From Plumapathes pennacea (lineage: Eukaryota > Cnidaria > Anthozoa > Antipatharia > Myriopathidae): 64,000 nt of DNA. The notes beneath the pieces were generated by a model that worked only from the letters and a program-made list of their open reading frames with translations, did not search any database and was not told where the DNA came from. Below, piece by piece: positions 1-64,000 of this stretch; within the stretch, counting starts at the first letter, position 1, and the number at the start of each line of letters is the position of its first letter. The DNA lies in NCBI GenBank assembly GCA_964036295.1, contig OZ038469.1, positions 16,487,591 through 16,551,590 of the forward strand. Reading direction: 5' to 3'. The position numbers and the translations under genes were made by a program.

Positions 1-2029
1 CGATCTCGCTATAGTTTACGGCTGATTGACATGAGGGTCAGTTTGATGCATCCCTTTTAGTACTTACAGATATCATGGTACGCACTAGAAGGGATGCACC
101 AAAACGACTTTATCTCAGAGGTCTCACACGACCAAAGAAATTGAAGTCGGAATGAATGAAAAGTGTTTATCAGTGACGGAGATACAAATTAAAGATGTTT
201 GTTCAGTTTAATATAACTTTCTACCGCGATCTCGCTATAGTTTACGGCTGATTGACATAAGGGTCATTTTGATGTATCCCTTTTAATACTTACAGATATC
301 GTGGTACGCACTAGAAGGGATGCACCAAAACGACCTTATCTCAGAGGTCTCACAGGACCAAGGAAATTGAAGTCCGGATGAATGAAAACTGTTTGTGAGT
401 AACGGATATGCAAATTAACGATAATTATTGAGTTAATTTAACTTTCTACCGCGATCTCGCTATAGTTTACGGCTGATTGACATGAGGGTCAGTTTGATGC
501 ATCCCTTTTAGTACTTACAGATATCATGTTACGCACTAGAAGGGATGCACCAAAACGACTTTATCTCAGAGGTCTCACACGACCAAGGAAATTGAAGTCG
601 GAATGAATGAAAAGTGTTTATCAGTGACGGAGATACAAATTAAAGATGTTTGTTGAGTTTAATATAACTTTCTACCGCGATCTCGCTATAGTTTACGGCT
701 GATTGACATAAGGGTCATTTTGATGTATCCCTTTTAGTACTTACAGATATCGTGGTACGCACTAGAAGGGATGCACCAAAACGACCTTATCTCAGAGGTC
801 TCACACGACCAAGGAAATTGAAGTCCGGATGAATGAAAACTGATTGTGAGTAACGGAGATGCAAATTAACGATAATCAAGGAGTTAATTTAACTTTCTAC
901 CGCGATCTTGCTATAGTATACGGCTGATTGACATGAGGGTCAGTTTGATGCATCCCTTTTAGTACTTACAGATATCGTGGTACGCACTAGAAGGGATGCA
1001 CCAAAACGACCTTATCTCATAGGTCTCACACGACCAAGGAAATTGAAGTCGGAATGAATGAAAACTGTTTATCAGTGACGGAGATACAAATTAAAGATGA
1101 TTTTTGAGTTTAATATTACTTTCTACCGCGATCTCGCTATAGTTTACGGCTGATTGACAAAAGGGTCATTTTGATGCATCCCGTTTAGTACTTACAGATA
1201 TCGTGGTACGCACTAGAGGGGATGCACCAAAACGACCTTATCTCATAGGTCTCACACGACCAAGGAAATTGAAGTCCGGATGAATGAAAACTGATTATGT
1301 GTAACGGAGATGCAAATTAACGATAATTATTGAGTTAATATAACTTTCTACCGCGATCTCGCTATAGTTTACGGCTGATTGACATGAGAGTCATTTTGAT
1401 GCATCCCTTTTAGTACTTACAGATATCGTGGTACGTACTTGAAGGGATGCACCAAAACGACCTTATCTCAGAGGTCTCACACGACCAAGGAAATTGAAGT
1501 CCGGATGAATGAAAACTGTTTATGAGTGACGGAGATACACATTAACGATAATTAATGAATTTAATTTAACTTTCTACAGCGATCTCGCTATAGTTTACGG
1601 CTGATTGACATGAGGGTCATTTTGATGCATCCCTTTTAGTACTTACAGATATCGTGGTACGCACTAGAAGGGATGCACCAGAACAACCTTATCTCAGAGG
1701 TCTCACACGACCAAAGAAATTGAAGTCCGGATGAATGAAAACTGTTTATCAGTAACGGAGGTACAAATTAAAGATGTTGTTGAGTTTAAAATAACTTTCT
1801 ACCGCGATCTCGCTATAGTTTACGTCTGATTGACATGAGGGTCATTTTGTTGCATCCCTTTTAGTACTTACAGATATCGTGGTAGGCACTAGAAGGGATG
1901 CACCAAAACGACCTTATCTCAGAGATCTCACACGACCAAGGAAATTGAAGTCCGGATGAATGAAAACTGTTTATGAGTAACGGAGATGCAAATTAACGAT
2001 ATTTATTGAGTTAATTTAACTTTCTACCG

Positions 2030-4508
2030 CGATCTCGCTATAGTTTACGGCTGATTGACATGAGGGTCAGTTTGATGCATCCCTTTTAGTACTTACAGAT
2101 ATCATGGTACGCACTAGAAGGGATGCACGAAAACGACTTTATCTCAGAGGTCTCACACGACCAAAGAAATTGAAGTCGGAATGAATGAAAAGTGTTTATC
2201 AGTGACGGAGATACAAATTAAAGATGTTTGTTGAGTTTAATATAACTTTCTACCGCGATCTCGCTATAGTTTACGGCTGATTGACATAAGGGTCATTTTG
2301 ATGTATCCCTTTTAGTACTTACAGATATCGTGGTACGCACTAGAAGGGATGCACCAAAACGACCTTATCTCAGAGGTCTCACAGGACCAAGGAAATTGAA
2401 GTCCGGATGAATGAAAACTGTTTGTGAGTAACGGATATGCAAATTAACGATAATCAAGAAGTTAATTTAACTTTCTACCGCGATCTTGCTATAGTATACG
2501 GCTGATTGACATGAGGGTCAGTTTGATGCATCCCTTTTAGTACTTACAGATATCGTGGTACGCACTAGAAGGGATGCACCAAAACGACCTTATCTCATAG
2601 GTCTCACACGACCAAGGAAATTGAAGTCGGAATGAATGAAAACTGTTTATCAGTGACGGAGATACAAATTAAAGATATTTTTTGAGTTTAATATAACTTT
2701 CTACCGCGATCTCGCTATAGTTTACGGCTGATTGACATAAGGGTCATTTTGATGCATCCCGTTTAGTACTTACAGATATCGTGGTACGCACTAGAAGGGA
2801 TGCACCAAAACGACCTTATCTCATAGGTCTCACACGACCAAGGAAATTGAAGTCCGGATGAATGAAAACTGATTATGTGTAACGGAGATGCAAATTAACG
2901 ATAATTATTGAGTTAATATAACTTTCTACCGCGATCTCGCTATAGTTTACGGCTGATTGACATGAGAGTCATTTTGATGCATCCCTTTTAGTACTTACAG
3001 ATGTCGTGGTACGTACTTGAAGGGATGCACCAAAACGACCTTATCTCAGAGGTCTCACAGGACCAAGGAAATTGAAGTCCGGACAATAAAAACTGTTTAT
3101 GAGTAACGGAGATACACATTAACGATAATTAATGAATTTAATTAAACATTCTACCGCGATCTCGCTATAGTTTCCGGCTGATTGACATGAGGATCATTTT
3201 GATGTATCCCTTTTAGTACTTACAGATATCGTTGTACGCACTAGAAGGGATGCACCAAAACGACCTTATCTCAGAGGTCTCACACGACCAAAAAAATTGA
3301 AGTCCGGATGAATGAAAACTGTTTATGAGCGACGAAGATAAAAATTAAAGATGTCTGTTGAGTTTAATTTAGCTTTCTACAGTGATCTCGCTATAGTTTA
3401 CGGCTGATTGACATGAGGGTCATTTTGATGCATCCCTTTTAGTACTTACAGATATCGTGGTACGCACTAGAAGGGATGCACCAAAACGACCTTATCTCAG
3501 AGATCTCACACGACCAAGGAAATTGAAGTCCGGATGAATGAAAACTGTTTATGAGTAACGGAGATGCAAATTAATGATAATTAATGAGTTAATTTAACTT
3601 TCTACCGCGATCTCGCTATAATTTACAGCTGATTGACATGAGGGTCAGTTTGATGCATCCCTTTTAGTACTTACAGATATCGTGGTACGCACTAGAAGGG
3701 ATGCACTAAAACGACCTTATCTCATAGGTCTCACACGACCAAGGAAATTGAAGTCCGGATGAATGAAAACTGTTTATCAGTGACGGAGATACAAATTAAA
3801 GATGATTGTTGAGTTTAATTTAACTTTCTACCGCGATCTCGCTATAGTTTACGGCTGATTGACATTAGGGTCATTTTGATGCATCTTTTTTAGTACTTAC
3901 AGATATCGTGGTACGTACTTGAAGGATGCACCAAAACGACCTTATCTCATAGGTCTCACACGACCAAGGAAATTGAAGTCCGGATGAATGAAAACTGTTT
4001 ATGAGTAACGGAGATGCAAATTAACGATAATTAATGAGTTAATTTAACTTTCTACCGCGATCTCGCTATAGTTTACGGCTGATTGACATAAGGGTCAATT
4101 TGATGTATCCCTTTTAGTACTTACAGATATCGTGGTACGCACTAGAAGGGATGCACCAAAACGACCTTATCTCATAGGTCTCACACGACCAAGGAAATTG
4201 AAGTCCGGATGAATGAAAACTGTTTATCAGTGACGGAGATACAAATTAAAGATGTTTGTTGAGTTTAATATAACTTTCTACCGCGATCTCGCTATAGTTT
4301 ACGGCTGATTGACAATAGGGTCATTTTGATGCATCCCTTTTAGTACTTACAGATATCGTGGTACGCACTAGAAGGGATGCACCAAAACGACCTTATCTCA
4401 TAGGTCTCACACGACCAAGGAAATTGAAGTCCGGATGAATGAAAACTGATTATGTGTAACGGAGATGCAAATTAACGATAATTATTGAGTTAATATAACT
4501 TTCTACCG
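2030..4508 (+). repeat. Higher-order repeat copy 1 (11 monomers, 2479 bp)
   Basis: Monomers start at 2030, 2256, 2481, 2707, 2932, 3157, 3383, 3608, 3834, 4058 and 4284. Diagnostic variants mark the individual monomers: ATCATGGTACG in the first, CTTGCTATAGTATACGG in the third, ATCCCGTTTAG in the fourth, a TTTCCGGCTG in the sixth and a one-base deletion (GAAGGATGC) in the ninth. The same ordered set of variants recurs 2479 bp later. Confidence 0.95.
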
Positions 4509-6987
4509 CGATCTCGCTATAGTTTACGGCTGATTGACATGAGGGTCAGTTTGATGCATCCCTTTTAGTACTTACAGATATCATGGTACGCACTAGAAGG
4601 GATGCACGAAAACGACTTTATCTCAGAGGTCTCACACGACCAAAGAAATTGAAGTCGGAATGAATGAAAAGTGTTTATCAGTGACGGAGATACAAATTAA
4701 AGATGTTTGTTGAGTTTAATATAACTTTCTACCGCGATCTCGCTATAGTTTACGGCTGATTGACATAAGGGTCATTTTGATGTATCCCTTTTAGTACTTA
4801 CAGATATCGTGGTACGCACTAGAAGGGATGCACCAAAACGACCTTATCTCAGAGGTCTCACAGGACCAAGGAAATTGAAGTCCGGATGAATGAAAACTGT
4901 TTGTGAGTAACGGATATGCAAATTAACGATAATCAAGAAGTTAATTTAACTTTCTACCGCGATCTTGCTATAGTATACGGCTGATTGACATGAGGGTCAG
5001 TTTGATGCATCCCTTTTAGTACTTACAGATATCGTGGTACGCACTAGAAGGGATGCACGAAAACGACTTTATCTCATAGGTCTCACACGACCAAGGAAAT
5101 TGAAGTCGGAATGAATGAAAACTGTTTATCAGTGACGGAGATACAAATTAAAGATATTTTTTGAGTTTAATATAACTTTCTACCGCGATCTCGCTATAGT
5201 TTACGGCTGATTGACATAAGGGTCATTTTGATGCATCCCGTTTAGTACTTACAGATATCGTGGTACGCACTAGAAGGGATGCACCAAAACGACCTTATCT
5301 CATAGGTCTCACACGACCAAGGAAATTGAAGTCCGGATGAATGAAAACTGATTATGTGTAACGGAGATGCAAATTAACGATAATTATTGAGTTAATATAA
5401 CTTTCTACCGCGATCTCGCTATAGTTTACGGCTGATTGACATGAGAGTCATTTTGATGCATCCCTTTTAGTACTTACAGATGTCGTGGTACGTACTTGAA
5501 GGGATGCACCAAAACGACCTTATCTCAGAGGTCTCACAGGACCAAGGAAATTGAAGTCCGGACAATAAAAACTGTTTATGAGTAACGGAGATACACATTA
5601 ACGATAATTAATGAATTTAATTAAACATTCTACCGCGATCTCGCTATAGTTTCCGGCTGATTGACATGAGGATCATTTTGATGTATCCCTTTTAGTACTT
5701 ACAGATATCGTTGTACGCACTAGAAGGGATGCACCAAAACGACCTTATCTCAGAAGTCTCACACGACCAAAAAAATTGAAGTCCGGATGAATGAAAACTG
5801 TTTATGAGCGACGAAGATAAAAATTAAAGATGTCTGTTGAGTTTAATTTAGCTTTTTACAGTGATCTCGCTATAGTTTACGGCTGATTGACATGAGGGTC
5901 ATTTTGATGCATCCCTTTTAGTACTTACAGATATCGTGGTACGCACTAGAAGGGATGCACCAAAACGACCTTATCTCAGAGATCTCACACGACCAAGGAA
6001 ATTGAAGTCCGGATGAATGAAAACTGTTTATGAGTAACGGAGATGCAAATTAATGATAATTAATGAGTTAATTTAACTTTCTACCGCGATCTCGCTATAA
6101 TTTACAGCTGATTGACATGAGGGTCAGTTTGATGCATCCCTTTTAGTACTTACAGATATCGTGGTACGCACTAGAAGGGATGCACCAAAACGACCTTATC
6201 TCATAGGTCTCACACGACCAAGGAAATTGAAGTCCGGATGAATGAAAACTGTTTATCAGTGACGGAGATACAAATTAAAGATGATTGTTGAGTTTAATTT
6301 AACTTTCTACCGCGATCTCGCTATAGTTTACGGCTGATTGACATTAGGGTCATTTTGATGCATCTTTTTTAGTACTTACAGATATCGTGGTACGTACTTG
6401 AAGGATGCACCAAAACGACCTTATCTCATAGGTCTCACACGACCAAGGAAATTGAAGTCCGGATGAATGAAAACTGTTTATGAGTAACGGAGATGCAAAT
6501 TAACGATAATTAATGAGTTAATTTAACTTTCTACCGCGATCTCGCTATAGTTTACGGCTGATTGACATAAGGGTCAATTTGATGTATCCCTTTTAGTACT
6601 TACAGATATCGTGGTACGCACTAGAAGGGATGCACCAAAACGACCTTATCTCATAGGTCTCACACGACCAAGGAAATTGAAGTCCGGATGAATGAAAACT
6701 GTTTATCAGTGACGGAGATACAAATTAAAGATGTTTGTTGAGTTTAATTTAACTTTCTACCGCGATCTCGCTATAGTTTACGGCTGATTGACAATAGGGT
6801 CATTTTGATGCATCCCTTTTAGTACTTACAGATATCGTGGTACGCACTAGAAGGGATGCACCAAAACGACCTTATCTCATAGGTCTCACACGACCAAGGA
6901 AATTGAAGTCCGGATGAATGAAAACTGATTATGTGTAACGGAGATGCAAATTAACGATAATTATTGAGTTAATATAACTTTCTACCG
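4509..6987 (+). repeat. Higher-order repeat copy 2
   Basis: Repeats copy 1 base for base over 2479 bp, apart from scattered substitutions. One example is GCACGAAAACGACTTT in its third monomer, where copy 1 has GCACCAAAACGACCTT. The start offset (4509 minus 2030) equals that of the next copy exactly. Confidence 0.95.
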
Positions 6988-9207
6988 CGATCTCGCTATA
7001 GTTTACGGCTGATTGACATGAGGGTCAGTTTGATGCATCCCTTTTAGTACTTACAGATATCATGGTACGCACTAGAAGGGATGCACGAAAACGACTTTAT
7101 CTCAGAGGTCTCACACGACCAAAGAAATTGAAGTCGGAATGAATGAAAAGTGTTTATCAGTGACGGAGATACAAATTAAAGATGTTTGTTGAGTTTAATA
7201 TAACTTTCTACCGCGATCTCGCTATAGTTTACGGCTGATTGACATAAGGGTCATTTTGATGTATCCCTTTTAGTACTTACAGATATCGTGGTACGCACTA
7301 GAAGGGATGCACCAAAACGACCTTATCTCAGAGGTCTCACAGGACCAAGGAAATTGAAGTCCGGATGAATGAAAACTGTTTGTGAGTAACGGATATGCAA
7401 ATTAACGATAATCAAGAAGTTAATTTAACTTTTTACCGCGATCTTGCTATAGTATACGGCTGATTGACATGAGGGTCAGTTTGATGCATCCCTTTTAGTA
7501 CTTACAGATATCGTGGTACGCACTAGAAGGGATGCACCAAAACGACCTTATCTCATAGGTCTCACACGACCAAGGAAATTGAAGTCGGAATGAATGAAAA
7601 CTGTTTATCAGTGACGGAGATACAAATTAAAGATATTTTTTGAGTTTAATATAACTTTCTACCGCGATCTCGCTATAGTTTACGGCTGATTGACATAAGG
7701 GCCATTTTGATGCATCCCGTTTAGTACTTACAGATATCGTGGTACGCACTAGAAGGGATGCACCAAAACGACCTTATCTCATAGGTCTCACACGACCAAG
7801 GAAATTGAAGTCCGGATGAATGAAAACTGATTATGTGTAACGGAGATGCAAATTAACGATAATTATTGAGTTAATATAACTTTCTACCGCGATCTCGCTA
7901 TAGTTTACGGCTGATTGACATGAGAGTCATTTTGATGCATCCCTTTTAGTACTTACAGATGTCGTGGTACGTACTTGAAGGGATGCACCAAAACGACCTT
8001 ATCTCAGAGGTCTCACAGGACCAAGGAAATTGAAGTCCGGACAATAAAAACTGTTTATGAGTAACGGAGATACACATTAACGATAATTAATGAATTTAAT
8101 TAAACATTCTACCGCGATCTCGCTATAGTTTCCGGCTGATTGACATGAGGATCATTTTGATGTATCCCTTTTAGTACTTACAGATATCGTTGTACGCACT
8201 AGAAGGGATGCACCAAAACGACCTTATCTCAGAAGTCTCACACGACCAAAAAAATTGAAGTCCGGATGAATGAAAACTGTTTATGAGCGACGAAGATAAA
8301 AATTAAAGATGTCTGTTGAGTTTAATTTAGCTTTTTACAGTGATCTCGCTATAGTTTACGGCTGATTGACATGAGGGTCATTTTGATGCATCCCTTTTAG
8401 TACTTACAGATATCGTGGTACGCACTAGAAGGGATGCACCAAAACGACCTTATCTCAGAGATCTCACACGACCAAGGAAATTGAAGTCCGGATGAATGAA
8501 AACTGTTTATGAGTAACGGAGATGCAAATTAATGATAATTAATGAGTTAATTTAACTTTCTACCGCGATCTCGCTATAATTTACAGCTGATTGACATGAG
8601 GGTCAGTTTGATGCATCCCTTTTAGTACTTACAGATATCGTGGTACGCACTAGAAGGGATGCACCAAAACGACCTTATCTCATAGGTCTCACACGACCAA
8701 GGAAATTGAAGTCCGGATGAATGAAAACTGTTTATCAGTGACGGAGATACAAATTAAAGATGATTGTTGAGTTTAATTTAGCTTTCTACCGCGATCTCGC
8801 TATAGTTTACGGCTGATTGACAATAGGGTCATTTTGATGCATCTTTTTTAGTACTTACAGATATCGTGGTACGTACTTGAAGGATGCACCAAAACGACCT
8901 TATCTCATAGGTCTCACACGACCAAGGAAATTGAAGTCCGGATGAATGAAAACTGTTTATGAGTAACGGAGATGCAAATTAACGATAATTAATGAGTTAA
9001 TTTAACTTTCTACCGCGATCTCGCTATAGTTTACGGCTGATTGACATAAAGGTCAATTTGATGTATCCCTTTTAGTACTTACAGATATCGTGGTACGCAC
9101 TAGAAGGGATGCACCAAAACGACCTTATCTCATAGGTCTCACACGACCAAGGAAATTGAAGTCCGGATGAATGAAAACTGTTTATCAGTGACGGAGATAC
9201 AAATTAA
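6988..9207 (+). repeat. Higher-order repeat copy 3, truncated
   Basis: Follows the order of copies 1 and 2 for about 2220 bp. It departs near 9207, at the end of its tenth monomer, where GGATAATTAATG replaces AGATGTTTGTTG. From there to 11324 the monomers belong to older or differently arranged variants. Confidence 0.9.
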
Positions 9208-12122
9208 GGATAATTAATGAATTTAATTTAACTTTCTACAGCGATCTCGCTATACTTTACCGCTGATTAAGATGAGGATTATTTTGATGCATCCCTTCTA
9301 GTACTTACCGATATCGTGGTACGCACTAGAAGGGATGCACCAAAATGATCTTATCTCAGAGGTCTCACACGACCAAGGAAATTGAAGTCCGGATGAATGA
9401 AAACTGTTTTTGAGTAACGGAGATACAAATTAACGATAATTAATGAGTTAATTTAACTTTCTACAGTGATCTTGCTATAGTTAACGGCTGATTGACATGA
9501 GGGTCATTTTGATGCATCCCTTTTAGTACTTACAGATATCGTGGTACGTACTTGAAGGGATGCACCAAAACGACCTTATCTCAGAGGTCTCACACGACCA
9601 AGGAAATTGAAGTCCGGATGAATGAAAACTGTTTATGAGTAACGGAGATACAAATTAACGATAATTAATGAATTTAATTTAACTTTCTACAGCGATCTCG
9701 CTATAGTTTACGGCTGATTGACATGAGGGTCATTTTGATGCATCCCTTTTAGTACTTACAGATATTGTGGTACGCACTAGAAGGGATGCACCAAAACGAC
9801 CTTATCTCAGAGGTCTTACACGACCAAGGAAATTGAAGTCCGGATGAATGAAAACTGTTTATGAGTAACGGAGATGCAATTTAACGATAATCAAGGAGTT
9901 AATTTAACTTTCTACCGCGATCTTGCTATAGTATACGGCTGATTGACATGAGGGTCAGTTTGATGCATCCCTTTTAGTACTTACAGATATCGTGGTACGC
10001 ACTAGAAGGGATGCACCAAAACGACCTTATCTCAGAGGTCTCACACGACCAAGGAAATTGAAGTCGGAATGAATGAAAACTGTTTATCAGTGACGGAGAT
10101 ACAAATTAAAGATGTTTGTTCAGTTTAATATAACTTTCTACCGCGATCTCGCTATAGTTTACGGCTGATTGACATAAGGGTCATTTTGATGCATCCCGTT
10201 TAGTACTTACAGATATCGTGGTACGCACTAGAAGGGATGCACCAAAACGACCTTATCTCAGAGGTCTCACACGACCAAGGAAATTGAAGTCCGGATGAAT
10301 GAAAACTGTTTATGAGTAACGGAGATGCAAATTAACGATAATTATTGAGTTAATTTAACTTTCTACCGCGATCTCGCTATAGTTTACGGCTGATTGACAT
10401 GAGGGTCATTTTGATGCATCCCTTTTAGTACTTACAGATATCGTGGTACGTACTTGAAGGGATGCACCAAAACGACCTTACCTCATAGGTCTCACACGAC
10501 CAAGAAAATTGAAGTCCGGATGAATGAAAACTGATTATGTGTAACGGAGATGCAAATTAACGATAATTATTGAGTTAATTTATCTTTCTACCGCGATCTC
10601 GCTATAGTTTACGGCTGATTGACATGAGAGTCATTTTGATGCATCCCTTTTAGTACTTACAGATATCGTGGTACGTACTTGAAGGATGCACCAAAACGAC
10701 CTTATCTCAGAGGTCTCACACGACCAAGGAAATTGAAGTCCGGATGAATGAAAACTGTTTATGAGTGACGGAGATACACATTAACGATAATTAATGAATT
10801 CATTTAACTTTCTACCGCGATCTCGCTATAGTTTACGACTGATTGACATGAGGGTCAGTTTGATGCATCCCGTTTAGTACTTACAGATATCGTGGTACGC
10901 ACTAGAAGGGATGCACCAAAACGACCTTATCTCAGAGGTCTCACACGACCAAGGAAATTCAAGTCCGGATGAATGAAAACTGTTTATGTGTAACGGAGAT
11001 GCAAATTAACGATAATTATTGAGTTAATTTAACTTTCTACGGCGATCTCGCTATAGTTTACGACTGATTGACATGAGGGTCAGTTTGATGCATCCCTTTT
11101 AGTACTTACCGATATCGTGGTACGCACTAGAAGGGATGCACCAAAACGACCTTATCTCATATAGGTCTCACACAACCAAGGAAATTGAAGTCCGGATGAA
11201 TGAAAACTGTTTATCAGTAACGGAGATACAAATTAAAGATGTTGTTGAGTTTAAAATAACTTTCTACCGCGATCTCGCTATAGTTTACGTCTGATTGACA
11301 TGAGGGTCATCTTGTTGCATCCTTCAAAGCTGCAGTGCCTGACTGCCGAGCCATATCTGAAAATGAACATTGAATATGCTTGGACTACAAGAAACATAAA
11401 ATACTACTATTTAGAAAACAGAAGACAGAAAAACAAAAGAAAATGGAAAGGAAAAATATGGAGAGAAAGGAAAGAAATGGGTAAACAGTCTTACAAATTC
11501 TAATGGGAACCCAAAATGTTAAAACATTCATAAATACAGCAGTAAATACAGCCACATTATTATCATTGTAGGTGGACATCCATTATTGGATAACCTCGTG
11601 CTGCGTTTAAACCCCTTTGATTCAAACTGCCTACAATATTTATTCTCTCTGTTTATTTTTAATTGGCGGATGTATGTTGTGGATAACAAAAAGGCTATTT
11701 TTCTCTTTGCTTATTTACTAATTTAACCGGTGTTTCTGTGTAAAATCTACAGGATACATCTTTTTTTTTTTTTTTTTTTTTGCAGATAAATATCGATGTA
11801 CAGACATAAACTTTGCAAGGAAATTAAATGGTAAACCTGGATAGTCCCATTTCTTCGTCAGCGGCTTCTCAAATCTGAACAAAAAAAAAGGAAGATGCTT
11901 AGAAAAGTAACACATCTATCGAGAATATCCTTGGCGCAACTAGGTTTACAGAGAAGAGTACATACTTGGTCATTCCTACACCAACAACAAATACACCATC
12001 CGCCATGTTGGTTAAAACTAGTTCACAGGCTTCGCGCGGTTAGCAGCACATTTAATAAATAATTTCCACTTGGCGAAGCGCCTCGTGAGTCCACAAGATT
12101 TTGACCATGTGATGACGTAAAT

Positions 12123-12282
12123 CGTGGTAAATAAGAGTCCACACCGCGGCAAACCAGTGGAAATTTATTTTTTACCACAATATTTAGAAATATAAAAGAA
12201 AGTTTCGTTGTATTTCGTAGCAAAGCGTGACACGCTGGCGTCAGCTGGCGTCACATCGTTGTTTGGACTCTTATTTACCACG
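12123..12282. repeat. Inverted repeat with 19 bp perfect arms
   Basis: The arm CGTGGTAAATAAGAGTCCA at 12123-12141 is matched exactly by its reverse complement at 12264-12282, enclosing about 122 bp. Size and arm structure fit a small non-autonomous DNA transposon remnant or a hairpin-forming element. No clear target-site duplication is seen. Confidence 0.7.
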
Positions 12283-14326
12283 GTTAATCGACCAGTCAGA
12301 GAGCGAGAAACTAGTATTAATATGTTTTACACCTCCCGGACCCTCTGCGTTTCTGTCGACTGATCTTCCGTTTTCTTCACTTCCGGACTACGTCGAGATG
12401 AATACAAAAGAACCGATTATCTTCGGCTGAGTCTTAAAAGCAGTCAAAACGAGTCCGCACTACATTTCTCCCACTGTGTCAAAAGCGGCGTACACGGGAA
12501 TATCCGTGTCATTGATATTATGTTTGCACGCTGCGCGTCAAGGACGAGAATGCCGCGTGTCTTATCACGTGGAGTGTCACTTAGAATCCAGTTCACGACA
12601 CGTCCCTACACGGAGTGTCTGTTAGTGTCACGTATCCCAACACTCGCACGTTGCGTGTAGTCCCATGTCGAGCAACCTGATACTCGAGTTACTTAGCGTG
12701 TTTGGAATGGGAACGCGAGGTGTCTACGCATGTGGCGTGTCACAAAGAGCCTGATTCATGCCACTTTGTTACACGAAGTGTCCGGCGTGTTATCTGGTGT
12801 CGTACGACGAGTACTTTGTGGCAAGCACGTCCGTCTTTATGTCAGTAAATCTTCACGCCAAGGAGAATGTAAACTTGAGTTTGAAATTTTCAATGTTTAG
12901 GCAAAGTCAGGGGGCTGTTTAAATATTTTTTGAGACCGATTTAGTCGTGTATCAAGTGGTAAATTTAGTTATTTCCATGTTTCCTGATTGTTTTCAGTTG
13001 GATTAAACTGACACTTGATAGAAACAGTAAAGTAGAAGTCTAAAGACTCTCCTGACGCCATTGCGATAATTGCAGTTTTGCGCCGCATGGCAGCACGGGA
13101 GATCAAGGCGAGCAAAATTCTTTATGTATACAAAATTTGAATACATCCTAATATTTCCTTGAATGTCATTTAGTTGCAACTCCCACGGGGGAGAAGGCTA
13201 CGAACGGAAAGACAAGGAGAGGGAAAACGATCATGAACGAATCATGAAGCCACAGGCAAACAGATGTGAGAGACAAAGGCCTCCCACATGTGGTATATCT
13301 GTAATTTTGGTGCTACATGTTCACCATAACTGATTCTGGATATTACAAGATCAACTAACACGTGTTAATGCATTTTAGCATGCTTTCTTATCTGTGGTTG
13401 CTCCGTTATTACTAGGATGAAGTTCATATGCTGCATAACCGACAGGAGGACGAAAAGCGAGGGGTATGTATATGAAAAAGTCCTGAAAATTATCTTCATA
13501 ATATCCTTTTCTTATTGACGTTCATACATGCAGCGTGTGTCTTTTCTATTTAGTATTGACAGCACTCACAATAAAAGAGTTAGGCTTTCTGTACGAGCAG
13601 CTCTCAAAAGAAAATGACAGTTATCCAAAAAGCGTTGTAATGCGTAAGCTCTACAAACATCTTTCCTCACATATAACGTCTTTGTATAGAATATGTGTAG
13701 TACATGATTATAAAATAAACGTCGGCTTGCGGTATCTGTACAGCTGACGCTAAAACCTGGAATTTGTACAGGGTTATATAGGTCTCATGTTTGTTGCCCC
13801 GCTTTATGTTTTCAGGTGCTATTTCAAGATGCTATGAAACGAAGAGGCAACAGCATCTTGACAACTTGCCTGACAGGAGGGAAGCCGTAGGAAAACGGCA
13901 CAGAAATGTATTGACCTATGATATACTTGTTTGCAATAAAACTGATTAACCTGAACATATTGCATGGTGTTTCGCTTTGAACTACACATGGCAGAGGGAG
14001 GCCGATATAGAACTGAATGCATTGCAGAAATAAAATAGTGCCGTAATGTAATATATATAAATTCTGCAAGGTAAAGCAAAAAGCCAGAAGAATTCGTCAC
14101 ATTCATTACTTGAGAACTGTGGAATTTCAGTGGCGGGATACGAGGCGCGTCGCGTAATTTCTTGGCGTACACGATTCCCAGTACGTACAAAATTCAGCTA
14201 ATATAAACAGCGTGCTCTAGCAGTCACGCCAAGCGTCGTGTAATGCCCGGTGCTTGATTCCCAGGTAATTTTTGCGTGTCGTTCAATATCATGACGTTCC
14301 CGGAGCCAAACACGCCAAGTATCAAA

Positions 14327-14509
14327 GACGTGTCAACATCCGGATATTCGGTGATAGGGAAAAAGTCCGAATCATAGCGTGTCCGGTGACGTGTCAACAT
14401 CCGGATATTCGGTGATAGGGAAAAAGTCCGAATCATAACGTGTCCGGTGACGTGTCAACATCCGGATATTCGGTGATAGGGAAAAAGTCCGAATCATAGC
14501 GTGTCCGGT
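14327..14509. repeat. 61 bp minisatellite, three copies
   Basis: Three head-to-tail copies start at 14327, 14388 and 14449, each opening GACGTGTCAACATCCGGA and closing GTGTCCGGT. They are nearly identical; the middle copy has ATAACG where the outer ones have ATAGCG. This is a recent local duplication. The short ORFs through it are a by-product of its periodicity. Confidence 0.95.
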
Positions 14510-15006
14510 GCCGACATTTCCATGACACGTTAAATGTTCGGAACACTGAAACGTAATGACACTCTCGTATTCTTTAAGAATACGAGTTCGTATCGGCAAA
14601 TGTCATGCACCGTGCACGCCTCTTTTGACACAGTGCTACGCAACTTTGACAAATGACGGTGGACGATACTGCACGTGACGTCATAGCATACTGGAATCCG
14701 ATTACAGGGACGGCCAAAAAATGCGAGACCAAAAGGATTTAATTTAGCTTTTTATTTTGTTTGAGTTAGTTTGAGAAAAGGTCATCACCGATAAAATTGG
14801 GGCAGGGTAAAATTGAAGAGACTGCATGCGTCCGGGCATGCATCGTGGATTGCGGTTCCATTAGATTTTGTGTGCCAAGGTAAAGGAAACCGAATCACGT
14901 CATATTAAGTCATCCTGCTGAGCTGAATCGTGCTAATAGCAAAAGGTCACTTCCGATTAATTCCACAGGGTTTGTTTTCATCACGTTTCTCGGTGTAATG
15001 AAAGGA

Positions 15007-15013
15007 TATAAAT
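15007..15013 (+). promoter_or_regulatory. TATA box of the secreted repeat-protein gene
   Basis: TATAAAT lies 67 bp upstream of the signal-peptide ATG at 15074. The expected transcription start is therefore near 15037-15043, giving a short 5' UTR. Position and orientation fit the gene model. Confidence 0.55.
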
Positions 15014-15073
15014 TGAGTGGAACTAAACGACATATTCATATGGACCCGTCTCCACACCAGTGTTGACCCCAAG

Positions 15074-17166
15074 ATGTTCATCCGTTTGTCTCTGTGCATA
15101 GCAGCAGTATCGCTGTTTTTTTCAGCAGGTAAGATAACGTGTAGAGTCACGTGAATGTAAATACCATGTTTAAAACGCGGCAATAGGGGTCTTTACAATA
15201 GCTAAACAGTTATATGAACATACGACACGGAAAATGAAATCAAAATTCAGGGTCTTTTAAACGGTTGAACTGCTGCGCGGAAAATTGAAACTGGAAACAC
15301 AGGTCCGACTCGCAGGGGCTTCGCTGCTGAATGTTGCGTTGCTCAACTTTTAACTTTTAGCAATCTTCACTTTTATTCATAAACTTTTACAGAATATTGT
15401 CTATTTCTGGTGGTACTTGCTCTTTTTCCTCTCCCGTGTCGCCGCGCAGAGTTTGTTCGGATCGGTTAATGTAGCGACATACAACGAACAATTCAAAGAT
15501 ATCAATATGCCCAGGAATGTAGTAGAACATCACCCCATCACTCTAACTCCTTACCTAATACAATACATGACGACAAATCATACCACGTAATCAGTTGATT
15601 AAAGCACTGTTAGACTAACAACCATCACACAGTAAACTGGCTTTAGAAATAACCAGAGTCCCGGCATCTTTTATTTAAGACCCTGCTGTCTGTTACTCTT
15701 GCTCCGCCACGTGGAAACTCGCCTATCAAAATGACGTCAATGGAAACACTCTCGCTGGTTCCAAGTATCTTCTCATGGCCGCTTTGTCGTCTGGGGCCCG
15801 GGTTCGAGTTTTCCTGGAGTCCTTCTCAAACGGCACAGGGCAGAGATACAGCACGGAAGCAGACAATCTCTCCATTAATGGATGCCACGTTTATGCACAG
15901 TTGCTACAGCATGTCAGCAAAGCAGGCTTCAGTGGTTTCCAAGACAACGCCTATTGGTGGTGGCTGATCGTGTCCACGCGCGGGTCAGTGCAGATGGTCC
16001 GCTACAACGTGGGGTCTAACACCCCACGTGGGGAAAGCAACGTTCGCGCTAAAATCAAATGGTTCGTGAAATTCCCTCAGAGAGAATATGCCCCTGCGAC
16101 CTACTCAAACGACATAAACGGAAACGCGGTTTCTGGAAGTTTGACAACTCTCGCATCTCACGTGAAGAACGGTGCTGACATCCGGGGATTTAGTTCGCAG
16201 TCCTACGCCTTCCCATTTCAAAACATTGCCATTGAACGCGGATCTGGCGTCGTAGCGGGGCAAACCGTAGACCACATCAGCCAGACAGGTAGCTCCGGGA
16301 GTTTGAAATTCCAAAATAATCCATACTGGTGGTTCACCATAGTGACCTCGTAAGGACAGCGTGACATGTCACGCTGGACCGTCGGGCTCCATCAGTCACG
16401 CGGTCACACCAACGACAAAGTCGCGACGGAGTGGTTTGCTGATCCGTGTTGGCAACTCGTCTACAGCCACAGCGCAAAAGGTACTGCTATTACAGGCGAA
16501 CTCAGCGCTTTGGTTCAGAAAATCCTCGCCGGCCACCGGGTACGTTTCCAGTTCCCTAATAATGAGTTTTACACAGCCGAAGCCGACAACCTGTCGATTC
16601 GAAACGGACACGTGACAGCCCAAGCTCTGAAGCACGTCAGCAAGGCGAGTCAGACCAAATTCCAAGACGACGCTTATTGGTACTGGCTCATGGTTTCCAC
16701 CACAGGAACGGTTCGCGCTACTCGGTACAACGTTGGCGAGCACAAACACCGCGGTGATAGCACAAGCAAATATGACGTAAAATGGTTCGTCGATACCAGG
16801 CCCTGGAAACAAGTCCTGTCCCATGATTCCAACGGCGCTGTTTTGGCGGGAAGTAGAGCTACTCTGATCCAGGCGGTGAGCAGCGGTGCGGCAGTGCGCT
16901 GCGTGCAGGGGACTGGGTACGCGTTTCCCGCGCAGAATCTGCAGATCTCAACTGATGGTCAGCACGTACATGCGCAGACTCTTAACCACGTTAGCATGAG
17001 TGGAACTGGGGCTAGCGAAGTGGCGATCCAGTCCAACGCATACTGGTGGTTTACCATCGTCTTCACAACTGGGAAGAGGGACATGTCGCGCTGGACCGTC
17101 GGGGAGCACATCGATCGCGGGCACACCCAGGATAAGGTGGCTACCAAGTGGTTTGTGAATTACTGA
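15074..17166 (+). CDS. Secreted four-repeat protein with in-frame stop
   Basis: Exons 15074-15128 and 15680-17166 join in phase 1 (GCAG|gtaag ... ttatttaag|ACCC). Exon 1 encodes a hydrophobic signal peptide (MFIRLSLCIAAVSLFFSA). Exon 2 holds four related repeats of about 120 residues in A-B-A-B order. All share NG or KG plus a small-residue turn, AL..V..GA.VR, a Tyr/Phe-rich core, HVS or HIS, Y-W-W/Y-W/F-x-hydrophobic-V, a RW or RYNVG motif, an HRG-like turn and KWFV. The frame stays open for 513 codons except for TAA at 16351-16353 (codon 243), inside the second repeat where the fourth has Thr. Product is thus either 242 residues or, if the stop is bypassed, about 512. I do not recognise the family. 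It could be a decayed gene, an assembly error or an alternatively spliced gene. A TATA box (15007) and AATAAA (17473) flank it. Confidence 0.75.
16351..16353 (+). other. In-frame TAA inside the secreted repeat protein
   Basis: Upstream and downstream frames are the same (frame 1) and the repeat alignment carries straight through: V-T-S-stop-G-Q-R-D-M-S here against V-F-T-T-G-K-R-D-M-S in repeat four. The stop lies in GTAAGG, which resembles a 5' splice site, so the transcript might alternatively be spliced here. Confidence 0.85.
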
Positions 17167-17472
17167 TTCATGTTGCTATGGAGATAATTTGTTGTAATTT
17201 GGATATCTGAAATTTAAGCTTGATCTTTGACACAATCTGAGAAAATTCACGACATTTTTGTAAAGTTTATTGGCTGTAGATCTGAACAGGAAGCAACATT
17301 GTTTCTGTTCGCTTTTGCTTTTTGAGAGTTTTATGTTGCCATGTCTCAAATCAGACTATCGGTGTTTAGGGAGATCGGGAACTATCAGAGTTCCCGTTCA
17401 TAACTTCTTTTTTCCTTTATTGATTGTTGAAGTTACCTAGTGAAACTATAACACGCCCAATCTCATGCAAGT

Positions 17473-17488
17473 AATAAACTGTAATAAA
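17473..17488 (+). terminator. Two AATAAA polyadenylation signals
   Basis: AATAAA occurs at 17473-17478 and 17483-17488, about 310 bp after the stop codon of the secreted repeat protein. They are the first such signals downstream on the plus strand, so they probably end its 3' UTR. Confidence 0.5.
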
Positions 17489-17714
17489 CGGCTGTTGGTC
17501 AAAGATTTGCTCTTATTTCTCGCGCCCCGCGCTGTTACATCCCAAGGAAGTTTCCTGAAAATTTCATGCGACTTTGAGATTAAGTCAAAAATGAACATTT
17601 TTTCTAAAATAACTGCAAAGGCTATAGCTTATGTTATTTTCTCGAAAAGGGCTGATTTGGAAATTCCAGTCTATCACCTCGTAACACAGATTTATCTCCA
17701 AATATTCATTGGTT

Positions 17715-18892
17715 TTACCAAGGCAGTTGAACTCATCAACAAGCTCGAAAGATTGGTAACTGTATTAGAAGTGACGGAGAAAAAAATTAACGATAATTAA
17801 TGAGTGTACTTTAATTTTCTATTGTAACCCCGTTATAATTTATGGCTGATTGACATGAGGGTTAGTTTGATGCATCTCTTAAGGGAACATACAGTCTTAA
17901 GGGATGCACCAGAGTGACCTTGTCTCGAAGGCCTCACAAGACCAAGGCACTTGAACTCATCAGCAAATGTGGGTGAATGAGAACTGTAAAAGAGTAACGA
18001 GAGACAAATTAACGGTAATTAAATGAGTTTAAATGAATTTTCTGCTGAAATCTCGCAAAAGTTTATGGCTGATTGACATGAAGGTCATGCATCCCTTCTA
18101 TTAATTAAAGATATCGTGGTACGCACTACTAACCGACCCTATCTCGGAGCGGCAGTTGAAATTCCTATGAATGAAAACTGTATATAAATCACGGAGATAC
18201 AAATTAACGATAATTAATTAGTTTAATTTAATTTTCTGCTGCAATCTCGCAAAAATTTACGGCTGATTGACATGAAAGTCAGTTTGATGCATCCCTTCTA
18301 TACTTACAGATATCGTGGTACACACTAGAAGGGATGAATCAAAACGACCTTATCTCAGAGGTTTCACACGACCAAGGAAACTGAAGCCCCTAAATCACGG
18401 AGATACAAATTAACGATAATTAAGTAGTTTAATTTAATTTTCTGCTGCGATCTCGCAAAAGTTTACGGCTGATTGACATGAAGGTCAGTTTGATGCATCC
18501 CTTCTAGTACTTACAGATATCGTGGTACGCACTAGAAGGGATGCACCAAAACAACCTTATGTCAAAGGACTCACACAACCAAGGCAGTCGAAGTTATAAG
18601 CAAGTCCGGGTGAATGAAAACTGTTTATGAGTGACGGAGATACAAATTAATGGTAATTAATGAATTTAATTAAAATTTTTTCTGCGATCTCGCAAAAGTT
18701 TACGGCTGATTGACACTATGAGGGTTAGTTTGATGCATCCCTTCTAGTACTTACAGCCATATCGTGGTACGCTCTAGAAGGGATGCACCAAAACGACCTT
18801 ATCTCAGAAGCCTAACACGATCAAGGCAGTTGAAGTCATGAGGAAGTCCGGAAGAATGAAGACTGTATGTAACTGACAAAGAGGCAACTTAA
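17715..18892. repeat. Second, diverged island of the same satellite
   Basis: Five monomers are marked by the GGCTGATTGACA motif near 17843, 18067, 18252, 18467 and 18702, with a partial monomer at the left end. They are in the same orientation as the main array but more diverged, with GCAAAAGTTTACGG in place of GCTATAGTTTACGG and variable lengths. The hairpin arms are kept, and are often perfect here (CCCTTCTAGT facing ACTAGAAGGG). The island begins mid-monomer and is separated from the main array by about 6.4 kb containing the secreted-protein gene. Confidence 0.92.
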
Positions 18893-19311
18893 AAATACAA
18901 TACAAAAGGACCAGTTTATCTGACCTTGAAACACAAGGATTTCTATGCAATTATTTAACGGTTTGACCTGAAAATCACTGTGCAGAGTTGACATGCATAT
19001 AGGTTTGTGCAATGAAATAGATGAAGTTGAATGATGAATTATGAACTAAGTAAGTAGATATAGCAAGGTAACCACACATTCAGTTTGAAACTCCTTTTTT
19101 GAAAAGCTAGAAGTATTGGTCAATGTTTTGCTCTTATTTTGACTGGAATCACAAACAGTAAGAGCCTTCCCTAAAAACAAGATCAACTGCGAAACTTCTC
19201 TTCCTTGTGGTCGAGTTTTTGTTAGGGAGCTGGCATCGGGAGGTTTTAGTAGATAATTTTCAAGTAATATATAAGTATAAAAGGAGAACCGTTAGACAAG
19301 CTTGCTGCGTC
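18893..19311. other. Spacer between satellite island and kinase 1
   Basis: About 420 bp of AT-rich sequence that would contain the 3' UTR of kinase 1, which is transcribed toward it. I see no coding signal and no clear AATAAA on the minus strand. Confidence 0.4.
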
Positions 19312-21455
19312 TCATTCTGTGACGCCAGACTCGGACAGCCGTCTTCCAATACCGCTTTCTACTTTCATTCGCCTAAACTTCAACATCGCTCGAATAGCGT
19401 TAATAGCAGAAGGGAACTTTACGCGCTTTGCTTCCTGTGACTCCGTTCCTGCGCGTCCAAGTGTCAATTCCGCAATCCACGGATGTTTCAGCGCCTCTGA
19501 CGAAGTAAGTCTCTCGCCCGGTTGTAAAACAATCAACTTCAACACCAGATCTTTGGCGCTCAGGGCGATGTTGTCCCAATAAGGTGAAGGTAGCGAAAAT
19601 CGGCCTTGTAAAATAGACAACAGCAGTTTCTCGTTGTTATCGCTCCAAAATGGCGGGTAGCCGACCAGCAAAATGAACAGTATCACTCCGCATGCCCACA
19701 TATCGACAGGCTGACCAATGGGCTCTTCCAAGATAGTTTCCGGGGCAAGAAACAATGGAGCTCCGCCTGCGTCACAGTTGATGACGTCACGGTCACGTGG
19801 GAGCCGCCGCGCCAAACCAAAGTCAGTGAGCTTGATGGTCATGTGACCAGCTCCTCGAGTCAAGAGGATATTGTCGGGTTTGATGTCGCGATGTACAATC
19901 CTGTTCTGGTGAAGATAGTCTAGTGCATGAAGAAGCTTCGAGAAGAGAATGCCAAAGATTAGTAACAACCCAGTTCTGTTCTCTAAAACCGTCTGTGCAA
20001 CTACCTGAGCATGTGACTCACCCTTTCGGCACTTCACCCCAACTTTCGCTTGGCTTATATTTTATATGGGAGGGTAGTATTTCGCTCTGCTGGGGATTGT
20101 ATTCACGGAAGCTTTGCTAAGATTTATTTTGTGACTGAAAAAGCTTTTACTTTGTAAGATCTTTATACCACAGCCAAAAAATTATACAAACAACTTAAAC
20201 TTTTCTTTGATTCTGTCCGTGTACCATTTTAAAACCTTCATTCTTTATTGCTGCGGTGAGCTTTAGAGATCAAAGTGCACGGCGAAGGCGGACATAAATG
20301 GCCATTTAAGTCCAAAGTATCTAGCTAGTAAATATAATCTGTGTCGTGACCCTGTGCGTTCCCAAAGACTGACGACGAAGTTATGTTAAAAGCATTTTTA
20401 CCTTTGACACTCCAGCTCTTGACTAAACTTCTCGAAGTAGTCCCGATAATTACTTCTTTCAGAATCATAGTATTACCAGAAATTCTTCTGCTAAACCGAC
20501 AGCCAAGAACATGTCTTTCATCGACTAAACTAAAGTTCAGCAAATGAGGATATTTAAATGCAACTACACCCAGTTTATAATAAATAGAAGAATGCCCGAG
20601 GGCCTTCGATTCACATTATGTCGATATATGCTCTTCTTGTCTGTCTGATTGACATACGATTGCGAAATTGTAAATCACTGCTCAGTTGTTTATCTCAAGA
20701 AGAGAACACCTGGAACCTTCAGCTGACTCCTTATAGTCTGTTCTTTTGACATCCCCTTAGGAAATATTGTTCAAGGACAGCGTAACGTCCCTGGCCAACT
20801 CTCTTTCTGGCAAATGGTCTCTTTGCTTCTCGTAATTGTAGTACAGTGAAAACAGGCTGGACGCAAGCACAGCAATGAAAATATTTGATCCTTTGGCGCT
20901 TGCGTTTGTGCTTTCGCTTTCGTCCAACCTGTTTTCACTGTACAATAAGGATTGCCGCTTGCGCTTATGCTTGTATCGCTCGTGAAGTCCACACGTCACC
21001 ACAGACAACTCGTGCCACAGAGTATTAACCCACGCGTTTGTCGCCTTTGTCACAAAACACTTTAAACAAAACCTGCCAGTCCTTACCTGTTTAGTAATAC
21101 TTCCAGCTTGGTGTTGGCTATACGACGTCTGCCTAATAATCTCATCAAACAGACTCTCGCCATTCACAAATTCCATCACCAAGAAGCGCTCAGCTGCTCC
21201 TGCTTGATCCGCGAATGCGCCGTACAGCGACACGATATTCGCGTGGTGGAGGTTTCTACAGATTTCTATTTCATTCTGAACTTCCTCCTCCTCTCTTTGA
21301 TTCTCTGGTTGCTGAATCTCCTTGACAGCGACCACGTTTCCCGAACTAATTTCGATACATTTGTAAACTTTTGCGAACGATCCTTGTCCAAGGAGCCGCT
21401 GGATCCGATAGTTTTCTTCAAACGAACAAAACTCTAAGCTGGAATACGTCGGCAT
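19312..21455 (-). CDS. CaMK-like Ser/Thr protein kinase 1
   Basis: Two exons on the minus strand, 21455-21087 and 19935-19312, join at ACTAAACAG|gtaagg and tctcgaag|CTTCTT, phase 0, intron 1151 bp. Product 330 residues. I chose the ATG at 21455 because the frame upstream has only non-ATG starts. Motifs: glycine loop GQGSFAKV (23-30), Lys45 in VAVKE, HRDIKPDN with Asp140, DFG at 161-163, GAPLFLAPE ending at 189, then CGVILFILLVGYPPFW and LKHPWI. The late kinase domain closely follows the CaMKII pattern. After it comes a short basic tail (about residues 290-330, with AMLKFRRMK) that recalls a CaMK autoinhibitory segment, but there is no association domain. All catalytic residues are present, so an active cytosolic kinase is expected; its substrate is unknown. 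Kinases 2 and 3 in this window are paralogues. Confidence 0.9.
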
Positions 21456-22165
21456 GTTTATCAACAGTGTGACGAAGAGCTAAATGAATTGGGAGTTTCT
21501 TTTCCTGCTTTAATACTGGCGGGGTCAGCGGAACCACGCGCTGGAAGATACCCGGTCCCGAATTAGCTCTTTACGTCAGCAGGAGTCTGATTGATAAGAT
21601 TCCATTCACGATTATCAGGACTGTTCTAGATACTTTCTAGGACGCACCTTTTTTGACTCTACCAGTACGGGCTTGTCTTGTTATTAGGAGGAAATTGTTA
21701 AGTACAAGACACTCAAGACCTTTGACGTCATAACCATTGGGCCGTCAATATTGTAACTGTACTGAACTAAAAAATATCAGACATGATTGTTTTCATTGAA
21801 ACAAACGGCCAGTTTTATTCTTCGTGATTGGTTTTTCATTCCTCGTAAATAGCTTGGAATAGTGTTTGAGTGATGACAGACTGCTTGACTGAGATCATAG
21901 AGGTTATCGGTGAAGTTGCAAATTATAACACGTACTACCTATTTCATTTTGTAAACAAGGAAAGGAAAGATTCGTTACAGGAGGCTCAGAACACTCACTT
22001 AGTCGTTCCATATTTTTTTCGTAAAGATATATTTAGGACGCCATTGAAGCCATGCAGCCGATATCAGTTATACGTACATCAGTTTATCAAGTGCGCGCAT
22101 ACAGTTCACCGATGTGTAGCAAATTCCAAGACCTTCAAATCATGTGTGTACGCGGGCGCGTGCTA

Positions 22166-22913
22166 AGGGTGCGTTCGATTGGGTCTATTCCGGAAAAGGA
22201 ATGGCTAAAATAACCCAAAGTTGTGCTTGTTCTGAGGATGATTTTATTCATCAAAATTGTTTCAAAAGCCTGGATGTTTGCATGATTAAACAGCTTCCGA
22301 TACATCCTATTCTTAATCAACCCCAATCAAAGAATTTTACCGATCAGGGCCCGGTTTTTCAAAGCACGATTAGGCTAATCCTGGATTAGGTCTAAACTTT
22401 CTTGTCATTTTTTTAGCCTGAAAGCGTGAAAGTTTCGTCCACAACGACTTTCTTGATAATGTTTTAAGCTGGAACAAGCTTTCTAATCCATCTTCGAACA
22501 AAACCAAGCAGTTTAATGACAGAGAGGTTGAGAGAAAGAATTTCGTTAATCTTGGATTAGCTTAATCGACCTTCGAAAAACCGGGCCCAGCAGGGCTATT
22601 TCTATTCCGGGATAAACCCCATTCTTTTGGAGCTATTCTGTCCACTCCTGTTCCGGAATAGACAGTAATCGTGTTCTTTTGGGACCTTTCTGATTCTGGA
22701 ATGAACGGAATAGTATTCCGTTCATTCTGCTCCCGATATAAGAATTGATGGCCTAACGGTTTATTCCGGCGGAAGGAATGTACAGAAGAGCGGAAATCGT
22801 GTTCTTTTGGTATTTTTGTCACGTTAGCTATTTTGCTTTTGGAATAGCGCACAGTCCGTGTAATCTGTTTATCCCTATTCCGGATTAGAAATAGACCCAA
22901 AAGAACGCACCCT
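22166..22913. mobile_element. MITE-like DNA transposon with terminal inverted repeats
   Basis: The left end AGGGTGCGTTCGATTGGG at 22166 faces its near-complement CCCAAAAGAACGCACCCT ending at 22913; similarity continues into TCTATTCCGGAA-like sequence. Ends of the type GGGTGCGTTC are common in hAT-like elements, but I see no clean 8 bp target-site duplication. There is no transposase ORF, so it is non-autonomous. The motif GTGTTCTTTTGG recurs inside the right half. Another element is inserted in it. Confidence 0.75.
22347..22588. mobile_element. Inner MITE nested in the larger element
   Basis: The ends GGGCCCGGTTTTTC and GAAAAACCGGGCCC are inverted repeats; similarity extends inward through GATTAGGCTAATCC against GGATTAGCTTAATC. 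Length 242 bp, no ORF. Its position inside the 22166-22913 element shows that it inserted later. A degraded left half of a related element is at 48496-48580. Confidence 0.8.
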
Positions 22914-25900
22914 GAATAGTGTGTGAAGGATTTTGTGCGAACAACTATTTATATGGTATGCATGCAACTAAAAGTTAATATTACATCAAGTGCTATGGTC
23001 TTTTTACTCGCATCCTGTTTATAAAACACACTCATGATGACACTTGCTTTTGTTTATTTCTTAGCACTGATGGGTCCGTCATAAAATTGCCTTTGAAAGG
23101 GTGTTGTTCATTTATTCACGTTTGGGTTTCAAATTTAACATCCTGTTGCTGACTTCTTGGTCGAGTTAGTCTGTGCTTGCTTTTCTAGATTTTGTCCGTT
23201 CTCGTATGGTTGTTCCATTTTATATTCATTAGTTTCATTATATTTATTTATTTTATTGCCATTTTTCTCTTTCTTGTTCGGCAATGACGGGCCATAATTT
23301 TAACCCATTTGTCGTTATCCGTATATTGGCTCTCCTGATATTTTTCTCCTTGATATCCGTTCTTTCTTTTAGCCGCTCTTCCGCGCGTTCAGGCGACAGC
23401 AAAACTAGCCGCTTCCCAAAAGTTAAAAAAGGTAATAAATAGTAATAATAAAAAAGTCAGGGACTAAAAAAAACCCCCTCTGTCGTCGTAAAGACGAAAG
23501 CAAATATAAACTAGTGACTATTTACAGTGTCGTGTAAACTTATATATATGACTCTGTTAAAGAAATTGAACCATTTCCTTATTAAATCAGGTAGGCATTT
23601 AGGGTTACTTTGCACATATTGTTGAACATCAGGCAAGTTTTTAGATCATGATCATCGGCAGGCGTATGGCCGCACTTTAACTTCCATGATAACTTTCGGC
23701 GTTATAGCCGGCAGTGAATGTTTTTTGATTGCATGAAACAGGAATTTTGAAGTGACACTGCCTTTATGACCTTGGCTCGCAAGGGCTGAGGGAAGCCGCC
23801 AAAAACTACAAAAATTCACTGTTTACTGCGATCGACGGACTCAACACTTGCCAGATCAGATCGCTGACTAAAAGCATGGCATTTCGAGTATACACAAGAA
23901 CATTTTGCGGTTTCGTTTACGTTTGCCCTTCACACACTCTCAGAAAACGCTTTTTGTTTAAATTCAGTGCTGTTTCCTGAATTCCACGACTCTCTTTATA
24001 GTGTCGAGAGACTGCTGAAGTGCAGCTTATAGTGCCAGACGCTCAGTAATGACTTTGCCGGAAAACCACACACAATTCTTTTACTATTCGCAAACTCTGG
24101 GATAGTGATATTCTTTCGCTATTTCCTGAGCTTGGCGGGCAATACTGTGGTTTTTAAGTAATATATTCAAATACTTAGACGTGGAAGCGAGCCAGACAGG
24201 CGCCGGACAGTTTAACTCTCCCACTTCTTTCCTTTTCATTGTCCTTCTCGTAAATTTACCACTACACTATTCTTTCCACATGCTTCTTCTACGTTTTATG
24301 ATCTCCTTCTTCTCAATCCAGTTTGTCAGAGCTAGTCTTTTTCTTCTTTTCGTATTCTTCTTTTCTCCTTCGTGTCTGTTCTTGTTCTACGACTGCTCGT
24401 TCAGTCTTGTTCTTCTTGATAACTTCTTCTCAGTCTTGACTCCCTTAGAGCATTTAAACTGATTGCCCAACCGAATCACAACGCCGAACAGCTGCGAATA
24501 GTCACTGGCTCTTTGGAGTCTATTTATTCTCCTATATTTCCTATATCCGGCGTCAACTTGTAAGATTCAAAACGTCCATAAATCGTTAACATACTCACGA
24601 ATTTATTGATAAGATTATGTTCGATACTGGGTTCGGTATGCGGCTATAAGTCAGAGCTGAGTGATGGAATTCCAGGAGACAGAAATCTCAGCCATTTTGG
24701 CTCTGCCTTTCGGGTGCCGCCTGTTTGCGCAAAGGTTCTTTACTTTATGACCATGGCTGCCGCTGCAGCATATATACTTGTTTTCATTCAAATGTGACCC
24801 AAAGAGAAAAAGCGTCTCAAACTGGTAGCAGGGATCAGTCTACACATGATTGATCGATGGAGAGACATGTGTAATATCTTTTTCTATAAATTTTCATTAG
24901 TTTCAAATGGTCACATCTCTTTGGCAGCCAGTGTTGGTCCAATGCAGTGGAATTTAGTGTGGCTTGAAGCAGGGCCGGAAAAATGCAAGAGGTATCGATC
25001 ATTTTGACAGGATATTCAAACAAAATTGATCGTCTTGTTGGCACCGGCCTTACATGAGGAGTGATTAAAATGTTTATTGATGAGTTGCTATTCCAGGACT
25101 TCCTGACTCAGTCATTGGGTTGGTTTGCTCACACGAGGAGAGGCGATGCACAGCTTGACGTTCCGCGGACACATTGTAAGGAATTAAAAATTCAGGATAT
25201 TACTTTTTATTAGCTGGTACTCGTTTTGCCCTGCTTGTGGCAAAAGCGTTAGATTTTGCTTGCGTGTGTCCGCGGTCTGCTTCAATCCTTCATGCGTAAA
25301 ATCTTAAGAGTGCCTTTCAAATGAGACATGTCATGACTCTCTCAACACACGGACACACAGAGTGTGACAATTCAAATGAAAGCTGTCGATGAGCTCTTCT
25401 TGTATCTGTTTTTTTTTTCTTTTTTTTTCTTTTTTTTTTTTGCCTTTAACTTCCAAAAGTTAAAGCCATGAGATATGGCATGGTTTGATCGTCGACGTTT
25501 GGCACATATCCACACGAACGTTTCGTTGATAAAATCTACTAATCATCATCTTACAGCAACGCCACCAAAGTCAATAATTGTAGCATCCGACGACATTCCA
25601 CGATTACCAAGTTTTTGTAGCACAGTCACGTCCAGAAATCTAATCCGCACCATCAGCATGTACCTGTGTCACGTCTTGTTGGGCGATACAAATTTACGCA
25701 AAGCTTTGCAAGACCATTCAATTTGTTTCTGGACGAGAAAGATAGCAGCATGTTAATGAAATTTTAGTCTGATCTAAAAGAAATGCCCCCCTGCTGACAC
25801 ATAACCCTTCGTTTTATGTTTATGATTTCGCTTGCGTTTTTGCGGTCACCTCTTCATTTCTCACTTGAGTGAAGTGCTATCCACAGAGGCGCGAACTCTG

Positions 25901-28900
25901 ACCGCCATCGGAAGTGCCATGTGCTAAAACGGTTCCACAGTGTTTTGCAATTGAAAAGAAACCTAACAGGAAAAAAGCAAGGCTGGTGTGGCGTTCGTAC
26001 ATTAAAAATCTAATTGGTACTTGACACTATTTTCATCACAAACTGTAGAATAGTAATATTTGCTCGCGAACCCTGCCGTGTTGACGCAGTTTCAGCAACC
26101 TTTATTTCTGAAGCGTGTCATCCAGTCAGTCACCAATGGAAGCTCAAGGGACGTGAGGACTGACCTTCAGCTGGTGTTATTCCTGCTATAACGCTTTTCT
26201 TGATTAGTGGTCAAGCGAAATAACTGGTACTTTTTAGAAACGTGTCACAGTTCAGTTGTACCTTAGCCCCGGGGTAAGGGCTTTTGAAAACTGACAGGTT
26301 TGGGGGCTCAGGGTAATGCCAGAATTTCGAATGATTTTTATGTTAGGGCTGTCAGGGTTTGAGGGCATTAACGAAACCCCCTTGCTCAAACTTTAGTCAA
26401 GTGCCCCCCCCCCCCCCCCCCCCCTTTCCAAGTGTCTTAGCAACTATACTATCAAACTCGTCATTGGTGGGTTCTAGCAACTTCTTGATTAGAATTTCAA
26501 TCTTTTTCTCGTCCTTAAAAAATTCTGCCAAGTCAAACCAGGCTGGCCACAGTTTATAAAGAACTCCACACAGCTTATATAATTGTTTGTTTGCTCACTT
26601 CGGAAACGATAAACATAGACGCGGCTCGGGCCAAACGAGGTCACACGTCAGCAGGCAATTAACATTTATTGTTTGTGTTTACTGAAAGTGCTTGTCGATA
26701 CAAACTGACGATTCATCGCGGTCTGGTTTTGAAGTGTGGTTTTTCAAACGTCCGGTGAATGCCGGCTATAAATTGATGTGACTGTTGATGTTTATCGCAG
26801 TATTGTGTTCACAAAGGCAGGGCTTCACGTTCACTTGAATACTGACTCACTTGAACACTCACAAAGAGGCGCATATATCTGATGTGCACCGAAACTGCCA
26901 CAAATAATTTAGACGCACCAAGCAACAACGTACTGGCAACCTCCTGCTCCGAGGAAACGTTTGTCTTTCGTCTGAAAGTAAGCTCAGTCGTATGTGTCTA
27001 GTCTAGTAATTTGTGGTGGCATTTATACCCTATATTCCTATCATATGCCTAGTTCTTTCCCAAAGGTGTGGAGAGTATATAGTTAGGCAGTTAGTATACT
27101 CATTGCAAAAGTTGGCAGTGCTGGGAGTCCTTCAGGATGAACTGAATGAAAGACAAACGTTCATACAACTAGTGACGCAGCGTCCGGTGACGATTGAGTC
27201 ATGATGTTGATTTTACAATTAGCCGTGAATTGAGTGATGGCAACATAACACGCTTATATTTAGTTTCGATGTCAGTGTTCAGAATGTTTTGTTGGTGATA
27301 AGTTCTGCACGCTTTTCAAACGAATGTGAAGCAGTTCAGGTATAGTCAAGAGCAGTCTTCGAGTGACTCATGGCAATCTCGAACATTTATCGAGAGTTGT
27401 ATTGATTATGACCTGTTTCTGACTCCAAATCTTGGTTTTGGGAGAGGCTAGTAGAACCTTCGGCGGTGACCACTAGTCGCACGCGATCATCAGGCAAAGC
27501 AGTGAAGATAGATTAGACCAACTCAGCCGGAGAGAATTGCATTTCAGATTTTGCGCCGTTTCAGAAGGTTCGAACTAATCATGCCAGGGGCGGAAAAATT
27601 GACAGAGAGGAAAAAACCAAGGATAAACCTAATATGGTAGTTTCATTATATCGCAGTGCCAACATTTCGGTTGCGGTCTTACCGTGGGAATTTAGAGACT
27701 AAACTTTGGCTCGACTTTTCTCAGACAGGTGCCTTTTTTCGGTTCAGTTTTGCGCTTTGGTTTGTATTGCCACGTTTTAGAGAGCCTACGGCCATTGATT
27801 CGTCATTGACTTCAATTGAAAACCTCTTGTTTGTGTTCAGGGACCTTGTAACCTTGTATCATTTTAGCTGCATGCGTGCAGTCTGATATATTTTACAGAG
27901 TTAGTGATTGCGCCACTAGTGAAACGTTGTACGTCGCGCCGGTCCGGCTCGGAGAAAGCGAAGAACACCAGAAGAAGGAGGTTTAAACCATAATCAGCCA
28001 TTGTCCTTTCTTCTGCGCTATTTGGCTAATATTTGAGGGCGATGGTAAATAGCGATAAGAGAGCATGAGAACACGTACGGAAGTTAACGTGAGAAACGAG
28101 GACTGAGCTAATTGCATCAGCCGTCGATCATGAAGTTGTTACTATTTTTCACTTTACTTTTACTGGTTAGGTTCAAAAGCTGCAGTTCATGGGCTACAAG
28201 TACGGCATGATGACAAAAATATTGATAAAATAGTGTGTTGAAAAAAGGGTATAAAAGTACAAGTTAAGATGTTTGCTGACGGATAAAATAGCGTTCGTGC
28301 TGAGAAATAGACGCCAACATCCGATTGACGCGTCGTGGATTTAACTCCTTCTCAGAGCTTCCCACTGAACCGGATAATGGCTGTCGCGATCATTAATACA
28401 AACTGTTAATGTTTTCTTTACTATTCCATAATGGCATAAGTAGCCTCGCGCCTTCTGTTTATGGCGCCAAGATTAATGTTTTGTTTGGCCAAAGCCGTTT
28501 GTGTTGTGACTCAATAATCGCAGATAATAGACTAAGCCGTTTTTAGGAAACGGGGGTGACTGGGTAGTTTTTAAACTTTGTCTTGAGAGAGCCGAGTAGA
28601 CAAACATACACAGGAGCAAAATACAGGGCCCGACAGGCGGAGCCGAAAAAAAAAGGTGTGAAATGGGATAAATGACATGACTTCAAATTCATTAAGTAAA
28701 TAAATGCTGGCTTTATGGGCAATACAGGTGGCAACGCCCATAGCACATAAATATAAAGCGATTACACTTTTTGATTGGACATATAATCAGTTGTATTGAA
28801 CAGCGACCTACAATCTCGTTTGCTCGTTATTGGTATTCTGTCCCTTAACTGTAAGCGAATTTTCTCATTTCCTCTATTGGCCATTCAGTATCGACGACTA

Positions 28901-28943
28901 AGCCTTGTGATCCGTTTTTATCTACTGACAGGATTCACCAGAA

Positions 28944-30995
28944 ATGATCGGCCAAGAAATCGACTGCAAGAAACGTACATCGTTTCATGAACATTACAAG
29001 CTCCGTGAAATTCTTGGCAAAGGAACCTTCGGAAAAGTCTACAAATGCATAGAAGAAAAAAGCGAGCGGTGTTTCGCTGTGAAAAAGGTCACAATAAGTA
29101 ACGAAGAGATCGGGAAAGATTTGGAGCGCGAAGTTTCTATCTGGAAGGAGCTAAAACACGCAAATGTGGTGCTGTTGCATTCGACTTTCAGCGAAGGAGG
29201 TGTGGCCCACCTTGTAATGGAATACGTCGAAGGGAAAAGTCTATTTGACGAGATGCTTCTTCAGATAATGTACACCGAAAAAGAGGCTTGTGCTGTATTG
29301 AAACAGGTATATCAGACTTATAACATTTGCGCTATCTGGGTCGTAGATCTTGCGATTAGGCACGCAATCGGAAAGTTTGCTAGCAGGGGAGCAGTTTAGC
29401 CAGTGAGCTGGCAACACTGGCCTGGCGGAACCTGTGAAAACGACTTTGTACTGCCCGCAATACGCATAGTGCACTGGGACAGCAGACTCAGTAAATTTCG
29501 ACAGTTTGAGTTGATGAGTTAAAACGGTTTCGATAGCTTTCGTGTGTTCAACATTTGTTTTAAATATTGTTACATTCCTGTAATAAGTTGAAGGTTTGGC
29601 GAAATCATGCGTGTCAAAAAGTTCAACAAGCTTTTCAACATATTAGTTCCACACCCTCACTTTGACCTTGTCAAACGCATGCAAGGCTTCAACATCGGTG
29701 TCAATAAAATGTTAACCTGATGCGGATGTTGGAACTCTGCTAGTGTCAAGGTTTTTTTTTAGTGCAGTTCACGCCGATCGGATTATGTTTAAGAAAAAAT
29801 CCCACAAATAGGCGAATCCGATCAAAAGGTTGCTTGTGTGCTGATTAGAGTCCGAACGGATCAGTTAGCGAACTCCAAGTGAAAGCGCTGTAACGGGCTA
29901 ATACGGCGGCAAACAAATTGAGTTAGAAAAGCTTAGTTGGCCCCAGAGCATCGCACGGATGTCTACGCTTTGGTGCACATGGGGCGTGTAGTGACAGCTA
30001 AACGAGGAAACGGAAAGGTTACTAAAACGCTTAGTGACCCTATGAAACGGAACACCCTGGGTCAGTTTCTTTGTGACGTGCACTCTCTTTCGTGATCATT
30101 CCGGCAACAAAGGGTCGGCCAGACACTCCCACAGACGGACGTCGGGACAGTAGGGGAGCGTCACTTGCAAGCTTTCTAAAGGCATCTCATAGTTTCAACT
30201 GATACTTGATAAAGCCTCGGAAATGAAAGCGCCCATGTGTGACTACGCACCGGAACTCGGGCGAGTGACTTCTCTGCCGAAATTGGTCCAAAAGCTGTCC
30301 GACTTTTCTTTGAGCGCGGAGACAACAATAGTTACTACGAGAACTTTTGCTCGCACTGATCAAACTTTCAATTCTCCCCACATCACTTGCGCATTTTCCT
30401 CTCTTTATTAAGGGTTGAGAGAATTCATATATAAAACGACTCAACTGAAAACTGTGTCGAACAAGCTTTATTAAACTAATGTCTGAATTTGTTTCAGATT
30501 TTCCAGGCGCTGGAGTATCTGCACACAAGACGCATTGTTCACCGGGACGTAAAAGGCGACAACATCATCTTAACCCGATGCACTCGAACAAACGACATTA
30601 CTGTAAAACTGCTGGACTTTGGGCTTGCGCGCAAGCTTCCACGCGACTCTGACGTCATAAACTGTGACGTGGAGGGGGCACCGCTATTTTTAGCGCCAGA
30701 GACAATTTTAGAGGATCCTATTGGCTGCGCCGTGGATCTCTGGTCTTGCGGTGTTATTTGTTTCCTGCTCTTGGTGGGTTATCCACCATTTTGGGACGAT
30801 GATGATGACAAGTTGTTTTCTCAAATCAGGAGAGGACGATACTCGATGGTTTCCTTGCACTGGGACGAAGTGTCAGATGATGCTAAGGATCTGGTGAAAA
30901 GAACACTTGTAACCTCGCCTTGTAAGCGAGTGACGGCTGCCAAGGCCCTGAAACATCCGTGGTTTGACATTTTGCTGGAAGAAGGAACGCATTAG
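28944..30995 (+). CDS. CaMK-like Ser/Thr protein kinase 2
   Basis: Exons 28944-29306 and 30498-30995 join at TTGAAACAG|gtatat and tgtttcag|ATTTTC, phase 0, intron 1191 bp. Product 286 residues. Motifs: GKGTFGKV (25-32), Lys47 in FAVKK, HRDVKGDN with Asp138, DFG at 161-163, EGAPLFLAPE, CGVICFLLLVGYPPFW and LKHPW. It stops almost directly after the kinase domain, so the basic C-terminal tail of kinases 1 and 3 is missing. In the catalytic loop Gly141 replaces the Pro of KPDN; Asp, Lys and Asn are kept, so activity is still likely. The intron site equals that of kinases 1 and 3. AATAAA at 31155 may end the transcript. A catalytic domain without a tail may be constitutively active or be controlled by partners (inference). 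Confidence 0.9.
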
Positions 30996-31154
30996 GATTG
31001 CACTTTTTTTGGTCAAAAATTTTTCATGTTCAATGGATTTTTAAAATGCACCTCCAATAATTATTCAAAATTCATGGATGTGCTTGAATTCTTAAATTAT
31101 TGTGTAAAAGTTGCCGAAATGTCCGCCATGTTGAAGTTTATTGAGTATCATAAT

Positions 31155-31160
31155 AATAAA
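31155..31160 (+). terminator. AATAAA after kinase 2
   Basis: First plus-strand AATAAA, 160 bp after the kinase 2 stop codon. It lies 250 bp before the 3' end of the convergent RPS27A coding region. Confidence 0.45.
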
Positions 31161-31325
31161 AACAAATATTACAAGACATTCTGAAACATTTCTACTTTTT
31201 TATGATGTTGCCATAACTATCCTGAGATGTGCTTGTTTGCAGAGAAATATTTTGAGCTTTGGAGTGAAATGGTTATCCCATTTCTTGGGAGTGTGTACGT
31301 GGGTTTCTTGTGGCGGTGAGGTCAT

Positions 31326-31349
31326 GGGTGGGTGGGTGGGTGGGGGGGG
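31326..31349 (+). other. G-quadruplex-forming tract
   Basis: Runs of GGGT repeat four times and end in an eight-G run. This fits the strict G3-loop1 pattern, among the most stable intramolecular G-quadruplex forms. It lies between the convergent 3' ends of kinase 2 and RPS27A, on the template strand of RPS27A. Confidence 0.75.
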
Positions 31350-31412
31350 ATTGGTTTGTCACCCACATGACTCAAAACATGACACACTATCTCAGAACAT
31401 ACACTTCATGAT

Positions 31413-33170
<1,758 letters not shown>

Positions 33171-33281
33171 GGCTTCAACTCAAAATCTGTCGTAAGGAAG
33201 AATTGGATTGTTAGTTTAAGATTCAACTACTTAGTGTGATTTACAGACTAATTCAAGCTTGTTACGTCCTCTCGAACTTAC

Positions 33282-33336
33282 GAGAAGCCACAGAATTACG
33301 ATGAAATGGCGGAAAGGCCACGAGAAAGAGGAAGGA
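33282..33336 (-). promoter_or_regulatory. Predicted 5'-UTR exon of RPS27A with TOP motif
   Basis: Read on the minus strand, a pyrimidine tract CCTTCCTCTTTCTC is followed by CGTGGCC and then TCTC|gtaagttc, a strong splice donor at 33281. The likely acceptor, ttacgacag, is 16 bases before the ATG. Terminal oligopyrimidine starts mark ribosomal protein mRNAs and couple translation to growth signalling (established for the family). The exact transcription start is inferred. Confidence 0.6.
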
Positions 33337-34692
33337 GCAAGGGGTGGCCCGCCCTTGAAGCAGGGGCACCAACCGCTGACCGTCAAAATTGTGCCCAGTC
33401 TTCGCTGTAAGGTTGAGGGGTACTGGGAACCAGAGCACCCAAAAGCGCGCGAAGTCGATCGATCGGAAAGAATACGTTGTGTTTGCTGTAGGTCTCTGCG
33501 TTTACTAACTGCTTTACGACCCCTTCGAGTGAAACAACACACGGTGAGTGAAGTCGATATTCAGGAGCAGTCTTCGCCGTTGGATAAGTTAGACTTTGAC
33601 AGCTTTTAATACAATATTTCTCCAAAAGCCCTCGAGCGAAGCTGTCAAAGCGAACTTCCATATATAAGCCATATCTGTATGTGATTTTGTCTTGGTGGTC
33701 GATTCGAGAACGAGGCGGCACACTCCCTGCACCCCAAAATGATGAGGACTATCTCTCCCCCTTCCCCCTCCCCCCGGTAGTGAATAGCCTTCTGTATGTC
33801 TGTAGTATTGGAGTGTCAGAAATCCTTTAACATCACTACTAATTGGGGACACCAGGCAATATAAAACAACCGCTGTGTATAATAAGGAATTGATCATAAA
33901 AAGTAAGTAATAAAGTTAGTTTCTAATTCTCATAAATGCTAACTACTACAAGGTGATGATAGATATGTACACAATGAATGTAACATGTCTTGCTCACCTC
34001 TGCTGTGCACAGCTCAACCCTTTACTGCCCTAAGCTGATAAGAGGGCCTAGATGGGGGGGCCTCTTGTGTTGTTTTATTAATCTAGTCTTGTAACACTTA
34101 ACTAGAATTTTTTACATAACACTTAACATTAATTTTTTTGACATCATAACACTTAACAGTAAAAAATTCAGGCCCATAACACTTAACAGTAATCTTAATC
34201 TTAAAAATAACCCTTTGATAATTCAACTACAGTGAAGTGGTGAGAATTGAGTAAAGTATCAGACTTTTCACTGCACACTCATATTGCCTTTATTAGTACA
34301 AATCCACTCCACTGAAAGGAGAAAACATGTGGGTGTAGATGCACATAACGTTTCAAAAAATATGCTCCTAAAAAAGAGTAATTCATTAAATTCATAATAT
34401 TTTGTTGCAGTAAGTTTATTATTTGAGTCTCATTTGCAACTGTATATGCTCTTTTTTATGATTATTATAATTTAGTCAAAGGAGGAGAAGGTAACCAAAT
34501 ATTTCTTGGCTTTGTCTTCTGAAAAGTTCTCCTAGGATATTTCAAGGTTTACATGGCCATGCATTAGTTGCAGGTTAACTCCCTTAAATTGTGGAAATTC
34601 ACGGGTTGAATGAAGGTTTGAACCTGATTTCAATTCAATTTCCATTAACCAATGTGGAATATTTTGCCACACAAGTTTTCAAAATGTCAAAT
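33337..34692. other. Spacer between RPS27A and kinase 3
   Basis: Holds the RPS27A promoter region and the downstream flank of kinase 3. A loose tandem repeat of the word TAACACTTAAC lies at 34091-34187. A run CCCCCTTCCCCCTCCCCCCGG sits near 33757-33777. No coding exon is recognised. Confidence 0.5.
34091..34187. repeat. Short-interval repeat of TAACACTTAAC
   Basis: Four copies of [G/A]TAACACTTAAC start near 34091, 34116, 34146 and 34176, spaced 25, 30 and 30 bp, with AT-rich spacers. This looks like a degenerate minisatellite. Confidence 0.75.
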
Positions 34693-34698
34693 TTTATT
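34693..34698 (-). terminator. AATAAA of kinase 3
   Basis: TTTATT on the plus strand gives AATAAA on the minus strand, 118 bp beyond the kinase 3 stop codon. Confidence 0.45.
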
Positions 34699-34815
34699 CT
34701 GCTTTATGCTGCCCCTGCAGTTCACTTCAACCAGAACATGGTTGTGCTAATGTGTGCAGGAATGGGACGAACATCCCTGCCGAGCAAATTATGCAAACAC
34801 TCGTTTGCAGTCAAC

Positions 34816-37069
34816 TCATTTAAGCTCAGATGTCAAATTGTGGGCTGAATGGTGTTGAGGGAAATATTTCCCCTTCAATTGTCCCACACCCAGTCGCTGA
34901 ACTTTTAAGCTCGAATGCATCGACCTGACTGTCGATTTGAACTTCTCAGTCAGTGTGTGGGTTGAAAATCGAGCCTTTCGACGGGGGCATGGTGACGTCA
35001 TGGTAGACATCTTAAAAATCCATGGATGGTCCAGAGCGTTGTTGGCTGTGATTCGTTGTGACGCTTGCACAGTGAGCATACGTTGAATCAGAGTCTTGCA
35101 CGAATCGGATATTTTATCCCAGCAAGGTGATGATAGAGTGTAATGCCCTCTCACGGCCGCTAGCAGCATTTTTTCGTCGTCGCCGCTCCAAAATGGCGGG
35201 TATCCAGAAACGAGGAGGTGTAGAAGGACCCCACACGCCCATAGGTCCACGGGACATCCAATGGGGTCTTCCAGGATTGTCTCAGGGGCCAGAAACATGG
35301 GCGCTCCCCTGGGGGTACATCGCATGTTATCGCGATGTGGTGGTAGTTTTTTGGCGAACCCAAAGTCGGCAAGTTTGACTGTCACTTGTTCCTTTTGCGA
35401 GTTTGTTGTACAAGGGGTGTATTTCACGAGGATGTTGTCTGGTTTGACGTCACGATGCACGATTTTACGTGTATGTAGGTACTTCAAGGCTTCAAGGATC
35501 TGCGAAGAAACCACATCATTTGTAAATTTCTTTTTCTCGACGCAACGAACACCGTAAAACAATTTCCGAGATCCCTTTCGCCTTTGCTTCAAGACGAGGT
35601 CAGTGCGAATCTGAGTTTGATATACGTTATAATGAACAAGAGAGTAAAACTAACTTGTATAAGAAAGTTCGCACTTGGCCTCGCTTTGAAACCGAGGCAA
35701 CAGGCACTGCGGAAATGGAGGAGTCCCCCTCTCCCACAACCCCCCCCCCCCCCACCACCACCTCGGGATTCTAATTGTAGTGTTTGTATTCCCGCATGGT
35801 ATGATGTAACACATACCAAGGCACGTTTAATTATGTTGCCCTTTGGCAGTTATAAGTACAGTAAGTGATATTATTGCGTTCGATTTAGATTAGATTTAAT
35901 CTGTTGTTCAGAGCGGCAAAACAGCCCCGGGGCAAACAATATGAATAACGGAATATAAAGACATAAAGACGGGTTTATTCTGAAGAAGGCATGTGCAGTG
36001 GTTTTACACAGTAAATGGACTTTCTTGTGTCTGAAGGTATGCCCAAGTGGCGCACCGCGCTTTACACGATATCTTTCACATAGTAACAAATGTTGGCAAC
36101 AGGTCTAGACTTGATACTGGGCTCTTAGAGTGTGCCATAGCAAATAGAATCAATTAAAATTGATGCTTGATATAAAACTAAAAATAAGAAAAAATAAATA
36201 AATGAAAAAAAAATCCCCCAAAATTAAAAAAGTAACACGGTACAGAATATGAGGAACAGATGCAGCTTATTTCACAACTTGCGCCGATGTAAGTAATTTC
36301 TGTCTTTTGAGGTCTGACAGTGCCTGATGGCTGACAGCACATGAACAAGACAAAGTGGTCTGACCATTCAAACGAAACCTGTTGATTAGTATACATTTTC
36401 ATGGGACTGTTTGTTTCATAATTCTTTTCATTTCTCATTTTTACCAAAAATTCTAAAATATTACTCCCACCCTATGTAGCTGGCTGCACTTGCGATCATA
36501 ATATTAAACAGAATATTCTGGACACAGCCAGCATTTTTTTTACCCGCATTTTAGCTCCAGTTGTGTAGATGTTTCTCGAAATAGACCACAGTGTTTTAGA
36601 GTATCTAGACGCGTGCCGTGCAAAAATTAAATTTATAGAACAAGAACAGCTGGATGTTTCAAGTTGAGCTGCTTTTGGAATTTGCATAACTCAGCGTCCG
36701 AGGGCGCCCTCTTACCTGCTTTAGAATACTGGCTGCTTCTTTTTCTGAATAAGTTTCCTGGCTCATCATCAAGTCGAATAAGTTCCCTCCATCCACAAAC
36801 TCGAGCACGAAGTAAAAGTATTTTCCAGTTTTAAAAGACGCGTGCATTGTGACAATGTTAGCGTGGTCAAGTCCTTGCCATATTGCAACCTCCTCTTCGA
36901 TAGCCTTCTCGTCGTAATCTTCATGCTTTTCGTCGAATTCCTTCAAGGCAAAAACTGTCTCGGACTTTCTCTCCACGCATCTGTAAACTTTGGCGAAGGA
37001 ACCTTCACCCAAGAGCTCTTCAACTCGAAAGTCTTCTGCGTCGTCATCGACGAATGAAATCTCGTACAT
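34816..37069 (-). CDS. CaMK-like Ser/Thr protein kinase 3
   Basis: Exons 37069-36716 and 35499-34816 on the minus strand join at CTAAAGCAG|gtaaga and ttcttcgcag|ATCCTT, phase 0, intron 1216 bp. Product 345 residues. The ATG at 37069 is the first in the open frame; a pyrimidine-rich tctctctcttag just upstream (about 37103) looks like an acceptor, so a non-coding first exon is likely. Motifs: GEGSFAKV (21-28), Lys43 in FALKE, HRDVKPDN with Asp135, a slightly long loop rich in Thr/Gln (145-156), DFG at 163-165, RGAPMFLAPE and CGVLLHLLVSGYPPFW. After LDHPWI a basic Ser/Thr-rich tail of about 70 residues follows. The kinase core is complete. It is closest to kinases 1 and 2 by intron site and by the shared GAP-hydrophobic-FLAPETI block. 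Confidence 0.9.
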
Positions 37070-37104
37070 AGCGAGGCTTCGAGCCAGTCTATCTGTCACA
37101 AGCT

Positions 37105-39804
37105 AAGAGAGAGAGAGAGAACAGATTGGAGAAACCTGAAATCGATAAATAAATCTCAACTTGATATTGTTTGTTGTTAACCTTGGCATGTGATTGACGC
37201 AAGCAAGCTGCAGCTTTCCTAATATTAGTGCTTGATCTTGCATGAAACTTGGCGTGGGCAGGGCACGGATTGCGTAAGGCACGCGAAGCTTGTTAATCCA
37301 GGTTTTTTTGCAAAAACCTTGAGAAGCTTCCGGTCATTACGAATTATTCAAAGTGCATCATGCTTTCCACACGATCGGCAGTAAACATTGCGAAATATTT
37401 ATCCGTCGCCCGTCCGTCACGGCTTACTGGTTCTGAATGTAGTCCTTTGATAGTAAACAGACGACACAATGCTTCTCAGCTGAAAGTTGGCTTAGTGCCC
37501 GCTGAGTGCTCAGTGCTGCATGCCCTCTATACGTTTGTTTGAGGCTTTACAAAAACATGATAAGTGTTTCGCGGCAATTACGCTCTCGGCTAGATTAAAG
37601 AAGAACTGAGCGTTGCTCTTGAAACACTGAATTTAGTTTACATGATGTGTCAGGATGTTTGTTTTCCAAAGCATCAAAGTCTTTGCACTAAACATCGTTA
37701 AACCTGATATAAATACATGATTTCCAGCTCGGTGTTAGAAAGCGTCCACTAAAAAGTGTCTCCTTTTTTAAAAGAGCAAAAGCCGCTCAACGTAAGTGAA
37801 GAAACACAAGATCGACTACTTCTTGTAATTAAAATGCCTTAGTCGACCAAGTTGTTTGCTCTCTTGGGAGTTCACTGTTAGTTATACGGTTATTATCGAG
37901 CAACGAAGATGTAAACATCGGATCTTTTCTGTAAAACTCTTGTCCGACATGACTCTGCGGTCATCTTGCATTTGTTGTTTTGTGCTGTCATCGCATTTTT
38001 TTTCTTTTTTTTTTTTTTTTTGAATGGCCTTGGTTTTCTTTTCAGTTGTGGATCAAAGGTGACAAGAAGTAATGCAAACAAATATATTGCTTTCAAGAGG
38101 GCCTCATTTTTGTTATCAAAAGAAATACGCAAAGCCAAGCAGTGGAAATAAGCTGAACTTGAAGGAATGCAGTCAGTTCTTTTGTAAAAACTCTAATCCT
38201 GTGCGAAGGAACTACAGTAGAGAAGTTAAAAATGTATCAGAAATTACGTATGTTGTGTAAATTGACCAGTGAGTGCAAATTCTTGGCTTAATTACCGTGT
38301 TACAGGTTTTCATGGCGTGTAACTAGCGAAGGGTTTGAGGAATAGACTGCAAGGGGCGCATTTGAAGTCCTTTGACTCAAAGCCACTTCGAGCTGACGCT
38401 CGCATATACTTACTGTTTCCACTGCTGCTACTGCAAAAGCTTCTGTCACTAAAACTAACTGTCACTCCTAGTACTGCTACGGGTTGCGCGGTTTAACTAC
38501 GCTGGATATCATGTAGTTACCTTTAGGATGGAGGCCGGGTGACGTGACAGTACTTCTGGCTGTGATTTAGTAAAGAGTTTCCGCAGTGGACAGTTGACAG
38601 TAAAGCAAAGGATCAGTAACTCGATGACGTTTAGTCGTGGGAAAATCCTTTGAATGCTGAAGGTAATGCGGGCACTTTAAAGTGGCACAACAATAGTGAT
38701 GCATAAAGCTAATTCAAAGCCGCGTGCGAGAACATGAATTATAGATGTAAAGTCGTTTAGACGAGTTCCATACCCTAAATCGAGGTCAACGTCATGACCC
38801 GACAGAGTTTGCGGTTGATACGTCGTTTTATCAGCAGGGCGCAGGTCTGTAATTTATGCATGTGATGACTTGTTCTTTCACGTCTGGGGTACAAAATGAA
38901 CTAAAAATAATAAGGCAAAAACAACTGTGAACATAGCTAATGTTTCGATAGATTTCATTTGACTAATTCAGTCACGTTTCATTCGACAGCCAGGAGTTTG
39001 ATGTTTAAAGTCGAAAGGGGTACTGGAAAAGTTAACTGGGCAAAACGTGGTTGTGAAGTGGAAGTAATCAGTGCGAAGGCAAGTCTGTTCTGATGGATTG
39101 GCGGTGTTGTTTTAAGGGTTTTCGATAATCCAACCTTACAACCAAACAAACAATGGGAGCGCGGGCTCAATATACTTGTCAGAGGTCAACAAACTCATGG
39201 CGGGGTGGACTGAGCTGCCGGGGGCCTTAGGGTCTAAGCGACGCTGGCTAATGTAGCGCAGGCACTTCGTGAAAATGCCATAAGACCACACAGTGGAGAC
39301 GTCACTGACATGCGCATACGCTCTGCTCTGTGAGACACGGACTATAATTTGAAAATAGCAGCAGACTTTGAAATTATTATATATTTGCTTGTAAACTCTG
39401 TATTCATTTAAATTTATCGACTAATTTCTGCTTTTTAAAATCAGGAAAGTACATCCACTAGTCTACATGATCTCTTCTTAGGCGGACATTTGTTTGCTCT
39501 ATGACGACAACAGAAGAATCCGCTGTTGCAAGCTCGGAAGAGCCTCGACTTGGTGTAAACAAAACTCCTACCAACAGGCATTGCGCACCACCATCTTTGC
39601 ATATCACAAGAGTATTTAGGTTTTCTACTCAGAGTTTCTTTTGTGAGCCAATAAATATCGTGGTATAAATATCAAAATGAGATACATTATTTCAAATTAT
39701 TATAGCGCAGATTCTCTGCATCCATCTCTTGAGATTTGTGAGTGTTTCGTGTTTCATTTCATGTGGTTTTACTCTTTTCAGAGTGTAAAAAGCAGCTCGC
39801 ACTG
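37105..39804. other. Intergenic stretch, no gene recognised
   Basis: Promoter side of kinase 3 and the 3' flank of the F-box/WD40 gene. AT-rich, with a purine/pyrimidine GA run at 37106-37120 and a T run near 38004-38020. No exon with recognisable motifs and no clear repeat was found. Confidence 0.45.
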
Positions 39805-42800
39805 TTATCTGGTACGCTTGATTGTCTTTGGTTCTATGACATTGTCGTCCACTGCGATCGTCCGGCTTTTGGCCTGAAAAGATAAGAAAAGAGAACTATG
39901 TATGTTTTATTGATTCACATTATATGACGTACTATGACATTAATCAAACCTGCATCCACGTTTCGACTCAGTACACTTTGAAAGCTCCTTTGAGAATACT
40001 GTTAAAGTTCTTATGGCCTTATTTCATTCTCATTTATTTCAAGCTTAATGTGTCGCTATGCCGGGAGGGCTGACAGTGTCTGCTGCAACACGTAACGTTT
40101 TCTGTCGTTGCTAGAGGTCGATACTGATAAAAGACGAATTTGTTACGTCCTTCACAGTATTTTAGAGAATAATGGGCTTCACGAACGGATGCATGACAAG
40201 CTATGTATACTAACTACGTTATTCAAAGTGTTTTGGAGAGGAAATGACTTCATGAACGAATACATAACTACGTCTTCAGAGTGTTTTGGAGAGGAAATGA
40301 CTGAATGAACGAATACGTATAATGACTGCGTCTTCAGAGTGTTTTAGAGAAGCAAGTGGCTTCACAAACGAATGCACGACAATCTATGCACAGCGGTCTT
40401 GTTTAGCTTGGTCTTACAAAGGACTTACAGCATCCGGGGCACTCTCTAGGTCCCAGATCCTCACAAAACCGTCCCCGGAGCAGGAAACAATTCGGTTGGT
40501 AACGGCCTGGGCAAGAGACATTTTATTAGTAATTGCATTATTGTTAATCAGTGAGTGATCGACGAATTGTAGACACCAGTGACACGCATATCCATGAGCC
40601 AAGAACGTAACATTACATAACATAGCCGGTCTATTGTATTTCACCAAAGCAACATTTCACTTAGAGACAAGGAGAGCTGCTGGCTGATCGCTGGCTCACC
40701 TGGATACCAAGGACGGCGCCACGATGTCCCTGCAGTGAGCGGAGACATGTACAGGTCCCAACGTCCCACTCCTTCACGAGATGGTCCCTAAAGGTACGTC
40801 ATTGTTAAATGCTGGTTTCAGTTGATACATCATTTTCATTGACTATCTACAGTACAATAAAAGATTCAAATGCGAAGAAAGACAAAGCAATGTTTGTGCG
40901 TACCCTCCTCCACTGAGAAAGTGTTCGTGGCCGTTGAACGCAATTGAGTTAACGGGTCCTTCATGGCCCTGGATAGCAGCTTCACAAGCGCCTTCTGCCA
41001 AGTCCCAGAAGGAAATAGTCCCGTCCTCAGAACCGCTGATGGCCAGTCCTCCCAGAATCTGGCGACAATATAGAACGCCGGATTGGGTCTCAAAAAGTTA
41101 TCATTCATATTGAACGTTTGGTTTCGCTCCTTTTTTGGAAAACCAACTCTAAAGAGAAATAGATTGACTACGTATCTCCCTCTTTGATTTGTTTCTGTTT
41201 CTGTCTTTTTCTCAAGAGACTTCATTGACCAATGATTACTCACCTTTAGCGAAAGAACTGCGTCCCTGTGTTCCTTAAAGACGCGTATACATTTGCCTGT
41301 GTCTAAATCCCACACTTTGATAGTCCTGTAAGTGAAGGATAACCGACTGGTGTTAGCTGATTGGTTGGAAAAGTGCACTTTTTAAATTAAGATTGGAGGG
41401 AATTGACCAACTGGACGAACCTGTCCGAAGAACCACTGGCAATGTACTGGCCATCAAATTCCAGGCAGTTGATGACACCTATAAAGATTAAAGATGATGA
41501 CGACGATGAATATTATTTAAGGAATGCAAGAGGAACGGCTAGGCGGTGATGTAGATGTCGAATGAGATCTTGTCAGTCTAGTTGTATGATAAATCAACTA
41601 AAAGTCGATATGGGAAAGCTAAACCTTTACATTACTTTACGTGCATACATTCTTCGCTTCTTACCTTCGTGTGCAGGAATCACGCGAACACACTCCCACG
41701 TGCTCAAGCTCCATATTCGGATTGTACGGTCATGTGATCCACTTATTCTAAATAAGGAAAATGACAATCAGGATTCAGGTTTTGTTAGTATTTTTTTTGT
41801 TTTGTTTAAGAAGATTCTGTTGTAATTTTTTGTTTTGTTTTGTTTAAAAAAAATTTGTTGTAATATTTTGTTTTGTTTTGTTTCGTTTTAAGAAGATGTT
41901 ATTGTGATTTTTCTTTTAGTTCCCAGTACTTACAAGTGAGTTTTATCGAACTTTAGACAGGATACGCAGCCAGTATGTCCGTACAAGACTCGTAATCTGG
42001 TGAACTTCACAATGTGCCAAACCTGCAAAGATAAATTAATGTCGTCGTGTTTACTTATTTATCTTGGGTTCTTTCTGGAAACCTGATTTACAGGTCTGCT
42101 TTAGGTCAGCAGTCACACTTTTTGCGCCTCTTCACCAGTCCCACTTGTCCAAATCAAGAGACGCCTGACACATTTCCCATTTCTCACCATGATCGTCATG
42201 TCCCAAGAACCAGAGATGACCTTTTCATCGTCAAACTGGATACATCGAACTCCTCCCTGAGAGAAAGGCACACTGTTAGACAACGACAACTCTGGGAAGC
42301 CTTCATGCAGCTCACACAAACGGGTCAAATTCAGGTATAGGTCTAAATGCGCCTAAAAACATCAAGCGGCCTCGTATACCATGCAAAGATCTCGCACAAA
42401 CGTAAGTACGGTCTATTTAACGCCTGCAGTGACAGTAGACTGAAGCATTTAGTGGCTGCCATACCTTGTGTCCTTTCAGTTTCCGAATGCTGCGGCCACT
42501 TCTTACGTCCCAAGCTCTGTGATATGAATTGGAACTTGTCATGAGCTGTTGTAAAGATATCCTTGGGGAAAAAAAGCTCTTAATGTGTATTGTATTGCTA
42601 TGAGATCAATTTCTGGAACTCGCACCCACCTGATGTTCCTGTCTGCAGAACCTGTGAACAAACGCCGTTTGTCAAACTGAAGACACAGCACTGCATCCAT
42701 GTGACCCTGTAAAACACACAGCACAACATACTCTTTCTTGCTTATAAATGAAAATATCATAGTTTAGGTAAAGAGTAGCATGACATTTCCCTCGTTTTCC

Positions 42801-45800
42801 AAAAATCACCACAACATGATGGAAAAGTTTCTCAACATGACAGTGTAGTGTAATAGTTAAACTCTTGAACATAAATACCTGAAGTCTTCGTACTCTTTTT
42901 ATGGCAAGAACACCATGCACAGCAAGGGACAAGTAACGGAACCTCTGTTGATTGTTGCCACTTGCCTGGAAGACAAACATCAAGGGACTCAGGTTGCTTG
43001 TAGATGTGACTACCATTTGGTATATGCAAAAAGGATAGATTAGTTTTGCAACAGCAACTCCTTTTTACCAGAAGATTGGATGCTTGCATTAGCACTGGTC
43101 GCACATCAAGTGCTACATCTTCATCCTCTGGTTTGCCGTCCTCGTAGGTTAAAGCCTGCAGTCCCCAGGCAAGCATCTTCAGATTGCCGCCTGTCAAATC
43201 ATTCTGATCTTCATCTTTAGCTTCAAACTCCTCCATCTCATCCTGTAGGTACACAGTTACTGGGGACTGAGCAGGGCCTGCGTCTACCATCGACCTTGTG
43301 ACAGGAAGATCATCTAGACAGGATAATGAAACTCAGTAAAGTGTGCTGATCGAGAATATAGTCGGGTCCTAATATTTTATGGCTATGTGTTGCCAAACAT
43401 TACCAGAAGTATTAAATTAATTTTGTATGTGGCACTTAGCTTCTATCATGAAATATTGCACGCTTGGATTTTGCATGGATTAAGAGTATGGGGACTTACG
43501 GACAGCACTTGGCATTCTTTTATTCATCTCTTCTTCCTTGGGGCTTGGTGACTTTGCTTGTACTGCAAAGAAAGGTCAAATGATCAATGTGAGACAAAAT
43601 GCAATCTTGCCAAGTTCCTTTGACTGACAACTTTCAAATCTGATATTTTGAATTTGGTACATTTACATGTTCCAGCTACAATGTAAAAGGTTCACTGGTA
43701 AATTTCATAAAATCTGACAACAACAGCACATACTTCTGCATTTTGGTCTTTGCTTTGCTGCCTTCTTTTTTGCCTCTGCAAGAGGAATATATTGGATTTA
43801 ATAAATTATTAGATTACTACATACACTTTCAAACAATGGCACATTGACCAATGTTTTTGCAACATGCTTACAAGGATTGCTACTTCCAAGTTTTGCTGCT
43901 TTGTGCCTCAACTGTGGTGCTGCAAACTTACAGATTTTCCATCTCTCCCTTTCACTCTGACAGTCTCCATCAAACTTTCGCTACTATCTCAATTGCTGTT
44001 TGAATTTGAGGCCTGTGTTTGGCTTGAGTAAGTTATCTGTCATTGCTTTATAGCACAGTTGATACCTTAGACGAATCTGCCCACCGCCTGCCCCCAAGGG
44101 TTCTGTCCCTTACTGAAACTGAGCTAATCTGACTCCTGGCCTTAATATTCTAATCAAATTAAGTATTTTGACATTTCAAATTCATGATATTGCTCAGATG
44201 AAGGGCTAGCACTCGAAACTTCAGCTTCAAATTCTTTCACAGTGTCCAGCTTCCACACATCAACCCTTACTCGATCCAAGTAATAGGTATTTTTCCACGC
44301 TGATGCAGTCAGTTCAGTTCTCTTTAGAGCTGGTTTTCCACTGTAAGCACTTTGAAGTTGGCACCCCTGGATGTACCCTGTTAGAAATGGACTAAAACGA
44401 TATGCAACTTAGGCCAGTTCTAATAAATTGTTACTCAGCTTACCTAGTTTTTGTTTTTCTTCCAGCCGGACATCACTCAGATCTTTGTAGAAGACACGAA
44501 CTTCACGGTAAGCCTGTTTCCAATCCACGTGCTGCCCTTGTCCCAGAGATTCTATCTTCTTTGTCAAATCTCCAACACCTTCTTTGTTACCTTTGATGAT
44601 AAGATATTTATGGTAATGATTTTGACAAATGTTTAAAATTTGGGAAAAAGTGTAACTATGATCCTGGTCACACTGGGAAGTTTAGTCGATAATAACTCAG
44701 CATCGAGAGCAATACGACGGCTTCTTCAATGTTTGGTAGCAACATGCTGACATATATATCTGGTGACAAGTGCTGTTTGCACTTCAAATGATGCAAATGT
44801 CGATATTAATGTCGTTAAAGTTACGAGTGCGACCGGAGCCTAACTTACCTAGATTGTCAATTCTGTTCTTCCACAAGCTACTTTCTTGTATCAGATATCT
44901 CCATCGTTGACAAACCTTGGGAATCAAACATTTAATATTTTGTTAATCTTGAGAAAATATATGCACTGCCTCTATGATAAGCTAATTTTCATTCAAACTA
45001 TATACCTGTGAACTTGTGCATAAATCTCTGACATCCAAATAGGAGAACACCTGCAGGAGGGTGTGATCTGGAACGCAGTTCAGACCAGTCTCATTCCTAA
45101 GCCTACCAGACAAAGGAGAAGGTACGAATAATAAAAATTTAAAAAATTTTAACAAGAGCAAAAGTTATTGGCATTGTAATGAAATTCACCACTGCAAGAT
45201 AGAATTTCCTGGCCCAATCTCAGACCCAAAATTGTATGTGGTTTGAAGCTGTGTACATTTCAAACTGAAGACATTACTGTAAAGTCTGTAAATGAGTAAA
45301 TGAGTAATCTGCCTCTCCTCTTTCCTGGTTTAAGACATATAGCTTACAAGGGACTCTTACCTCTGGCTGAGACACTGGGCAAAGTATTTCAGGCTCTCTG
45401 GGTCACAGCACTTCACGACTTCTGACAATATTTCCACTCTTTCATGTGGCTGCCATTCATTGAACCACTGTTGGATAAAGTGTGATAGTTGAAGCTCAGC
45501 TCTGAAAATGTTGTTATCAATGAGTTTTTCAGCTATGCCTGTACATTAAACTTTGATAAGAATGTTTTTTTTGTTTGTTTGAATATTTACCTTTTTTCAA
45601 TTTCTGTGACTAATTAGTTATTTTTTGCTGTTTATGGTTCAAAATATAAATTCTTCTAACGTTTTTTATTGAAAAATCATAAAGTTATAAAGTTATCAGA
45701 TCCTATATTCTCCTTGCTATCCTTCCTATCTTGGGCTCAAGTTCGAAAGGAGAAGTTATATATGCAGAAATATATTATTATGTGATGTGCTGCTCATCAC

Positions 45801-46727
45801 CTGATGTACTTGGTTGAGCTGTGCTCTGAAGTGGTTTGAAAGCTTACTTCTCCTCGGCCTCAGAAAACGTTTTCCTTTCTCACGTTCCCACCATTTAGCA
45901 TGTTTAAACGTAACCGGTGCATGCCCGTACACTTTGTGTTTATCTCCTGCACGGGCAGTGCTTTTCATCGGGCCCAATTTCTCAACGTTTGAAGTCGAGA
46001 AGAAATTTGGCGTGCTAACTTTGCGAGAGAACGTCGGAAGATGCTGGTGTCGGTTTATCTCTTGGGTTTCAATCTCTGCTGCCGTAGGAGGACATTCGTC
46101 TTGGTATGAACCTCTCAGATCGTCTGACAAACTTCCGCTGTCAAGTTTCTCGTCGCTCGCTTCTGGTGGTATTACCTCACTCACATTTCCAGGGGATTCT
46201 TGCTTTCTTTGTTCGGGGTCGATCTCTTCTGTAATATCTGGTACTTGTTCATCAGCTTGCTCTGGGTTTTCTTGTCTGTTTGCTTCTTGGTTCGCGAGGA
46301 ATGTTCGCATTTCTTGAGCGTCTAGAAGACTTGGCAAAGTGTGAACCAATCTTGAATTGAGGTAATTCATTGGGTAGATGCCTTTCAGCTTTGCAATGAA
46401 ATCTCTGTGAAAAACAGGCTCCAAGGTCGTCACTAAAACCTGCAACTGACTCTGCGTGCATTTCTCGGTCGCGATGCACAACAGAATTTGCTTTTGCCAC
46501 GGCCTCCAATTCGTAAACCACTCGCACACTTTTTTGCAGATTTGCCGGTTTGTAAACAAAGTACTTAATAAATGTACATCGCACTCTGTAGAAATGTTCA
46601 CATTTGGTAGCCTAAGTGGCATCTCAAAGTTAGTGAATCTAACCCGTTGTTCCCTCTGTGGATACTTTGTTCGACGAGTTTTTAGAGCAGGAAGGGCGAT
46701 TGGCAAAAACCCTGCGTTGTCCGCCAT
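39805..46727 (-). CDS. F-box/WD40 repeat protein (FBXW family)
   Basis: Twenty exons on the minus strand, 2703 nt, 900 residues: 46727-45801, 45494-45361, 45096-45006, 44915-44849, 44590-44444, 43775-43734, 43562-43500, 43313-43069, 42965-42879, 42706-42630, 42516-42465, 42256-42188, 42022-41934, 41747-41665, 41478-41421, 41325-41244, 41058-40904, 40787-40700, 40506-40429 and 39873-39805. Residues 55-115 and 310-353 are two related Trp-rich modules (WF..W.P..., then Leu/Cys helices) like the stretch before the F-box in FBXO16. The F-box is about 361-406 (PDHTLLQVFSYLDVRDLC, then VCQRWRYL). From 602 on, seven WD40 blades follow, each ending S/GS..D..I..W. F-box proteins recruit substrates to SCF ubiquitin ligases; the propeller would bind them. 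The order suggests an FBXW10-like protein, but orthology needs a tree. The exon 1-2 junction is the least certain. Confidence 0.85.
40155..40385. repeat. Intronic minisatellite, about 60 bp x 4
   Basis: Four diverged copies of a unit with AGTGTTTTGGAGAGGAAATG and CATGAACGAATAC lie in the last intron (39874-40428) of the F-box/WD40 gene. Spacing is about 58-62 bp. The ORFs across it are periodic artefacts. Confidence 0.8.
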
Positions 46728-46754
46728 CTTTGATTCCTTTGCCGCTTGCTGTTA

Positions 46755-46767
46755 GTTGCTTAGCAAC
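46755..46767. promoter_or_regulatory. X-box-like RFX site upstream of the F-box/WD40 gene
   Basis: GTTGCTTAGCAAC is a perfect 6+6 dyad with a one-base spacer, 28 bp upstream of the ATG at 46727. It matches the two half-sites GTTGCY / RGCAAC bound by RFX factors. RFX binding close to the start is typical of genes for cilia (established for the family); its use here is inference. Confidence 0.5.
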
Positions 46768-48028
46768 GACGACATTGAAAGTTGGATCGTGGAATCTCGG
46801 AAAGGAAAAAGTTTAGATAATTTAGAGGCTTTTGTCATCTACTTTACATTACTGCCTTATTTACCGGAAAAATATCTGGTTTCAGATCTCAGTAAAGATA
46901 TGTCGGATTAGGCTGAGTGTTTTTTCAGAGTGTGTAGAGTGAAACATGCCATAATTAGGCAAAGATGATAAGTTGCAACGTAATATGCTGAAATTCTTGA
47001 CCTTGATCGAGTGGCTAGCTCCGCGGCGTCCTGACGCAGCAGATAGCTGAATATTTTCAAGCAAGACAAGACGTACACTCAGACCAGACTCGACAGGTTT
47101 GTCTTTGCAGACTAGGAACGTGCAAAACACCGCGCTTTTTATGCCAAGTCCATGAAATGGCCGACGACATTGGCTATGTAGGCAAGGGCCGCTTAGTATA
47201 ATTACCACTGCCAAAACATAAAAATACCGTGAAACTGATCAGTTCGAGTTGGACCGTGTGTACTGTATGGCTCCTACGATAGGAGTGTATTGCAAAAATT
47301 ACCTTTAAAAGGACTTTGCCCCACCCTCCCCTCCCCCCAATAAAGAATGATAATTCGTCATTTTGTTGCCGTTTTGTAACGATTCTGATGAGCCTTACGT
47401 GGCGAGTGGAGCAGTAATCCCTAAATTGGAATTCATTTTGTTCCAAAGCTTCTTATAGCTTGACATGCCGACAACATTGCAACTGTAGCAGTCCAACACG
47501 AGACGCCGCTTTAAATTCCTGGCTTTTTTCTCCTTATAAAGTGATTTGCTCCGTGAAAAATAGTTTTACTTGACCGGTAATCATTTATCGAGTTACGAAA
47601 AGAATGCAACGGCAGCTTTGATGATCATCCTATGATTCCATTATCGACCCGAGTACGCCCTGTCTAGAAAATTTGTCTTGCATGGTGGGCAGTCGTGACC
47701 TTTTTGCATGCATGTCTCTCAAAAGAGAAGAAAGAGCAAAAAGCAATATTAGCTGCATGAAAGGCCAAGTATTGAATGTTCCGCCCTATAGTCTCGCCAT
47801 GTTTGCTACGCTTTCAATTGCACTGTTTTTGTGTCCAGCGCAAAAAAAAAAAAAAAAAAAAAAAAAAAGAAAAGAAAGAAACACTTCTCTCAACAACAGC
47901 ATTGAATGTAGAGAGCTTATTTAACTGGTGACACTTTCTTTTTGAGGTTCAGTTCTTGGATGTTTTGCAGGTTGAGTCAAATTCTCGTGAACACTGCTAT
48001 TATACAATTTATTCATGTGAGATTTTAG

Positions 48029-48072
48029 TGGTCACAACGTTTGGTTTTATTTGACAATTTCAGGAGTTTGGC
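48029..48072. repeat. Relic of the dispersed AGTGGTCACA repeat
   Basis: AGTGGTCACAACGTTTGG, then TTTATTTGACAATTTCAGGAG, matches the core of the three copies at 62073-62292 (GAGTGGTCACAC, TTTCATTTGACAGTTCAGGAG). It is a second location of the same repeat family. Confidence 0.6.
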
Positions 48073-48495
48073 TCATGAGATTGGCTTGGCTTGAACATCC
48101 ATTCAGACATCGCTAATTATATTAAGTCCATCGAACATAAACGGCCTGTCAACTGTACAATTAGTCCAGCTTATGAGGTGACGGCTGAGATGTATATCAG
48201 ACGAAAGAAAGCCCAAACACATAACCACGTACCAACTGAATATACTACAAGAACTTTGCAGAGAGAACTGAAGTTAGACAAAAATGTAGCTGTTTGATGT
48301 TCTGGATTAATTCGAAAACCTACAGTTGCTTCTATATTTTAACCGACAATCATATTAGATGTTCTTGTTTCTATCACCAACAATTGGGACAGTTCCAATG
48401 CCAGAACGTAATCCTATTTTTAGTGATATGTATAATTACGGCGGTGTAGATGGCAGGTGTGCCAGTCTACGGACGGATTTATTGTTGTGCCGCCA

Positions 48496-48580
48496 AGGGG
48501 CTGCGGAATTTCAAAGTGTAATTAGGTTAATCCTGGATCAGGTCTCAACAGCTTGTCTTCATTTTGCCTGAAAATGTAAG
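48496..48580. mobile_element. Degraded half of the inner-MITE family
   Basis: GGGGCTGCGGAATTTCAAAG, then TAATTAGGTTAATCCTGGAT and AGGTCTCAA, follow the left half of the 22347-22588 element with substitutions. No right half is visible, so this copy is truncated or too diverged. Confidence 0.6.
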
Positions 48581-51140
48581 TAAACTTTTTAGTCGGTCTT
48601 TGGTCGAAACCTCGCCGTTTGTTTGGGCCAAGACGGTCAATGGACAGTCACACCCATAGGCGGCAGTTTAGCTTAATCTTCAAACACAAATAGTGAAGAA
48701 GAACAGCGAGAAGAAGAAGACGTTTTTTTGTGTGTAAATGATACATAGTTGACTTTGGATGAAGTTCAGGTGTCAGTTAATTACTGTTGGCTCACTTAAC
48801 AGTCGGTTATGAATCTCTGAAGTAGCCGGTTACTCATGGCTGACATATGCAAGTGATATGCCTGCCCAATACAGAGAATTATTAATTGTCAATGCATACC
48901 ATAAGAAGGCGAACATAGAGTAACCAGCACATTCATCGAGTTTGCCCACACGACTGAAAAAAAAATCGCGAGTCCAAAAGTCGATGATGAAATTGAAACA
49001 AAACACGCCCTCAAAGCATCTCGGGAAAGATACATTAATACGTATTGACAGGAGTTTGCCTTTGATCACCTTTTAGAATTTTGTCTAACAGAATCGTTTA
49101 TATAGCTTAATGTACCTCCATTTTTAACTAAACGTACCTAGCCTGATTCACAAATTTGTCGGCATCTGCGCCGCTGGCTCGCATATTTGTCCGCTGGTTC
49201 TTTATCAACCCATGCAGATAGTCCCGTTTTACATGTTTAACTTTTCTTATCTTGATATTAAATTGTTTGTTCTAGTCTTCTCGTACCATCCAAGTTTTGT
49301 CGTTTGAGTTTAAGACTAATCCTATCCCAAACCTGACTAATATCGCTTTTGGCACGATCCAGGTTTTCCAAGGTCATGTTCTTTAAGTTACTTAGTATCG
49401 TAGTAGCTGTTAAAAAAATCTGTCATCGGTACTTATACTAAAATTACGTGGGATGACGATTAATACATTGGGACCGTAATCCGCAAAAAAATGTTTAACA
49501 TCTCCAGCCGAAAAAGAGATATAAACAAGACGGATCGGAGACGCACGACGGAGGCCCTCACGGAGACAGAAAGAAAGGAGAGCTAGAAGTGGAACACGAT
49601 GAACGATAGCGACGAAAGACAAGCAGCAGAATAAGTTGATCTATACCGACGAGTTTTGATTGTTGAAATATGACAGGTGGCCTTGTGTGAGTCACCCCAA
49701 ACCCCGCCGTGCCTGTGAGATGTCTTGGCGTGGGGTAAATTCCATACAAAATCATTTAAAAAGGTTTATTGTGACAAAATTAGAGAAGGTAATGATCTTG
49801 TTGGGGTCAATATTAAGATGATTAATTTAATTAAACAAAACAACGTCGGTACCTTTCGTTGGTTGAGCTGAAACACGCAGATCTCTCGGTATTTTCTGGA
49901 GGATAAACCGGGGAAAAGCTGATGCCAGAGAGCAAGAAGAAGAAGGTATATCTGAAAGGAACGTAACTTCGAGTTCGGCCCTCTAGACACAGGGTATGCA
50001 AGTAGTCTTTTCAGTTTAAGAGAGGGATTCGAGTGTACCGTAAACTGGATGCCTGGGATTTTTACAACCCAGTGGTTATGGATTCCATTATTGCTTGAGA
50101 GCGTTGAATACTGCTTACTGGCTTAGTGGACTTAACGCTAAGTGACTTCACTAAAACTTCACAAGTTTTGCGTGTGAACTCCTTTGTGTCGCATTTGTGG
50201 TTTTGCCCGACTGTCAATCGCGGGTAGATTGTGTGTGTGTGCGGTTGCATATTCCTGTTGGAGCCCGGATATTTTTCCGGGCTATCCTTGCCTATCCTAT
50301 CCTTGTTGGTTTATAAATGACGAAGATCGTTTTCGTTGTCGGAGTCGGGATTGTTAAATAGTAATAGGGTTTTCATGTGTCTCGAATTCTTTTGATGCGT
50401 TGTCAAGTCCCCCCTCCGCCCTTTTTTTGCTTGAAGTCGAATTGCATAGTTGGGCAATTTGCGCGACGAAAACTGGGTAACCTGAAGGCAGACTTAATCT
50501 GCATTGCAAGAAGGTAATTGTAATTTAGTCTAATCTAGGCTACGTGGCTTTCTGGTATGCAAAGGGTCATTGGGAGTGCCGTCTTGTATTTGGCTCATTG
50601 AAAAGTTCGACGTTTGAATAAGAGTAAATCCCTAGTCATACTTCCCGTCTAGCCAATATGCCTTAAATGTTGGGTTAACCCAAATCAAATTTGTGGAAAC
50701 GTCTATCTTTCATGAATGTAAGTAATTTGGTTCGGCGCACGAGTGCAGAGTTTGCCGGACTTCCTGGGCGTGCGTTGTGAACCCGTACAAAGCAGATACA
50801 GAACCAGTAGGTCAAAGGGTTTATGGCCAGTGGCGTTTTTGCACTGGAGGACCCAAAGCTAAATTTTGAAACCTTGAACTTCATTAGATGGCAAAAACCA
50901 AACCAACCAAATCTGGCACTTTCTTTTGATAGTGGCTGGAAAACCATGTAATAGCGACTTATTAGTGGGCCTAAATTTCGTTTACCACAACGGACCAATA
51001 AATTGTGTTGATGCACGGAAATTGGTAGTTACATGAACTCTCACACCCCCTCCCACTAGACCATGATTGTTTTATTCTGCACGAAGTAGGACGCAGCTCA
51101 CCGTTTTGCAATGATTGCAGCAACTTTCCGCAGTTGCCGG

Positions 51141-51192
51141 TAGCAACTTGTGTCGCCATTCTTCCCTTAATGGTGTTGCGAGACAAGTTGCA
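51141..51192. repeat. Small inverted repeat, CAACTTGT type
   Basis: GTAGCAACTTGTGTCGCC faces TTGCGAGACAAGTTGC about 30 bp on, an imperfect stem. It may be the remnant of a small DNA element. No other copy was noticed in the window. Confidence 0.4.
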
Positions 51193-51934
51193 GCGGAGAA
51201 AATTGCAGTGTAAGGCCATCCCAGTTAATACCGTCGAGCGCAAAAGATCGTTGGGGTCGCCAGGAGGCAAACATTGAAGGAGTGAAAAAATATCACTTTC
51301 TACTAATCTCAGTTTATTTGAATTTAAATAATACACATTACGTATTTGGCCCGATTCTAATCTTTCTGGATTGGAATCTTCATTTTCGACAGGTATAAAG
51401 CATATTTTAAATATATAATATATTCTTGTTTCGTGGGTCATGCGACGGTTGTTTAACTTTTTTTGTTTTCTATCATTCCTGATTATGCAGACTGCTTGTT
51501 GACTGGGGGGTACCCACTGAGCTGCGTAGGGTTAAAATCACTTCCAGAAAACGAGAGATCTTCCCACGTGTCGGTCATTAAGTTTCTAGAACATGTACAT
51601 TGTTAATTAAACTAATTGCTAGCACAAACAGGCACTGGAAGACCCACGGAGCTCCAACTGTCGCGTTCAGTATACTTGCTATAGGATTTTAGTGTGTACA
51701 CTATTCAAGAATTTCATCCTTTTACAAATCCGAGGACTATAGCTTATTTACACAGTCCATTGGACCACAGTCAGAGGAATGCACTATTACCAAGCAATGC
51801 AAAGGCAGGGGAGGGGAAGGGGAAACGAAGCCAAAATGCTTGTTCGGTTCCATTGTGGACAAGTGTAAAATAAGCGAACACTTAGTGATCAAAAAAGTGC
51901 TACCAAGTTGGCCAAAACGAAGTAAATCGTTCAC

Positions 51935-51935
<1 letters not shown>

Positions 51936-51970
<35 letters not shown>
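51936..51970. repeat. 35-base T run
   Basis: Uninterrupted homopolymer of 35 T. Comparable runs are A at 47842-47868 (27) and 55500-55522 (23), and C at 26404-26424 (21). Such tracts are prone to length error in assembly. Confidence 0.95.
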
Positions 51971-51972
<2 letters not shown>

Positions 51973-52507
51973 CTTTAGCGACATAAAATCTTTGGTCATG
52001 TCAGTGCGTATTAAACTGCTGTAAACAGTGCCAATCTCTTGTATCATACACAATCAACACCTTTGACGTCGGGGCTACTAGTAACAGTGAAATAGTTCCC
52101 CCGGAATTTTCCTCTTAATTGAGTTACGTTTTCCAGAGTTTTATCTTTCTCTGCTTTTGAAAGCTCGTTTCTTCAATGCTTAAAGTTTCACCAGCTTCTA
52201 AACTAAAATATAAAAGCTGTCTGTGGCAAAGGGCATGGCCTGCCTCTTGTATTTGCTGGGCCTGGTTGGCAAAACACTCCTCTAGCACGAATGCATTTGT
52301 TTACTAACACGTTGGCTTAAAGTTCTTAAATTGGTCATTTCTATATTGTGGCTGGATAACTCCCAATATGTTTCTTAAGGCACCATCACAGCATCTTGAA
52401 GTACTCGGTTGGTTATAACAGAGCTGGGGCTTAGCTACCGAGCAGCCGCTGGACTGGATGCTCTATACTTTATGCTTTACTCCGCCGCTACTTTCGGAAC
52501 TCTGCAT

Positions 52508-53763
52508 TTATCGACATCCGCATCCGTCCACGACCATATCTTGATAATTCTTTAGGATGACTTTACTGTGGCCGTCTAGGTACAGCATGCTGATAGACGT
52601 TAATCCAGTGGGGACGCAGCAAGCCTTAGGGGCCGCGTTTGGCTGTACGCTGTTGACCAGATTCTGCACTATGGCGTGATTTGTCGCGTTCATGTGATTT
52701 GTCAACGGAAAGGGACACGTCCCTTTGCAAAAGTATGCCTGGTAACCTGGCGGGGCCACGATCCAATCATCCCAACCGACGTCTTTGAAATCGACATAGA
52801 GCTTGTGCCGCTTGCACATGTGTTGTTTTGGCGCCTTCTGAGCGCTGCGGGCGACTGTTCTCTTTCGTCGCACATGCGTGTGTCGGGTCTCATCATGCGC
52901 GAACATGACCAGAAGGGGCCGTCTGTCGTGCCATTCCTGGTGGTCGATCGAGCCATTTTTGTCGAGGTACAGGACAGAACTGTTAATGCGCTGGCCGTCC
53001 TTCGTGACGAGGTCCACTTCGAGACCGTAATTTTCAGTCGGGTGCGTGAGCCAGTGTTGAACGGCGGATCTGACATCGAATGTCAACCATCCATTACAGC
53101 TTGCATTGACAAGTTTCGTGTGAATTAGTCTGGTGAACGCGGGCGACGTCCCCTGGACGGGTCGCAGCACTTGATGAATGCTCACACGGTGTGGAGTTTC
53201 GGATTCGCTAGAATATTTGTCCTTCCATAAACGAAACTCCGCGCCAGTGACTTCTTCGTGCTTCGGCAGTGTCACATCAAAGGACAATCTCCATTTATTG
53301 TGGAGGTCTGGAAATTTCACGATCTCGTCTTCTACGGAGGAGAAAGGATAGAAGAAAACAAAAAACATTGTAAGAGTTTGCTTGTGTGACTTTTCACTAC
53401 AGGCTTGGCGGCGAGGAAAGTGCATCACGATGACGTACCTTTGTGAAAGCTTCCCCTGACTGTATTCGCATCTGTCCACAATCCATTGAACCTGAACTTG
53501 GTTGATATCCAGTCTGGGTGGTGCGCGTGGCTCTCGAACAGATCCTTCATGTACTGTGGCACTCTGATTGACTTACTTGGATTTGGACGGGAGTCGAGAC
53601 CAAGTGTTTTCAGCATAGTTCGTTCGACTGCTTTGAACAGGTTAGCATCCTTCACTCCTGGGGGAACTTTTTCCGAGGGTTTACTTGCATCAAGGTACAA
53701 GGCATTTGCGCACAGGAATCTTACAGCCGCACCGAGCAGGATATAGCCAAGTCTCCAGTTCAT
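52508..53763 (-). CDS. bmp2/4: BMP2/4 (Dpp-type) TGF-beta family ligand
   Basis: Exons 53763-53439 and 53331-52508 on the minus strand join at CACAAAG|gtacgt and cctccgtag|AAGAC, phase 1, intron 107 bp. Product 382 residues. A signal peptide spans about 1-22 ([21 protein letters not shown]). The prodomain runs to a furin site RRKR at 263-266, leaving a 116-residue mature ligand. The mature part has the seven cystine-knot cysteines (Cys281, then CKGTC, ACC and CGCR end) and family blocks such as [32 protein letters not shown] and KNYQDMVV. These identify the BMP2/4 subgroup rather than BMP5-8. A secreted, dimeric morphogen acting through type I/II receptors and Smad1/5 is expected; in anthozoans BMP2/4 patterns the directive axis. 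A prodomain intron also occurs in vertebrate BMP2 and BMP4. The pyrimidine-rich cccaacag 31 bases before the ATG suggests a 5'-UTR intron. Confidence 0.97.
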
Positions 53764-54440
53764 GATTTCTTCAAATTAAAGGCAGAAACGTCCTGTTGGG
53801 AAAATCTGAGGTTAATTTCGAGTATTTGGTTACGTCTTTGAATCCAGCCTGTTGAAAGATGACATTTTGCTCTGAATCTTTCTAGAAATGGTACGTTGCA
53901 ACAGGATGTAAACCTACGCTTCTCATTTTAAATGGCTCATTCCAACCTCGTGCCGCTTTTCACGCACTGCCGAAACACCCCGCAGCAATCTGCGATATAC
54001 GAGGACTGCCGAAACCTTTCCTTATATTGAATCTCAGCGTGAAAATTAAATGACTGCGTATCACTTTATGATATTGTTCACACCAACCGTGATAAACAAT
54101 TCGTGCCACAGTATGGCGTTGTTGACTAATTTTCGCACTGCTCAACACCTTCGATTGTGCACGTAGATCGAAAGCGATTACTAAATTGCGAAGCAGTCAA
54201 GGACTCCATGGGATTCCACTAAACAAAGGCGTTTAGATTGTATGTTGCTGACACCGGCAACAAAGGTCGTGTTCAGACATCCCTAGAGATATAACGACAT
54301 ATAGAGACGATAGTTCACCTGGTTAAGAAGCACACCTGTATGAATAATTAGCCTATCGATGTCGGTAGCGGATCGCAGTGGTTATCCAAACTTATAAACA
54401 CTTACACAAAAAGAATAAGCGTAAGGACTCTGCAGGAGGT

Positions 54441-54451
54441 CTATTTATATA
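54441..54451 (-). promoter_or_regulatory. Candidate TATA box for BMP2/4
   Basis: On the minus strand TATATAAATAG lies about 680 bp upstream of the BMP2/4 ATG. With a spliced 5' leader (acceptor near 53794) the start would be near 54415. No other TATA-like element fits better in this flank. Confidence 0.45.
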
Positions 54452-57400
54452 CCACCCAGCGGATGTTGTCCAATAACTGCGCACGGCTATTAAAAACGAA
54501 TTAAAACGGTTCTAAAGAACCGCGAGATCTGCAAAGCAAACGGTAAAACAATCACCAAGCATTTATGTTGTGCCAGCCTGAAAATAGGACCAAATCCCCA
54601 CCTTCTATAAATAGACAAGATTCAGCAGAGTGTAAAGAAACCCTCTCTGATGGCAAGGTGTTCAGAGCCAGACGAGGCAAGGCAACGAGAAACTCAGTCA
54701 CGGTTAATGACGCTAAGGGTATCAGTTTTCCAAAGGAAAAAGCGAATAAAACCGTTAAAAGGGCCAATCTTTGATCTTATTAAGCTCTTCTGTGGTATAC
54801 AAGAGGTTGACGTTGGATTATTTCTGATCATTTCCTGCGCATCGCGTGCTCGTGTCTCTGTCCAGCCGCCGGTATTTTTCTGCACTTTTTCTGCAGTTTA
54901 TTTTGACCGACTTTTCTAAACTGCTGTTGCGTTGCAAACCCCCTTTCTTGGAACACTCAATTTGTTTAGTAAAACTGGATTTAAAATCAGCGTGAGCTAC
55001 TCGAGACTCAAAGCTATATTGGTTTTAAGTGCCGACACTTTAAAATCATCTCCTTGCTAATGCTTTTTTGCGTTATCTTATTTTCTAGGAGAGAGCTGAG
55101 AGATCATTGATTAGATTATCACGCAAGATTATCACGAGATTCAGGTGGGCATCGATTGCTACAAAGTTATCTTCGTATTGTGGTTAAAAGGGAGCAATTT
55201 CTTGCGCCCATTGATGACAGCTTAATTGACCATATGAGTGTTTAGTAAAAAAAACTTAGTATCCTAAAAAAATCCTTCTGGAGAAACTGTGCTAATATCA
55301 TTAACATCAATCGTGCAGAGGTTTGAAAACCACCGCAGTCACACGAGAAATACATCGCTCTATCAGACAAACTCACACGTACACGGAATGCACAACTTAA
55401 AACTTAGTACACTAACATTGCGCGCCGACTTATCCGAGGTGCCATTGACAATGTTTGTTACTGGCATTCTACGACATAATTGATATGCGAGTGTGCCGGA
55501 AAAAAAAAAAAAAAAAAAAAAACAGCATTGCGTGTGAAAAGAATAGCCAAAACGAGAAAGAATGTACTTAATATATTTAAAAAATACAAATACTCAGAGC
55601 TTGTTCACCCACGCGAAGGCCGGAAACCTGAATGTCGAAAGTGAAAGAGTCAAGAGTCTCGCTTTGCGCTCAGCTCATGCGAAGGCCATGCAGTTGAAGC
55701 AGCACTGATTCTGTCGAGTGGCCGCCATCACCATGCAACATCACCTCATGTCACGTCGACTTACGATGTGGACGAGAACCAAGATTGTTCTGACGCAGAT
55801 GAGCAATATAAGTACTGCACGACTCAGTAGAAATTTCCGTCAGATGCAGTAAGAAGAAGTGCGATTTTTTTAGGCCAAGGACTAAGAATGAATTATGTGT
55901 CGGGAAGATACAAACACTGAATTAGATTCGTTTCACGATCAGACGTCTTCCTCTGGTGATATCACGAGAAGGAAGCGAGGCGGTTTCACTTTTGACCCAC
56001 GAGACATGTGCTGTTCAAGTACCGGTGTTGAAGGAATTTCATGAGCGAGAAACGTTTCCTGTACATGCAGAAGAACGGGTTGTGTGTTTCCTGACAATAA
56101 ATGACATCAGAACATTACGTGTATGGCAAATCGCCAACTATTCCTGACGGAAATGGCGAAGAACACGGAAAAACTGGTGCACATGAAATTCTGAGAAAAA
56201 AAAGGATGATTCCTGTTACTTTTTTTTCTCTTTACAGAAAAATGCCATTGGCATAATAGCGCCATCATGCACTAACACAGCTTGTGCGGAATGCTTCCAA
56301 ACTCAAACGCACGAATTTTCTCAGTGACTAAACGGTTTGTACAAATGGAAAAATCAAGTGTTGGTTTCGGGTAAACGATTTGTTAGAACTGAGAACTAGA
56401 ACTAAAGGTTCCTAAAAGTACAAGATTTTTGAACGGAAAAACGGTGTTTAATTTCATACAGAAAAACGTGCTCAGTTTTATTCTGAAAAATACGTTTAGA
56501 TCTCGGATATGAGAATAAATCAATAAATGGGTTACCACCATTGAAATGCTTCATAATTAGATTACAGCTAACTAGAGGTGAAATCAGAAAAACGAAGATG
56601 CTTTGTTTATAGTGACACACGTCTCCCAGGTTGACGGACATCGAAGGACTTTCGCGTAAACTAAAACGACTGTCGTAAGAGTTCGTGCTCGCGCTGTCTC
56701 GCCTTCTCTTGCACCGCAACAACGTCATGTTAGGATCGTAAGCACTTGACGGTCAGATTTATCTACAAGACAGTTTCCACGTTTGCTACACGACTAGTTG
56801 TCTAAACAAGTGTCCAATTTACCTTTTTCTTTGCAGCCGAGCAGTTTGGTTCGTCCATTCGTCAATTCCCCAGGCTCGACTTTCTTTTTTTTTTTGATAT
56901 TCAAAAGAAGCCGTGAACAAAGGGGTTAACTTTCAATTATACAACACAAATACGACTCCCCCAGAAAGATGTCACTTTAAACGAGTGTGAACAATTGCGG
57001 TAAAGTCAAATCTTTACACACACTGAGCACATAGCAAAGATCTTTTAATTAAGACCACCGATTTGTCATTGAAGCCTTTCATAACAATTAGCATGCATAA
57101 TTGTGCTTCAAGGTCAAAAAGATGCGTATAAATTACATATTGTGTCTCGTGCTAAATATTGTAGTCAAGAAAAAAACTTTAAATTAAACTTCTTCTAAAC
57201 GGTTTTGCCTAAGGCAATAAAAAGAAACAATAACATACTATTTATCGTGTAATGATAACAAGGCTTTCAGACAACAGTAAACGCATGCTTAGGGTGGGAC
57301 CAACGGACTTCAAGAGCATCCTGGGACAATATATTGACACGTACGGAAAAAACGAGTCCGCAAGAATTCCCGCGCACGAAACAGAATAAGATAAACATGC

Positions 57401-60400
57401 ACGCGAAAATACGATGAAAGAATTTTTGATTTTCGACAAGGTGTAATAGGGCGTGGTTGGCTGTTATAGCTGTCTCTCTCGCATGTGGACGCGTGGTGAC
57501 GATCTGAGTAACGGTTGAATAAGTTATTAAATATCTGACTGAAACTGATGTTACTGAGCCGGCTACACTGTTTCTGGCCCGTATCGTAGTGGCGCACTTC
57601 AGCGCTTGTCACGGACTGGCATTTTCTAAGAGCGACCAAAGATACTACTCGGAGATGATAAGGATAGTCATAGCCGTAATAATCAAGTATAGTCCCTTGG
57701 GACAAACACAAGGCATGAAAGTAGTCACCCGATTAAAACGACGTGAAGTTAGTATTGAGTTTACCGTGGTCTTACTTGAATACCTGTGGTCACAAATTTT
57801 GTCAGCCCAAGAGCACCGAGTCCCTTTCAGTGGAACACGCTTGATTGCTTGTCGACTACAGGTGCAAAGTTTGCGCTTTAGACAGAGTCTATTTTTGTGT
57901 CCTGGTGTATAATCAGTAAAGTTGTCACTTCAGGAGAGTGACACTGAAATGTGGATGGCTTTTTTTTCACAAGCCTCGGCAGAAACGAATTGCGAGAATT
58001 TCCGTGGACCAGTGAATATCAGGTCTAATTGACTTTAGAAATGATCCAGTAATCCGACCACTACACCCAGAACGTCTACAAAGACGCAGACTTAAACCAA
58101 TGTAATATACAGCCAGCCAATATATAAGCATTAATGTCACTTGCAAAAAGACAGGTTTCTGGCCAGTTAAGCTCTTCAAACAGGCCCAGTTTTGTCTCCG
58201 CCATATATATTGTGCTTCGTTAACAGCTAACTGTCTCTTTTGTATTTAGTTTTGGAACTTTCTACTTTCTGATATTCTTTAATATTTTATTTTATCGATC
58301 TCTGATAACCCTGGTTTGATGTTAAGACAGATACAATTTTTTCCTCTTGTCGTTGCTGTTTACTTGTTTTGCTGTTAGGCTTCGTTAAATCTTCTGTCCT
58401 TGTTCTGTTCCTTCTTCCTCATCTATTCTCGAGTTTCTTGTTTAATTTATAAACTGTCTCTTTCTTTTTCTGTGTATACATTATTCTTTGCTTCGTCTTT
58501 TTCCCATTTGTCTGTCCCAATTATATTGGTTAAATATTATATTTACGGTATATTATCTTAGTCCTGTATTGCACCATTTAGTATGTGATATTGTATTTTG
58601 TATTGTGTTTATAAACTTTGTTGAACAGTCGTTATGTTTCACTTCATATATATATATTTTTAGCTTCTGTGCTATCTGTATCCTGTGCTTTTTTTTTCTG
58701 ATGTATTTTTCTTATCCAATGCTAGCGACAGGTGACGGTCCTACGTCATGTAACTCCCCACCGATTGATGGCTCACAGTATTGGGACCCCAAACTTGAGG
58801 TAAAAAAATGTTGCTCGTTACAAGAAATAACTTCTTCATAATACGTGAACTTTTCCTTGAATGACTTCGACGATTCCTCGAGAGACAAAAACAGGAAGGG
58901 AAGGGCCCTGTAAAACGCCAAAACATTTCACATAACGAAGTCAACCTGCTAACACTATGACGACACAACGGAAGTCCTCCCGATTCGACTGTCGTTCAAG
59001 TACTTCCTTTGAAAATAAGGCTGCTTCCGTCTGTCACTTCAGTTTGAGCAATTGACTTTGTCAGTCAATCGAACCGTCATGTAGGCAACGCGTGTTGACT
59101 TAGATGATACGATAGGGTAAATAAGTGTTTATGTTTGAATAAAATGCACATTAGCAGCGCTTTTATTATGCACTGTAATGTATATGCAGCACATATGGTA
59201 ATCTACGCTCCTTAAGATAGTAACATCGAGCTAAGAAAAAGACATGCTTTGCACGTTTTGCGGTAAAGTGAAATGTTGTTTCCAGGCCGATATCAGTGTA
59301 GGGACTCCTCTATATCTCTACAGAGCAACTCTTTGCGTTCCGTCACGGGACAGTTCCTAATGAGGCCGCATTCGTAGGCAATTAAATTAAATTTACACAG
59401 TAGTTAAATTTAGTTTGGGTTGACAGGCACAAGTGAACTTGAAGACTTTGGCTTTGTTACCTCACTCCTGCCACATATCTAAGTTTGGGACACTGAGCCA
59501 AAATGATCCTGCAAGTTGCGGCTAATTTAGATTCACATCGGGGATGTATGATAAAAGACCAAAACACACAAGTAATTGCGTTAATTCACGGACTTAATTG
59601 ACTATTGCGACGTGTGGGGGCAAACTGTATTCGTGTGTCCCAGCCGGCCTTCTCAGCATTGAACTACAAGTCATGGATTGCTTTCTGTGGAAAATACTTA
59701 TCACTATTTGACTAATTTATGTATTCAGAAGGCGTAGATAGATTTTGGCCGAAATGAACCGGAAGGAGGAGCCGAATTGCTTAGATGAAGGCAGGAAAAA
59801 AGGACAAATAGCTCTGCGGGTGGCTGTCATTGCGATTCTACCATCTAATCCAACATGTGTCAAAAAATTCACTAAAGAAGTTGTCTATGTCTTGGAATAC
59901 GAAATTTAGACGTACTGAAAGAAGCCTGGCTTCCTGGCTTTCCCAAGGAACTGGCTTATTTCTCGAAACTGTTACATTCGCGCCGACTCACTGAGGTAGG
60001 AAGGTAAAGTTTTGACTCACCTTTTAGCAACGGTTGTCACTGAAGGGCGTTAAAAACCGATCTTTGGGAAGTAGACGTGCGTACTTGCTTACGAAAAAAC
60101 TCGGCGGTAGATCGTGCAACAGCGATTTTTTACTTCTCGAGTGAAATCGCGCACGTCATGTAGGGAGATCAGCATCCGTGTGAGGACATGAACCAAGTGT
60201 GTGCCCACAACTCTGTGGTGTCACACTTTATATATTCAGTGTCATTAATCAGTTTGACGTCTATTGTGTTGTTGACATTGAAAGCCAAAGAGCGGAGAGG
60301 CCAATAAGTCGCGAAAGGATTGAAGAGTAAGAGCATTTCAATATTGTCGCTGAGTGCCTGGTTACTGCTCATGCAATAAGAAGTTTTTTTTTTACGCGGA

Positions 60401-63400
60401 GATCAACAACTGTTTACGACGTAGCTAAGTTGAGGTTGCTCCATTGCAATAGTGTACTTTGCTTGATCGATTTCAAAGCTGATGCAACTAGAGAAACCAT
60501 TTATCATTGCAAAAAATAACTACGCTTCTGTGGCGAACCCGCCCCAAGTGACCTGGCAAGAATATCGGTTATAAGTGAACCAAGTGAGTTTTCTTTTATC
60601 TTTACAAGATCTCTATGAAATATATACTGTCTTGCTCCTGCCATGCGGAAACTTAATGGACAGACCACGCAACACAGGCCATACTACTTCCTTGTATTCA
60701 TCAGTGGTGGTGTGTATGTGAAAAGCATCACCATTAAAAAGCAAAAGAAACATTATAGACATTTTAGCCGAGTCCCGGCCCGCAAACGATGTTTACATCT
60801 ATAAAAAATAAATCATTTTTTGTCGGTTTTGTCTGTTCAGGGAAAAAAAATGCATTTTACGTCTGATCCAAGTCATTTATCAGCACTTCAGATGGGATTG
60901 GAATTTCGAGCGGTATGTGTAATTGCCTGGCCGTATCTTTTAATAAGCGTTCTTGAAAATAATTACGCAAAAAACGGGCGATATAATCGATTTCGTGGCT
61001 TTTGGTTTTGGTACGCCACTTAGTTATAACGCACTTCAAGCTTAACTAAGAATAGATACTGTTTTTAGCACGCAAGCCACGTTTGTCAAATCCACTTTCA
61101 GTCATCACAAAAGGGCCACAAGTCTTGCTTGTTGTGTTCGCTGTCACAATCAACGCAGAAAAAAGCTGTGCTGGGCATGTGATGGGTTGTAAATATCTTA
61201 ATATCATATCCGAGATATTTTACGTGAGAAAACTGAAATCAAAACAACACGCGCAGTAATGGCACGTTACTAATATCAAGACGACATGCGAAACACGTTT
61301 GTGGTCCAGAAGCGAGTGCATTGAACTTCACTTTATGATAAAGTGAAAATCTCTTCCAGGTGTTTGTTAGGAACTCCTCTAAAGAACATACTATAGAGAG
61401 TGCATGCGTGAAATAGAGGAAAATGATATCTGAAAACGTTTTTTAACGAAGATGAATGAAATCTCAGTCAGTATACACAAACAGCTATGCGATGAAACCA
61501 CACACCCAGGGGGCATATTAATGAAGAGGGTACAACATACGACAATTTGCCACTGTGCTACCGTCACTGATATTAAGGCACTTGAGTTATTTACTTTAGG
61601 ACTGGCTTTGTTTCAGATTTAACACGCGTAAGTTGAATGAGCTCTTGTGATTTTGGAGGCGTGGCAAGCCGGCCGTAGAATGGGGCAGATCACTCGGGCA
61701 AGTGACAAGCCCCTCGCCTGCGATTCGCCAATCGGAAACGCATAGTTTAGATGCCTTTGCCGTGCAAAAGCAACCTCGTTTGTAATACTCAAGGACAGAC
61801 CGGATTATTATGGATATGCTTGTTGCAGGAAACGGAAAAGTAACACGTAAAAATGATTTAGTTTTTTAATCAAATAGCAATAAATTATTAGGTAACGTTT
61901 ATGTGAATCAAGAAAGCATGGAGCAGCTTTTTTTCCTCGGATGTGAGTGTCAATTTTTTTAGCCAATTTCTTTTCTGCTACTTTTTTTAACTCCATTTTT
62001 CTCTGTTCAAATCAAACTTAACATAACATGGATTCCGATTCCGTTTAACAAAAACTCTGAACACTGCTACTAGAATGTACTCATTGAGAGGTTTCATTTG
62101 AGTGGTCACACTTTTAAGTTTAAATTGACTGTTCAGGAGTTGGAAGTGAACGTATTGTTCGAATGTACTCATTGAGAGCTTCTATTTGAGTGGTCACACC
62201 TTTAGGTTTCATTTGGAATGTATACTTATTGAGAACTTTCATTCAGTTGAGTGGCCACATCTTTGCTAGGTTTCATTTGACAGTTCAGGAGTCAACATCT
62301 CTCGCGCTAGTTTCTGAGACTTTTTGTCTGTTCCTTCGATGACAGAAATAAATATATAAATAAAAAACACGTGGAAATATTCGCATCGCTCGCGCGTCCG
62401 ATGTAAAAGTGCTAACGGGCGGAAATCCCGAAGATGTGAACGTATGTGATAATCGAGAAGTTAGCGAGTCGTTCAATGCAACGTGTTTAATAAGGACGAC
62501 AAAACATGTACTGCAACGAGAGCGCAAACAACAGCTCTTATTTCAATGGGGCCGACACTTGTGTTTTTGCCATGCAAGTTTTGGGTGTTAAGACATCTTT
62601 TTAGATTTGAAAGGTGACTCGCCTTTGGGCCCATTGAGCTTAAAACAAACCAACTGGTTTGAGCCAACAAGTCGGTAGATTCTAATTTTGTCCATAACTT
62701 CGCAGTTTCACGAATGCCCCAAAATCGAAGTCTTGACTCATGATATCTCATGTCATTGTGTTAACAGTTGTTGCCTAATTACACGAGTTCCTTGGACGAG
62801 CTCTACTGAATCCCTAAAACAAATGCGTAAAGAACACAGCTTCCTTTACCAGAGTTGAGTAGGTTGTTCAGATGAAAGATGATTGGATTCTCGCGACAAA
62901 ACTCACACATGGTCCTTTCGAATTGTTGGGAAAATCGAACATTACTCGTACTCTGGCCCTTTCACTTTGACCTTTCCCTTTGTTGGATTTTTCCTACGGA
63001 ATGTACATTGGACTGTTGATCGGGCTTGATTTACTCAATATCAGGAAAGACCCCAGACCGTAATATGGCGGAAGGCCACGTTAAACATTGAAAGAAAGTT
63101 AAACATTGCACCTGTGGCTGATTCTGGAATTTTCTTGTATATTGCTTGTACTTCTGCATCAAACAGAACAGACCCGTTGTACTGAGCTCTTTGTGCATCT
63201 TGCATGCGTGGTGTATCCGATAATGATTGTACGGAAGGAGATAATTAATAAATCGAACGCCCGTAACACGTCGAAAAGATTAGTCGTGAATTGAAAACTG
63301 ATAAGTCCACAATGGAACTGAATCAGATACACATCTTCATTAGATATGTATCTATAATATGCAGAGCTATAGTAATACAGTTTCCGGCCTTTTTGGGGCT

Positions 63401-64000
63401 CTTCTTTTCGAGCTCTTTAGCAGCTGTCATTAGAAAAGGCGGACGCTTCTAAATATTTCCGTCTCTTCACGGAACATTCCACAAGGTAGTTGCTTGTGCT
63501 GCTGCCTGTAGATCTGCGGCCACTTTAACACTGCGTTGAGCGATCAGTTCGTTTCCGTGAGACATCTTACATGGGCAATCTCGGTAAAGTGGTCTAATTT
63601 AACACAGCTGTACAAGCTTCTGTTAGACAGCCACTCGTTTACAAGAAAAAAATAGTAGAAAATTGATTGAGAAGCGACGTTATTTTTTGCATTCGGCATG
63701 TATAGTTGAAAAGGTCAAGAGAGACTTGGTGAAACCGTTATTGCGAAGATATAAAACTTATGTTTTTGCCCTCCAAAGCGTGTACATACTTCTAAAGAGG
63801 AAAATGGATCAACTATCTTTTAAGATCTCTGAAACGTTATAAACTACAAACTACAATAAAAGTAATGAGGTAAAACATAATCACGTCTTCAGTCTGTTAA
63901 ACGAATGAGAAACTTCTTGTGGCCCCCAGTTGAGACTGATATTAATAACAACATAACTCCACGTTCGTTGACTTGACCCCGATCAGTGCCACAACAGCGT
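54452..64000. other. 9.5 kb upstream of BMP2/4, no gene recognised
   Basis: I find no exon with known motifs on either strand. The open frames are short, many lacking ATG starts. The stretch has a 23-base A run (55500-55522), a TATAAATAG on the plus strand at 54606-54614 with no gene attached, and a dispersed repeat at 62073-62292. Its position upstream of a developmental gene makes enhancers plausible, but none can be named from sequence alone. Confidence 0.5.
62073..62292. repeat. Tandem copies of the AGTGGTCACA repeat
   Basis: Three diverged copies start near 62073, 62161 and 62215. Each has GAATGTACTCATTGAGAG or a variant, then TTTGAGTGGTCACAC, TTTAGGTTTCATTTG and, in two, GTTCAGGAGT. 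A relic of the same sequence is at 48029-48072, so this is an interspersed family rather than a purely local repeat. Confidence 0.75.

Follow-up and report, generated by a model that had tools for sequence, protein, structure and literature searches.

An 11-monomer higher-order repeat in a dispersed hairpin satellite between duplicated gene segments of Plumapathes pennacea

The window analysed here comprises 64,000 nt of Plumapathes pennacea DNA (C8:16487591-16551590, in a genome of 290 Mb in 24 contigs) and opens within a satellite array. In full, this array spans C8:16483737-16498912 (15,176 bp, ∼15.2 kb) and holds 67 monomers of 225-226 bp. Its left end (L009:6147) lies 3.85 kb beyond the left edge of the window, and its right end falls in mid-monomer. 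Tandem Repeats Finder reported the part within the window as a single array with a 225-bp unit, the dimer scoring marginally better. Two paralogous segments flank the array and form a tandem segmental duplication, with a ∼92% identical gene segment on each side, and a second, short array of the same family follows the right-hand gene copy (Table 1). The remainder of the window contains a 61-bp tandem repeat (14327-14510; three copies, 98% matches) with no visible relation to the satellite, exons of protein kinase domains on both strands (19312-35592), apparently from tandem-duplicated kinase genes, and a TGF-beta family ligand with its propeptide on the minus strand (52508-53479).

Table 1. 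Features of the satellite locus; positions refer to the window, and negative positions lie to its left.
Feature	Position	Strand	Evidence or remark
Part of the array within the window	1..11322	+	225-226-bp monomers; first 17 of 67 lie left of the window
Older layer: end of the 7-mer (CDLRQAB) and AB dimer duplication	1..2029	+	Monomer-type string; extends left past the window
HOR copy 1 (ABCDEFGHIHD)	2030..4508	+	Self-comparison, monomer types
Hairpin core, example from the first monomer of HOR copy 1	2076..2127	+	Present across monomers
HOR copy 2	4509..6987	+	6 of 2,479 bases differ from copy 1
Gene-conversion-like patch	5059..5068	+	Two linked slot-0 variants (5059, 5068) in slot 2 of copy 2
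HOR copy 3, right end incomplete	6988..9207	+	Homology ends near 9207
Second duplication copy, start	11437..12050	+	Directly after the array; paralogue at -8661..-8052, 90%
Paralogous gene segment	15003..17535	+	Partner at -6715..-3946; 93% over 2.0 kb, first half kilobase 80-89%
Short array of about six diverged monomers (same family)	17717..18895	+	Behind the second gene copy

Within the array, a block of 11 monomers (2,479 bp) is repeated 2.9 times at 2030-9207. A first-pass annotation of the window had proposed such an organisation, and its period and coordinates were confirmed: in an ungapped self-comparison of this region, identity peaked at lags of 2479 (99.7%) and 4958 (99.6%), and every other lag stayed at or below 73.9%. 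Counted in monomers and over all 67 of them, lag 11 was the best lag (mean identity 0.956), a value reached by none of 2,000 shuffles of the monomer order (maximum over lags 2-29, 0.939). The 31 core monomers were 99.71% identical within the same slot of the block (minimum 99.1%) and 91.9% identical between different slots, which together with the lag-11 signal is the identity pattern of a higher-order repeat (HOR). Several blocks stand in tandem, although 2.9 is a low number: of the three copies originally proposed, two are full and the third is incomplete. Any two blocks indeed differ at few sites, 6 for copies 1 and 2 and, counted over the first 2,220 bases, 7 for copies 2 and 3 and 8 for copies 1 and 3, corresponding to a divergence of 0.24-0.36%. 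The monomers, described there as diverged, are only mildly so, pairs among all 67 being 92.0% identical on average. A FastTree monomer tree likewise upheld the 11-fold periodicity, as 8 of the 11 slots formed their own group (three through identical copies, five with support of 0.78-1.0). Slot 3 did not, because its type recurs elsewhere in the array, and neither did slots 9 and 10, which copy 3 fills with other monomers. The pair of linked variants by which slot 2 of copy 2 resembles slot 0 would be best read as gene conversion.

Since block copies that are 99.6-99.8% identical fall into the range where assemblers can err, the chromosome itself might carry fewer copies of the 11-mer than the assembly. 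Judged from the assembled sequence, we consider such an artefact very improbable: the differences between the copies are scattered, other monomers follow the truncated copy 3, neither the window nor any fetched locus contains an N, and similar block copies are present in the arrays of C5, C6 and C11.

The HOR appears to be the latest of several layers. Clustering of the monomers at 97% gave the type string XWVUGHTSLMCDLDLRQABABCDLRQ for the part preceding the HOR, ABCDEFGHIHD ABCDEFGHIHD ABCDEFGHIJK for the HOR and LMCDNLOP for the part after it, which we read as at least three probable layers, namely an old dimer alternation, an older 7-mer and the 11-mer. The dimer layer is visible as a mean identity of 0.934 at lag 2, compared with 0.911 at lag 1 and 0.916 at lag 3. 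The 7-mer (CDLRQAB) is accompanied by additional DL and AB duplications and has ABCD in common with the 11-mer. The monomers at the edges are diverged: nearest-neighbour identities were 0.903, 0.903 and 0.938 for monomers 0, 2 and 3 at the left end, 0.942 right after the HOR and 0.947 for the last monomer, and nearly all core monomers were at ≥0.99. Models of unequal exchange expect the lowest identities at the edges of an array, and the observed pattern roughly agrees. Recent amplification inside the array, as suggested by the first-pass annotation, is thus supported by the low divergence of the copies and the 11-fold periodicity; as to its mode, exchange is our preferred process, and the sequence alone is equally compatible with rolling-circle insertion.

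The flanks give this amplification a setting. Because 11437..12050 matches -8661..-8052 on the left-hand side, the second unit of the segmental duplication begins right after the array. The gene segments themselves align at 92% (-5915..-3964 with 15552..17516) and, further upstream, at 80% (-6715..-6168 with 15003..15523), so that the divergence of the flanking paralogous segments is 7.5-10%, with 20% in one stretch. The duplicated gene (15775-17166) had no Pfam match at E 0.001. Its two copies are 94% alike in the C-terminal parts of the protein, and two further relatives are located on C1; the copy in the window has one in-frame stop upstream of the C-terminal part, and its partner (C8:16481834-16483291) is open over 496 codons. 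The satellite content of the two segments is very unequal, with 67 monomers in one and about six in the other, this unexpanded counterpart lying ∼6 kb away. If rates are alike, the 11-mer step, at 0.24-0.36%, would be much younger than the duplication of the segments, which differ by 7.5% in their best-matching 2 kb.

Duplicated segments with satellite were found in similar settings at two more loci, on C3 and C11. On C3, two segments that are 95-97% alike have four monomers each, and a third, 79-87% alike, has 29 within the 10 kb retrieved. The three segments of the C11 locus, whose likeness is 94-99% close to the satellite and 72-93% at greater distance, have two copies each and no growth; duplication therefore does not always lead to growth of the array.

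Genome-wide, the 40-base core of the monomer was matched with ≤3 mismatches 414 times on the forward and 761 times on the reverse strand, and exact 10-base hairpin arms at hairpin spacing occurred 1,346 times; the control gave 0 in both searches. Members of the family are present on at least 12 of the 24 contigs (C1 to C12), at least seven of which have them at several places. Of the 37 exact matches to the 40-base core, 34 were in the 15.2-kb array, with one in the neighbouring short array and two on C9, a concentration that points to local homogenisation. In most other arrays, a 145-bp part of the monomer was matched, the remainder often being unmatched. Lag structure beyond that of 500 shuffles was detected in two of six arrays (the one on C8 and one on C11, the latter with a dimer of 415 bp), and none beyond chance was seen in the stretches from C5, C6 (two) and C3. 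Long block copies at 99% window identity were nevertheless present in the arrays of C5, C6 and C11. In C11:2248000-2277999 (L017-L019), the 415-bp unit consists of two hairpin monomers and the long block copies are spaced by 4,562 bp. This spacing is an 11-fold one (4562 = 11 x 415), as is a spacing on C5 (2596 = 11 x 236); we treated both as coincidence, and in the C5 array 7- and 4-fold distances were commoner than the 11-fold one. A sizeable array of the same hairpin family occupies C3:13755840-13769977 near the middle of that contig, with more members at 13.82-13.85 Mb.

The first-pass annotation had taken the HOR as marking a candidate for a centromere or heterochromatin. A centromeric or pericentromeric satellite could show such a structure, and arrays of the family do lie near the middle of C3 (13.76-13.85 Mb of 28.3) and C6 (11.14-12.11 Mb of 23.4). 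The anatomy of the locus does not bear this out. Centromeric satellites form large arrays at one main site per chromosome; here, the array measures only 15.2 kb, is intergenic and lies near a contig end (1.7 Mb away, in a contig of 18.2 Mb), and its family has several loci on at least seven contigs. A search of the whole array with the CENP-B box core motif, allowing ≤1 mismatch, returned 0 similar cores. We therefore give a centromeric role very little credence, and the array probably lacks one; HOR structure alone is no sign of a centromere.

Such dispersal could also arise if the satellite were the internal repeat of a transposon that spreads arrays, either one resembling a Helitron or one resembling a MITE, whose inverted repeats would be the hairpin arms. 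The wide distribution of the family, the 145-bp part that is matched more regularly than the remainder and the inverted repeat found in every array compared would all fit, and satellites of the oyster are described as residing in Helitrons (PMC10048060). A satellite carried by a transposon should have common flanks at different places. Among 13 satellite-masked records, picked as satellite matches, different contigs had no common flank at a fixed distance. What recurred was one ∼190-bp repeat at varying distances from the arrays, besides two single matches of ∼160-175 bp between C11 and C8, and the long common flanks were tandem segments on one contig. No transposon terminus or target-site duplication was recognised in this 13-record comparison, which was not a systematic search for them. 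We therefore regard a transposon origin as unlikely.

The family has a conserved 52-bp hairpin core, an inverted repeat present in every array compared. The DNA strand from 2060 to 2150 was predicted to fold at -16.7 kcal/mol (z -5.2), with 0 of 200 shuffles as stable, and the fold of the last 76 bases of the monomer was no more stable than that of its own shuffles. Over 36 representatives of 308 core copies, conservation was 91% in the inner arms, 89% in all arms, 86% in the loop and 80-82% in the core outside the hairpin. For 30 of these representatives with ≤4 gaps (L008:1757-1837 being replaced by a monomer from the window), standard pairs filled 83.4% of the pair cells, compared with 31.7-43.1% when the pairing was slid by 1-3 columns. 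Compensatory selection on the hairpin was considered and rejected, as the arms are conserved but the excess of covariation over shuffles is weak: the covariation score was 0.080 against 0.076 (67 of 500 shuffles as high), the excess of paired cells was matched in 45 of 500, and there were 6 pairs changed on both sides against 4.6 (108 of 500) and 10 cells with two-sided change against 6.8 (39 of 500). Mismatches of the A-C type outnumbered G-T on the plus strand (140 versus 80 cells, 43 column pairs), largely in a few columns, some of them outside the stem.

As a conjecture, the hairpin may aid slippage or breakage. In a stronger form, the 145-bp core with its 52-bp hairpin would be an active amplification module, in which the hairpin makes replication forks stall or break and thereby enlarges arrays at any site where a copy arrives or takes part in a gene duplication. 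If true, the family would be a dispersed satellite capable of expanding itself, and its HORs would record growth that the hairpin drove once genes had been duplicated in tandem; we consider this quite unlikely. A retrozyme (ribozyme-bearing tandem retroelement) origin was rejected, as no self-cleaving ribozyme was matched: Rfam gave 0 matches at gathering score in the whole window. A permissive search of 1-3000 returned 31 matches; every one was to a model of a microRNA precursor, none reached the gathering score of its model (best 35.9 bits versus 104), and we attribute them to chance resemblance with a long hairpin.

Taken together, we consider it likely that a small satellite seed was copied along with a tandem gene duplication, and that the array of one duplicate then grew by nested block duplications. 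In this model, the seed would first have been carried within the duplicated segment; one of the two resulting arrays would then have expanded while the other stayed small, through successive block duplications leading from dimers to the 7-mer and on to the 11-mer, itself copied to 2.9 units. Homologous monomers would probably have exchanged out of register, or been copied with slippage, with short patches of gene conversion in addition. Expansion of this array, rather than loss from the other, is the direction we favour in what is an unrooted comparison without an outgroup. The numbers of monomers in the paralogous segments of C8 (67 versus about six) and C3 (4 and 4 versus 29 in 10 kb) support the model; counting against it are the three duplicated segments of C11, none of which expanded, the regular lag structure in just two of the six arrays tested, and the basis of the comparison in 13 records picked as satellite matches rather than set against random intergenic places. 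On this reading, the C8 array would offer a readable early stage of HOR formation, in which blocks were duplicated in nested steps within one member of a segment pair; one long read could span it. For the question whether array growth follows gene duplication, the loci on C3 and C11 provide parallel cases.

Both aspects of the array can be set beside known systems. The first-pass annotation considered such organisation rarely described in non-bilaterian animals. We did find no paper on a cnidarian HOR satellite among the open-access papers searched, which says little as most subscription papers were outside their scope; HORs themselves are known well outside primates, being reported in reviews from beetles and many non-primate mammals (PMC5615363, PMC8122249, PMC7598501). 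In Porites corals, an intergenic satellite of 188 nt that includes a palindromic telomeric sequence has been described, and tandem duplicates make up almost a third of the genes in two long-read coral genomes (PMC10236652). The C8 array resembles it in being intergenic, of similar length and palindromic, in genomes rich in tandem gene duplicates; it differs, by description rather than by sequence alignment, in that TTAGGG/CCCTAA occurs only twice in the 67 monomers. Satellites dispersed outside heterochromatin are well known, and those of the Pacific oyster likewise form relatively short arrays at many chromosomal places (PMC10048060, PMC12692304). As described there, the oyster arrays are largely in Helitrons, unlike the C8 family, which has no common transposon flank in the 13 records. 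HORs are defined in reviews as adjacent monomers amplified jointly (PMC5615363, PMC8122249, PMC7598501). Beetle satellites such as TCAST of Tribolium castaneum provide examples in an invertebrate (PMC7598501, PMC5615363), although the HORs described there are usually dimeric or mixed with other elements, whereas that on C8 is a regular 11-mer of one family. The likeness to primate alpha satellite drawn by the first-pass annotation applies to the pattern, in which a multi-monomer block is the unit of amplification and identity is high between blocks and lower within them (PMC5615363, PMC8122249). It does not extend to the monomer, which is 225 bp instead of ∼170 bp, 92% alike (the figure given for alpha satellite monomers of the same HOR is 70-90%; PMC5615363) and devoid of the CENP-B-box-like core that part of the alpha satellite monomers carry, nor to the scale, with 2.9 blocks in 15 kb between genes. 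The array is a satellite of an already known sort, for which HOR patterns and dispersed arrays have both been described.
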